Shown here: piece by piece, positions 1-64,000 of the stretch | Position numbering within the stretch: position 1 is the stretch's first letter | Layout of the letters: every line of letters begins with the position of its first letter | Assembly (NCBI GenBank): GCA_038025085.1 | Contig: CM076139.1 | Location: 48,526,807-48,590,806, forward strand | Length of the DNA: 64,000 nt | Direction of reading: 5' to 3' | Origin: Tetragonia tetragonoides | Lineage: Eukaryota; Streptophyta; Magnoliopsida; Caryophyllales; Aizoaceae | The notes under the pieces: model-generated | The model's input: the letters and a program-made list of their open reading frames with translations, nothing else | The model's database searches: none | Told to the model about the DNA's origin: nothing | Program-made: the position numbers and the translations under genes

Positions 1-496
1 ATTAATCTGAGTTGGTTTCGCAAAAAAAAAGGAGTGTTGAATTTGAGCTTTTAGTTTGTACATCTTGCAAGTTTAAGTCCGAATTCAAGACTTGAAATCT
101 TGGAAGTAATGTTTCGGTTGACCAAACACCCCAAGTAATGTTTGAGACGCAAACAAGTTTTCCTAGAATGGCAAAGAAAGAAAGGAATCTAAATCAAATC
201 CATACACCATCCAAGATCACAAGAATCTTTGCATTGTTAAACTTGTATAGTGACCCAAACACTATGCCAAAAAAATGAGATACTTTTAGATGCCAACAAA
301 TTTTGTTGGAAAACTAACAATTTTAATTAGCACAACACTTGAACAAACATCACAAGAATTGCCAATCAAATTTGTGCTATCATAGAACTAGTAAAATTTT
401 ATATACAATTTTGAAGCAACAAATACCTAAAGCCCACAATAATCATCATAAAAATGAAAAATCTAAATATGTATTTGATCAAATCTTATTATTAAT

Positions 497-1129
497 TTAT
501 ACCAACCAGCAACTAGTTAGTTGTGATCTTGCAGTTTGTCTAAAACTTTTAACCCTAACCAAACAATAATGTGTACAAAATAACCCCAAACTACTACACC
601 CAACTTTACTAGTTTTCAACAAATAACAAGCCACACCACCATCATCTCCTTTCCCTTGTATTAACACCCCAAAAGCTTTTGTACTACTACTTTCCCTATT
701 TTGCCCTTCACTTCTTTCATCAAAAATCTCAACATCATCATCTTCTTTAAGTTCTTCAACAAGAATTATTCCTTCTGGTGATGGTTCTTCACCTTTTACC
801 CATTTACCTTTCATGTGGGCCCAATCATCTGCGACCGCTCTTTCGGTCTTTAATCTAGTCTCGGGCCCACCACCGTACACGTGGACGAATAAGGGCGCTT
901 CTCGAAGATTCTTGACAATTTCAACAACTGAATCATTAATCCAACGGTCAAACTTTGTAGACTTCAATTGGGTTTCATGGGCTAACGAACATTGGATCAT
1001 ACCCATCATCTTAGCCGGTTCACACCGTGGCATAGCCACCCGGTTCGGTGGTAGAACCGTTGGTTCGAACCTGTTCTTGACTTTGTGAACCGGTATTGCA
1101 CCACTGGTTCGAAGACCCAAACAAGCCAT
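497..1129 (-). CDS. Plant-specific DUF-type protein (DUF7804-like), single exon
   Basis: An uninterrupted 210-residue minus-strand ORF that reads like a real protein. The N-terminus (MACLGLRTSGAIPV) is followed by a basic stretch, a central segment around WINDSVVEIVKNLREAPLFVHVY, an acidic linker (about residues 125-145) and a conserved-looking C-terminus with LIQGKG, CYLLKTS and CTHYCLVRVKSFR. From memory this pattern matches an intronless, plant-only family of about 200 residues annotated as DUF7804. No biochemical role is known to me and no catalytic motif is visible. The first Met fits the family start. The opposite-strand ORF at 813-1088 is a shadow. The upstream side (1130-1400) is GA-rich. 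I am fairly sure this is a gene and less sure of the family name. Confidence 0.62.
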   Translation of the reverse strand: MACLGLRTSGAIPVHKVKNRFEPTVLPPNRVAMPRCEPAKMMGMIQCSLAHETQLKSTKFDRWINDSVVEIVKNLREAPLFVHVYGGGPETRLKTERAVADDWAHMKGKWVKGEEPSPEGIILVEELKEDDDVEIFDERSEGQNRESSSTKAFGVLIQGKGDDGGVACYLLKTSKVGCSSLGLFCTHYCLVRVKSFRQTARSQLTSCWLV

Positions 1130-2626
1130 CTGATGATGATCAAATCAGACGGCTAAGAAAAATAATCCCAGAAAAAAAGATTAATTCAGATGGGTCGATG
1201 TAAAATTAGGAAATATAATCTGGGTCGAAGTTAGAATTTGGAGAGAGAGGTGTTTTAATGGAGATTTGGGGATTGATTAATATCTTAAGAGAGGAGAGAG
1301 AAAGAGAGATTGGGGATTGATAAATAAATGAAGGTGTTTGCTTGGGAAGGGAGGTTTCTGAGAACAACACAATGTCTCCAATGCCAGTACAAATTCTCTA
1401 AAAGATCCAGTTGAATTAGGAGAGTTGTATGTGAGCCTTAAAAATACACGAGCTTACTTGCTTTTGGCGCAAGCCTGGTAACGGATTATTTTCCAGGTCA
1501 GCTTTTCTTGTGCCACGTAGGATATTTGTTTTTTCAGAAGAGCCACGTAGGATATCTTATTGTTTGAGAAAAAAATGTGGATTGTGTTTTACAGCTGGGA
1601 TTAGGGCAATTTTGCTTTTGTAATTTCCTAATTTTGGGTCTTGTAAAGTCTCACATTTGTATAGATAGGATTTGCAAATATATTTTGTTTATGTTTACAT
1701 AGAGTGAGCTAACTAATATCTGTTACTTATTATTGGAATATCAAAAAAATTTTGTTGTTGAACTGGCTCATTAGTTTTAGAGCTGATTAAAAATAGGTTT
1801 GGACCGGACGCGAATAGCGCCTAGCGTATCTTTTAGGCCTAAGAACAGGGTTAGAAAGCGGGTTTGGATCGAGTTAACTAGTCAGATCCTTATAAATTTA
1901 CACAAACAACTTGTTCATATCTGCCTATATTCTAGACCGTATGTGCGAGCGCTATAAATATACTAATTTGTAATCACTCCTAAACCTCTAATTAGTTTCA
2001 CTTTCATGTTCATATTTTAACACCTACCCAAAAAAAAAAAGAGATCTAATCGACTTAATCACTTGATTGTTTTATTGGGATTTTTTTTCTTCTCAATAGT
2101 TTTTAAGATTATCTTGTGAAAACAATCAATTGGAATTGAATACAATAATGCCAAATTGAAGGTTTACCATTATAATAATACTAGTTGGATACAGAATAGA
2201 GCAAATAAAAAATATATTTAAAAAATAAAAAGACAAATTGTTTTCACCTGACCAATCCAAAAGGAGAAAAACTTAAAAAGTGTGGCAAGAGGGAAAAGGC
2301 GTTTGAAAAATGGGCGGCAACGCATGGCATCTAACGGCTGGCGTACGCAAGGCACGTGCCTTTTCATGTTGAGCGCACGCAGAGCTCATGGAGTTTTATC
2401 ACCATTCAATCTCTTTCCTTTTACGCGGCATTTTGTTTGCGTCAAACTCTCTCTCTACTTATGAAATTCCTAACTAACGTAGTAACGTGTAATTTCTGCA
2501 AAATCCACGTGTTTCAAATTGTCCAATAATATTTCAGAATCAAAGGTGGATCCTAGTATTAGGCACCGACATATATATAGTAAATAGAATTTGGTCTACC
2601 TGTTATTTCATTTCTCTTTCTTGTTT
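1130..2626. other. Intergenic, no gene recognised
   Basis: AT-rich sequence upstream of the DUF gene. Around 1800-1900 there is a degenerate piece (GCGGGTTTGGA, later CCTTATAAA) resembling the hAT MITE at 8283-8465. A 60-residue ORF at 2282-2464 has no recognisable features and is probably chance. Confidence 0.4.
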
Positions 2627-2634
2627 ATCAGACC

Positions 2635-2991
2635 TACTGCTGTAAACGAGCCGAAGCACTCATATGCTGCTCGCGAATTTACTTGGTCAAATGCTCGGTC
2701 AAAGCTTGCTCGATAATAAATGAGCCGAGTATGATACTCGTTTATTAAACGAGCCCAGCACAAGCACCCCAATACTCGGCTCTTGAGTAATATTATAGGT
2801 TATAATACCTAACAAATTAGAGTACTCGCGAGCTACTCGTGAACATATCCGGGCAAATAAAACTCGGTCAAAGCTCAATCAATAATAAATGAGTCGAGCA
2901 CGAACACTGATTTGATGATATACTCGTTGGATAAATGAGCCGAACATAAACATAGAGGTACTCGAATTAGCTCGACTCGTTTACACTCCTA
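2635..2991. mobile_element. hAT-type MITE, 357 bp
   Basis: Terminal inverted repeats (GTAAACGAGCCGA near the left end; complement of TCGACTCGTTTAC at the right) enclose sequence rich in CTCG/GAGC motifs. Both sides carry the identical 8-bp duplication ATCAGACC (2627-2634 and 2992-2999). An 8-bp duplication is the hAT hallmark. There is no coding capacity. Confidence 0.82.
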
Positions 2992-3421
2992 ATCAGACCA
3001 TTTTCTTTACATTTCAATTTTATCAGATGTCCACGAAGGATTTAGTAGAAGGACGTGGAATAATAGAAAAGGACTCGTACTCAATTAATAACTCAACCAA
3101 CTACCCACCTATAGATAGTTTGAGACAAGTTTTCTTTGATGTTCCTATCTCGTCTAGAAAATGATATGATTGTACTCGAAACTTTTTGAAGGCCTATCAT
3201 CAATGATTTTTAGTATTAGTATGATTAATGCTGAGAGTGGTCATCCTAACAGGAGTAACAGCTCTAATTTAATTAATGTTATTGAGTATTGTAACACAAA
3301 CTCTCCTTAGTTAAAGCTTATTATGCATGTTAAGGGTTTTATTATTCCACGCCAATATATATTTTGCTCGTGAAAAATTAGAAGCTTAGGTGTTAAATTG
3401 ATTGTGGGCTATGGCAATTTA

Positions 3422-3711
3422 GGCTCTGTTTGATTCACCTTAATTTTATTTAAATTCAGTTCAGTTCAGTCCAGTTTCGTTCAGTTCAGTTCTTGTGTAA
3501 CTTTATCACTCATATAACCTTTTATTCCGAAATAATTTTATGATGATAATTATGTCGTCGGAAAGAGCTCAAAGCATACTTTCAAATGAGTTCAATATTG
3601 ACTATGTTTGGACGACATAAATGGTTAACGGTCAAGTTTAAAAAATCAATTTAGTTCAGATCAGTTCAATTCAGTTCAGATCAGTTTTATCCAGGTGAAT
3701 CAAACGAAGCC
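3422..3711 (+). mobile_element. Tourist-like (PIF/Harbinger) MITE, copy A
   Basis: 290 bp with inverted ends (GGCTCTGTTTGATTCACC / GGTGAATCAAACGAAGCC) and a TTA duplication (3419-3421 and 3712-3714). Near each end it carries a run of CAGTT(C/T) pentamers. A second copy lies in opposite orientation at 49567-49852, so this is a real family. Confidence 0.85.
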
Positions 3712-4114
3712 TTAATGTGGTTAACTTGTTACGTAAAGTTGAAGAGCACTTGAAGTAAAAGATGATTTGACATGTTACAAGAAGTTTAGCTTGGAAAAAG
3801 AGTTTCAGCCGTGTTAAGAGTTATTTTATGGAAGGAACCAAATTAAGGTAGTGTTTTGGTAGAAAATATTATTAGAGAATAATTATTGTCGTAGTTTTCT
3901 ATTTGTGTGAGAGTAGTATTTAAAAGGTGTTGAAGGAGGAGTCTTTGGAGGCCTATAAATATAGGTGGTGATAGATTGGAAAAGTTGGCTCAGTCCCAAG
4001 GTAGAGAGAGAGAGCTCCCTTGAAGAGATGAAGGGTTTGTAGCTTTTCCCAAAAGTTATGCGAGCTGTGAGTGTGCGCGTGTGTTTTGTGTAGAAAGCCC
4101 AGCCAATGATGCGG

Positions 4115-4184
4115 AGGGTTTCTAGCTTTGACCTCAAAAGTTATATGAAGGGTTTCTAGCTTTGACCTCAAAAGTTAGGCTATG
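4115..4184 (+). repeat. 35-bp direct duplication
   Basis: Two nearly identical copies of a 35-bp unit (beginning GGGTTTCTAGCTTTGACC) start at 4115 and 4150, inside the LTR-like remnant. Confidence 0.8.
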
Positions 4185-4485
4185 AGGAGGGGACGATTTT
4201 GTGGCTTTCCCGTGCATAAAGTCATATATGGGGTAATAGTAATTGCGGGCAGAGTCCAATTGTATGAAGGGCAAAAGTGAGGATTGAGTTGGGTAGATTA
4301 TTTCAATACATTAGCTAGAGGAGATTGAGATGTTAGTGTGTTGATATATGTTGTTGTACTCACTCTTTATCAATGTTAGTGGACTAGTAGTGGTTCGTGG
4401 TTTTTTCCCTTAGTTGAGATGGGTTTTCCACGTTAAATATTGTGTGTTTTTAAATCTTGTGTATTTTATTTATTGTGCTTCCGAT

Positions 4486-5045
4486 TAGGGATGGCAATGG
4501 ATCGGATTCGGAGCGGATTATGCTAAATCCGAATCCGCTCCGAATACTAATCGGATTCTATCGAATCTGAATAACCTCCGATTAGGGAGGATCCAAATCC
4601 GAAACTATTCTGAATCGGTAACCTCCAAATCCGATCCAGATCCGATCCGTTTACTCGACTTATTTCCAATTTTTTTTTTAAATGTGAACATATATAAGAT
4701 ATACTAAATAGCTAATTGTTAATTCAACAAAAATAAATATGGTAAATATATTAAGGATTTAAGATACAAATGAAGGCGAACATATATACTTAATTCAAAT
4801 ATATAAAGGATGTAGTGCTCTTTTTTTTTTTTTTTTTTTTAAATATTAAAAATAATTTGATATTCGGATCGAATTCAGAGGTGGATCGGATTCTGGCGGA
4901 TTTCACACAACATCCGAATCCAATATGAATCCGATTCGGATTCAGAGTTTGTTAATCGGATTCGGACTCGGATTTTTCGATTCGGATTCGGTACGGACTT
5001 TTTTTGGCTTAAACGGATCGGGTTTGGACTTGATTGCCATCCCTA
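4486..5045. mobile_element. hAT-type MITE, 560 bp
   Basis: Perfect 13-bp inverted ends TAGGGATGGCAAT / ATTGCCATCCCTA. Flanking 8-bp duplications differ at one base (CTTCCGAT at 4478-4485, CTTCCAAT at 5046-5053). The interior has repeated GGATTCGGAT-like motifs, many in inverted orientation, and a T22 run near 4820. It is inserted in the Copia-type LTR remnant. Confidence 0.85.
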
Positions 5046-5202
5046 CTTCCAATGTGGTCAAAGCAGTATGGTAGTGGGGCGTAAAATCCCCAACAAGCAT
5101 CGTCCTCTTTTATCGTTAGTCAGTCTAATTTGATCTTTGTTATAAAATGATGGCGGTTTATTTGTGTTTTACACTTTTACTTGCTGTCCTTTTTTCTTAA
5201 GA

Positions 5203-5393
5203 GGGACGCTATGTGCAGCCTCACACTAGTGTTGCAGTTTGCACTCTCAATCAATCAAAGTAGGATACGTAAGTACTTGCAGGGGGGAAATGATGTTCTT
5301 TTTATGATCTTTTCTATTACTAATGCTTGTATGTCGAATTTTGATTAAGGGGTGCAAATTCCAGCCTCAATGTAAAGCTGCACATAGCATCCC
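5203..5393. mobile_element. Small TIR element, about 190 bp
   Basis: Inverted ends GGGACGCTATGTGCAGC and GCTGCACATAGCATCCC pair with one mismatch. No target duplication is clear. A related element with the GGTGCTATGTGCA end lies at 34737-34912. Confidence 0.65.
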
Positions 5394-5486
5394 GTCTTTT
5401 GTGAGTATTTGGAAGTGATGTCAATATGCATATTTGATTAAGTAAACATCTATATTCTCAAGCATTATTATTGATGAGTTTGGAGT

Positions 5487-5592
5487 GGGTAGCATTGTGG
5501 CGCATTCCCACTTATTCCCAGCAATATCTTGGGTTCAAGTCTCGTTATTGTCAACAAAGTTAAAGCTAGCTTTGCCGTTCAAAACAAAAAAA
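5487..5592 (+). mobile_element. tRNA-derived SINE candidate
   Basis: A box-A-like TAGCATTGTGG is followed about 45 bp later by a box-B-like GGTTCAAGTCT, and the unit ends in an A-rich tail (about 5582-5592). No target duplication was found, so family and ends are tentative. Confidence 0.5.
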
Positions 5593-6063
5593 TGTGATTA
5601 TTGTTAATGTTCAATATGTTCTCAACGCTGAAGGTTTTGATCATAAGTCCTTTTTATTCTCTCAACTGGATATCTATTCTTGGTTTTGGACTAATAATTC
5701 TCCTTAAATGAAATTCTACTTGAATGGCATTTAGGGGGTCTGGAAAGCTGAGTTTCCGGCAACTCGACTTGTTTCTAAGCTAAATTTGAACTTACAGTTT
5801 AGGTTGCTACTTGCTAGATAATAAATTTATTCCAAGTACAAAATTAATATTTCCTGCCTTGGAGGCACTGCTTTTGTGTTTATTATAAATGCTTATTTTC
5901 TATCCCCAACTTTACCGATACCTACCAAAGTGTAGTTCAGTGATAATGTCTTGAGTGAGATTCCCTCCTTAACCAGTTCAACTTCCACAAAAGTATTTGG
6001 GGAAAGGATTTCTCATTCTCTTATTTCCTCCCAAATGCTTAGCAATCATTATTATTAGGCAAA

Positions 6064-6863
6064 TGCTAATGACAGCCCTTAGGGCTGTCTTTAAGCATTA
6101 AAAATAGTCTAGAAAAAATAAATTAGCAATTTACATTAACTTCTGTTCACACTATGAATGTATTAGTACTCATTTTACCCCCACCTCACAATAAATGAGC
6201 CATTTTACCCTTATCTCAAAATAGATGAGTATAATTCTCTCTCCTCACAATTCAGTCTCCAACGTTTTGTTTCCTTTCCACTTTTAATTTCCAGTATAAT
6301 TTCTCTCTCCTTTCTCTTGTTTGGCCACCATTGTTGGTGCATTTGTTTATTTACTTTCAATCTTTTTCTTACTTAGTACCTAGTATAGTTCCAGCAATAG
6401 TCGCCCATACATTTGAGAACCGTCATCGTCGTCCTGCACACCACATATATGTTGAAAACCACCCACACATCCTCCACATTGAACTGCTCACAAATCATAT
6501 CGACGACTACGATTCCCTGCCGCCTGTCGGCCTGTCTCTCTCCTTCGCCACCTTAACCCGCCTCCTATCCCCCTTTCCCCTTGTTTTAGGGGTTTGACAG
6601 GTCTGGAATGAAGGATTTGATTTTCGTTTTCTTTTTTTAATGTAAATGTTAAATACTAGTATCAAATTTCGGGGTTTATTGGAATCCAAATGGTTGTATG
6701 TGACTGAGTAAGAAACTATAGAAGGGTATTTATGTAAGATACAAAATTTGAATTTATTGAGATTATTGAATTTCAAGACAATTAGAGATAACTTTATTGT
6801 AGATTCTATGAGATCCCTCTATTAATTACGGCTTATTGACAGACCTAAGGACTGTCATTAGCA
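6064..6863. mobile_element. Non-autonomous TIR element, about 800 bp
   Basis: The ends form an imperfect inverted repeat of about 40 bp: TGCTAATGACAGCCCTTAGG at the left, and TGCTAATGACAGTCCTTAGG reading inward from the right. The interior is AT-rich with two short opposing ORFs (6331-6597 plus; 6507-6776 minus) that resemble no known protein. Size and TIR length would suit a Mutator-like element, but no 9-bp duplication is clear. Confidence 0.65.
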
Positions 6864-6884
6864 AAATCGTTGATAAATTGGCCC

Positions 6885-7000
6885 CGAGTTATATAGCACA
6901 GTGGTAAATGGAGGATTTATAAGGGTAACACCACAGGTCGCCTATAAAAAGTTCCATGTTCGATTCTTAGCTGTTGTATCGTGCATCTTCTGATTAACCT
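6885..7000 (+). mobile_element. tRNA-derived SINE candidate
   Basis: TAGCACAGTGG (box A) and TGTTCGATTCT (box B) are correctly ordered about 55 bp apart. There is no poly(A) tail and no clear duplication. It lies directly upstream of the solo LTR. Confidence 0.45.
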
Positions 7001-7025
7001 CTTCCATAAGAAGTTGGTACATGAT

Positions 7026-7724
7026 TGTTGGGAAAACTACGGTATTCACCCACAATCAGAACAACAGATAATCGGAATAATAAAGTGCAAGAACCCAAAA
7101 ACAACACAAACAATTTTTACAATTAGGGGAAAAACCACGGTGTGGATCTCCACGCACTAAACAATAATCCACTATGATAATCAAGAGTACAATCGGCAAT
7201 AATCACAAGATCAAGCAACAAGTAAACAATCTATCTTTGGTACTAGTACAAATTGACAAATCCTAGCTCAATTTGGTACTCCCACGAACCTAAAGATACA
7301 CCTACAAATACCTGTCGATAACCAATCCAAGTACTCTGATTATCTCCTCCCTAAAGCAGTTGTTCCACACACTTTGTTGGAGCTGTCTGTCTCTCACAAC
7401 CTCTCTGTGTGTTTTTCCTCACTCACAACTTGCCTCTGATTCTTCTCTGTTTCTTTCGTAAGTCACAACTGAACAAAAGGCTTTAGCCCTTTTGTATCCC
7501 TCCTTGGCTTCTGGTGGAAGCCTCTCATGAATCCTTGTGGGCTTAGTGTCTAATAGCCAATTAGGCCCAATCATCAACCCATCACCGAATGAAATACAAC
7601 GGTGATACACTTCCTCTTCTTTTCCTTTTCTTTTTCTTTTGTTTTATTTTATTTTTCTTACAAATTAAAATAAAATAAAACACAACTAATAATAATATTT
7701 GGTATTTGAAGGGTTACCTCAACA
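7026..7724. mobile_element. Solo LTR, about 699 bp
   Basis: Begins TGTTG and ends CAACA, the perfect TG...CA inverted termini of an LTR, and is flanked by the identical 5-bp duplication ATGAT (7021-7025 and 7725-7729). No internal retroelement domain or second LTR is present, so it is best read as a solo LTR left by LTR-LTR recombination. Orientation is not determined. The minus ORF at 7419-7610 is not a recognisable gene. Confidence 0.8.
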
Positions 7725-7729
7725 ATGAT

Positions 7730-8274
7730 TTATGGGCACCCAAAAAAAGTATCGTTAATGTTTCAATGCTTTAGGGATGACAATTGACAGATGGGATGTG
7801 ATCAATCAAGAAAAGGAAAAGTTTGATATTTAAGAGGCCAAGAGGATGCTTTTGCTATAGGTGCTTTATTTTGACTCTGTTGGCCGGAGTGAAGCAGCCC
7901 TAAAATGGAGAGTCAAATTCTTATGTATTGATTTATGACTTGTACTGAAATTGCTGGAATATTCTTAAGAAAACGACATCAAATTTGAAATTTGGGATTG
8001 TGGTCATAAAAAATAGGCTAAGAATAAGCCTTCACCCAACCCAACTCAACTTATATCGGACTCGGAAGTTCAACTCATCTTGAAGTGGGTTAGAGTTGGG
8101 TGCAAATGACCCCCATTCTCAATCTACCCCAAATCAGTTGGGCCTTGTTGTCATCCCCCATATTTCCAAATTTATCAACCACATGAAAATATGAGAATCC
8201 CAACTTCCAAACCTTAAATTTGGGACTTCTAAGTTGAAAGATAATATGATAACCATTGAGTCAAATATATCATG
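7730..8274. other. Intergenic, no gene recognised
   Basis: AT-rich sequence. Around 8030-8160 there is an imperfect inverted pattern (AACCCAACTC / GAGTTGGGT) suggesting another degraded foldback element. Nothing else is supportable. Confidence 0.4.
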
Positions 8275-8282
8275 GTTGGATC

Positions 8283-8465
8283 TAGAGATGTTCAAAAGCG
8301 GGTTTGGACAAATTTTTTTAGGTCATGAGACAAGCCAACAAGCGGGCTTAGACCGCGCTAACAGATTGAGTCCTTATAAAATCACCAAAATAAAATGTCC
8401 GAATCCACCCTTTTCAGGACCGAATGAACTGGGTCTACTGAGCCGTTCTGCTCATAAACAATTCT
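8283..8465. mobile_element. hAT-type MITE, 183 bp
   Basis: Starts TAGAGATG, ends CAATTCTA (imperfect short inverted ends) and is flanked by the identical 8-bp duplication GTTGGATC (8275-8282 and 8466-8473). The 77-residue ORF across it is incidental. Confidence 0.8.
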
Positions 8466-8820
8466 AGTTGGATCATGGACATGGTTATGAACTTATGGTG
8501 ATGGTTAGGCGTCATATATGAGTAGGTGAGATCAACGGCGGATATGACGCATACGACGCTGAAATCGTTTGGTAAGCTGAGTGAGTGTCCCATATTAAAT
8601 AGGCCGTTGAAGCGTACAAATTATAAATTGTCCTTGCTGTTCGCCTGAATTACACTACTAGTACTAGTCACTAGTCAGTCAGTCATTAACTCGTTATTAT
8701 GTAGGTCTCTCTTTTTAGTTTATTGTTCTTGAAAAACATTATTTTTGACAATTGTGACTTGTGACTATGCTGCATATTGTTTGTTTTCTATGGTTTTGAT
8801 AACATAGTCAAGCAAATAAA

Positions 8821-8872
8821 CAATTGCCCCCTTCGACGAGCAAACAAAACAATTGCCCCCTTCGACGAGCAA
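8821..8872 (+). repeat. 29-bp tandem duplication
   Basis: A 23-bp word beginning CAATTGCCCCCTTCGACGAG occurs at 8821 and again at 8850, separated by a short A-rich spacer. Confidence 0.85.
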
Positions 8873-9296
8873 CAAATTAAATAAGAAAGAGTGGTCAAAC
8901 TAATCATGCTTCTAATTCTACATCCACATTTGACTATACAAACGGTATAGTGTTGAATCTCTAATTCAGTTTTTAATGTCTTTAGATCGTATTCTTTTCA
9001 TCGTTTCCATGCCGTATTTCGTTCTATATTGTTTTGTTTCACTTTGTACCTCATTATGTAATTCATTTTGTCTCATATTTTTCTTCATCATCCGCGTCGT
9101 TCCGTTCCGTTATGCACCATTCCATTGAAGAGAACAAAGCCTAAGTATCATGGATTCTTCACCAAATCATATCGTACTTTAAGGAAGATTAATGTATAAG
9201 AACTATAATTTTTATTAAAAGAAAAACAATATAGTTCTCCAATTTAATGTACTTTCAGTTTTCATATTTGCAAGAACTGTTTAAGTATAGATAAAA

Positions 9297-9299
<3 letters not shown>

Positions 9300-9380
<81 letters not shown>

Positions 9381-9391
9381 GTGTGTGTGTA
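9300..9391. repeat. Compound (TA)n(TG)n microsatellite
   Basis: About 38 TA dinucleotides run without interruption, followed by about eight TG units. The minus-strand ORF here that translates to alternating Ile-Tyr is an artefact. Confidence 0.95.
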
Positions 9392-9952
9392 TATTTTTCT
9401 TTGAGTGACCAGTGTCAATTTTATTAAACAATAAAATTACAAGTTGGACAACCATCAGAATGATGGACAGTTCGAGTACAAATAATTTAAATTTAGCTTT
9501 TAGATTAAAGTTATAACTTTCATCTTTCAGTCACAGTTTATCACATCATTTTCAACTTTCAGTTTCAAAAATAGTTAAAATCTGAATGCTACACAAGGAA
9601 CTTTCAATTTCAGCTAGCAAAACAACCAATTTTTTACCATTTCATAAAAAAAAAAAATTAGCAATTTTCTGCTGATTTCCTACCATATTCTAACTTCTCA
9701 GTTAGTAAAAGGGCTAATTGTACCAAACATACCATTTTTCAAATTGCAACTCGAATGTAACTTTTCAAAATAGATTGTGTAGTTTATATTTGATTTGAAT
9801 TTGATGTAAGCAAAAAGAAAATTGAGAGTATGAAAAAAATTAACAACAAACAAATAAAGTAGAAAAAAAGGAGGAGCTTGATAGGGGTGAAAATGGAAAT
9901 GCAGCAGGCCGCCAACAAAAGAAAATAGCAGTAAAATTGTTAAATTAAGCAA

Positions 9953-10089
9953 CCAATCAGCAATGCAAGCAGTTCACGTACCTACCGGCTACCCCTATCT
10001 TTCAGGGCCACAGGCTTTGTGGACTTATAGTTTCGGTCATGGTCAAATATTTAGAGTTAGGTACCACTTCACACACACACACATATATA
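9953..10089 (+). promoter_or_regulatory. Putative CHIL promoter: CCAAT, ACGT core, MYB AC-element, TATA
   Basis: Upstream of CHIL there is a CCAAT (9953-9957), then an ACGT core in CACGTA (9975-9980) directly abutting ACCTACC (9980-9986), and TATATA (10084-10089). ACCTACC matches the R2R3-MYB AC/MRE site, and MRE plus ACGT elements are a known pairing in flavonoid-gene promoters. The TATA lies about 100 bp downstream. The 5'UTR probably has an intron, with a donor near 10233 and an acceptor at 10605-10606. Functional use is inferred. Confidence 0.5.
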
Positions 10090-10620
10090 CTCTTCGTGAC
10101 TTCGTAACTTCCCTTTCCATAGCCTAACACCTTCCCATCTGTTTCATTATTTCCCTAGCATTGATCACCATCTCTTTGTTTCTCTCTCCTGTTTCTGATC
10201 CTGCTTGGGAGGTTCTTCTTCAAGGATAATCAGTAATTTCTCTACCCCTCTCTTGATTTCAATTTGTCTTCATATTTGTCATTAAGCAGATTACCGTTTC
10301 GTATTGTGTCTTGAATAAGGTTGCGTATATCTTAATCTTTGTTTATCCCGGTCTTAGTGGAATTGCCACTGGGTTGTTGTTGTTGTTAGTATTTGTAAAG
10401 GTTTGAAAGAATATATATGTAATTTAATTTTTGTGTGTTTGATCATAATGGTATGTTAAGTAACTCTAATTCATTCCTGATTTGTAGTAATAAGATTAAT
10501 TAGTTAGAAATTTGTGAATGATCAAAAGGGTTTGCCCTAGTCCCTAGCAAAATAATCTGAGCAGTTAGTTATGATTTTTTTTTTTTGGTTCTTCCTGTGA
10601 ATGCAGTGGGAAATGATGTG

Positions 10621-12574
10621 ATGGTGGATGACATTGCTTTTGCCCCAGAAGTCACATTGACTAAACCACTAGCTCTGTTGGGCTATGGTAAGATCATCTT
10701 CTTTATTACTTGTGCTTGCAATTAAGATTTTGAAGCACCTTGATACTTTATCTAATTTTAAGTGTAAAAAATTGTGGATCTTATGAAAATAGCCTTTTGG
10801 AGAACCATATTGCTTTTGCCTTCCGATATTGGGAGAAATATCATATGGTACCGAATCATGCACCCACCTCTCTCAATTACCACTTTTTTGGGAGGTAAAT
10901 TTGAGTGGGCTCCATTTGTTTAGCGAGGGGTGGGAATATTGGTCCCGAACCATGTAATAAATAATAATCTCTCCAATATTGGAGGGGAAAGTGTATACAA
11001 GAACTTAAACCACCAACTAAAATAAGTATCAATTTCTCTTGTGAAATGTGATCACTGATCAGTGTATGACTATCTAGTTCACATACTGCAGCCTACCTAA
11101 CTAGTACCTATATCATTAAGCTAAATTTTGCAAATTATTCATAAACATCTAAAATAATATGTAAAGCCTAGATGTGAATTAGCTCTGGCTCAATTGCAGG
11201 ATAATAATCCAACCTCCCAACAGAACTTTGATCTAAAAGAAGACATAGGATTATATAGTCTGTGAAGAAGCTAAGTAGACTCTCTCTTTGGACTCAACAG
11301 GTTGTACAGAACTTGAAATTCACTTCCTGCAAATAAAGCACACAGCAATTGCTGTGTACATTGAGCAAGCAGTGACAGAGCATTTGCAGAAATGGAAGGG
11401 CAAATCAGGCAAAGAGCTCGTCGACGATGATGGATTCTTCGAAGCTCTCGCTACTGGTAAACTCGAAAACAGAAAAAAAAGAAAAAAGAAAAAAACAATG
11501 AATCACAATTTATGCTTGAAATCATATGCTTAATGTAACTTGGTGTGAAAACATGTTGTATGGTTACAGCTCCAGTTGAAATATTTGTGAAAGTGGTGGT
11601 GATCAAGGAGATCAAGGCTTCGCAATACGGAACACAACTTGAGGGTGCTGTTAGGGACCGTTTGGCAGCTGTTGACAAGTATGAAGAAGAAGAGGAAACT
11701 GCCCTTGAGAAAGTTACTGAGTTTTTCCCTACAAAATACCTCAAGAAAAACTCTTTTTTCACTTTCAAGTTCTTTGCTTCAGGACAAGCTGAGGTAACAA
11801 AAATATTCACTTACCTTGGTGTTTTAACTGATCTTCCTTGCTACAGTTATACTGTAAATGATACATGTCCATTTGATTTATAACATGTCTTAGTTGCATA
11901 ACATTTGACCTGTTCATGTCACTTACCTTGGTATTATACTACAGTATTATTAACTGATCTTCTTGCTAGAATTATAAATGATACATGAACATTTGATCTA
12001 TAACATGTCTTAGTTACATAACCTGTTTTTGACAGTCACTTGTGTTTGTAAGTTTATATTCTTAAGATCAGCTTCACTGACTATTTGATGAGTTATCAAG
12101 AAAATGTGCCTAGTACTGTAATACTGACCATCAGAAAAATGACTCAACAATCTTTTATCAGCTTGTGTTAGAAATACTGTGTTGGATGAACTTATTTGGT
12201 CTATGTGCAAGGTTTCTCTCACATTATCTGCATCAAGTATTTGCAATCTATCATGGGTATTGGCATTTAAATAGTCCAACTTAGGCTAAAAATATGCAAG
12301 AAATTCTGATAATGCTTTCAACTCCTGGACATCTAGCCATGTTGTTACTTCTGTAGCTTACTTTATGCTGGAAGTTTTATGAATTTCTACAGATAGAGTT
12401 TGTTTGAAACAGATCACAATGGTGACAGACGACAAACACGAATCAAAGATCAGTGTCGAAAATACGAATGTGGTTGAGATGATCAAGAAATGGTATTTGG
12501 GAGGAAGCAGAGCGGTGTCTCCTACAACCATAGAGTGCTTGGCTAACAACCTCTCAACAGAGTTATCCAAGTGA
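10621..12574 (+). CDS. CHIL: Type IV chalcone isomerase-like protein (CHIL)
   Basis: Four coding exons: 10621-10687, 11301-11456, 11570-11793 and 12413-12574, all with GT-AG borders, giving 202 residues. The product follows the type IV CHI-like family. Exon 2 carries [17 protein letters not shown] and [10 protein letters not shown], exon 3 carries [13 protein letters not shown] and [17 protein letters not shown] (residues 83-117), and exon 4 carries [22 protein letters not shown]. Family members lack chalcone-cyclising activity and instead bind chalcone synthase and related enzymes to improve naringenin-chalcone formation. The ATG at 10621 puts [11 protein letters not shown] at the start, and upstream ATGs at 10613 and 10616 are out of frame or stopped. 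The exon 4 acceptor at 12411-12412 was chosen because the AG at 12391-12392 leads straight to a stop. The gene looks intact, and length matches the family (about 200-210). Confidence 0.93.
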
Positions 12575-12862
12575 ATGTAATGGTAGATATATTTGCGGTC
12601 TTGTTAGTTACACAATGGCCTTTGTTTGGAATGAGTTATTTTAATTTCTGCTCTTCATTTACAAGTAACTATTTTGTCTGTTAATAATCATCTGGGTGTA
12701 GTTGCATTTGCTAATCAGACTTGTGATACTAAAAGGATTAATGTCATTTGCAAAGAACTCTAGCAATTTCAGGCTCTTTTGAAGTCCAAAATATAGTACC
12801 ATTTCGAATTCTGAGAGAAATGCTTTATGCTTTCATCTCAATTGAGAAGGCAAATTCACATA

Positions 12863-13032
12863 GGCCCTGTTTGGCAATTGGCTGGTGACATTAGCTGTTG
12901 GCTGATGGTTGGTGGCTGGTGGTCGGTGGCTGGTATTGTTAGCTGATTTGACCGACTGGTAACATTGAATGTCTGGAAAGAGATGTCTGGTAACATTAGC
13001 TGGTTATATGTAAAATGACCTATAAGGACATT
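12863..13032. mobile_element. Left part of a MITE-like host split by the Copia insertion
   Basis: Starts with GGCCCTGTTTGGCAATTGGC and is rich in GCTGGT/TTGGCTG motifs. Its presumed other half (22819-23068) lies beyond the Copia element and ends in the complement of GGGGTGTTTGTATGTTGGC, only partly similar to the left end. That both belong to one element is inferred from position and the mirrored TTGGCT/AGCCAA motifs. Confidence 0.45.
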
Positions 13033-13226
13033 TGTTACGAGATCTACGATATTTCAGGCGTGACTTATAGAAAGTTCGGTTCCGCTTATTTATGGCAAGT
13101 TATCTTAGAGTTTGATATTGTTTAGGATTATTTCCATATACTAAAAGATATGTATAGTTACTAGGGCTGTATATATATTCCGTGATAATCAATACAGAAG
13201 TGATCTTTTCTGCCTCAAACTTGTCA
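13033..13226 (+). repeat. Copia 5' LTR (194 bp)
   Basis: Starts TGTTACGAGATC, ends AACTTGTCA, and is followed at once by the Met-tRNA primer-binding site (13227-13238). A TATA-like tract, GTATATATATTC, lies near 13170. Confidence 0.95.
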
Positions 13227-13700
13227 TGGTATCAGAGCATGAAAGATTCTTAAACAAACCCTAAACAAAAACTCAAAAAATCTTAAACCCTAAACAATGG
13301 CCGTGGAAGATCCACAACCACCAAATAAAATTGACTCAAAATCCCTTTATTTCCTAGGTCCTCAAGATCGACCTGGTGATTTTATTACTGCGCCCAGATT
13401 TAATGGCGAAAATTATGATGATTGGGCTGGTGAGATTGAGACGGCCCTTCAAGCTCGAAGAAAGTTCGGATTTTTAGATGGTACGATTGTATCTCCAACA
13501 CCTCCGTGCACACAAGATGATTGGAATACAATTCAAGCCATGTTGGTATCTTGGATTATGAATACCATCACAGCAGAAGTGAAGAGTACCCTGTCCAAGT
13601 ATAAAGACGCCAGGCGTCTATGGGAGACGCTTAAGGAGCGATTTGGTCTTACGAATGGACCATGCATACAACAATTAAAGGCGGCCATCTCTGACTATAA

Positions 13701-14001
13701 GGTGGTGTTTACTTGCTTACAATCAAATCTAATGCAATGCAATCATTTTATAAGGTAGATATGAGGTGGAAAAGGAAAAAGGGGAAGGAAAAAGATGGGA
13801 AAAGTGAGATTGATTACAGCATTCAAAGTAATCATCATTACATGTGAAAAGTTGAGCAATTGTGATTACATTGAATCATGCAATCAACTCCACTTTTCTT
13901 ATCCCACTCCTCTTATTCCTTCACTTTTCACCTCACATTTACTCTATAAAATGATATGATTGCATTGCATTACATTTGATTTCAAGTTAGTAAACGAGCC
14001 C
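13701..14001. mobile_element. Tourist-like MITE inserted in Copia gag
   Basis: 301 bp with long inverted ends: the left end holds AATCAAATCTAATGCAATGC and the right end holds its near complement. It is flanked by TAA duplications at 13698-13700 and 14002-14004. The gag reading frame is continuous across the junction once the insert and one TAA are discounted, which fixes the ends precisely. It is younger than the Copia insertion. Confidence 0.9.
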
Positions 14002-14186
14002 TAAGCAAACCAAATCCATGTCAGTTGCTTCTTACTATGGAAAACTCACGGCTCTATGGGAGGAATTGCATAACCATGATCCAACAAGGGAATCAGAGAC
14101 CCTCTTATACAAAAAAGTTCTCTCTCTAGAAAATGCTCTCTGGGCGCATGTTAAGCTGAAATGGCTAATTTGCACCACCGACATTA

Positions 14187-15279
14187 ATGGGGAAGAACAA
14201 TGGCAAGCGAGCTACCACAGTGCCACTACGAGATTTTCTGGGTAAATCAACATCATTAAAACCTATTAACGAAACTACTGATTCAGAGTTTTCTAAAGGT
14301 GAGGCTGAAGATTTGGGGGTTTATAGTTCACTTTCGAAGGGGCTACCGGGGTTTGAGGATTCAGGGCCGGATTTTTGCCCTAGAGCTGCTCGGAGGTTAC
14401 TAATGGTTTCGACACCACGGCAGGGTGGGTCTACACCTGGGTCAGCTGCTGTTACTCCGGTGGCGGCCATGGCTCCTGCTGCAACCCTCGTGGGGTACTG
14501 TTCCATTGATTCTCACCTGCGTCTGCATCACCAGCAAGGGTGGGTGATTCAACAGCCCCTGAGGTAAATCCTACACCTATAGATACTTATGCTACAATTT
14601 TGTCCAATCGTATTGCAACTAAGGAGATGAAATTGAAGTTTATTGCACCCGTTATTAAAGATGGAAAACCTATTGCAAAATTGCTGAAATCTGAAATTGA
14701 AAAGGAGATCAAGAAATGGGATACATCTTTAATTGGATTTGTTCTTGGAGATGCACCATTTTTTAGCCAAATGGAGAAGTATGTCTCTTCCCATTGGAAT
14801 TTGTGACCACCCCGAAGTGTTATCTTCATGAGGAAGGATATTTCATTTTTAAGTTCAATTCTAAATCTGATATGAATGAAGTTCTTGCAAGGGGACCTTA
14901 TGCTTTTAATTCAAAGCCATTTATTCTGCTTGAATGGCATTGTGATTTCAAAATGGATCATTCCTCATATAGACGTGTGCCTTTGTGGATTCAATTTCCC
15001 AACCTGCCTCTCCACTGTTGGTCTCTGGACTCCCTCAGCATACTGGGTAAGCCACTGCAGGTTGATAGAATTACAGTTGAGCAAGATAGAATCTCTTTTG
15101 CACGCCTTCTTATAGATGTAGATATCACTATGCCATATCCGGATGAGGTCTGGTTCCAGGATGATGAAGGAGCCATGGTGAAACAGAGTGTTCAATTTGA
15201 GTGGAAACCTGCTTTTTGCCAAACTTGCAGAAAATTTGGGCATTTAGCTGAACACTGTGGTACAAATACAATTGCTTAA
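14187..15279 (+). pseudogene. LINE ORF1 (DUF4283 / CCHC RNA-binding protein), frameshifted
   Basis: Reading starts at 14187 (MGKNNGKRATTV), moves to the 14540 frame and then to the 14794 frame, so two frameshifts break it. The middle piece holds the DUF4283 N-terminal part (KLKFIAPVIKDGKPIAKLL). The last piece continues through WHCDFKMD, VPLWIQFPNLPLHCW and a terminal knuckle CQTCRKFGHLAEHC. In L1 elements this protein binds element RNA. The segment 15280-15731 (ORF at 15397-15735) probably encodes its Ser/Pro-rich tail. Confidence 0.85.
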
Positions 15280-15731
15280 ACCACTGGGAATGCACCCCAA
15301 GGTAATCCTAATGCTCAGCCCAGGAGAAATAGGAGGAGAAAACATGTTTGTAGACCTAGACAAGAGCAAACTGGGATTGTAAACCAAACTCCCTCAATGT
15401 CTATGAATGATACAGCTGTTAATATTGCTAATGCTTCAGAGGTGAATGAGGAGCTGCAATTTCAGCTAATCCATTTAACAAAAACTTTTGAAGAGTTGAG
15501 ACGGGAGAGTATACCTCAAACACAGATTGCAGTGCCTGTGAGGAATTCTTTTGATATACTGCAGGATAACTCACAAGAAACTGGTGGAAATGTCCATGTA
15601 GGACAGGGTATCTCTATTATACTACAATCACCTGCTAGTTTTGGTAGCCACTCTGGTGTTGCAGTGTCTGTGGGAAAAGATAAGGACTTGAAGGGGACTG
15701 AGACAAGACCTCCAGATCCAAGCTTATCTCA

Positions 15732-18700
15732 ATGAAATTCCTCTTCTGGAATGTGAGGGGGTTAAATAAACCCCGAAAGCAAAGAGAGGTAAAGAAATTC
15801 TTACTAAAGCATGGTATCTCTTTTGCTGTGTTAGTTGAGACTAGAGTGAAGATTGCTAAAATGAGGAAGGTAGCTACACATGTGATGCAGCACTGGTCAC
15901 ATTTTTGTAACCATGACTTCTCGAATAATGGTAGAATTTGGCTTTTGTAGGATCCTTCTCACTTGAGAGTTGTTATTGAGAATGCATTTGATCAATATGT
16001 GCATGCTAAGGTTGAATTGTTAACTGGTGAAACTTTTTTCATTACTGCTGTATATGCTAGGAATTGTCCTATTGCTCGTGATAGATGCTGACATGATATT
16101 ATTGCTAGAGGTGGTAACCTCTTCTCTCCATGGTTAATTGGAGGAGACTTTAACTCTACTATGCATGTGTCTGAGAGGTTGCAAGCTGGTAACAAATTTT
16201 CTAGGACTGAGGAACTACAATCTTTATGCTCTACTTTGGGTGTGGAGGATGTTAGAAGTACTAGTTCTGAATTTACCTGGTGCAATAAGCAAGATGCTGG
16301 AGACAGAGTTTACAGTAGGATTGATAGAGTACTTGGTAATGGTGACTGATTTTCTACCTTCCCTGCAGTTGAAGTTGAGTTTCTGGTTTCCTGTATCTCT
16401 GATCATTCACCTGGCATTGTTCATTTCAAGAGAGATGAATACCAGGGGAAGAAACCCTTTCGTTTTTTCAATGCTTGGATTAATAATGAGTCTTTTAAAG
16501 CTACTGTGATTGAAGGATGGCAGTTTGGAGGGCCAGGATCTTATATGTACAAAGTGTTGCAGAAACAAAAAACTCTTAAAAATGCCTTGAAAAACTCTGA
16601 CATGTATCACTCTAGCATGGATACAAAGGTCAGAGAAGCTAGGACTGCAGTTGAGCAGGTGCAAACTACTCTCACTCATAACCTGTTTGATCAATCCTTG
16701 ATTGAACAGGAGAAAGCTGCTACTGCACAGTTGGAGAGGATACTACAGCTTGAGGAGCAATTCCTTAGCAAAAATCGAGAATTACTTGGGTAAAGACTGG
16801 TGATGCAAACACTGGGAAACTCCATGCTTGTGTAAAGACTAGAAGAGCTCATAACAAGATTATTTCTGTGCACACAAGTGAGGGTGTTAGACTCACTCAC
16901 CCTACAGATATTCAACAGGAGTTTCAAAAGTTCTTTAAGGGTCTAATGGGATCAGCAGCTGAGGAAATCTCAGCTATTGACCCTCAAATCATAGCAAATG
17001 GTAGTGTTCTTAGTGTGGAACAACATATTGCTCTTTGTGCAGAATTCTCTCCCCTTGAAATCAAGCAGGCTCTTTGGGAGATGGATGAGAACAAGGCACC
17101 AGGCCCAGATGGATTCACTGCAGCATTTTATAAAGACTCTTGGGAGGTTGTTGGGCAGGATATTATTCAAGCAATACAAAGCACTTTCCATTCAGGTAAA
17201 ATACTCAAAGCCCTGAATTGTGCTTCTATTACTCTTGTGCCTAAGAAAGAAAACCTCATGTTTGTAAGTGACTATAGACCTATAGCCTGCTGTAATGTTA
17301 TTTATAAGATTATGTCTAAAGCACTTGCAAATAGATTGTGTGATGTGCTTGATAGCCTTGTTAGCCCTGAACAATCAGCCTTTGTAAAAGGGAGATTCAT
17401 TGGGGATAATACTGTATTAGCACATGAGTTAATCAAGTTTTATGGTAGAAAAGGGCTATCTCCTAGGTGTATTATGAAAGTTGACTTGAGGAAAGCATAT
17501 GACTCCATTGACTGGAGCTTCCTTGAGCAAGTGCTAGTTGGCCTTCAATTCCCTATGAAGTTTGTTAGCTGATTGAAGATGTGTATCTGCACAGTTAGCT
17601 ACTCCATTTTGTTTAATGGTACACCCATGAAGCCTTTTGAAGCCAGGAGAGGACTGAGACAAGGAGATCTAATTTCTCCTTATCTTTTTGTGATTGTTAT
17701 GAAATACTTATCTAGATGCTTAAAAGATCTGAAGAACATGCCTGCATTCAAATTTCATCCCAGATGCAAAAAGTTTGAGCTGGTACATAACATTTTTGCA
17801 GATGATCTCCTCCTTTTCTCTGGAGGAGATGTTGCCTCTGTGCAGATGTTGTTTACTCAATTTAAAATGTTCTCTAAATGCTCTGGATTATGTGCAAATA
17901 CTAGTAGGTCAGAAGTTTATTTTGGTGGAGTATTGGAAAGTGACCAGAGAGATATCCTGCAAAGCTTGGGCATGCAAGCTGGGGAACTCCCTTTCAGATA
18001 TTTAGGAATCCCTCTCACATCCAAAAGATTCAATATTGGTTATTATGATCCCTTAATTCGGAAAATTACTAGCAGGATTAAGTCTTGGACCACAAAATTT
18101 CTATCTTATGCAGGCAGATTGCAATTGCTTAAGTCTGTGTTGTTTTCCATGAACAATTACTAGACACAATTCTTCAATCTACCTGTTGCTATGATCCACA
18201 ACATTGAGCAAGTGTGTAGAAGATTCTTATGGACAAGATCTGCTTATCCAAGTAGCAGGGCATTGGTGGCTTGGTCTGATTTGTGCAAAGCAGCTGCTCA
18301 GGGAGGTCTAGGCATCTTTGATCTGTCACTCTGGAACAAAGCAGCTCTTGGAAAATTGCTATGGGACGTACAACATCACAAAGAGAAACTTTGGGTCAAA
18401 TGGATCAATGCATACTACATAAAGCATGGTTCATTCTGGTCTTCTAGGAAGCCTGCACAAGCTTCTTGGTTGATCCAAAAAGTTTTTGATCTGAGAGGAG
18501 AGTTATCAGTGTCTATTCTTAACCAGAACCCTGTCAAATACAAAATGGGACAGGTTTACAGAACATTACTGCCCACTGCAGAGAAGAAACCTTGGGCTAA
18601 GCTGGTTTGGTGTCCTCTCTCAACACCAAAATGGAGATTCAATCTTTGGTTGTGTGTACTAAATAGGTTGCCAACCTGGAAGAACCTGCAGAAAATAGGA

Positions 18701-19092
18701 ATCCAAGGACCTGTGTGTGTGTTTTATGCCACAATGCTGAGGAAACTCATGAACATCTGTTCAGTGAGTGTGAGTTTACAAAAAAACTCTGGAGCCATAT
18801 GCAGACCTGGTTGCCCAGCCAGCAGTCTGCAGCCTGTTGGAGTGAAGCGTTAAACAAGGCATGTCTGAATGCTAGGAGCAAATCTGTACAGTCCAAGATC
18901 GCAACTGCTCTTTTTTCTGCTATGATTTATTTTATCTGGAAAGAGAGGAATGTTCGGATTTTTCAAGGTGCCATGAATGATCACAAGGCTATCAGTAGAA
19001 AAATCATTTCCATGATCCACTTCCGAGGAGCTGCTGCTAGAGATAGGAAAATGCAGGACTTTCTTGTCAAGTATTTGAATCATTTCCCATGA
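15732..19092 (+). pseudogene. LINE ORF2 (endonuclease-reverse transcriptase), broken
   Basis: Begins MKFLFWNVRGLNKP, the standard plant L1 endonuclease start, but hits a TAG at 15948-15950. Endonuclease sequence continues in the same frame (SRIDRVLGNGD near 16320-16349). RT follows in another frame from about 16868, with NKAPGPDGF, DYRPIACCNVIYK, KVDLRKAYDS, LRQGDLISPYLF and the active-site FADDLLLF near 17798. Further stops lie at 17570 and 18161. A zf-RVT-like region (KPWAKLVWCPLSTPKWRF) leads into a last frame ending at 19092. It cannot make a full-length protein. Confidence 0.92.
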
Positions 19093-22000
19093 GTTTTGGC
19101 TGTTGTTTAGTATGTTTTGTGAATGTAATAGTTGTTCCGTAGCTATGATTCTTCTGGTAGTTTGTTTTAACTAGATGAATTAGATAGCAGAGTATGGAGA
19201 GTGTGGAGAGGCAGTTTCATGTTGCTTATGTAATGATTGAATATCTCGTTGGAAGTAATAAAATATCTTTACTTTCCAAAAAAATAAAATAAAAAATTGC
19301 ATAACCATGAACCCTTGATTACCTGTTCTTGCTGTACAAAGTGTACTGCAGGCCTTGAATATGAGCGTCGCCGTGCAAAGGACATGCTTCATGAATTTCT
19401 GATGGGTTTATATACCCCTTCTTATGGTCCTTTGCGATAAAATATTCTTGCTCAAGATTCTCTCCCCTCTCTCAGCCGTGCCTACCAGCTAGTTATTCAA
19501 GATGAACGAGTCAGAACGTCTTTGGCTATGCCTGAGGAGAAATCCGACGTTGTTGGATTTGCTGTACGAATTAGTGGACACGACCAAGGCAAAATAGAGA
19601 AATCTGATAAATCACATCTCTCTTGCACCTATTGTAGGAAAACAGGCCACGAAGTAACTAATTGCTTCGAAATTCATGGATATCCAGAATGGTGGGAGGA
19701 TCGTGTGAAGTCTGACAGCGGATCAGGTATGACCAAAGTGTTGATTAGTCGTACCCAAAAATCAACGTCCTCTGCTCCTTCTCTTGCGACAGGACGTGGT
19801 CGAGGGGGGGTCCGTGCCAATGCTATAGTTGTTTCTGAACCTATAAGAGCATCATCTGCTCAATTATTTTCCGCTGATCAGTGGAAGGCGCTTGCTAGTG
19901 TCCTTGGTAATATGACGGTTTCCGATAATCGTTTGAGTGGTAAGATTAATGGTCATTCTTGGATTGTTGATACAGGTGCATCTAATCATGTTACTGGTAA
20001 TCTTTCTTTATTATTCGATGTGAAAGACATCTTATGTCTCGTTGGTCTTCCTGATGGCAAGAAAGTGGTTGCAACAAAGAAGGGCTCAGTGCGATTGTCG
20101 GATGCTTTGACTCTCACTCATGTTCTTTATGTCCCTCTCTTGAATTGCAACTTATTGTCCGTTTCACAATTGTGTGATGATTGGGATAGTATTGTCATTT
20201 TTAACCGATATATGTGTGCTATACAGGACCAAACGAGGAAGCTGATTAGAACGGGAAGTAAGCAAGCTAGACTCTACTACTTCAAGGGACCACAAACAGT
20301 GCAGGCTGTCACAGTGGACGCGGACGCTTCTTCTTTGGCTCTTTGGCATGCTAGGATGGGGCATCCTTCGAAAAAAGTAGTAAAGTTACTTCCTCAAGTT
20401 TGTAATTCTAAAGGTAGTTTGAATAAAGCTTGTGAAGTGTGCTTTCGAGCTAAACATCCCAGAGGCAAATTTCCTTTGAGTGACCATAAGGCTAGTCAGA
20501 TTTTTGAATTAATTCATATTGATTGGTGGGGTGGTTATCGTCATACATCTCCTTGTGGTGCTAGATATTTTTTGACTTTTGTGGATGATTTTTCTCCTTG
20601 GGTTTATTTGATGGATGATAAAACAAAGGTTTTTTCTAAATTTATGTCCTTTGTTGCTATGGTTAAGCGACAATTTTCTCAAACCGTAAAAATTGTTCGG
20701 AGTGATAATGGAACGGAGTTTCGATGTTTGCTTGCTTATTTTACTGCTTGTGGTATCCTATTCCAAACCTCATGTACTGGGATTCCACAACAAAATGGGA
20801 GAGTTGAAAAGAAACACAAACACATCCTAAATGTTGCCCGCACCTTGCGCTTCCAGTCCAATTTGCCTATTTATTTTTGGGGGGAGAGTGTTTTGACCGC
20901 TGCCCATTTAATCAATAGTCTTCCTTCCACTGTCCTTGACAATCTCACTCCTTTTGAGAAATTGTTTGGTTATTCTCTATCTTATGACGCCATTCGAGTG
21001 TTTGGGTCTTTATGTTTTGCCCACAACCAAAAGACAAAGGGTATAAATTTGCGAGTCGTAGCCGTAAATGCATCTTTGTTGGGTATCCTTTTGGTCAAAA
21101 GGGATTGAGGCTTTATGATCTTGATAAATATGAGTTCTTTGTGTCAAGAGACGTAAAATTCTTTGAAAATATTTTTCCCTTTGTTGACACGGAAGCTAGC
21201 AATATTAGGTAATCAATGGGTTTATAAGAGGAAATACCTCTCCAATGGAGATCTTGAGCGGTTAAAAGCTCGCTTGGTTATTTTTGGAAATCATCAAATC
21301 GAAGGCTTGGATTACTCTGAGACCTTTGCTCCTGTTGCCAAAATGGCAACCATTCGTGCCTTTTTACACATCGACGCTTCCAAGAATTGGGAACTTCACC
21401 AAATGGATGTTCACAATGTCTTTCTCCATGGTGATCTTGATGAGGAAGTTTATATGAAATTGCCTCCTGGCTTCACGTCCGCGGAGCCAAATCTGGTATG
21501 CCGTCTTCGCAAATATTTATATGGCTTAAATAAGGCACCCCGTTTTTGGTTTGCAAAACTGGTAACTACTTTGAAAGGGTATGGCTTTCTTCAGTCTTAC
21601 TCCAATTACTCACTGTTTACTCACACTAAAAATGGTGTGCAGCTCAATGTCTTGGTAATTGTTGATGATTTAATTATTTCTGACAATAATTCTGTTGCTT
21701 TAAGTGCTTTCAAGGCCTATTTGGGTGACTGTTTTCATATGAAAGACCTTGGTCAACTTAAATATTTTCTGGGTATTGAGGTAGCTCGGAGTACAGCTGG
21801 CTTATTTCTTTGTCAAAGAAAATATACTCTTGACATTATTACTGAGGTCGGCTTCTTGGGGGCAAAACCAGCAGATACTCCTATTGAGAAAAATCACAAG
21901 TTAGGCCATGCCATTGGTGCCAAACTTGATGATCTGGAATCCTATCGGCGCCTTGTAGGTCGTCTTGTGTATTTGTCTGTCACACGACCTGGCTTGGCAT

Positions 22001-22619
22001 ATTCGGTTCATCTTTTATCTAAATTTATGCAAGATCCTCATCAAGAGCATTGGGAGACCGCTCTACGAGTTATGGGTTATTTAAAGGGAACTCCAGGTCA
22101 AGGTATTTTATTGCGAGCTGACAGTGACTTATCTTTAAATGGATGGTGTGACACAGATTGGTCTGCCTGTCTCCTCATAAGGCGGTCCTTAACGGGTTGG
22201 CTGGTATTCCTTGGTCAATCACCTATCTCATGGAAAACAAATAAGCAAACTACTGTCTCAAAGTCTTCCGCTGAGAGAATATCGATCCATGGCTGCCATC
22301 ACTTGTGAGCTCAAGTGGTTGAAAGGTTTGTTATTAAGTTTTGGTGTTCATCATCCCAAAGCTATACCATTGTTTTGTGATAGCCAATCGACTTTACACA
22401 TTGCCCGCAATCCTGTTTATCATGAACGCACGAAGCATATTGAAGTTGATTTTCACTTTGTTCGTGATGCTATTACCGAAGGTCTGATTCTCCCATCGTA
22501 TGTTCCTACGACAGTGCAATTGGCTGACTTATTTACAAAGGTTCTAGGCAGGAAGCAATTTGATTTATTAGTCAGCAAGTTGGGCATCGTGAACCCCCAT
22601 GCTCCAACTTGAGAGGGGG

Positions 22620-22813
22620 TGTTACGAGATCTGCGATATTTCAGGCGTAACTTATGGAAAGTTCGGTTCCGCCTATTTATGGCAAGTTATCATAGAGTTT
22701 GATATTGTTTAGGATTGTTTCCATATACTAAAAGATATGTATAGTTACTAGGCCTGTATATGTATTCTGTGATAATCAATACAGAAATGATCTTTTCTGC
22801 CTCAAACTTGTCA
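22620..22813 (+). repeat. Copia 3' LTR (194 bp)
   Basis: Same length and ends as the 5' LTR, with about ten substitutions (mostly transitions). It is directly preceded by the polypurine tract GAGAGGGGG and followed by the ACATT duplication. Confidence 0.95.
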
Positions 22814-22818
22814 ACATT

Positions 22819-23068
22819 CATATGATTGAGGAATTTGATGGCGTAGAAGTAAATAATTGCAAGTCTTGGACTATTATGTCATTGAACCACATTAATGCCA
22901 CCAGCCAATACTCATAAGCCAACCTCCTTGGCTTTTCAAAAGTTGGCTTATGAGAACCCAAAAGCCAATCTCACAAGCTAACATCCAAACACCAATATTG
23001 GATGGTGGACTGGTCAAACAATCAATTTTGCCAAAAACCACCCCATAAGCCAACATACAAACACCCCC
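22819..23068. mobile_element. Right part of the MITE-like host
   Basis: Contains mirrored words: CATAAGCCAAC and GTTGGCTTATGAG form an inner inverted repeat (about 22913-22955). The end resembles GGGGTGTTTG read inward. Proposed continuation of 12863-13032. Confidence 0.45.
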
Positions 23069-23411
23069 ATAGTGTGAACATGGATTTGGCATTATTATTA
23101 TTATTTTTTTCCCTTCGTTTGACTTGCGACTTGCGAGAGAATGTGCTTGAAAATTTACAGGTAAACCCGGTATATGAATATGACTGCGAGTCTCTTAAAT
23201 ATTGTATCAACTAAAAAAATGAGTGCAATTCGCAAGTCTCTTGAGTTTTCTTTTCGTTTTCATTTATTTTTAATTTTGAAGATGTCACATTGCTTAGTTG
23301 CTAAAGTTGTTTGTTTTGGGGGGAGGTTCTTCAAGACTCTCTGCCAACAAGTTTTTTCTTTTTTTTTTTTTTTTTTTGGGGGGGGGGGGTGGGCGCTATC
23401 ATTAAGCTAAT

Positions 23412-23771
23412 GCTATGTTTGGCACACACACAGTAAACTTTAGTTAAGTTTTCAGTAATAATTACAACTTAAAACTTGCAGATAGTTATTTTAACTCTTA
23501 GCTGCCAACTATTTGCCAGATTATTTCCAATATGTAATTATAGCTACAACTAATTTTGTCAATCTATCTATACTATCTTTCAACTGCAGCTACAACTACA
23601 ACTAATTTATTACCTTTTCGTAGGCTAGTAGCAACTTTCAACAAAACAAAAAAATCGGATATTTTTTTATCCCAAAGATCTGTTTTTTTTTTTTTTTTTG
23701 TTCTAGTGATAAACTTTCCTCTTTTAACATTTCTCACAGCTACAATTGTAATTAGTTTTGCCGAACATAGC
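23412..23771. mobile_element. TIR element, about 360 bp (imperfect ends)
   Basis: Ends GCTATGTTTGGCACACAC and GCCGAACATAGC form a short inverted repeat, and repeated GCTACAACT motifs mirror each other inside. No convincing duplication. Directly to the left (23349-23390) lies a T-run followed by a G10 run. Confidence 0.5.
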
Positions 23772-23843
23772 TTAAATGATAAGACTCGACCCCTCCTAGC
23801 ATTGGATGCCACCTCTGATCAACATCAACCATAATTATTGTAG

Positions 23844-23999
23844 CAAACTAGTTTTCAAACCTGTGCGATGCATGGGCTAATCGCTATAGTTCTTTTTGCA
23901 TTGAAGTAGTTTATATATGTGAACCTATTACTCTTGGAAAACTCTTGAAGTGGTTTTCGAGACTAATCATGTCCGTGCGATGCATGGGTTAGAATCTAG
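23844..23999 (+). mobile_element. Possible small Helitron 3' end
   Basis: GTGCGATGCATGGG occurs twice (about 23863 and 23974). The second sits in a short GC-rich hairpin-like palindrome about ten bases before CTAG (23996-23999) followed by T, the layout of Helitron 3' ends. The 5' boundary is unknown. Confidence 0.35.
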
Positions 24000-24464
24000 T
24001 TATTTTATTTTATTCTTAAATATCATATTTTAAATTTATTCACAGGAATTAACACTCGTATGTTGTATACAATCTCATACGTTTATTTTAACAATATTGT
24101 AAATACATCTAATTCTGAATACTCAAATATCATATTTTAATATTTATTTATATGAATTATCATTGTATACGATCTTATATGTATATTATAAACATTATGT
24201 AAATGCATCTCATACCGAAGTACTTTTGAATGCAGATATGATGTGTAAATATTATCATTTTGGAGATGAGTAAAAAGTTATATTTAATTTTGAATTTTCG
24301 TCAAGGACCACGTTATAATGCCAATAAAATCCTTCGAACTCTAATTATCTATCACAAATCAAACTTTCTTTTTGTTATCCTAGATTTTTTCTTTGAAAAA
24401 AGAAATAAAAAATTGCGTACATCAGATCTTATATTGCGTGTTTTATGCCCCCGAATTATGTCAG

Positions 24465-25660
24465 ATGACCGTCGCAAGGCACCAGAGGTCCTTTAGGGTG
24501 ACAATATACCACCCGGAGAAGTTTAGGCAAAAGTGGAAACCGGGCCCCAAGAAGCCGAAAATCAAAGGCTATAGTCCACGTTTTTGGGCTTGCGGGAGGC
24601 CCCCGAACGAAGGTGGATATTTTCACACCACATCGCATGGGACACCGTTAGGGAACATAAGAGGCCCCCGAGGTCCGTTATCGGGTCTCTGATAAGTTTG
24701 TAAGAGCGTTTTTACGGGACATCGATCAATGTAAGGTGAAACACCGAAGGCATGGGTGATATCGAAGTTCAGGGATACGGATGACCCTTTTGAGACACCG
24801 AGGGTCCTCTAGGGTCATGATAGACCCCCCTAAAGAAGTTTAGACAAAAATGACACTCGCGCCCCCGGAAGCCGAAAACGAAGGCTATTAATCCACGTTT
24901 TTTGGGCTTGCGAGAGGCCCCGGAACGAAGGTGGATATTTTCACACTACATCGCACAGAACATCCCTAGGGGACATGGAAGGCCCTCAGATCGCTTATTC
25001 GGTCTTTGATAGGCTTGGAAGGACATTTTACGGGACACTAGTGTAAGAGTCGGAACACCGAAGGCTTGAGTGATATAGAAGTTCGGGGATCCGAATGACC
25101 CTCCTGAGGCACCGAGGATCCTCTAGGGTCATGATAGACCTCCCGGAAAAGTTTTGGCAAAAATGACACCCGAGCCCCTGCAAGCCGAAAACGAAGGCCA
25201 TAATCCATGTTTTTTGGCCTTACGATAGGCCTCGGAACGAAGGTCTATAATTTCGCACCACATAGCGCGTAACGTCCCTAGGGGACACGGAAGGCCATCG
25301 TGGTCGCTTATCCGGTTCCTGATAGGCTTTAAAGGGCGTTTTACGGGACACTAGTGTAAGAGTCGGTACACCAAATGCATGGGTGATATCGAAGTTCAGG
25401 GATCCGGATGACCCTCATGGGGCACCGGGGGTCCTCAAAGGTCGTGATGGACCCCCGGAGAAATTTGGGCAAAAATGACCACCCGAGCCCCGGAAAGCCG
25501 AAAACGAATGCTATAATTCACGTTTTTTGAGCTTCTGGAGGCCCCGGAACAAAGGTACTGGATATTTTTGCACCACATCGCACAGGACACCCATATGGGA
25601 TATGGGAGGCCCACGGGGTAGGTTATCGGATCCTTGGTTAGGCTTGGAAGGGCGTCTTAC
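24465..25660. repeat. GC-rich tandem satellite, about 314-bp period, about 3.8 copies
   Basis: The phase word ATGACC followed by a CACCG(A/G)GG-type motif starts at 24465, 24781, 25095 and 25408, giving periods of 316, 314 and 313 bp. Other landmarks recur in step: the CACGTTTTTTGGGCTTGCGA-like word near 24575, 24893, 25206 and 25521, the CATCGCACAGGACA-like word, and the GGGTGATATCGAAGTTCAGG-like word. The last copy breaks off after about 250 bp. GC content is clearly above both flanks. ORFs inside (24393-24692, 25511-25772) are not conserved between copies. I do not recognise the family. Confidence 0.92.
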
Positions 25661-25774
25661 TGAACATAGGAGGCTAATCCACGGTTTTTGGGTGCCGAGC
25701 ATGGCTCCCCACCTCCCCATGCCACCAAGCCTACTCCCAAGTCCTCTCTACTATTATAGTGAGGTCTCATAATT

Positions 25775-27205
25775 TTTTCCAATTTTTTGAAGCAATTTCT
25801 AATATTGTTTTGAAAACTTTTCTCCTTTCAGCAGAACTTTTTAATTAAAAATTACAAGTCAGTACAATTGTTCAAGAAAACAATGTAAAATAAAATCTGG
25901 TACTAAGTTTAATGAAGTTGGAGTGGTTATCTTGCAAAGAGAGGAGGGTAGATACCAAATGCCTATTGACAATTGCAAAGAGAAATACGAATAAGCTTAC
26001 CAAATGGGAATTGTTTGTACACGATGCCGGAAAAATGGCGGACGACGGCGGTGAGATCCGCACATGAATAACGTTGAACATATGGGAATGTAGGAGATGA
26101 ATTGATGGTGTGTGGTTTCATCATCTGTTCATGAGAGAGGAATTAGCTTATTGTGAGTCACAAGTCCCAAAACTGTCATATAATTTGGGACGGAGTTAGT
26201 ATTTTTTTTTGGCTCATCAATATGAGAGAGAAATTAGCTACTACTTAATTTTTTGAATTTGTAACGTCTAACGATTTGTGAGAATGAAGGGAAGAGTACG
26301 AACGAGTCATTAAACTACATTATGTTTTTGTAACGTCGGGTTGTTGCTACATTCTCTCTGTATATTTTTTTTACTGTCCATAAATTACATGACACGTCAT
26401 TTGACAAATCAATAACTGATACAGCGAGGTCTAATTTAATCATTGCGTTTTAGTCAGATTATATAGATTACGCCACATAGTCACATAGACCACCCATAAT
26501 GAGATGTGGGTTATTTGGGGGGGATTTTTACTGCCTTCTAGTTCTAAGGTTTTACTCTCATCTTTTTCACATATACGAGTATACACGTTAACTTTCTGGT
26601 GTATGTCATATTCTTTTGTGTGTATGTGTTATAGTGATAATGGAACAGAAAGAAGAAAGTTTTTGACTTCTTATAGATAGCTAATATCAATAGTTTTTAA
26701 TAACAAAAAGAAGCTAATTATATCAAAGTTCATATCACAAAATTCTAATTTGTGCGCCATACTTCCACCATCCAATAGAAACTCGAAAAGTTAAATCCAA
26801 ATATCAAATCATTCTTCGTGTAATTATGTTGTGGGCGCATTATAGCAGTAAGCCTTAGTTCAAATGTCCTCGTCAATCAATGGTGACCATCATTTGTGTT
26901 GCTTAACCAGCACAAACTATAAAAGGAACTATGGAGGCACCAAGTACAGTGATAGGGTTCCAATTTTTACTCAAAAGTCAAAATGATTCCCTTTGTATTG
27001 ATCATGCATCAAGTCATATATCGCCATCAAATCAAACAAGATAGTAGCATAATGTTGAAGAATTTAAACTACTTTGATTTTTGAACAGTATTAAGATCCA
27101 AACTACTATTTGACAAATCTCAAATATATACTACGAGTATAAAATAAGATTTTTCTTTAGAACTATCCTTGAGTAGAACTAATTATTATATTATTCGTGT
27201 CAAAT
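25775..27205. other. Intergenic, no gene recognised
   Basis: AT-rich sequence between the satellite and the minus-strand LINE. Short ORFs have no recognisable features and no element ends were identified. Confidence 0.5.
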
Positions 27206-27260
27206 CAATTTTTTTTTTTTTTGAAAAAAAAAAGAAAGTCAGGACAATCTCATTATGAGA

Positions 27261-30200
27261 TCATTCTAAGATGTCCTTCACCAACAGATTGCTGAGTGAC
27301 CGATCGAACGAAGTCGACCAAATAAGTAACATAGGACATGTATGACCAATATTTGCCATAAAGTTAGCCACCTTATTTGCTTCTCGAAAACAATGAAGGA
27401 CTTCTACATTATCAAAGAAGTGTAAGTCCTTTTTTGTGTCGATCATAATGTTTTCTATCTCCCAACGGATGTGTCATTCTCCTCTAATGGCTTTAATAAC
27501 GGCTAAATTGTCACCTTCAATGGTGATATTTTTAATAACTCGAGTTCTAGCCTCACGAACGCCTTCTCTAAGTCCAATAGCTTCTGCTACAATAATAGAG
27601 CTATCACCACATGATCTAGCTCCCAAAGCAAGTACATCTCCATTATTATTGCGTATACTATACCCAACCGATGCATTGAAATTGTTCTTTTTTGAGCCAT
27701 CAAAATTCAATTTGGCATAGTTATTTCTAGGAGGGGACCAATAAACATTATTCCTAGTGCATTTCTCTACTTTTTTCTTAACAAAAGCCCCTCGAGTATC
27801 AAAGTCAAATTCTTGATTAGCTAAGGATTGCCATTCTACAAAACTGTTCCTAACCGAATGAGCAATTTGGGTTGGATTAGTAATTAACTGATCAAATTCT
27901 ATTTTGTTACGAGCAAACCAAAATAACCACCATGTCATAATTAGTAGGATAAAATCCCATTCTGAGAGCTTTTCATGAAGAGCATTTAAGCTTTCCACAA
28001 AGGAGGGCGAATCCATGACTAATATGTTTAATCGTTTCACGAAAAGAGTTTGCACTTCGTCCCACACTTGGAAAAAGTGTGGGCAATCAAAAAATAAATG
28101 AAACTTATCTTCCGAGTGATGCTTGCAAAAAACCACATTCTTGTGGTACAAAAACTTTACTTTGTTGGAGTCAATGCTTTGTGGGTAAGCCATCTAGGCA
28201 CAATTTCCAAAGAATTTTTTTATCTTGTTGGGTAGACTAAGATTCCAGATCCAACTAAAGTTACAATTTTTCTTATAATTGTCTTGGATACGTTGTGCTA
28301 ACCATGTTGCAGACTTAGAGGAGAAAATTCCATCACTGGAAAAACCCCAATAAAACTTGTCTGGAACATTATTACAAGGAATAGGGATTCCTTTAACTGC
28401 TTGAATAATATCCTGAGGAACAATTCGAGCTAATAACTCGACATCCCAACAACCATTATTATTAATAAAAATACTAAGCGGAGTGTCTAAATCAAACAAC
28501 GGGTCATCAGTGTTTGAGGAATGACATTTATCAAGGAGAGATGATTGACAAACCCAATTATCTCTCCAAAAATTAATGTCAACCCCATTGCCAACTTGCT
28601 AACGGATACCCTTCTTAAACAAGGAGCGAACTTCTAATAAATGCTTCCATTGCCAAGATGTATTCCTACCTTTCGTATAATGGAACAAGTCTTCTCCACG
28701 TAGATATTTATGATGAATCATCTAAACCCACCTATTATTAGTCTCAGAAAGCATTTTCCAAATAAGTTTCATTTGCATTGCTTTGTTGACAGCTTCCGAC
28801 GTACGGACACCAAGTCCACCCATATTTTTTGGACGACAAACTTTATCCCAACCACTTAAGTTAGGAGCTTTATTATCTGGTGTTTTATTCCATAAGAAAT
28901 TGCGATTAATTCTGTCTAATTTGTTGAGTGAGTCTAAAAGGAGAGTAAAATTTTGCATTGTATAATTAGGTGTTGCTGCAAGATTTGCTTGGATTAAAGT
29001 AGCACGTCCTGCTTGAGAGAGAGAATTCGCCTTCCATTTAGAAAGGTGACTACTAGTACGATTTATAACGTCGCTAAACGTATTGTTCGTAACTCTATCA
29101 CTAATAATAGGACAACCAAGATATTTATATAGACAAGAAGAGTGACTCATCTCAAGAATCCCCTTAAATATGTCAACGCTATTTCTAGAAATATTCTTTG
29201 TGCATTGAAAAGCTGACTTATGGAAATTTATCTTTTGACCTGACATTCTGCAATAGTCATCCAGAATTTTCTTAATGGTATGGAAACTTTAACTAGAAGC
29301 TTATGCAAAGATCATTGTGTCATCAGTGAAAGTCAAAAAAGGTAACTTATCCACTCCATGACAGATCTTAATCCCAATACTTTTAGAAGAAATATCACTC
29401 TCTCTTTGAAGACGTCTGGCCAAAACTTCGGCACAAAGAATAATTATATAAGGAGAAAGAGGATCTCCCTGCCGAATGCCCCTAGATGAGGTAAATGTAG
29501 ACCAAGGGGCATTGTTAACAAGAACTGAAAAAGAGACTGTGGTGATACATTCTTTGATCCAAGATATCCATTTCTCACAAAACCCAAATTTTTTTAATAC
29601 TTGAAAAATAAAATTCCAATCAAGTCTATCATAGGCTTTCTCCATATCAAGTTTTATTTCTCCATCCACTTTTTTTTTGACTTAAAAGAATGAAAAACTT
29701 CATGAGCTAGCAAAATATTATCTTGAATGCATCTATCCGCTATAAAAGCAACTTGCAACGGGTGAATAAGTTTAATAATGACTGATTTAGCCTTGTAGTG
29801 AGGATCTTAGAAATAATTTTATACAAGGTTGAACATAAACTAATAGGTCTAAAATGATTAGCAGACGAAGGATTGTCTATTTTAGGAATTAAAGCCAGGA
29901 AAGTTTGGTTAACTTCTTTTAGCATTTTTCCGGTATGGAAAAAGGCCTTAATAGCTCGACAAACAGAAGGGCCAATAATATGCCAATATCTTTAATAGAA
30001 ACCTGCCGGGAAATCATTGAGGCCAGGGGACTTAATAGGGGCTAGTAAGAAAACAACTTCTTTAATTTCGTCGTCAGTAACCATATTGGTCAAAAAAGAA
30101 TTATCCTCATTACTAACCTTCGAACGTAAATCTTGGAGATCGTCTAAGGGATTTACTAAGCAAGAAAAGTCCTGAACAAATCTTAATTTAAATTCTTTAG

Positions 30201-31349
30201 TAATTTTCGAAGAAATACTCTTTGGTTCAGTAAAATTTAGAAGCCTTTGTTTGGAAGAAGGATGTATTTCTATCTCTTAAAATTCTTCGCTCTAGACTGT
30301 TGAAACCAATAAGTCTTGTTAAAATTGATAAGGGATGCTTTCTTCTTTGATAATCTTGATTGGTGTCTAACGAGATTACTATCCAAAGGATTAGTAACTA
30401 GGCTAGATTGGATTGACACCAGTTTCTCTTCAATTTCTTTAAGTTGGCGTGTTACATTACCAAATTTTAGTTTAGCCCAACTTTTTGAATTTGCTTTGAG
30501 AAGTTTACACTTACTTACGACTTGATAAAGACAAGAGCCCTCTATCCTGGAGGACCATGCCTTCCGCACCATGTTTTCATAGTCTTTATGTTGTGACCAT
30601 ACTAAATCAAATCTAAAGGGAGGGGGGTTGAAAGAATTCTGAGAATCAAACTTTAAAATAATGGGACAATGATCTGAGGATGCAAAATCATGATGAGATA
30701 AAGAAGAATTAGGGAGGATGCTAATCCAAGAAGGAGAGACCAAGGCCCTGTCTAAACGTTCCCACACATTATCTTGGCCAAACTTCCTTTTTCTCCAAGT
30801 AAAGGGGCTACCAGAAAATGGGAGATCTAAAACATTAGCATCAAATTCAAAAGAATGCAATCTAGAAAATCTTTCTATGGATGGAGTAACACCACCAGAC
30901 TTTTCATTGGCTGAACCTATGTCATTTAGATCACCAATAATGGTAAAAGGACAAGTAAGACTTTGATAGTAATCAAGCAAATCATTCCAAAACTGATATT
31001 TATGACTAGACTGAGCTGGAGCATATGCAAAGATAATAGTTAATGGCTCATTACCAGCAAAATCTTGGGCAAGAATGCTTATAAACCTGACATCCTTGCG
31101 CAAAATCGTAATACTAACTGAGTTACTTTGTCAAAGCACCCAAATACCTCCAGAAAAACCCACACAAGGTATGAGATCAAAGTTACTAAACCCAAATTGA
31201 TTGACTATAAGAAGGAAGGGATCGTTTTGCACCTTGGTTTCTGCAAAGGCAATAAGATTAATATGGTGTAATCTACAGAACAATTTGATTTCTTCAGCAA
31301 TATTCTTTTTGCCCACACCCATAACATTTCAAAATGCAACCTTATTCAT
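27261..31349 (-). pseudogene. LINE ORF2: endonuclease, RT, zf-RVT, RNase H
   Basis: Starts at 31349 (MNKVAF), where TGA replaces the Trp codon of the usual WNVxG motif. Endonuclease is recognisable by ETKV, the GDLND motif, RLDRALVSPSW and SDHCPI. RT fragments show FLALIPKIDNPSSANHFRPI, KLDMEKAYDRLDW and SRGIRQGDPLSPY. The catalytic box reads FTDD instead of the usual F/YADD. The C-terminal RNase H (RVT_3 type) keeps NFDGS, AEAIGLREG and EGDNLAVI, but the last acidic residue of the expected REANxxAD is Asn. A TGA again stands where Trp is expected near 27471. At least seven breaks are visible. Confidence 0.87.
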
Positions 31350-32610
31350 TAAAACATTCATAAAGGTAACTGTTGCTAAATGAAAAAAAAAAAAGATTTC
31401 AGGTTCTTCATGCTATTAAGCGAGAAATAAACACCCATTCTAAGAGTTTGCTTATAAGGAAAAATCTTTAGAGATGCCTTCTTTAGGCTAAGAAGAAATT
31501 GGAAGAGAGAAAAAATCTCCATCCTTATGGCTTGCTCTGCCTCGGATGGAGAAGTAGTCTTAATGCAGAAAATTTCTTTAACATAGATCTTTGAAATAAG
31601 TTGTGACGTGATCTCAAACCAAAGTCGGGAAGTCTTCAGTTTATCAACTACAATAATATCTTGCCACAACTCATCATCCCAAACAAAGTAAAACAAAGAA
31701 GATACGTAACTCACAAAAACAACGAAATGCTTAATGAACAAGAAAAAGTTGTTCTTAGATGCACAGAAACATACTTCCATAGAAGAGGCTAAATCAAAGA
31801 AGATAAGAACAAAATTTACACTGCAAATTTCTCCGACAAGAAACTCAAACATTACAGTTACTACACATCCATATGAAAAGATAGGTTCTAACACTCTGTA
31901 ACCTATGAAAAGCTTGTCAAAACACCACATAATAATAAGACACTTCCACATAGACTTAGATATTATGTCTCGATCGGAACTGATAGTGCAACTAGCCAAA
32001 ACAAATCGCTAACAAACCCGTATAATCTCAGAGGTTGAACTACGATAGATAAGACACCCAAAATTGACTTGAGACAAAAACTTAAACAACAGTTAAAACA
32101 AATCGAGTATAAATCATTTAAAATGATCCAGAAAAATAAAAACATCTTAATCACCCTCAGACTATAACAAGTATAAATTTTTTCAATCTTGATAGAGGAA
32201 TCAACCCAGTAAGTCACAAAAATAAATCTGCAACAGTAATGGGAGGGCTGGAAGAAATGAACAAAAGAATAAATGACCTGAGTATGCCTTATAAGTAAGG
32301 CATTTAGGATGGAAACATGGGAGAGATTTCCATGAGTTTCTTGAATCGAATGGCTGAACAAAGGTCGACGAGTTAGAAAAAGAGCAGCTCGGAGCTCATA
32401 GCAGCTTCGTCTCCTAAGTGAATTGAAAGGAAGGAAGTGGAAGTCAAACAGGTCACCAGCCGTACCACAAATAGGAGTCCAAATGGATGTTGGAACTTTG
32501 CTCACCAGCCCCACTAGAGCTTTAGAATCTGACAGAAAGGTGGTCGAAATGCCTTCAACTAAGAAAATTCTGGGTTGAGACCCAACAGTATCTATATGCA
32601 AAGCCGAAAA
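31350..32610 (-). other. 5' region of the RNase H LINE, without a recognisable ORF1
   Basis: Two overlapping minus ORFs of 212 (32601-31963) and 207 residues (31999-31376) cover this stretch. Neither shows the DUF4283 domain or CCHC knuckle seen in the other LINE's ORF1. They are rich in Phe, Leu, Ile and Cys and could be chance reading of an untranslated leader, or a very diverged ORF1. A T13 run (minus strand) sits just upstream of ORF2. Confidence 0.4.
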
Positions 32611-32639
32611 ATCGACTCTAGTTAGTTCTTTTGAAAAGA

Positions 32640-33738
32640 GATAATGGTACTTTGGATTGCAAATTGGGAATTAGTGATTTCGCGAACTGTAGGAAAAAAG
32701 CCCCAATTCCAAGCAAAACTTCCCACGGGTTCAAAGAAAATTTGCTTTTTAGAGTTAAGTTTGCTCCAAATAAAACCTCTCCTTGTTATCTCTCAATTAC
32801 CTATAACCATTTCCCCATAAACTTTCCATTATTTTTAAAAATAATCATTATCAATTTGAAATATAATAGAAAATAAGCCAATAAGATTTTAAACTTTATT
32901 TTTGAAGGACTTTAAGTTCAAAATATTTAATTTTCTAAAAATTATGAAAATAGGAGCAAATGGTCAAATAATATAATATATAAACTATATATCTGAAAGT
33001 TAAACGTAAAATGGATATGATTATGATTTGAAGACGTAGTTAAATAAATATCTTATAACAAATCGTTTAAGTTTCTGAAGAAGACCCTTACATTACATAT
33101 GAATACTTTTTTTTTTTTTTCAAAAGATGAATAAAAATAGTCATCTCTTAAAGGAAAAATATGAAAACATAGCCTTAGTTGATGCCTACTCAACTCGTTT
33201 TCCTTTCATTTTTCTTAGTTGCACTCTCTCTCGATATCTCCTTCATTGACCATGCTCGCCATGATCTCTCATTTTTGCTCTTTGAAGAGGCTTTGATGTT
33301 TAGTAGAGATCCTCTATGTGCTATGTCACATTTACGTATTATCCACCACCTTGGTAATGTAGTAGAAGGAGTGTAATAGTAGATGAGACAAAGTATTCAA
33401 CTATAAGAACTACTTCTGAAATTGATGAGTCAACATGAGTGGGAGAGATTGATAGAGAAAGCGATGACTCTCTTTTTGTCACTAACAAGTAACAAGCTTG
33501 CTTGTCATACTGGACCGATTTGATATACCGCCATACATATCTAAGATAGGGTTGCTTAATCACTTAAGCAACTCACTTCGTAGGATGTTAATTACAATAA
33601 TTATAGGTAACAATTCATTATAGTTTATTAAACCCGACTAATATTTTTATGGAAATATAATTATTTAAAGTTGAATACATAATTAGATCCCCATATATTC
33701 TAAATTCTAACCCCATACCATATACTGTATATGTGTTA
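32640..33738. other. Intergenic, no gene recognised
   Basis: AT-rich. A 65-residue ORF at 33179-33376 has a hydrophobic start but no family resemblance or gene context. I see no element ends. Confidence 0.45.
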
Positions 33739-33746
33739 ATTATCAT

Positions 33747-34652
33747 CAGGGCCGTCTTTGGGTGTAGGTTGTAGGTGCGACCGTCTAGGGCCCAATGTTC
33801 GTAGGGGGTCCAAAATAAAAACAAAATTTTATATATATTAAAAGCTTCAATTAGTGAACATAAGATTTATCGTGATTCAGCGGCATATTGTGAACTTTGC
33901 TGAGAGCTCTCCCTTGCGTTTCCTTGGCCCAGGTTCGAATCCAGCAGGCCTCAAGTCTTTTTGTAACTTTTATTTTCCTTATCATCTTTTCTTAGAGAAT
34001 TACAACAATGAGATTACTAGCTCAAAAAAAAAAAAAAAAAAAAAACAGCGCACAACTTGGCTACATTTATGATACAGAATTTTCTTTCACGATAATAATT
34101 TTTTGGGAGGGATATTTTCGATATTAAATTATTAACTAGTATTTGAAAAAAATATTTTAAATGCAAATTGTGGTCGAATATAAGCAAATCATATTATTTT
34201 TACTTTCCAAACTTTATTACGAGTATTGTTTTTTTAATCGTTAGGAAATCTTCAGCTTTGATGGACTTGAGATTTGAATCCACGTATTTATTGAGACAAA
34301 TAGCGTATGCATTACCACGATATTTACGATATTTCAAATAAAAAGGTTATTGTTTATCAAAAAAAATAAAAAAAAATTAAGAGGTTATTGATATCCTACA
34401 TATAGGCCTGTGAAACAGATCGAACCAACGATCTTAGGGTCTGTTTAGTTCTGAGTTAAATTTTGGGTCAAAGTCGGCCACTTTTTAGTTCACTTCTCGA
34501 ATTTCAAACGGGTTCGTGTTTAGAAAATTGTGTCATGACCTAAAAAAAATGGGTTGAGATGAATTTCGAGTCTTGTCAACATTTAACAACTCTATTTAGG
34601 GCCCTCATTTTTTGTTCGCCCTAGGTCCTCTAAAATGTTAGAAACGGCGCTG
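33747..34652. mobile_element. hAT-type non-autonomous element, about 906 bp
   Basis: Starts CAGGGCCGTC, ends GACGGCGCTG-like (AACGGCGCTG), and is flanked by the identical 8-bp duplication ATTATCAT (33739-33746 and 34653-34660). The sub-terminal GGGCCC and CCTAGG-type motifs near both ends resemble a common plant hAT type with CAGGGCCGG ends. A SINE-like insert with a long A tract lies inside. Confidence 0.82.
33868..34043 (+). mobile_element. SINE-like insert within the hAT element
   Basis: A box-A-like word near 33877, a clear box B (GGTTCGAATCC, 33932-33942), then AT-rich sequence ending in an A22 run (34024-34045). The 5' end and duplication are unclear. Confidence 0.45.
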
Positions 34653-34736
34653 ATTATCATGGTGTATGTCGTAAACTGGTAGAAAAGAAAATTTACCTAA
34701 CATCAAGGCTAGTCATCGTATCCAATATCACAAGAG

Positions 34737-34912
34737 AAATGCTATTTGCACTTTTAAGGTGAGAGTGCATATTGCACTCCTCCAATTTAACCAATAAAAA
34801 TGGCACACATGTGTACTTGCAAATAAAAATGACTTTACCATTTCTAATTTTCTTTTCTATACTGTAAGTACATACGTGTCCTATTTCTATTCGAATGCAC
34901 ATAGCACCCCTC
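34737..34912. mobile_element. Small TIR element related to the one at 5203
   Basis: Left GAAATGCTATTTGCAC and right GTGC(A)TATGTGCATTC-like ends (read inward GGGGTGCTATGTGCATTC) form an imperfect inverted repeat, sharing the GGTGCTATGTGCA motif with the 5203-5393 element. Confidence 0.5.
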
Positions 34913-35071
34913 GGCCTCTAAGTCACAAATGTCAATCTTCCCCTTACTATGCTTAAGTGATGATTGAGTCCATATCAAATCTAACTTTTAGAATTTCACG
35001 ACATAAAGAATCAATTTGCACCCACGGAACAAGGAAAAATATGGTCCCTACTCACTATATTAAAATTTTAG

Positions 35072-35698
35072 CTAGCTTGCCTCATCACCACTAACCCGAT
35101 GCTCAATTGCTAGTTGGCCCTGGCTGCCACCACCACCACCACCGGCGTTCCCTGCCCATTCCAACAGCGATTGTCGGCAAGTCGGGCACGACGAATGGGA
35201 AAGCAACCATGTATCAATACACCTTACATGAAATCCATGCCTCCATTTTGGTAACACCCTTATTTTTGCCCCATCAACAAATTCCCCTAGGCAAATTATA
35301 CAATCCGTAGAAATAACACCATCATTCCTAATTTTGTTACAACTTGGACTATTATTACTACATGTACTATCATAAATAGTCACCTGAATTTGCCTTATGG
35401 TGCTCCTCTTAAGCCCTCCACACCCTACCCCTACATGAACCGCTCTCTCTTGGTGGACGTGGTGGTGGTGGTGGTGGTGGTTCACGCCAACAAACCGGCT
35501 GGTGCACCGGAGGGCACATCGGACTATTGAGTTCAAGCCAAGGGCACAAATCAAGGCACATAGCAAGGCTGCTAGGATGATCACCATGTTAGTGTCAAAA
35601 CTTGCCTCACTTCCATAGGGTCTACTATGTGGCCCCGCTGAGATGGTGGTGCCGTTGTTGTCGTCGAGCAGTTGCCGGTGAGGTGGAGCCCTCGCCAT
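35072..35698 (-). CDS. ATL-type membrane RING-H2 protein (E3 ligase family), zinc ligand 3 changed to Trp
   Basis: Intronless, 208 residues from the Met at 35698. The ORF could start 23 residues earlier, but MARAPPHRQLL resembles ATL8/ATL80-type starts. Residues 38-60 form one membrane helix (MVIILAALLCALICALGLNS), followed by a His7 run (74-80) and a GLKRSTIRQI segment in the place of the ATL GLD motif. The RING-H2 spans 133-174: Cys133, Cys136, His154, His157, Cys160, Cys171 and Cys174 are in place, with Trp164 downstream. The third ligand should be Cys at 152, but the codon is TGG (35243-35245), so it is Trp. ATL proteins are membrane ubiquitin ligases, often stress- or sugar-regulated. 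Loss of this ligand would be expected to weaken the RING fold and E2 binding. Otherwise the gene is intact. Confidence 0.9.
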   Translation of the reverse strand: MARAPPHRQLLDDNNGTTISAGPHSRPYGSEASFDTNMVIILAALLCALICALGLNSIVRCALRCTSRFVGVNHHHHHHHVHQERAVHVGVGCGGLKRSTIRQIQVTIYDSTCSNNSPSCNKIRNDGVISTDCIICLGEFVDGAKIRVLPKWRHGFHVRCIDTWLLSHSSCPTCRQSLLEWAGNAGGGGGGSQGQLAIEHRVSGDEAS

Positions 35699-35769
35699 CG
35701 CTTCAGTTATAAGAAAAGGGATTACGCTTCCTCTGGGCGCCCCTAGCAATGGACAAGAATACAACAAAG

Positions 35770-38700
35770 TACTCGAAAACCTAGGATTAGCAAAAATTGT
35801 TAAAGCAATTTGTTAAGGAGGTTATTGGGTGAGAGGATCCCATGTTAAATGGATGAATATTGGATGATTCAAGCTATAAGATTAAGAATTAGGGAGGTGT
35901 AAGGGAAATTACTAATAAAGGTGTTATATGGTGTGTATCTTAACTACTTTCCCACTACTAGTGGTGCTTGATATATGTTGAGAGAAATGGGGTCTTTTTC
36001 CTAAGTTAAGAAATGCATTTAAACGTTGTACGTTTGTTTGAGAAGAGATTCTGACTAGATAAAGACACTCCATGAAAGGAATCTTATTATTGTTGAGTTT
36101 AAAGGTGGATATTTTTCCTCAAGCCAATTATTATGATCTTGGACTAGTTAGCGTTTCACTATTCTGGTTCACATATCATCATTTGCCTCTTTGGTCCACT
36201 CCAAGATTATCCTAACCAAAATCCTATATGACCTATCTGTATTTAGCCATGAATTAAAATTGTTTAATTTTTAAATTGAGTAGGTAATTACAAGAAAGTG
36301 GTCAGAATGTTTGTTTGTGTTGAATAAGTTGATATATTAATTCACATATAAAAGGGATGAGTAATTTCACATATAAAGAGGATGAGTATCCTCGAACTCG
36401 AGATGTCACCCAAGTTTAGTGAGTGACACCATCATGTTAGGACATGGAATATAGGTAGCTTAGGTGAATTATAGTCATTTTTTTTTTGCTTCCTAGTGAC
36501 CTGGCCCGAACCGATTACCTAGCCCAGAAAAACCAGTCCCAATACCAAAAACAACTCACTTGAATTTGATCGGATCCCAAATAAACCCGATCCAAATATC
36601 TTTTACTCACATGGATTCACCAAAGTATAATAAGCATATTGATACCTAACCTGAATGTGAACAGATCCAATCCGGCCATTTCATAAACCGATTATAACCA
36701 ATCCAAATAGATTCAAATCGAAGCCGACTCAAACAACCCGTTTGCCATATTTGTGTCCGTCCCTCCTTTTCTTATGTGGTGTAAATGGAGACATATAAGT
36801 TGATCTAACTTCTACAATCTTGGTTTTGGACGATATTTGATTCATAGTGACGTAAATCTATGGTTTATGACATGTTCAAAATTTTAAGAGTAGTGGCCGT
36901 GAGTTCCTCGCTCGTATCAAACAAGTAAGAAATTAAACGATGAGTACAGAATACTTTGATTGTTTTGGCCGGGACGTAACCAGATACTCTCCTGCCACCT
37001 AATCATTATTAAGTCATACAAAGTGTTTGATTCGGTGGACTAAATCCTTCACGTATTGTTGCAAGCAAGCTAAAGTAATCTGCTTATTCCTTAACTACTA
37101 GCCCATGGTTAATGGCAGTGCTACGGCCATATAACATCAAGAAAAGCCAGTCTTGTCACACTAAATAAATGCCACTTTGCCAATATTTAGTATCTTTAGT
37201 CTTTGCTTTGATACTAATCCAATTGCCTCATGTCACAAAGATCCAATTGATTGGCAAGAGTTATAAAAGTACTTTTAGAGCTCTTAGTATCTTCAGGTGT
37301 TACCAAGGTCACGACCAACCAGCTAGGCACATTAAAACTCCCTTTGGATGGGAAAGAATGAAAGATCAACAAGTTTGCCTCCTCCTGCCAAAAAAAAAAA
37401 AAAAGAGTTTGCCTCTGTTATATTTGTAATATGATCCCAAAAAAAGACTTCCAGAAATAACGATTCTGTTCATTTCAACTCAAATTATACTACAAGGAAA
37501 AAATTAAATATGAAAATGAGAGTCGGAATTCTTTTGATGGCGGGTCATGAGGGGAAGCTAGAGAGCAGTAACGGCTGTACAAATAGTTTCAAGTGAGTTC
37601 ACTTTCCTTAAAATAGTGGTGCACTTTTGATATTTTACTATTTTTTCCCTCTAAATAAGGGTTTTTTATTAAAAAAAAGTTTTCCAAGGAGAACACTTGA
37701 CTCCACTTGTTATTGAATACATCTGCCACTGCTAGAGAGCATTAGTAGCATGTAGCCAATGGCGAATGGAGAGAGAGAGCGGAGTAGAGGATAAAATTAA
37801 AAATGACAAACTTGTTATTTATTTGAAATCAAATTCTTGTTAGGTTTTTTAAAAAAAATTATTCAATGATTTGAGACGGTATCAATTTCGAAAGTCTTTG
37901 TAAATATGTGTCTTTATTTTTATTTATTTAGGAGAAGCCCCACGCTTGTGTATCTAAGATATAAAATTGTCTCAAACTCAAGAATTCAAATGAAGAAATC
38001 CTTGATTAAGAAAAACATAAGGAAAATTAAAGAGAATTTGTTATGCCATTTGGGGTTATCAACTAAATTTAGGAGTACGGAGAGAGAATATGAGTGGAAA
38101 TCATGTGAAGAACATTTCTAGTTTTTTCCTCTATATTCTCTGTGTGGAAACAATAGCTAATTAGAAAAAGGATGAGAATTCCTTGTTCCACTATTCTTTA
38201 TTTTTCACTGATAAAGATATTGACTTGTGCCCTTCAACATCCGAAAAAGATGTCGATTTGTGATGAAGACAAGCTTTCGTTGACTTTGTTGTTAATATTC
38301 AAGCGGCAATCACACGAGGGGTTATTTAGATAAGGCTCAAGTTTTCTTGGGATATGCATATGCAGACGCACCACCTCTTGATTGAGTCAGATTACCAAGT
38401 AGCGGTGTAGTTTCCGTGACAAAGGAGGTGAATATATGATAAATAAGTTGTAATGTTGGCCTAGCTAATGAGTGTCATAAAAAGATTTCCCCATATTAAA
38501 ACATGTTTCTAGGGAGATGAACATGTAAATGTAGATACCCTCAAACAGTCTGATGTATCAGTTTTGATGGTCATTGATACGATATCCCAATATAGGTTAA
38601 ATGGTGTTCAAAAAACCCGGTATATGACCTATACAACCAATACATGACCAATACGGCCTATACATAACCGATACGATCGACACATAGATGATAATAGTCG

Positions 38701-38920
38701 ATACAACCAACAAATGACCGATACAACAGATGTGACGGATACCAAAGTTCATGTCGCGACGACCACGACCTGATACGCGTCACTCAAATTAGTCTGATTG
38801 CGTGATGTCACAATTATTACCCTAATCACGACCGATACCAAGATTTAGTTATGTGGTCTGACCTAATATATCTCTAAGATAATAAGATCGTTCCCAGCAG
38901 AAAAAGATAATAAGATCGAC
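35770..38920. other. Intergenic between ATL and bZIP genes
   Basis: Mostly AT-rich unique-looking sequence. 36490-36770 contains GGATC/GATCC and CCGATCC-type words ending in CCCGTTTGCCAT, reminiscent of decayed hAT MITEs such as 4486-5045. 38560-38840 holds a loose repeat of ACCGATAC / ACCAATAC words (about ten occurrences). No gene was recognised. Confidence 0.45.
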
Positions 38921-39292
38921 TATATAATAAAGAGGATGAAAATCAAAGCTAAAAAGTCAAAACGTTGTCGTTAAGGTCGCCTTATTTAGCAAAGTCACTA
39001 CTACATAATCCATTAATTAATCTTTTTTTATCATTTCATTTTAAGAACCTTTTTCCAACGGTTTCTCTCCCTCCAAAACTCTCTCTCCTCCCTCCCCCTA
39101 TCTTCCCCCCTTCTCCCTCTCCCTCTCCCTCTGTTTTCGCCCATTCTCCGTCTCTCTCTCTCTCTCACGACGGGGAGGAGAGGAAAGAGAGACACTCACA
39201 TGCCGAAAAACCCCTCCCCTCCCCTCACTACCACCCCACCACCACCACCATATATCAAACCCTAAGAGAGAGAAAACCACCGGCGATCGTCA
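38921..39292 (+). promoter_or_regulatory. Putative core promoter and CT-rich leader of the bZIP gene
   Basis: TATATAATAA at 38921-38930 is a plausible TATA box. 39060-39175 is strongly CT-rich (CTCTCTC runs), typical of plant 5' leaders. An overlapping open frame (38965-39402) has no ATG start and is proline/serine low-complexity, so it is not called. Confidence 0.4.
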
Positions 39293-42200
39293 ATGTCGCC
39301 ACCGGTAGCCGCCGTTCCCCTCACCCGAAAGCGAGTCCACCCCGAAGAGCAGCTCTCATTACCCGGCGATATCGAAATCCTCTTCGACGTCGAATCCCCT
39401 AACATTACCAATCAAGAAGAAGATGATGAAGATGATCATGATAATATATTAGCTTCGCATATGGATATTGAGAAAATTGAGGGTGCTGAAATTAATGATC
39501 GGAATTATGAAATGATTGATGATTTTGATTATTATGATAGGTGTAATAATAATGATATGAAGAAGAACAAAAAGAGTAAAAGTAGTAATAATATTCATGA
39601 TGGTGATAATAAGGATAAGCAAAATGGAGATTTGGCTGGTGAGATTAAGAAGGCTATGTCCGCTGATAAATTGGCTGAATTGTGGAACGTTGATCCTAAA
39701 CGAGCGAAAAGGTGAATTCTTTGTTTTATTTTTGAAACATTAATAAGGAATTTGTATCCCAATTTTTGTTGGATTTTGGTTAGGGTTTTTAATTTTGTTG
39801 TGTTTTTAGCTAATTGATTGAAAAATAATGATCGATTTTTGATGGAATTTTTATGTTGCATTACATGTATGTATGTAGTAGTGTACCTGCCAAGATTTTG
39901 GATTTTTGATACAGAATTTATGGTAGCCCAATTTCGTTGTTTAGCATAAATGGTTGAATTTTAGGTTTCTGAGATTGATCAATGTATGTGTATAATTATG
40001 CAATGTAACTGTATTTCATTCGAACTATATTATGTATAGCTTATTTGTTTATTTCATTGCATTTTTGTGTTTGTAGAAAATACTCATTTGTCAAGCTCAT
40101 ATCATGTAACTTTGAGGTTATATTTTTTCATATGTACAAGTGTGTGATTCTTGTGGAATTTAGACATCAAGCTTTCTCTTCAGCTTCAAATGGTGTTTAC
40201 TGGTGTAAGCAAGAAACTTAGTAGTCTCAATTTCAAAAACAAGACCCCATTTCTAGTGTCAATTTGCACTTGGAATGGCTCATGGCTGCTTTGTATTGAG
40301 AAGCTATTGTTGTACTATAATTAAAGTTGGGATGCTTCTTTTGGTGTTCGATGCAGGATTTTGGCAAATAGGCAGTCTGCTGCTCGCTCGAAAGAGAGAA
40401 AGGCACGATATATTGTGGAACTCGAGAAGAAAGTCCAAGCTTTGCAAACACAAGCTACTTCTCTTTCTGTACAGGTCTCGCTTTTTAAGGTTTTCATCTA
40501 ACCCTTGCTTAACTTGCTGCTAAATTTTCAGACTTTATTCGGAACTTGGCTTGCTCGACTGAATTGTCAGAAATTGGTGATTCTATAGATCCACTGTTTG
40601 TTTTGACATCTCTTTTTATAAGTCATGAACTTTTTGCTGCAATGAAAACCATATTGGTCAAGCTAAGAAATGAACTTATTCTTGAACCTCACCCCTCAAA
40701 TATGTAAACTTATTAATTCATGATGTGTATTTGTGCAACACTATCCAATATGCCTGGTATATATCAAAGTCAGAGGTTAGTATATTACATTATTTGTGCA
40801 ACACTACCCTTGATCAGTGAAAACTGATAACCAAAGGCTGCTTCTATCCTTGAACATGCAGTGACTTACATCTACTGTTTTAGGGGATTGGTTGTGAGCT
40901 TTCCACAGCTTCGTTGTTCAATTAAGATTTCATGACGAATCAGATGTGCTTACATGTATTACTGAAGGATTTCATGACAAAGAATTGCCATCAGTCCATC
41001 ACTGAAAGACTTCTTCTACTCTCTGCAAAAATATCAGGGTGGTGGTTGGGGGGTGCGGTGCGTTGCTCACTTTTTCCGATTTCTAAACTGTGCTGAAAGT
41101 TGAGCTGCTAGTTCTATTATTAGTGCAGGAGAAGGATATGAAAGAACCGACCAGTTTAGCATAAGATCCGCTGTAGCTTCTGTAAATGCATTGCATTGAA
41201 GCCACACAGTGGCAGAGAAAAGCCTCAAGGGTGTATTGATATCGATCTTCATCCTAGTGCATATTCTTCTTTCATATCTAAAGGAATTTAGCATGTGATG
41301 TCCAACTATCATGGTTCATGAAAAACTCACACTAATTTATACTTCTGATATTCGCTTGGCACTTGACAGGTAGAAAGACACTTTTTGCAACCCATGGGTG
41401 GGAAAATATCTATCACTGAACTGTTTTTTTGGTCCAGCCTATGCAAACAGATGCAACAAATGCATGGGGTTTGGAACCTGAAAGAAGTACAAAATGAGTA
41501 ACTTTTAACATAAAAGAAACATTACCATTACCAACATTTTCTCCTTATTCACTGTGAAGCTGCTGAAACCTAATTAGAATAACTGGTTGAGAGACTGAGG
41601 AATGCTCCATAATTGGTAAATATTAGCTACCCCATGAGGCCATGAATAAGATTGAAGGGTTGATAAGTTGCACTTGAATCCTAATATAGGATAGCATAAA
41701 AATGCAAGAATAACAATGGAGTATATGATGAATATGTGTAAGGGCTGAGTATGGCCAAAATTTCAAGCTTATGCAAGTTTGCAGCTTATTGTCATTTCAA
41801 ACAAATGACATTTTGGCAAATGCATCCCACTCTAAATGCGTGGAAGGACAAGGATATTTACCATTCTTGTCTACACTGTACTCCATAGACCCAAATAAAT
41901 ATCCAATTGGCGGATGACAAGTACCATAAGCTAAATGAAAGAGAGATGACACAACTAGCATTGTGGAACAAGGTATGATCTGAAACAGAAAGTCTTAAAG
42001 GAAAATAGGAGAGGTGCTGCTGTGATATGACTTTAGTTGTAGCGATATATGTGCATTTCCCCTTCTTATATAGTGGGTTGGGGGAAGTGATACAGAACTT
42101 ACTAGGGACTGGGGATGGAGCTATGGGGATTGGTATATTCTTTCCTATAGGAGACGGCACATGAACATGAGATATTGTGCAAGTTGTGGGGGTATGACAT

Positions 42201-43797
42201 CTGTGCTAGGCCTTCAACCCCTTCATGGTTGTATGACATATCATTTCTCCTCAATGCAAACTGCTATACTAACCACAATTTTCTTCTTAGGGTTACATAG
42301 GTCTCTTTTCGTATGGAGCAGATAGACAAGTTACTCTACTTGCTTTTACTTGAAAGAAAATAACAGTACTGAAATTTCCGTAGCCAGTAGTATTATCACC
42401 TGGAATTTCACAATGGAATGTTTTTACCTTGTCCAGACTCCAAACGGCAGTGTTGATAAGAGTTTTTTTTTTTTTTGTATGATACCTTGTTCTGTGGAAT
42501 GCGTGACACACTACTTCTCCATCATAAATTTTGTGCACTGTTAGCTACGACTTCACCAGGAATCTCTGATTATTTCAGAGTTGTTGGGGAACTATGGTTT
42601 CATACTTGATAACTTAACCCAGAAAAGAAAGCTTGTTGTGGCTGTTGCAGATCTCTGATCAAATTCATTCCACTTATATCTTTAGTGTCTTTCTCAGTGA
42701 TTCTTGTCTTTTTTTTCTCTATTCTTCATGCACAGTCAATGAAGTTATGTAGTGTTCAGCTGGTTTAGGAAGAATGCATTGTTCAGAAATGCCTTTAACT
42801 TGGAAAGATGACCAGCAGCTGTTCTGGTAGTATCATTCTATATAATAAGTATACTGCATTCAAGCTAAGATGATATTCCTGGTTCATACTTGTAGGGTTT
42901 TATTGAGGTGGTGAAGATGTAGCTTGCTTATCTAGCTCACTAACTGGACCTTATTTTAACTTTTGGGATCAAATGCATCTCTTATCAGTGTTTTTGATGA
43001 GATCTGATGCTACCAAACAGAAGACAAATAGTTTGGATTCCTTTGTTACCACCAACACATGAACGTGATTACATCTATGTTTTGTTATCTGATATTTATT
43101 TAGCATTTAACTCTTGTTTATGGATTTTCAGAGAGACACGAATGGTTTTAGTAGCGAGAATATGGAGCTCAGACGTCAAGTAGATTCCATGGAACAACAG
43201 GCTCAGCTACGTGATGGTATGTGCAATTCTTAGTATACAAAAGTTCTGAAGTCATGCTTTTTAGCTTTGAACATAACACCTAGCTAAACTGACTGAATGA
43301 TATTGTGTTTTTGTAAAACAGCTTTAAATGATGCACTCATGCAGGAATTAGACAGACTTAAGGTTGCTACCGGAGAGTCTACAAGCCCTACAGACGCTTT
43401 CATTGTGCCAATGCAAAACCTCCCTTACCATTTACAACCACCACAACCAGGGCTAGACTCGCCTAAGTCAAAATTGTTACCATTGTATCCAGTTGAGACA
43501 AATATGTCGAGCCCTCATCACTTCGACTCAAATAGGTCAAAAGCATCACATTTTCATTCATTGGAGTTAAACATGTCATGCATGTCTCAAGCTCTCGAAT
43601 CACCTAGGATAAAGATGTCAAATTTATGTCCAGCCGAATCAAATTTGCCTAGCCCTCATCAACCAGAAGATCTCCCCAAGGTAAACTCACAACATATGTG
43701 TCCATTTGAAGCAAACATGTCACATTTGCCTCAGTCCCCTAAAGTACAGCAGTTATATCCATCAGACACAAGCTTTTATATTCCTCTCTTTACATGA
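39293..43797 (+). CDS. Group I bZIP transcription factor (VIP1/RF2a-like)
   Basis: Coding exons 39293-39711, 40357-40489, 43132-43216 and 43322-43797 give 370 residues with all frames joining cleanly. The N-terminus has an acidic, Asp/Asn-rich stretch, then [11 protein letters not shown]. The basic region (136-160) reads [22 protein letters not shown]. Asn144 is followed eight positions later by Lys152 instead of the usual Arg, the mark of group I bZIPs. Zipper positions are L162, L169, L176, F183, F190, L197 and M204. The exon 2 donor at 40490 was chosen over the GT at 40475 because the five extra codons (VSLFK) keep the heptad register. The C-terminal 110 residues form five imperfect repeats of about 24 residues. 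Group I factors bind DNA as dimers and act in vascular, osmotic or defence responses. Intron 2 is long (2.6 kb). Confidence 0.92.
43580..43788 (+). repeat. Part of the degenerate ~24-codon repeats in the last bZIP exon
   Basis: Across residues 257-364 a core [Y/C/H]-x-x-E-x-N-[M/L]-S recurs at residues 268, 291, 315, 339 and (degenerate) 358, a spacing of 23, 24, 24 and 19 residues. It is interleaved with SPK/PRI/PKV and SPHH/SPHQ words. These coordinates cover the later copies; the first begins near 43453. Confidence 0.75.
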
Positions 43798-43799
43798 TG

Positions 43800-44508
43800 A
43801 TGGAAGCTCCATCGGTCTTTGCCAGTGAATCCATGGGGGGGTTTTAACCCCATTATCCACAGGTAGGAGGTGAACGGTCCCATTTTTGCTCAGTCTCATA
43901 ATAGTGACTTACTTACCTAACATGACAAAGACCAACATCCTTTTCCACGGCTTTGGTTTCTGAAAATTCTTGTAAGCCTGGTTCAAGTTGAGCTTTTTGT
44001 TCTTGGGCTGCTTGCCAATGTCAAATTTTTTTTCCCCTGTCAATGGTGAGCAATTGTATTTAAGAATAGGCTATAGAATTATTTCCTGCCAGGCCTTTAT
44101 AATTCTCTGTATGTAATTATTGTACAATAGTCCAATTCCATTTTTTTCTTTTTACATTGTTTCACAATGGTTCTGAGTTTCTGACCAATATTAGAGGAGA
44201 ATAACCACACTTTTGTTAACTGGGCCAGGAGTCCCAGGACCCTGAAGATTTCAAGGGTGGGCTGGTGGAGCTTGTTCTGATAGTGGGCCTGAAGCCCTTA
44301 GTGGGCGGGAAGTCCACGCTTCTTGTCCAGTTTTCACTGTCAAAACAAATACTATAACCATATAAGTATTCAACTTTAGGTCTTGGTTCTCTTCAATGGA
44401 ATGGTGCGGAACGTTGAGAAACGGAACAGAGTGCAAAGGAAAATGTGTTGGGAAATGGAGATAATAATATATGTAACTTTATAAACTTAATTTACTGAAC
44501 TACATTTC
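43800..44508. other. bZIP 3' region and intergenic sequence
   Basis: Probable 3'UTR to about 44160. 44225-44325 is relatively GC-rich with an AGTGGGC word occurring twice. No further gene is seen. Confidence 0.4.
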
Positions 44509-44525
44509 AATTAACAAATGAGTAT

Positions 44526-45179
44526 AAAGTAATCAAGGTCACAAATGTTTATCTCTCTCTTCTCTCTCAAAAAATCCTAGCCCCCTTTTTCTTTGACTCT
44601 TCTTGGGGCTACCACCGGCATTTTTGCCGGTGGTTAGCCCCTTCGTTGTTGTTTCCTTGCCTTCGATCTGCTTTTTTAGTTTGTTTTACGTTATGGTTAG
44701 TAATAAACTCTCATTTGGTGAGAGATTTTGGAGTTCTCCACATTCGTCGGAGGGTCGTCGAATTTATGTTTTTAGGGTCGGTTTGATGAATCAAGAATAC
44801 AAGTTCAATCTACAATGGTAAGGGGATTTGTTCTTCCAGATAGTTGCAGCACGTTTCGTGCTTACCTCCGATCGTAGGGAAAAGGCGGTGGCCTCCTGTT
44901 TATTGTATAGCATATTTTTTGCTATATCTGGGCATTGTCAATTATCGACGAAGCTGATCAAGACGCCGATTTCTAGCAATGATGTTTGGATTGGTAGTCA
45001 TTTATCGACGGAGCTGATCAAGACACCGATTTCAAGCAGTGATAGTGGGAGTCATATTCATATTGTTATTTTACATTTATACTTGATGATGTTAGATTTA
45101 TATTTGTTTAGTGATATTCATATTTGTAGATGTCGGATGGCTTTTTATGAATGAATAAATTCTCTTTCCTTCAAAAAAA
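44526..45179 (+). mobile_element. Short non-LTR retrotransposon insertion, about 650 bp, unclassified
   Basis: Flanked by a perfect 17-bp duplication (AATTAACAAATGAGTAT; 44509-44525 and 45180-45196). It ends in AATAAA-type sequence (about 45153-45159) and an A8-9 tail. The interior opens with a CT-rich tract, is GC-richer than its surroundings, and contains a direct repeat with TTATCGACG(A/G)AGCTGATCAA (about 44940 and 45000). It has no RT or tRNA-like boxes. It may be a deletion derivative joining the leader and 3' end of a LINE, or a SINE of unknown origin. Two ORFs (44603-44821, 44828-45154) match nothing I know. Confidence 0.8.
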
Positions 45180-45290
45180 AATTAACAAATGAGTATGACA
45201 TCTACTTAAATAGGCAAACTTAACATGGCTACATGCCCACTACTACCACTAATCATTTAACTCCACTAACCTCACTACTCCTAATTCGAA

Positions 45291-46218
45291 GGGGATTGCT
45301 AAACGTAAATTTTCAAATTACTGAACGCAAATCATTTTTCCCAAAATACCCCTTACATAGTTTAACCCTACTCTGACACTCTCTCTCTCTCCTCTTTCTC
45401 CCTCTCTCGGTCTCTCCTACGATGTTAATGTATATCTTGAGATCTAGTTTATTCCATTGATACCATCATTAAGTCATTCATTCGTATTTAAAGATTAGTA
45501 GGACATAAAATAATTTACTAGTCAAATTACGATCTAAGCTAAATCCCTGTTGCAATTTTTTGAAATCAAATTGTGTTCCTTAATCCTTCAAGGAAAAAAA
45601 TGATACCCACAATGACGATCAATCTCGCCACCATCTGGTCACCGTCGGAAAGAAAGGAGACGATTTCGCAATCGTCATGGCCACGATCGTTTGGATGACG
45701 GCGGCAAGGAGGTGGTCGTCCGGTGGTGTAATTTTCTACTAGTTATGGTTGTTGCCCAAATTCAGATCATAAGAAAGAGAATGGTGAAGCTCATGATTGA
45801 TGGACAACTAACTATGCTGTGATGGAATGTAAATGATCTGAGGGCAATGGAACAAATGCATCAGATGTTTTGTGTCATGATTTTCGTATTCTCATGATTG
45901 ATGGACAATTATTATGCTTGAAGTTTATTACTCTACAATGGGGGATACTGAGAAAACGATGATAACCACTTAGTTATTATTGATTGTATAAGTCAGATTA
46001 GTTTAAGGCCAAAATTGTTTGGTGTTTGCAATCCAAGTTTAAAACATTGTACATGGTAATTTGATTCTACGGTGAACATATGCAAGACAATAGAAGAATC
46101 AAATAGGTAAAAGAGTAAGGGTTTGAGAGTTGTGTTTTTAATCAAAAAGGGTGTTTTGGAAAATATTATGATAAAAATATTTATGTTCAGTAATCTCAAA
46201 TTTACGTTAAGCAATTCC
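45291..46218. mobile_element. Mutator-like non-autonomous element, about 930 bp
   Basis: Long imperfect inverted ends of about 60-70 bp. Left GGGGATTGCTAAACGTAAAT...TTACTGAACG matches right (read inward) GGAATTGCTTAACGTAAATT...TTACTGAACA. Long TIRs suit Mutator-like elements. No clean 9-bp duplication. The interior includes a GC-rich tract (45640-45730) of CACGATCGT / GGTGGTCGTCCGG words. Confidence 0.7.
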
Positions 46219-47773
46219 GAATTCAAAAATAGCTATGGCCACTAAAAAAAAATTCATTAATAATTTATTTAATTAATTTTGGAGCATAATTCAACAAAAT
46301 GAACCTATATATATGATGCTGAAAGAAAAATCTCATAAAAAGCGAGTTACGAAGTAATAAATAAAAGTTATAGAATATGAATACACAAATAACATTTTCC
46401 AAACATGGTTTGTGACTTCTAAGGATTGAAATAGACATATTGAAGAAATTGGGCATAGTGGTGTAAATGAAGTTTGGCCTTTATATCTCTAATCTAGACA
46501 AGACGATTGAACATTTGATCTTATGTCATTATCTTATCTAATATTGTGTTCTTTAGGATAGTGATATTGCAATATTAAGTAGGATTCTGAACGACTTATG
46601 GTACACCATATCAATTGTAGCAATTTGATTAGGAACTAGCACTATCTACACCCACTATCACTCACAACGATACAAGTGACTCCATGCATTATTTTAGAAT
46701 TTGTTCATATCAACTCAACATCCTAAATTAATTTAGATGGTATGCAAATTCTCCACTTGCTTCTATGAAAAGATTTTTTTCTTAAGGAGCAAGGGGTGTT
46801 GAATGCGCAAAACATTGGGTAGCATTTCAAGTTCTTGAACTTGGATTCGTTTTATGGAGAATTAGATTTTTTAGCGGTCCAAAAAAGCGGATATCCAGTT
46901 TTGCTCACCTCTAGACTCTAGTGGCTCCCTCCCCCTCAAGTATTTCAAGATAGGTACTATGAAAGTAAAAAAAAATATTGCACCGAAAATAACTAACATG
47001 TTAGTATCATGGAAGATTTGGCCTTATATTGGTAAGTATACAAACACTTTGGAAATCTAACTATAAATGCACATGGGCAATGTTTGGATCAGCACCAATT
47101 TGCTCAAACCCTATTTGGCCCTTTCAAATGGGGGGCCTGGCCTAAGCCTTATTTTACCCTTTTCGGTGGCATTAATAACTGCCCACTCTTTTGAAGATGA
47201 GGTGAGAGCACAAATGGTAAGTGTCATATTCTTCTAATTCAGTGGTTAGGGGTTTAAATCCTCATCTATGTAGGAAAAATAAAACTCTACTTTTCTTTGC
47301 AAGAAGGGTCTCTGACCTCTTCTTCTTAAGCCCATTAGCCCATTTAAGATGAGTTGGCTTGCTCAACGCGTGTGATTTGCGGATTATTACATGCGACCTT
47401 GTAGGGGAAAACAAAACTTCCCACCGTTTCAAGACAAAGGTAGGGACTTGCAAGCAAACAAGCCCTTGTGAAGGGCACTTTCAACAAACAACAAACTAAT
47501 ACATAGCCTGTTGTTGTGGATTTGATTGCCGCTACCACAAATTAGGACCTGTAATATTTTTGGTCCCCAGGAGAAAAGATGAGATGAGATAAATAGATGA
47601 TGGAGAACTGTGAAGCTTTGGGAACACAAGTTTTTGGATACCTCGGATCCTAAACAAAAGAGCCGAAAATTTAGAGCCACAAAGTGTACTGCTATTTGTT
47701 GTCATTTCTCTCACCAATACTGTTGTGGATATCCCTATAATAAGGATGGGCTTAATAAGATGGTTTGGTTTTA
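46219..47773. other. Intergenic, no gene recognised
   Basis: AT-rich. At 47206-47268 there is a weak tRNA-like pair (GAGCACAAATGG ... GGTTTAAATCC), possibly an old SINE. Short minus ORFs (47262-47717) overlap in two frames and resemble no protein. Confidence 0.4.
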
Positions 47774-48029
47774 GGGCATGTTTGGCCTAATTTTTTAGAG
47801 TTCTACTGTTTCCATCCGTTATCTCTTCTTTCCTCTCCCTTTCCAACCTCGCCACCGTGTGAGTATCTAAGAAGTAAGGAAATTATTATGGGACCAATAT
47901 TAGAAACTTTATGTTAGAGTTTTAAATTCTAGTCTCATTTTAATTTCTTGGAATTTCATGATGGGAAAGATTCGGAGATATAAGAAAGATAGAATTCGAA
48001 ACTCCTAGAAATGAGGCCAAACATAGCCG
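47774..48029. mobile_element. Foldback MITE, about 256 bp
   Basis: Ends GGGCATGTTTGGCCTAATTT and GAGGCCAAACATAGCCG form an imperfect inverted repeat of about 16 bp. The duplication is uncertain. Confidence 0.55.
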
Positions 48030-48500
48030 TAAAGTTTGTGATTGTTGTGAAATTCAACAACTAAAATTATAAATACATCGAGCTAAGGCAAGTATCTCCC
48101 ACTCCCCGTTCATGCTTAATTAATTAAGCTCGTTTTACTTGGTTGAGCTTTGTTACAAGCTAAATTTCTCATTGATGACAAAATTTTGTTCAAACTTGGC
48201 TCGAGAAGAGTTATCTTGTTCAAATACTGTAGGTAATAAAAAAAAAAGGAAAAAAAGAGTTTTCCGGTTCAAATGGTAATTTATTTATTGTTTTGCATAA
48301 AACGAGCTTTTGTTTGTGTATGACTCTTTTCAACATGTATGTAAGCTCTTTTTGAACCCCTTTATTAAAAACTTACTCATATTTAGTTAATATAGAAAGC
48401 TTATGGTATGATTAGTTATACAAAAAGGAGGTTTATAGTTAATTTACATTTAAGGGAGTTTTACACTAGTATATGCGAGTATATTATCCAGCTAATAAGA

Positions 48501-48651
48501 GTGTGTTTTTTCACTAAACTAAATTGAGTTAAACTAAAGTGAACTATAGTAAACACCACGCACGAAACTGAATTGAACACTACTAAGTTAAATTGAACCA
48601 ATAATCAAATACGTGGAAAAGAATGTTTGAATAAGTGAAAACGAACACACC
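48501..48651. mobile_element. Foldback MITE, about 150 bp
   Basis: GTGTGTTTTTTCACT at the left and AAGTGAAAACGAACACACC at the right form an imperfect inverted repeat. The interior alternates AACTGAATTGAAC-like words. Confidence 0.5.
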
Positions 48652-48659
48652 ACACCGTA

Positions 48660-49560
48660 TATGAGTCGAGAGAAGAGGAAATCATACCACAATCGACCCC
48701 CATTCCCCACCTCGGGCGAACATTTTGCTAAGGCAAGCATTTTTCCTTATAGAAAATCTCAAAAACAAAACCGATCCATAATTAGTGGAGAGGAAAATAG
48801 TTTTGACAAGTTCAAGAGATAGTGACTGGCCGAAAAGCACCTCAAATCATCATCTAATTGCTTTCAAGTATTAACTCACACACATACATAAGGTCAATTT
48901 CAAAGATTTGGTATCTCAAATTTTCACTGGAAATAAGCTGAGGTGTCGGTAGATGTCTCTCCCTCACTACTCACTAGTCACTCCTTTCAAATCATCCAAT
49001 CAGCTTCATTCATAAAATGGTCATTGTGTTTTTATTTTCTCCAAATTGAAAAAAAAGTTCTGTTTTCTTAATCATAGGGCCATCGATTGAGAGTTGGTTA
49101 ATTAGCGTATACCATGGTATTTATTCTCTTATGAGGCCGCCTCAGAATAAGACTACCTCTACAATCAATAATGAGATCATGCATGTATAAAACGCCTTAA
49201 CTTGAGACTACCTTATACAAGTTTTTGTGTTCATACATTTCATATATAACAATTGTTTTTCTTGGAAAACAAAATTACTCTTATTAGTTACATGCTAAAT
49301 CGACACATGTAACCAAATAAAAATATCCTTAACCATAATACTCCACATTTTATTTCATTATAAATTATTGTGTGCGATAAAAATAACTGGTGGACAAGAC
49401 TGAAAATACAAAATAGTTAACGACTAGTTAGATAAGTGATTATTTTATCTGCATAGTTTATAATAGACATAGTGAGTTAGTGACCAGTTTTACTAACGAA
49501 TGGAGTATATAATTGAAAATATCTGATTTAAATTTTCATTTAAGTACCCCTACTAGATGC
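48660..49560. other. Intergenic, no gene recognised
   Basis: AT-rich sequence without recognisable genes or element ends. Confidence 0.4.
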
Positions 49561-49566
49561 TACTAA

Positions 49567-49852
49567 GCTCCTTTTGATTTATCTGGATAAAACTACTCTG
49601 AACTGAACTGAAATGAACTGAACTGAAATGAATTGATTTTTTAAACTTAACCGTGAACCATTTAAAATTCGTCCAAACATAGTCAATATTGAACTCATTT
49701 GAAAGTATGTTTTGAGATCTTTTCGATGACATAATTATCATCATGAAATTATTTCGGAATAAAAAGTTATATGAGTTATAAAGTTATACATGAACTGAAC
49801 TGAACTGAACTGAACTGAATTTAAATAAAATTAAGGTGAATCAAACAGAGCC
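49567..49852 (-). mobile_element. Tourist-like MITE, copy B (inverted relative to 3422-3711)
   Basis: 286 bp with TAA duplications (49564-49566 and 49853-49855). It ends GGTGAATCAAACAGAGCC and carries CTGAA(C/A) pentamer runs at both ends. The interior (TAATTATCATCATGAAATT...) is the complement of the 3422-3711 copy. Confidence 0.87.
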
Positions 49853-50395
49853 TAAATAGATATATCGAGATTTATTGTAATTGAGTACTAGACTTTGTCT
49901 TGTTTTAATTTACATAATTAATGACGCACAAATGACGAAATAGACATAAATTTCGAAACCCAAGTTATGTTACTAATTTTTTAAGTGTTTGTCAACTAAA
50001 TTAACTAATAATATCTATATGATATTTGCAATTTGTCTTAATAGACCATGGATTAATATTTCTTTTCAAATAAACGATAAGCGTAATCATTTATATGAAA
50101 ACGGCCGGTACATGTAGATATCAGATATGGACCGCAATGGGTGGCCAATGCATGTGCCTCTAACATGGTAGGCCCATATTCTCTCTTTTTCTGATTTCTT
50201 CTTAAAGGAATTAGTAGAGGAAAATAGAGACACACTAAATAACAAAATTAATAAATAAATTTGTTCCAAAAACGTTTATTCACTGTTTTTTTCTTCATCT
50301 CCATTTGTTTTAAGGATTAAAAGTGATGTCTTGGGAATCCGGACCATCAAAAACTCATCGGAAAGAAAAAAGAGTAAAAATAGGACTACTTGGTA

Positions 50396-50665
50396 GGGTG
50401 TGTTCTTTTTTACTTATTTGGACCTTATTTAATCAGTGGAAATAAGTGTCTAAACCTTACATAATTAGTGCGAATCAGTTGCTGGACCTTACTCAATCAG
50501 TGGAACTCAGTGGTAGGACCCACATTCCTATTCACAAAATCAGTGGCAAGACCTTATTGAATAGTGAGAATCAGTGAAAGAACCTTACCAAATCAGTGGA
50601 AATCAGTGGCATGACCTTACCCATTTAGTGAAAATCAGTGAGAATAAGTGACAAAGAACATACCC
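50396..50665. mobile_element. MITE with internal AATCAGTGG repeats, 270 bp
   Basis: Inverted ends GGGTGTGTTCTTTTTTACTTATT and (read inward) GGGTATGTTCTTTGTCACTTATT. The interior repeats an approximately 30-40-bp word with ACCTTAC...AATCAGTGG(A)A about six times. Flanking trinucleotides are GTA and TTA, so the duplication is uncertain. Confidence 0.72.
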
Positions 50666-50869
50666 TTAGTTGTTACTTGTAACATATCTCTTACTAGGCT
50701 ACTAGCTTATTAATAAGGAATATAATATTAGTTGACCTTCCAACCATCGGTTTAAGCTGATCAATTGAATTGATTTCAACGTATGGCATCATAGCCACAT
50801 GACCAAGAGATCATGTATTCCTTATCACTCAGTGCTCCTCCCCTGATTCTTGTCAAAGTAGATTTAGTA

Positions 50870-51190
50870 GTCTCTTCCTCTCCAATCTTTCGACTATTTT
50901 TGCCCTAATAACATTGAATAGGATCATGCCTAAATTGAAAAACTTCGTGAACTCCATAGACGACAACATATCAGGTTGAGTCATTGTAATAAGATACTAT
51001 AAAGCACCTACCATACTTACGCACTATGTTGGGTTAGCACATAATTCTCCATCTGTAAGGGACGATAAGGTCTTCAAAGCAACCATCATACGAAAAGGCT
51101 TAGTAGTTTGCGAATGAAAATTCCGAATAAGATCCTCTATATATTTTTGTTGACACAAAAACAAACTCGAGGATGTTCTTAGGAGAATTG
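50870..51190 (-). pseudogene. Copia RT/RNase H-junction fragment, badly decayed
   Basis: The minus-strand translation around 51170-50990 reads LFLCQQKYIEDLI, then KTLSSLTDGELCANPT and MVGAL, then TMTQPD. This is the recognisable Copia motif series (QxKYxxDLL, MVGxLxYLTxTRPD) with stops. No LTRs were found for it. Confidence 0.65.
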
Positions 51191-51593
51191 AACTTTTGTG
51201 CTTGATCTATCTTTACTTTACCCCTTTAGAGCTCGTAAAAACTCCTTTAATATTAGACTCATTTAAAAATATATATTATTGAATACACTACGGATTGGCC
51301 ATATACTAAGGTTAGGAGAGGCGGGAGGGGGTTCAAGTTTGGGTTCGGATAGATAACCATAGTTGATGTAATAATTTAGTATCAAAATAATATACATTAA
51401 AAAAAATTATCTACTATTTAAGTTCACAAGTACTTAGGAAGTTGTCCTAACTCCTGGCTATGTTCAGTACGCCATAATTTTTTTTTTTATCATTATGAGA
51501 AGCGTTGTTGAGATTTTGGAAATTCATCCCAAATGAATGTCTCAAAAATTAATTAACTAAACACCCCCACCCCCACCTCCCAAAAAAAAATAA

Positions 51594-52820
51594 GGGGAAT
51601 TCCAATTGGTGTTCTTCTACTATTGACTTGTCCAAGTTGTGCCCAAAATATTGAAATAAGTCTGGTCCATGCCCCTTTTATTTTAAAACTGTGTATTCCG
51701 TGTCCTTATTTATTCTATTCCGTTAAGTGAATTTTTTTGTCCATTTTACCCTTATTAAATATGATTTTTTTGATGTGTGCAGCTACATTATTTGGACTAA
51801 TTTACCCATGATTTTAGTTGTCCTCACTTTTATCTTCTTATTCATCATTCTCTCTCCCCTACCAAATCTCAGAAACATCATTGTTGCTACTGCTTGTGTA
51901 ATCGAGTAGCAATGGAGAGAGAGGGAATGCTACCACTCGAACAGAACAAATAACTTCAATTAAACCAGAAGATTACCTCATGTTTTCGCTCAAAATTTTG
52001 AACAAAACCAACTCCCCCAAATTCTAGGGTTTGACAAATTGCTCTTCTTTTCAATCAATTACCCACCCACTTTTGCCCAAATTAATCTGAACCAACCGAC
52101 GTGAGTTATAAAACCCACCCCCAACTTGCAGATCGGGATTTTCGCAGATCGGTTTTACGAACTTGAGCTGCTTGGTTTCGTTTCATTTGGATGTCGGGAA
52201 TCAGAAAATTGAATGATGGTGGTGATAGTAAAGATGGATTTTGAGTGTGAGGAGAGAGAGGGAATTGAGAGTGATAATGAAGAGGATGGAGAAGCTGATG
52301 AAATCTTGAAAGCAGAATATAAACATGAGCCCAAATTTTTTTTTTTAAACAGCATACTCATCCCATAATCTAATTGAGTGGTATATGTTGTATTAAGATG
52401 GTATCCGCCCATAAATCAAAGCATAAACAATCAAAAACCAAGAAAATAATTGATACCTGCAAAAACGTGAGCCCAAAAGAGACGAACTTTAATTTTTTTT
52501 TTTTTTTTTTTTTTTGACTCAAGCAACAAAATTAGCAATGAAGATGGTTGGATTCAACAATGGAAGGAGAGAGAAGGTTGAGGGAAATGATAGTGGTAGG
52601 GGCAATTTCGTCTTCTTATTTCAGTCGAAAATGGACCTAGCAATCTCATAGTCATTCAACATAGACACGTAATTAATTAACGGAGATTTATAACGGAAAA
52701 TACGAAATAAGGTCACGAAATAGAGCTTCAAAAAGCAGAGGAGCACGCTTTGGATTTGAAGAGATGATTTGGGCCCAATTGGACAAGCCAAAACCATGAG
52801 GGCACCAATTGAATTTCCCC
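51594..52820. mobile_element. Mutator-like non-autonomous element, 1227 bp
   Basis: Inverted ends (GGGGAATTCCAATTGGTG at left; GGGGAAATTCAATTGGTG read inward from right) extend imperfectly for some 200 bp. It is flanked by the identical 9-bp duplication AAAAAATAA (51585-51593 and 52821-52829), although that word is low-complexity. The middle (51840-52450) is gene-like in composition, with GA-rich stretches, but no protein is recognisable. Confidence 0.78.
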
Positions 52821-52829
52821 AAAAAATAA

Positions 52830-54700
52830 AAAAAATCAAAGCAAATCTTCCAAGCACAACTTCTGTACATTCTTGGAGAGTAGCTATTAGGATCTAACCA
52901 CGTGTGTCCTCGAAATTGGGCAAATCATAATGTAAGTAAGATAACTGGATTAATATCCTAGTTTGTATCATAAAATTAAATCGCTTAATATACAAATTGT
53001 CTGATGTTTCAATGTGGACATTGTAGGCTTGTAGCCCTGTTTCATGTGTTTATAATATGACAAAAGTTTTCTCCAACCTGCATTTTGTCTTTTCCCGCTT
53101 TTTGTTCGAATTTATTGAATACAAATACATTATATTGCAGTGCTTTTGCATAATTATAGATTGTATTTTAATACAGAATTATAACACTAATTAGACCAAG
53201 AATAATCAGCTTAAATTTTTGGTTAAATAAGTTAAAAAAATACAAAAATAGCACATACACGAAAACCCAACAAAACTAATTAAAGGTGAGAACTTGAGAA
53301 GTACGAATCCAAGAACCCCCAACCAGTACAGTTAACTAAGATTGATGATGGTTAAAAGTATAAATCATGTATAAGACATGCACACATATATGACACACAT
53401 CCGAAGTATATTGACAAGTACATACGTACGAATTGAAAGGGTATAACATTAGTGCAAGGATTATCATTATGACTCTGATTAATTCTTGATCTCTTAATAT
53501 ATTTTAGCTCCTCCTTTTCAAAAGAAATATAAAAAAAATCTCATTGTTGTAGGAGAAAATTAAAGAATTAGATATAACGAACATATATTAGGAAAGATAA
53601 CGTGATGAAATTCAAGACGTGGGGGCAATGAAAGGCGCATATCAAGCGCATTTACATGGACGTACGAGCCTTAAATTGACATTTTTGAGTAACTACTCTA
53701 ATTTATTCAACCAAGTGTACACATACTGCATCAAATTTTTGCCTAAGGGTCCATGTTTTGGCCGGCAAGAGAAAAATAAATAAAGTCCCTTTTGACTTAA
53801 TTAGGCTTCGGAACCTCTACTCCCTAATTTCATGTTCGTTGTTGCCCTTCCCAATCTCCCATCCTTCCTTTTTTGCTCGTTAAAAAGATGGTGCCAGTGA
53901 ATTGTGAACGAGTCACCTCTTAGTATGTACATCATGTTCAAACTTTTATGTTCAACAGCGAATATATCAAATTAACTTTACAATTACTAATCCCGTCAAT
54001 ATAAGACCATCAATAAGTAATTTAAGTATAGTTCTTAGAAGCTGGACTCTGGTAGTCACAAGGCATCCAATCCTTTCCGTTGTATCTAACAAACACTAAC
54101 TACTAACAGTTGAATAAGTTAAGAGTTAGGTAACGACACTAACTACCTACCATTGAATTATTGCCTTTTTATTCCCTGATATTTTTTTCCTTGTAATAAT
54201 TGACTAATTTATAAAATGTCCAATCTTCATAGTCTTGAATAAGATAATTGAATTCAATAATACCCAATGGCCATATACGTATGTGCTTTTTTCGCCAATA
54301 ATCAGACATTCGTGATGGTAGAGCAATTGCTCGTCAAATAAAGCAGTATTAATTATTATTGATCACTCCAAAACTCAACCATGCATACATGATATATACA
54401 ATTTTGTATCATTCGGCTTCTATTTGGCTAAAAAGTCTAATATTATTTTTTGGGGGTACTTCCAATATTGCCTTTTAGATGTAGAGTATCTTTTAGTCTT
54501 AATACTTTGCCCCTATAAGTAGGGGGTTGTCTTGAGTTTTTAGTTTCGTTTGACTATTGATAATAATTTAGATTTGCTTTGCCATATAATAACGTTATCA
54601 ATCGACCATTTGCTCATCATAGGGATAGTAATAGAGTAGTCCATAATTAACTTACAGTTTATGTGCGTTATTGAAATGTAATTTGCGCAAATTAACATTA
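52830..54700. other. Intergenic, no gene recognised
   Basis: AT-rich sequence. No ORF with family resemblance, no clear repeats and no element ends. Confidence 0.45.
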
Positions 54701-55115
54701 TGTTTGGGTACTTTGTAAGTGAGGAAAACTAAAGAAAAATAAATCTGTGAAAATCTATGTAAAAGTAAAATTGTGAAAATCTTATCAATTTTACTTGTTT
54801 GGTTCATCATTATAAAGGATGTAGAAATGTAGGAGATTTACCCAGTTTTCATTTGTTTGTTTTGTTATTATAAAAAATCTATTGTAGAATAAAGGCTTTT
54901 CTTTTTAATTTTTCTCAGATTTCCATAGACTTTCCATCGATTCTGAGAGGAAAACTATGGAAATCTAATTGGGTAAATAATAACTAGGAGATTTTTACAG
55001 ATTTCCATACTTTTAATTTTCCCCTATTTTCCTTTTTAATAACCAAATAAAGTAAATTTTAAGATTTCTATAGTTTTGCTTCCTTTTGCTCATTAATATC
55101 AGGTTCCCAAACACA
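54701..55115. mobile_element. Foldback element, about 415 bp (degenerate)
   Basis: TGTTTGGGTACTTTG at the left and AGGTTCCCAAACACA at the right are an imperfect inverted pair, and GATTTCCATA / TATGGAAATC words mirror each other inside (about 54917-54965). Family uncertain. Confidence 0.45.
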
Positions 55116-55452
55116 CTGTAAGACAGGGTGAAATTTGTGATTGATTTATTTCTATATCCCTCACTTTAATTCAAAAGGAGAGATACGTAAATATTTGGTG
55201 AGGCCCGCATAAGAATATAAGGAATATTTCACCACAAATTTATGTCTTTAAAGGAAAGTAAATCTTTCAATTTGAGATATATGAAAAAGAAAAAATGGTA
55301 CTTCAATTTGGAACGGAGAGCGTATTAACTTAGAAAATATTCCAATTTCAACACACATTTGACAATCTGCATTTATTTGCGTTGGGAGGCACCCCTAGTT
55401 TTGTCCACGTCTAGAGTTGCCTATGAGTATGGACTTTAGTTTATCCCTTACC

Positions 55453-55510
55453 AAATAAAAATAAAAATAAAAATAAAAATAAAAATAAAAATAAAAATAT
55501 AAATAAATAT
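55453..55510. repeat. (AAAAT)n microsatellite
   Basis: About ten AAAAT units in a row, ending in a slightly altered ATAAATAAAT. Confidence 0.95.
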
Positions 55511-55838
55511 GGTATAAAGTTACCTGCGCATGTGCAAGTAGGACCTGGGCAGAAATTTTGGAGGTTAAGCAGTTGGGAAGTCCACTTGAGACAACTCCCA
55601 TGGGCAAGAGTGAACTAAAACAAAAAACTTTGTAGAAAAAAAATAAAAAAGGAAAATGATATCAAATTTATTTATTCATTTATTTTTATTAATTATTTAG
55701 GTTTTGGGCATTTCCTATACCATCTTCCCATTTGTCATTTTCCACTACACTTGGGTAAATCCTTCCAACACATCACCGAATTGAAGGACTTTTAGTATTC
55801 TCACTCACCCCTTAACTCTCAAGTCCCTAACCCTCCTC

Positions 55839-55845
55839 TATATAA
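55839..55845 (+). promoter_or_regulatory. TATA box of the expansin gene
   Basis: TATATAA lies 107 bp before the ATG, followed by a CT-rich leader (55890-55920). The spacing suits a transcription start near 55870. Confidence 0.65.
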
Positions 55846-55951
55846 GCAAAACCCTCAAAGTCTCTCTCCCTACCTTCAGAGCTAACTAAATACTCACCTC
55901 TCTCTCTTTCTCTCTCCTTCTCAACAAAGTCATTAGCCCCCCTGATTAGCA

Positions 55952-57580
55952 ATGGCCTTCTCAGCCATTTCAGTAGCTTCTTTTCTTCTTATTGTCCTTA
56001 ATCTATGCCTTCGTGGCGTCTACGGTGGCGGCTATGGAGGTGGTTGGTCTAATGCTCATGCTACATTTTATGGTGGCGGTGACGCTTCTGGCACTATGGG
56101 TAATAAGTTCATTAACTCTTCAAACTCTAATTCAATACTTATTTTTGTACATTACTAGAGGGTCCAAAAAATATACTCCGTCACAAGTTATTATCATGTC
56201 AACTAGTTTAACTGGTAACAAAGATGGATTGGTGTAGTGGCTCAGCACTTCATCCCTTAACAAGTGGTTGGGGGTTCGAATCTCAACTCTTGCGAATGGA
56301 AAAAAAACCCTTGGCCAGCCCCCTACCGCTTAGTGCGCTGATAGTTGGGGCGAGAAAATTAGTCACCGTAGTCGACGATAGATACCCTTGGCAAAGACCC
56401 CAAAAAAAAAAGTTTAACCGGTAAAGTCTTTAGACCTGTAGACCTAAGTGAAGAACCCTTTATTAGTACTACTCCATTGCGCACTTGAGGGTCCAAAAAA
56501 TATACTCTAAATAGTACTGTCACAAGTTATCGTGTTTGAGATTAAGCCATTATTACAAGGTGATTGAAACAACATTTTTTTTTGTAAATGGGAAAATGCA
56601 GGGGGAGCTTGTGGGTACGGAAACTTGTACAGCCAAGGATATGGAACAAATACAGCAGCTCTAAGCACAGCCCTATTCAACAATGGGTTAACCTGTGGAG
56701 CTTGCTATGAAATGAAATGCAATGACGACCCAAGATGGTGTCGTCCAGGAAGCATTATAGTCACTGCCACCAATTTCTGCCCACCGAACCCGGCTTTGCC
56801 TAACAACAATGGTGGATGGTGTAACCCTCCTCTTCAACACTTCGATATGGCTCAACCTGCTTTCTTGCAGATTGCTCAATACAAAGCTGGAATTGTCCCC
56901 ATTTCCTTCCGAAGGTACTAATTAATTAACTTTCTTCGGGTGATGTTATTGTCGGACCATAAAACATCATTGTCAGGTCTAATATTCAACGACTTTGCTC
57001 TTTTATGTTTCTATTAATGATACAATAACCCGACAATAGTGTTTTATGATCTGACAATCACTTGTTTGTTTACTGATGATTAATAATTTGGCCTAAAATT
57101 TAGTACTAATTTACCTCCAACTTATGATTTCAAATGTGTTATTTCAAAATACGCTCTAAGCCAATCTTATTGGTTAGGGGATTGCTTTGACACAACTTCT
57201 TATTGTTGTTCTGACATTTACTAATGGTACAAGTTTTACTAGTACACTAAAATGGGTCTATTTTGGAAAATGGCAGGGTACCCTGTATGAGGAAAGGAGG
57301 AATAAGATTCACAATCAATGGACACTCATACTTCAACCTAGTCCTCATCTCCAACGTTGGGGGTGCCGGAGACGTCCACTCTGTTTCGATTAAGGGCTCG
57401 AAAACCGGGTGGCAAACCATGTCAAGGAATTGGGGCCAAAACTGGCAGAGTAACAACTATCTTAACGGCCAAAGCTTGTCATTCAAAGTTACTGCTAGTG
57501 ATGGAAGGACTGTTACAAGCAACAATATTGTTCCTGGTAATTGGCAATTTGGACAGACTTTTACTGGGAGCCAATTCTAA
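55952..57580 (+). CDS. Alpha-expansin
   Basis: Exons 55952-56099, 56602-56914 and 57277-57580 (GT-AG) give 254 residues. A 25-residue signal peptide ends in RGVYG. The mature protein has the alpha-expansin [15 protein letters not shown] start, the Cys-rich GH45-like domain with the HFD motif ([11 protein letters not shown]) and the GGWCNPP alpha-type insertion. [13 protein letters not shown] then leads into the C-terminal cellulose-binding-like domain with WGQNWQ and the terminal GNWQFGQTF. Expansins are secreted to the wall and loosen cellulose-hemicellulose contacts without hydrolysis during cell growth. Length and intron positions are normal for the family. Intron 1 contains a SINE and intron 2 a small foldback element. 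The gene looks functional. Confidence 0.96.
56157..56531 (+). repeat. Direct repeat in expansin intron 1, flanking the SINE
   Basis: GAGGGTCCAAAAAATATACT... followed by GTCACAAGTTAT occurs at about 56157-56193 and again at about 56486-56531, where 12 extra bases separate the two words. The SINE lies between the copies. Confidence 0.85.
56219..56410 (+). mobile_element. tRNA-derived SINE in expansin intron 1
   Basis: Box A-like GTGTAGTGGC (56232-56241) and box B GGTTCGAATC (56273-56282), then a body and an A9-10 tail. It is flanked by a 14-bp duplication AGTTTAACTGGTAA (56205-56218) / AGTTTAACCGGTAA (56411-56424) with one mismatch. Confidence 0.88.
56941..57060. mobile_element. 120-bp foldback element in expansin intron 2
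   Basis: ATTGTCGGACCATAAAACA with TCATTGTCAGG at the left is mirrored by CCCGACAATAGTGTTTTATG with ATCTGACAATCA at the right. This makes an inverted repeat of about 35 bp around a short centre. Confidence 0.7.
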
Positions 57581-58524
57581 GCATTTTTCTCTCTCCTAAA
57601 GATAATTGTATATGGTAAGAAAGGGAGTTTTAGTTAGGAAAAGAAGGGAGCGATTTAGTTCGCAAATTATGATGATGGCCTGTGATTGCTGTGGTGCCTA
57701 TATTAGCACCCGCTAAGAAGGCTTTTTTTCTTATACTTATAAAAATGGGAACTTAGGCAAGGTGTTTTCGAGTGTTTTGCCTAGGCAAATGAATGATATG
57801 ATATTCTATTGGCTGATTTTCAAAGGCCATGAATGTCTTTTTAATTTAGTGGTTCGATTTTGATTTTGCTGGTTTTTGTAAACCCTGATTTGTATCAATG
57901 TACCTGTCATGGTAATACAAAGTTTATCCCATAATTTCAATTTGCAACACTTTGCTCTAAGTTCTTTACCGTTAGAAATATAATTGTTGAAAAATGTCGG
58001 AAATTAACTGAGCATTGTAAATATTAGCGTTGTTGTATACATTACCAGATAAACTAATTAACATTGAGATAGATTCATTTGTTACCGATACATACATTTT
58101 ATACAAAAGCAAAAGTTAAAGCAAAAGTAAGAACATACAATGTGGTCTAAGGCGACTAAAGTGCAAATATCTACATACTTGATTGGAAAATAGTCTCGTC
58201 TTAGTGCTCCAGCACTCCAATAAAATGCACACATAAAGTTTGAAATCAAAAGTACTCCACATTTTTGACTAAAAAAGTAAAAATACCTCATCCATACTTG
58301 TCCAAACCAGAGTTTTAATCCGTAATGAGTCACAAACTAGTCTTCGAATGGCCCAAACGGCGCCTCAAAGCCCAAATTCAAGTCCAAGAGTGGCACAAGA
58401 TGAAATATCAAAGTATGCTGGAAAAAAAAGGAGTAATAGTCCTCTTAATATCTGACATGTCTTGTGTGGAATGGACCAAGTACTCCATATTAGTAAAAAT
58501 ATTTAGAGATATAAACGGTATATT
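57581..58524. other. Expansin 3' region and intergenic sequence
   Basis: Probable 3'UTR to about 57920. A short minus ORF (58082-58333) and a plus ORF (58325-58585) have no family resemblance. No element boundaries were found. Confidence 0.4.
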
Positions 58525-58533
58525 TAAAAAGAT

Positions 58534-59911
58534 CAGCCTGTTTGTTATCAGGCGGCCCTATGATATAAGGCGGGATAACGACTAGACACGCGCGCATTTG
58601 CTAAGTCTGGCACGCGCGTTTTGTTCTTCTTTTCTTTTGTTTTTAAATTTTGACAGCGAAACACATCAAATATTTAAAAGTTTCTTTGATTAATATTTGC
58701 CTTCCGCCAGCCTAGTGGTTATTGGCCCAACTGATTCCGTTGCCTTGGTTTCGAATCCCATGCTCATCCCATGCCACTAACTTGTTTCTTTTTCCTAATA
58801 ATTTTTTTATGAAACTTTTTCCTTATTTTTTTGATTCACTTTTATTGAAATTTATTGTTTTGATAAAATGAAAGAGGTAATGAGACTCAGCCTTAAACTT
58901 TTATTGTGTACGAGTGGGAGATCTTTTTACTTTATGGTCTCAATCTTTTATGCTATAGTGTTAGTTTATTTTGAATTTTTTTTTAAAGAATTGTTGTCAT
59001 GACACCTTGTTGCCTTATGGTGTCAGCTTATTTGATTGTAGTGTCATTTTACTTTGTTGTAGTGATATTTTTTAAAAATTTGGTGCTTGTTTATTTTTCT
59101 CTGATATCATTTGGGGGTTATAATAGTGTCACCTTTTTACTTAATAGTCTCAATCTTCTTATGCTGCAGTGTTAGTTTATTTTGAATTGTTCTTTTTTTC
59201 TTTGAGAATTATTGTCATAACACATTGTTGCTAATTTAATTGTGGTGTCATGGTATTTTGTTATAGTGATATTTTTTAAATTTTGTGATCTTTGTATATT
59301 TTTCTCTGATATCATTTTAGAAAGTGTTGTAGTAGTGTCACATTTTTACCTAATGGTGTCAGTCCTTGTTGCTACAGTGTTAGTTTATGATATAAATTTG
59401 TTTTCTTTTATGGTAATAGTTTTTTGAGCTCAAGTGTTAGTTTATCCGCTTGTGGTGTTAGCATTTTTTCTAAATTATAACATAACTTTGTTGCCAATTT
59501 ATAAAAGAAGAATTAAAAGGGACATAAGACAAAGTTCCTTATTTCAAAGCTACTGTACAATCTCCTATCACTCCCACACAAGGAAATCTGAATTGCTCGG
59601 TCGATTGCGAAAAGCGAGAAAATTTTTGATGAGTAAATTGTCTGGCAAGCCGCCAAATCTATATAGGATTTGTGATTGTGAGTTTTGGTGATGAGCCGTA
59701 GTGGTGAATTGGTGATGATTGAAGGTGGCGATTGACTGGTGGTGGCGGTGGAGGGTCTGGGCATGTCGGGAGAAAATGGAGAGAGAAAAAGAACATGCGG
59801 GGATGGACGATGGAGAAATAGTGCAGGGGCGCGTGTCTAGAAACATAAGAGGTGGACCTGTGATTTTCTCCGCCCTACACGAGATAGGGCGGCCGCATAT
59901 GAGTATTTGTG
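58534..59911. mobile_element. Mutator-like non-autonomous element, about 1.38 kb
   Basis: Flanked by the 9-bp duplication TAAAAAGAT (58525-58533 and 59912-59920). Both end regions share GCGGCC...CCTAT, GGCGG and CTAGACACGCGC in mirrored order (58551-58610 versus 59835-59897). The interior holds a SINE-like word pair (58709-58755) and a 210-bp tandem repeat. Small ORFs at the right (59434-59946) overlap on both strands and match nothing known. Confidence 0.75.
58924..59440. repeat. About 210-bp tandem repeat, about 2.5 copies
   Basis: TTTTTAC followed by (T/C)(T/C)AATGGTGTCA-like sequence and CAGTGTTAGTTTAT recurs at 58924, 59134 and 59343 (periods 210 and 209). TGATATTTTTTAAA and TTTTTCTCTGATATCATTT recur in step. 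It lies inside the Mutator-like element. Confidence 0.85.
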
Positions 59912-59954
59912 TAAAAAGATTATACAATTGGTCCACCATACATTAAGTCCACAA

Positions 59955-60159
59955 TGTTATGAAACAATTAGAGAGATAGAGAGTAGAGAATAAAGAGGAG
60001 CAAAAATTGTCTGTATTATTCACATGAGGGATATATATAGTACAAGAAAGACTAGTGTTTTGCTTGCAGAGCAAGAACCCTAGTACAAGATATGGTAAGT
60101 ATCTAGCTATTGTATTTCTACAGTATATTGTATATCCACATATAATATATTTCATAACA
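59955..60159 (-). repeat. 3' LTR of a minus-strand Copia element (205 bp)
   Basis: The termini are a perfect 10-bp inverted pair, TGTTATGAAA / TTTCATAACA. On the minus strand a purine-rich AATGGGGAG (60160-60168) directly precedes it as polypurine tract, and TATATATA (about 60030-60037) would be its promoter box. The other LTR must lie beyond the window's right end, so the duplication cannot be checked. Confidence 0.85.
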
Positions 60160-60191
60160 CTCCCCATTGGATGTACATCACTAGAGAATAT

Positions 60192-60755
60192 GCCTCGTTA
60201 AAACCTTACTAGGAAAACCCAGTGGGATAAAAACCTAGTGAAGGAAAAAGAGTACATTATTCTTTAATACGCGTGAGATACGGCCTCATTAAAAACCTTG
60301 CCTGGAAAACCCAGTGGGACAAAACCATGGCTAAGGGAAAAAGAGTGCAGCGCGTATTTTCTTCCCCTCATGACCTTATCCTACTAGATCTTCAAGTCGA
60401 TTTAATTGTGATCTTCAGTAGGACATGTCTTCTTACTTGTGTTGACTCCTGCATGCTTAAAATATGATTCCAACAATCTTCATATTTCCCTTGAATATGA
60501 TGTATACAACTTTCATTCGTGTCAATATCATTTCAAACAATTATATATCCAACAAAGGGAGACATTAATATGGAACTCTCTAAATTTCATAATATCCTTG
60601 TTATGCTGCCTCGTTAAAAATCTTGTTAGGTAAAACCCAATGGGATAAAAACCTCAACGAAGGGAAAAAGAGTACAACCACTATTTCACCAAAACCTTTG
60701 CTAGGAAAACCCGATGGGAAAAACCTACGCAATAGGAGAAAAACATGAAGTGCGT
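60192..60755 (-). repeat. Four copies of a Copia 3'-end repeat, about 65-70 bp
   Basis: On the plus strand the block reads CCTCGTTAAAAACCTT, then GGAAAACCCAGTGGGA, then AAAACC, then AAGGGAAAAAGAGT. Copies start near 60192, 60284, 60609 and 60681, the last being the most diverged. Spacing is irregular (92, 325 and 72 bp). Confidence 0.88.
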
Positions 60756-61013
60756 AAAGTCTCATCTTTTAATAGCAATTTCACAATATATGAGCAATTT
60801 CCACAATTCCAAACCATTTAACATAAGCCTTCTTCGGGAGGTCTTTAGTAAACCTTCTACCTGAGGTCAATATCTTTCACTGCTCATATTTTTCATATCA
60901 TCATGAAATATTTGTAATTTGAAAATGAGAGTCAATATTCTATGGTACTTCAGGACCATAAGAATCACCTATTTCATATTCATGGTACTTCAGACCATAG
61001 ATATCTCACTATC

Positions 61014-61049
61014 GAATATCACCAGCAACTCATCATATAGGTGATATTC
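61014..61049 (-). repeat. 10-bp perfect stem in the hairpin field
   Basis: GAATATCACC (61014-61023) pairs exactly with GGTGATATTC (61040-61049) across a 16-base loop. Confidence 0.88.
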
Positions 61050-61844
61050 ACATCAACTCTCAACCTTTGTAATCTATAAATTGTATAACTCATATGCTCA
61101 AACTTCTGGTTGAGACGATAATCAATTCATTCAAAATTCTCTTACAGAGATTTTGTATCTTGCATCACGTCATATCCAAATTGTGAATGTTAAACAACAA
61201 TATATCTTGTCTTATTGTCATTGATTCATGTACCTTTGTAACTTTAAATATCAGAGGTTCATATAATTTTAGAATATGCTCTTCAGGAGCTACTTATTCA
61301 AATGTCCATATATGTCATTATACATATCCAACCAGCAAGGCATTTAATCAAAGTCCTTCTGGGACTATATATCTTCAATCCTTCTGGGATTTGACATAAC
61401 ATAGGAGTAAACATCTCCTTTTATAGGTTTCCGCCTATGAAATATGTAGTAATTAACCTACAAAACTACATTCCAATGAAAATGTGTGCATGCATTATGA
61501 GATGAAAATAATAAATTAGTAAATGTTAAATAAATAGAAATAAGATATAAAATATAGTGACATGTATGATTTATAACTTATAATTTATATGCACACAATG
61601 TACGACTCGATAATGTAAACTGTACAGATTGGATATCAAATCCATAAATCAGTTGGACTGCAGGTCCATGAGCTCATTTCAAATTACAACATGACGACAT
61701 TTAGATGGACTTTACATATATGATCCCCATTCATATGTCCATCGCATCTTGCATATGCATATCGGTTCCTTCATATACCGGTAATAAAATTTTAAACGTT
61801 AAAATCTTATAATCAACTTCATTTATCCATCAGTACTGGAAAAT

Positions 61845-61915
61845 GATATCTGAATATTTTCTTAGGAGGTACCTTTTCCTTTTCTTTATAGGCCATCTTT
61901 TGTGATTCAGATATC
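61845..61915 (-). repeat. 11-bp perfect stem in the hairpin field
   Basis: GATATCTGAAT (61845-61855) pairs exactly with ATTCAGATATC (61905-61915) across a 49-base loop containing GGTACC. Confidence 0.85.
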
Positions 61916-61996
61916 CATACCTCTTCAGGGGTATTTATAAGCTATAAAGCTTGTTTATAAATCATAACTCTTCAAGAGTATCAACCAAACTGCACG

Positions 61997-62114
61997 ATCT
62001 TGCCATGTTTGTATAATAGACTTTCATTAGGAACCGATCTCCAATTGATTTGAATGAAAGTAAACTCAATAGACTACACTTCAGGTGTATCAATTTTAAC
62101 ATGAATGGCAAGAT
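61997..62114 (-). repeat. Nested three-stem structure in the hairpin field
   Basis: An outer 10-bp stem (ATCTTGCCAT 61997-62006 with ATGGCAAGAT 62105-62114) encloses a 9-bp stem (ACTTTCATT 62020-62028 with AATGAAAGT 62053-62061) and the TACAC-TTCAG-GTGTA hairpin (62075-62089). That gives a possible three-way junction. Confidence 0.8.
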
Positions 62115-64000
62115 ATCTCAATTCTCACAACATGAATCTCTACAACCAATCTATGCCTCGATATGCCTCCCAAAGGGTAGTCATAGTTGTGCGACAGTCA
62201 AATCATAGAGTTTCATGCTTGAATATAGAGAGGTTTGAAATAAAGCTGGTATATATGTATACGTGTATATGAACCTCAAGTTTATATCATGTCCTGAACT
62301 TCTGGTTCAGACGGGGATCAAAATTCTACATACTTAATGTATGTATTTGTTTTCTTCAGCTTTCCTCTACTATTCTCCCCCTAAGCTGAAAAAAACCTAT
62401 CTCTCATGGACAGTTATAAATGGGCATTTCATTGCATTGAAATCCAGCTTAGATCCACTAGTTTCTCATCTTCTCTCGATAAGTTTCACTTTATTAGCTC
62501 TCTAGTGGAGAATAATAATTCTGGGGAGTACACGTAATTGCAGTTGGTTATATTTGTGCTCATATAATTTGCCCCATACAAGAGATCAAAATATTGTCAA
62601 AACGCTCAAAACGTACTTTATAATGAACTTACATAATGCAATGCAACTCATCTTTTAAGTGATCTTGTGGCCACTTAATCTCAATTTATACAAGTTGCTA
62701 TCAATATCTCGTCTCTTTTCGAATCAAACTAATTTATTGTTCGAAACTATATATACATACTCCATCTCGTTGTCAGTCTTGCCTTTAAACCTCATATTAA
62801 TAAAACACGAGAGAGTAGGAGCACATTATCATATATGTATTCAAGAGAAACTTCAGGTTCTCGGAACGGGTGTCTTCATACCCGGATGGCCTAAACTGTC
62901 ACATCAACAAAATATTTCACATCACTAACTTCTGGTTAGTTTTTGCTCAATAATAATCAACTTTGACATAGTCATTTACACGTGAATTTGGCCAGATGTA
63001 TGATGTGATAAAGACATAACTTATGTCTCTTTAATAATGGCAAGACGATCTCATTTATTCTTCCAGGGAAGATAGTTGATGCTCTTGTAAAGCATGTTCT
63101 CATCTTATTCATATAAATACCCATGGACATTATCTATCAGTTGGATAGATTTTCTTTATTTATGCATAAGTCCATTGTCATAGTAAAAAGCATATGAGCT
63201 TATTTATCTCATATTTGAATCATGTCATTACAATTCACATTCTATCTCCCCCTTTTCCGTACACGCGTAGTAGGAAAAACAATAATACAAAGAACAATTA
63301 GAGTATTGTCATAATCAATATACTTATTATGTGGGGGTACAAGCTTCAGGCTTGTAAATATAAAGTATACACATATTTTTCCACTTAACTTTGAACTTCT
63401 GGCCAAATATTCATTTCATCATTGTATTATCCAAATTGAACATGCAACTTTTGGGGGTTTCTAACCCAAGTTTTATAAATTGTATACTCAAGTGGGTAAC
63501 GATGTCAATCTATAATCATGAACTTCTGGTCATGATAATTATACCATAATTTCTCATTTATTTAATCGGAGATACCCTGTTAGTAATATTTAGATCACTA
63601 TCAATAACTTATATCAATCTCCATGATCAACTTTGGATTTCAGGCCAAAGGATTGTTTCTTCCTTGTAAATATTTACGAAACTCGACACATTTTCTTTGT
63701 GGGACTTCTGGCCCAAATTTCATGAACTAGTGGTTCATGTATTCAATATAACATCAATATAATCATGAACTTCAGGTCATGATTGTGTTATCATCCAATT
63801 TCTATCGCATTAAGATACTCATTTTTGTGATCTGCAGGATCAACATAAATAATATTTCTTAGCTATTTCTTAGCTAGGGTTTCATAATAAGCTATTGTTA
63901 TTTGTTCTCCAAAATATATCATTCTCATTTCATACAGAATCTCACCACTGTATTTATTCCATCAATATAGACTCTTGAATTGTGTTACATCATGAGTCAA

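Follow-up and report, generated by a model that had tools for sequence, protein, structure and literature searches.

An array of short hairpins, all of one orientation and all carrying the same loop, was found in the window, by which we mean the whole 64,000-nucleotide stretch of Tetragonia tetragonoides DNA that was analysed (contig CM076139.1). The loop is constant, the stems are free in sequence and complementary, and the same feature is present in a related element. The array lies in a non-coding region, upstream of the 3' LTR and purine tract of an LTR retrotransposon. Judging from sequence comparison, these hairpins are probably under selection in the element RNA, where they would be recognised by a constant loop on free stems, with a protein as the candidate reader.

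The 3' end of the retrotransposon was recognised by an LTR bounded by TG...CA and an adjacent polypurine tract. The LTR (TGTTATGAAA...TTTCATAACA, 205 bp, 59955..60159, minus strand) contains a TATATATA stretch; it was read directly and its orientation was taken from the purine tract. The purine tract (CCAATGGGGAG, 60160..60170, minus strand) adjoins the LTR, and was read directly as well as aligned with the related element L014, described below. Because both features lie on the minus strand, the sequence from 60160 to the window end is the 3' internal region of an LTR retrotransposon, which runs past the window end and has its 5' LTR outside the window. At least 3.8 kb of the element is non-coding. 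In 60160-64000 the longest minus-strand frame comprised 57 aa, and a tblastn search with the pol and gag of L014 detected no pol in this visible part of the element (best E 0.35). The same two results ruled out that the array is a decayed gag-pol. The initial annotation had called the element a Copia. This agrees with the Copia gene order of the related L014, but no coding sequence in the window shows it. A search of 59900-64000 for Rfam families returned five hits with E no higher than 5, none of them near the gathering score.

In the element sense (minus strand) the heptamer CCWGAAG occurred 15 times in 60160-64000, at positions 60954 to 63776, and in the opposite orientation it did not occur in this region. 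The LTR (59955-60159) contained no CCWGAAG on either strand. Eight loops read CAG and seven CUG. When G-U pairs were permitted, 14 of the 15 motifs were flanked by at least four pairs and all 15 by at least three, with stems ranging from 3 to 8 pairs. Judged by the four loop-proximal bases, 14 of the 15 stems were distinct. The 3' arm touched the heptamer in seven cases and started one base further 3' in the other eight (seven U, one A). The initial annotation had described some sixteen hairpins of the same loop, with stems of 4-8 bp that were all different and a bulged base in at least six. The array is real, although 15 members are exact and near-variants bring it to about 18-21; the stems were nearly all different, whereas their lower limit has to be moved to the three pairs of the member at 61287. 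The bulge was confirmed in eight members (seven A and one T on the plus strand).

All members lie on the minus strand. Hairpins with the loop CCUGAAG were located at 61278..61290 (stem of 3 pairs), 62075..62089 (4) and 63338..63356 (6). The same loop was followed by an extra U at 60940..60961 (stem of 7, one G-U), 62845..62862 (5) and 63761..63784 (8), and by an extra A at 61917..61934 (5). The loop CCAGAAG was found at 61352..61366 (4), 61377..61391 (4), 62293..62311 (6, one G-U) and 62924..62940 (5). With an extra U it was found at 61097..61114 (5), 63515..63536 (7), 63700..63715 (4) and 63390..63407; the last has a stem of 5, in which the pair nearest the loop is a G-U (A-C in the opposite strand), and a marginal energy, and this member, with its motif at 63402, needs the G-U to pair. 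Among hairpins with any loop we also met the loop variants CCTGCAG twice, CCTGAAA, CCACTAG and a shortened CTGAAG. As minus-strand features, variant hairpins were placed at 63828..63842 and 61654..61668 (both CCUGCAG, stem 4), 63631..63650 (CCUGAAAU, stem 6), 63721..63739 (CCACUAG, stem 6) and 60982..60998 (CUGAAGU, one C fewer, stem 5). A possible further variant is found at 62867..62884, with the loop AUGAAGAC and the stem CGGGU/ACCCG.

To 1000 dinucleotide shuffles of the region, the motif count of 15 compared with a mean of 0.41 and a maximum of 4. Comparison with shuffled sequence had been put forward in the initial annotation as a check on the hairpin count, and the shuffles did not match the array: 13 hairpins had a stem of at least four Watson-Crick pairs, against a shuffled mean of 0.018 (maximum 1 in 1000 shuffles). 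Elsewhere in the window eight and five copies of the motif were present on the two strands, none with a stem of at least four pairs. CCAGAAG and CCTGAAG were the most enriched 7-mers of the region (8 and 7 occurrences, with 0.2 expected for each). When the 3' arms were re-dealt among the loops, with the re-dealt arms given the same choice of register as the real ones, the summed paired runs of 78 compared with 23.9 (sd 6.3, maximum 50 of 20000). A look-elsewhere scan over 7-base loops with one free position gave a best family of 13 members here and at most 4 in 300 Markov sequences; in the other bins of the window (plus strand, to 57615) the same scan gave at most 3 in 14 of 15. The exceptional bin was an AT microsatellite with 32 hairpins. 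Hairpins with any loop of 5-9 bases were likewise overrepresented, with 71 overlapping counts where controls gave 31.3 (maximum 53 of 200), and when two or three loop mismatches were permitted a large background appeared elsewhere (12 and 50 matches). Chance or low complexity as the origin of the array was ruled out by the shuffles, the re-dealt arms and the loop-family scan. Tandem duplication of a larger unit within the window was also rejected, since the flanks of the members are not alike: compared without gaps, on average 18 of about 60 positions were identical and at best 29. The only evident duplicate pair is 63511-63547 and 63758-63794 (84%).

To follow the pairing position by position, the members were aligned in two register classes, bulged (8) and unbulged (7), assigned by the better-pairing register, a split that itself favours pairing. 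In the bulged class 97.5% of cells were paired over five pairs and in the unbulged class 96.4% over four, and both sides change at every stem pair within the array. An alignment mixing both registers was 67% paired. The covariation scores of the two classes were 1.293 against 0.274 and 1.429 against 0.295, and none of 500 shuffles attained either of them; when the partner was slid, pairing fell to 28-53% and 14-43%. The number of pairs with a change on both sides was unexceptional, being reached by 72 and 177 of 500 shuffles, as was the number of further pair types in the unbulged class (46 of 500). A covariance model built from 14 of the 15 members, leaving out 63402, recovered all 15 but separated them poorly from the rest; its best match outside the array, at 44280, scored 15.9 bits and stood above five members.

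Single hairpins of the window were predicted at -0.4 to -7.5 kcal/mol; compared with shuffles of their own bases, seven of the 15 reached or passed the 5% tail, and 63402 was marginal. Summed over the 15, the energy was -72.2 kcal/mol for the sense and -85.7 kcal/mol for the antisense strand, so that the sense strand is not favoured. The folding of both strands against controls, here Markov sequences, had been suggested in the initial annotation; the array region folded below the controls on both (z -2.98 and -3.31), with no strand preference. G-U against A-C pairs as a strand test gave three and one over 17 motifs, which is too few. The sense RNA as the acting form is suggested by the single orientation in the window, the prevailing orientation in L014 and the overlap there with coding sequence and, weakly, by the one hairpin that needs a G-U pair.

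A second set of hairpins is found near the purine tract, again on the minus strand. Four composite repeats share the module GG-TTTT..CCCA-YY-GGG-TTTT-(A)CC, and their outer arms differ. The first (60204..60244) carries the module GGTTTTTATCCCACTGGGTTTTCC (60212-60235) and an outer stem of 8 pairs with one bulge; the second (60300..60331) carries GGTTTTGTCCCACTGGGTTTTCC (60304-60326), with 4 pairs and a bulged A; the third (60623..60657) carries GGTTTTTATCCCATTGGGTTTTACC (60629-60653), with 4 pairs and a 2-nt bulge; and the fourth (60698..60732) carries GGTTTTTCCCATCGGGTTTTCC (60704-60725), with 6 pairs and a bulged G. The outer arms formed 6, 4, 4 and 8 pairs with their own partners and 0-4 in the twelve mismatched combinations. 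These four copies are suggestive of a second class of hairpin with constant module and free arms. As a block, 60160-60800 folded no better than controls (z 0.81).

With the composite core as query we found relatives in 11 + 1 stretches of the viral_contigs collection and 7 of genome_contigs, and all 19 stretches were scanned for hairpins. One of them, L014, is a 5601-base contig in a Solirubrobacter assembly. Its G+C content of 37% and its proteins identify it as plant DNA, presumably a contaminant of the bacterial assembly. The pol of L014 contains gag-pre-integrase, integrase (rve 250-341), SH3-like and RVT_2 (725-968) domains and its gag is of copia type; with the integrase before the reverse transcriptase, the element is a Copia by the domain order of its predicted proteins; the window element itself shows no pol. 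Among the 120 listed of 583 relatives of this pol, nearly all those with an organism name were eudicots, Rhododendron, Prunus, Linum, Coffea and Helianthus among them, and the best near-full-length identity was 73%. Between L014 and the window the purine tract and the composite repeats align, with 72% identity over 228 columns. Two of the four composite hairpins could be aligned, giving 12 pairs, of which six were unchanged, three were not paired as aligned and three had changed on both sides and were still paired (A-T to G-C, G-C to A-T and G-C to T-A, in plus-strand letters).

The plus strand of L014 contained 15 CTTCWGG, 11 of them with stems of at least four pairs, and the other 18 composite-core stretches contained at most one such hairpin per strand. 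At one hairpin 18 bases are identical between L014 (1580-1597) and the window (60941-60958; E 0.002). Four stem words are common to both, by estimate not clearly above chance. Searches of viral_contigs (with two pol proteins and one alignment as queries) and of phages gave no further relatives; among plasmids, three distant Copia-like records (26-33%) were found and used as controls. No hairpins and 0 to 5 motifs per strand scanned were counted in these three controls and in the other Copia within the window.

In L014 the hairpins extend over coding sequence. Positions 850-5601 contained 13 CCWGAAG, compared with a Markov mean of 0.52 (maximum 3 of 400), and nine of these had a stem of at least four pairs, compared with a mean of 0.010 (maximum 1, 400 sequences). 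Within the gag-pol frames 17 CCNGAAG were counted, and their summed runs of 60 compared with 22.9 on re-dealing (maximum 46 of 20000). By codon phase 0, 1 and 2 they were distributed as 7, 3 and 7, the motif at 4871 lying in two overlapping frames, in phase 1 or 2. The protein and the codon usage of these frames predict 5.6 motifs, against 17 seen, and 0.19 hairpins with a stem of at least four pairs, against nine seen. Given both the motif and the protein, 0.96 such stems were expected, again against nine. Eight of the 17 coding motifs had no stem of four Watson-Crick pairs. The protein largely accounts for the presence of the seven phase-0 motifs, which read as Pro-Glu codons (0.75 each), but not for their stems. 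A peptide repeat as the source of the hairpins was ruled out for most of them, since three phases are used, with 10 of the 17 motifs in a phase other than that of Pro-Glu. The proposal of the initial annotation that structure and loop are kept with the stem free was thus supported, by the covariation and the re-dealt arms within the array and by the hairpins of L014 beyond the expectation from protein and codons.

Four further hairpins occur in tandem repeats beyond the LTR of L014, at 25, 90, 154 and 219, with the stem TCTCTT/AAGAGA and the loops CCCGAAG (twice) and CCAGAAG (twice). The LTR-like segment itself (441-627, TATTGT...ACAATA) is flanked by the purine tract and, at its opposite end, by TTATCAGCACGAGG, which we take to be a Copia primer-binding site. 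If so, L014 1-240 would be 5' leader: the contig possibly runs through a single LTR into the leader, which would place the four tandem hairpins there. Retroviral packaging signals lie in the leader.

From these data we propose how the array may act. It is of one design, with a free stem of 3-8 pairs, the constant loop CCWGAAG and, in half of the members, an extra unpaired 3' base, and the related Copia element bears the same design (CCNGAAG) over gag-pol and, past its LTR, in the tandem repeats. This design would be kept by selection acting on the folded RNA of the element, and a protein would contact loop and shape, not stem sequence. The Gag of the lineage may bind multivalently, whereby the element RNA would be selected and condensed into virus-like particles, and the window element, non-coding in its visible part, may be a derivative that retains the array for packaging in trans. 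We infer the protein reader, its identity as Gag, the RNA as the acting form and the derivative status of the window element. Stems that are free yet complementary below a constant loop point to a partner that reads a loop on a short helix, and the spread of the hairpins over coding and non-coding parts points to a function of the whole RNA.

A packaging or assembly signal read by Gag is the leading candidate role on our analysis, though we put it at somewhat less than an even chance. It is favoured by the distribution of the hairpins over the whole element and by those of L014 that may lie in the leader; counted against it are the slightly more stable antisense strand, the L014 coding motifs without a stem and the example of Ty1, whose proposed signal lies near the 5' end and is reported to have low specificity (PMC8396678). 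For barley BARE, distinct RNA pools are reported to serve translation and packaging (PMC3735527). More tentative is the wider form of this proposal, in which a whole Copia lineage common in eudicots would carry a cis-code through leader, gag, pol and 3' region, written in synonymous sites and read by Gag, with non-coding derivatives packaged in trans. Second to Gag we place a host RNA-binding protein, a rather unlikely reader that would act on stability, export, translation or decay of the element RNA or use the hairpins as a host mark. The at least 3.8 kb of non-coding sequence would suit such a reader, and loop-led recognition has a precedent in yeast Rnt1p (PMC4334505), with the NGAA within CC[NGAA]G fitting NGNN if an inner C-G closes the loop. 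That an element would retain a host mark is unexpected, least of all inside its coding region. We also know of no such loop preference in plant RNase III enzymes, which counts against a host reading.

The remaining explanations are far less probable. Reverse-transcriptase template switching within hairpins is a known process, and by copying one arm into the other it could produce pairing that is not under selection. Most stems are indeed perfect although their sequences are unrelated, and the flanks of the members differ, as this mutational origin would have it; we nevertheless consider it very improbable, because it leaves the single constant loop unexplained and in L014 would keep rewriting codons of a conserved protein, whose conserved residues include the LKRGR and IPEGF stretches. 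Hardly better is the prospect that the array acts as single-stranded DNA while reverse transcription proceeds, or that two genomes are joined by loop-loop pairing of CAG with CUG. Both strands fold comparably and the window holds eight CAG and seven CUG loops, but a CAG-CUG code is weakened by the third loop base (C in four and G in two of 21 in L014, one C of 16 in the window), three-base kissing is weak, and along the array CAG and CUG show no clear alternation (10 changes in 14 steps). The least credible proposal makes the stems sources or targets of small RNAs. MicroRNA precursors have far longer stems than these hairpins, which counts against it, and no stem sequence is conserved as a guide; in maize, small RNAs do correlate with the local secondary structure of genes and elements (PMC10760457).

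Compared with known systems, the array resembles the dispersed packaging signals of the ssRNA viruses MS2 and STNV. In MS2 many dispersed stem-loops contact the coat protein, and as in our array many scattered stem-loops with a common motif lie along one RNA; the capsid contacts there have been cross-linked (PMC4751978) and the MS2 signals are degenerate, whereas the array is known from sequence and its loop is nearly exact. Such a dispersed arrangement of same-motif stem-loops along one RNA was observed in the window and in L014. The Ty1 packaging signal and pseudoknot is likewise a structured cis signal that Gag reads in the RNA of a copia-class element, but PMC8396678 proposes a single 5'-proximal region that includes the pseudoknot, in contrast to an element-wide hairpin array. 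Plant Ty1/copia elements are also known to contain numerous short palindromes, the Sirevirus repeated motifs or RMs (Bousios et al. 2010, PMC2829016). The RMs are one repeated sequence including the stems (66.5-100% identity), have a CGG-CCG core in 12 of 13 cases and sit in the LTRs or upstream of env. Here 14 of 15 stems are distinct, the CGG-CCG core is absent from the 15 hairpins and the LTR contains no CCWGAAG. The array is the converse of the Sirevirus RM: the loop is constant and the stems differ.

Short stem-loops with an NGNN tetraloop as cap are the preferred targets of yeast Rnt1p, which needs the first five pairs for cleavage (PMC4334505); recognition is loop-driven, and the NGAA of the array fits the NGNN form. 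The array differs in the invariant CC before and G after the NGAA, in its short stems and in its plant host. The sequence permits an NGAA closed by C-G with a bulged C, but predicted folds leave five or eight bases open in 14 of 15 hairpins and the inner C-G was closed in one fold only (63711). The Rnt1p class offers a lead on the loop and is not a family to which the array is assigned. The recognition hairpins of Smaug/Vts1 have a CNGG-type loop. They share with the array a small loop starting C-N-G on a sequence-free stem; the fourth loop base is A here, not G.

We know of no such hairpin array in any LTR retrotransposon, and no description of one was found in titles or the beginnings of abstracts, subscription papers lying mostly outside the scope of this search. 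The term 'packaging signal' was found 0 times in a passage search of a 2025 review on host factors (PMC12786077), and on this ground it looks an open question how plant LTR retrotransposons select their own RNA. The array is a packaging candidate that could be mutated directly, as loop, bulge and stem can be changed separately. If the proposed role is true, dispersed packaging signals would extend from RNA viruses to LTR retrotransposons.

Elsewhere in the window, 12999-13034 matches 61299-61336 (33 of 38), a match that does not extend further. Two genes mark the window as plant DNA, and its origin in the Caryophyllales is likely from the relatives of one of them. The first has a DPBB_1 domain and is presumably expansin-like. 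The second is a RING-H2 gene. Ranked by E-value among 120 listed of 2197, its best named relatives were from Opuntia (61%), Acorus (46%) and Beta (55%).

The second Copia-type element of the window lies on the plus strand at 13294-22308, between two LTRs of 194 bp each (13033-13226 and 22620-22813) that share 94.8% identity. ACATT was found at both outer flanks of the LTR pair, and TGGTATCAGAGC was located past the 5' LTR. Reading frames of LINE-type reverse transcriptase at 14767-18853 split the gag piece of the element from its pol, as if a LINE had inserted between the two. Additionally, a 38-base match (33/38, two gaps) was detected between 61299-61336 in the hairpin region and 12999-13034 at the left edge of this Copia's LTR, and no extension of the match beyond the 38 bases was found.

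Tandem repeats were also observed in the window. At 50420-50640 a diverged 32-base unit occurred in approx. 7 copies, and at 59026-59408, beside the 3' LTR of the hairpin-array element, a diverged, T-rich repeat with a period of 204 contained GTGTCA/GTGTTAG words.

NZ_QPKJ02000023.1 (L014:1-5601), the contig with the related Copia element, is plant retrotransposon DNA. The record is assigned to Solirubrobacter sp. CPCC 204708, and its presence in that assembly is evidently contamination. Two small linear records, NZ_CP115454.1 and NZ_CP115302.1, which are entered as 'plasmids' of Kitasatospora and Streptomyces with rhizosphere soil as the source, both encode a Copia-like reverse transcriptase with 32-33% identity to the L014 pol protein, and are possibly misfiled eukaryotic DNA.
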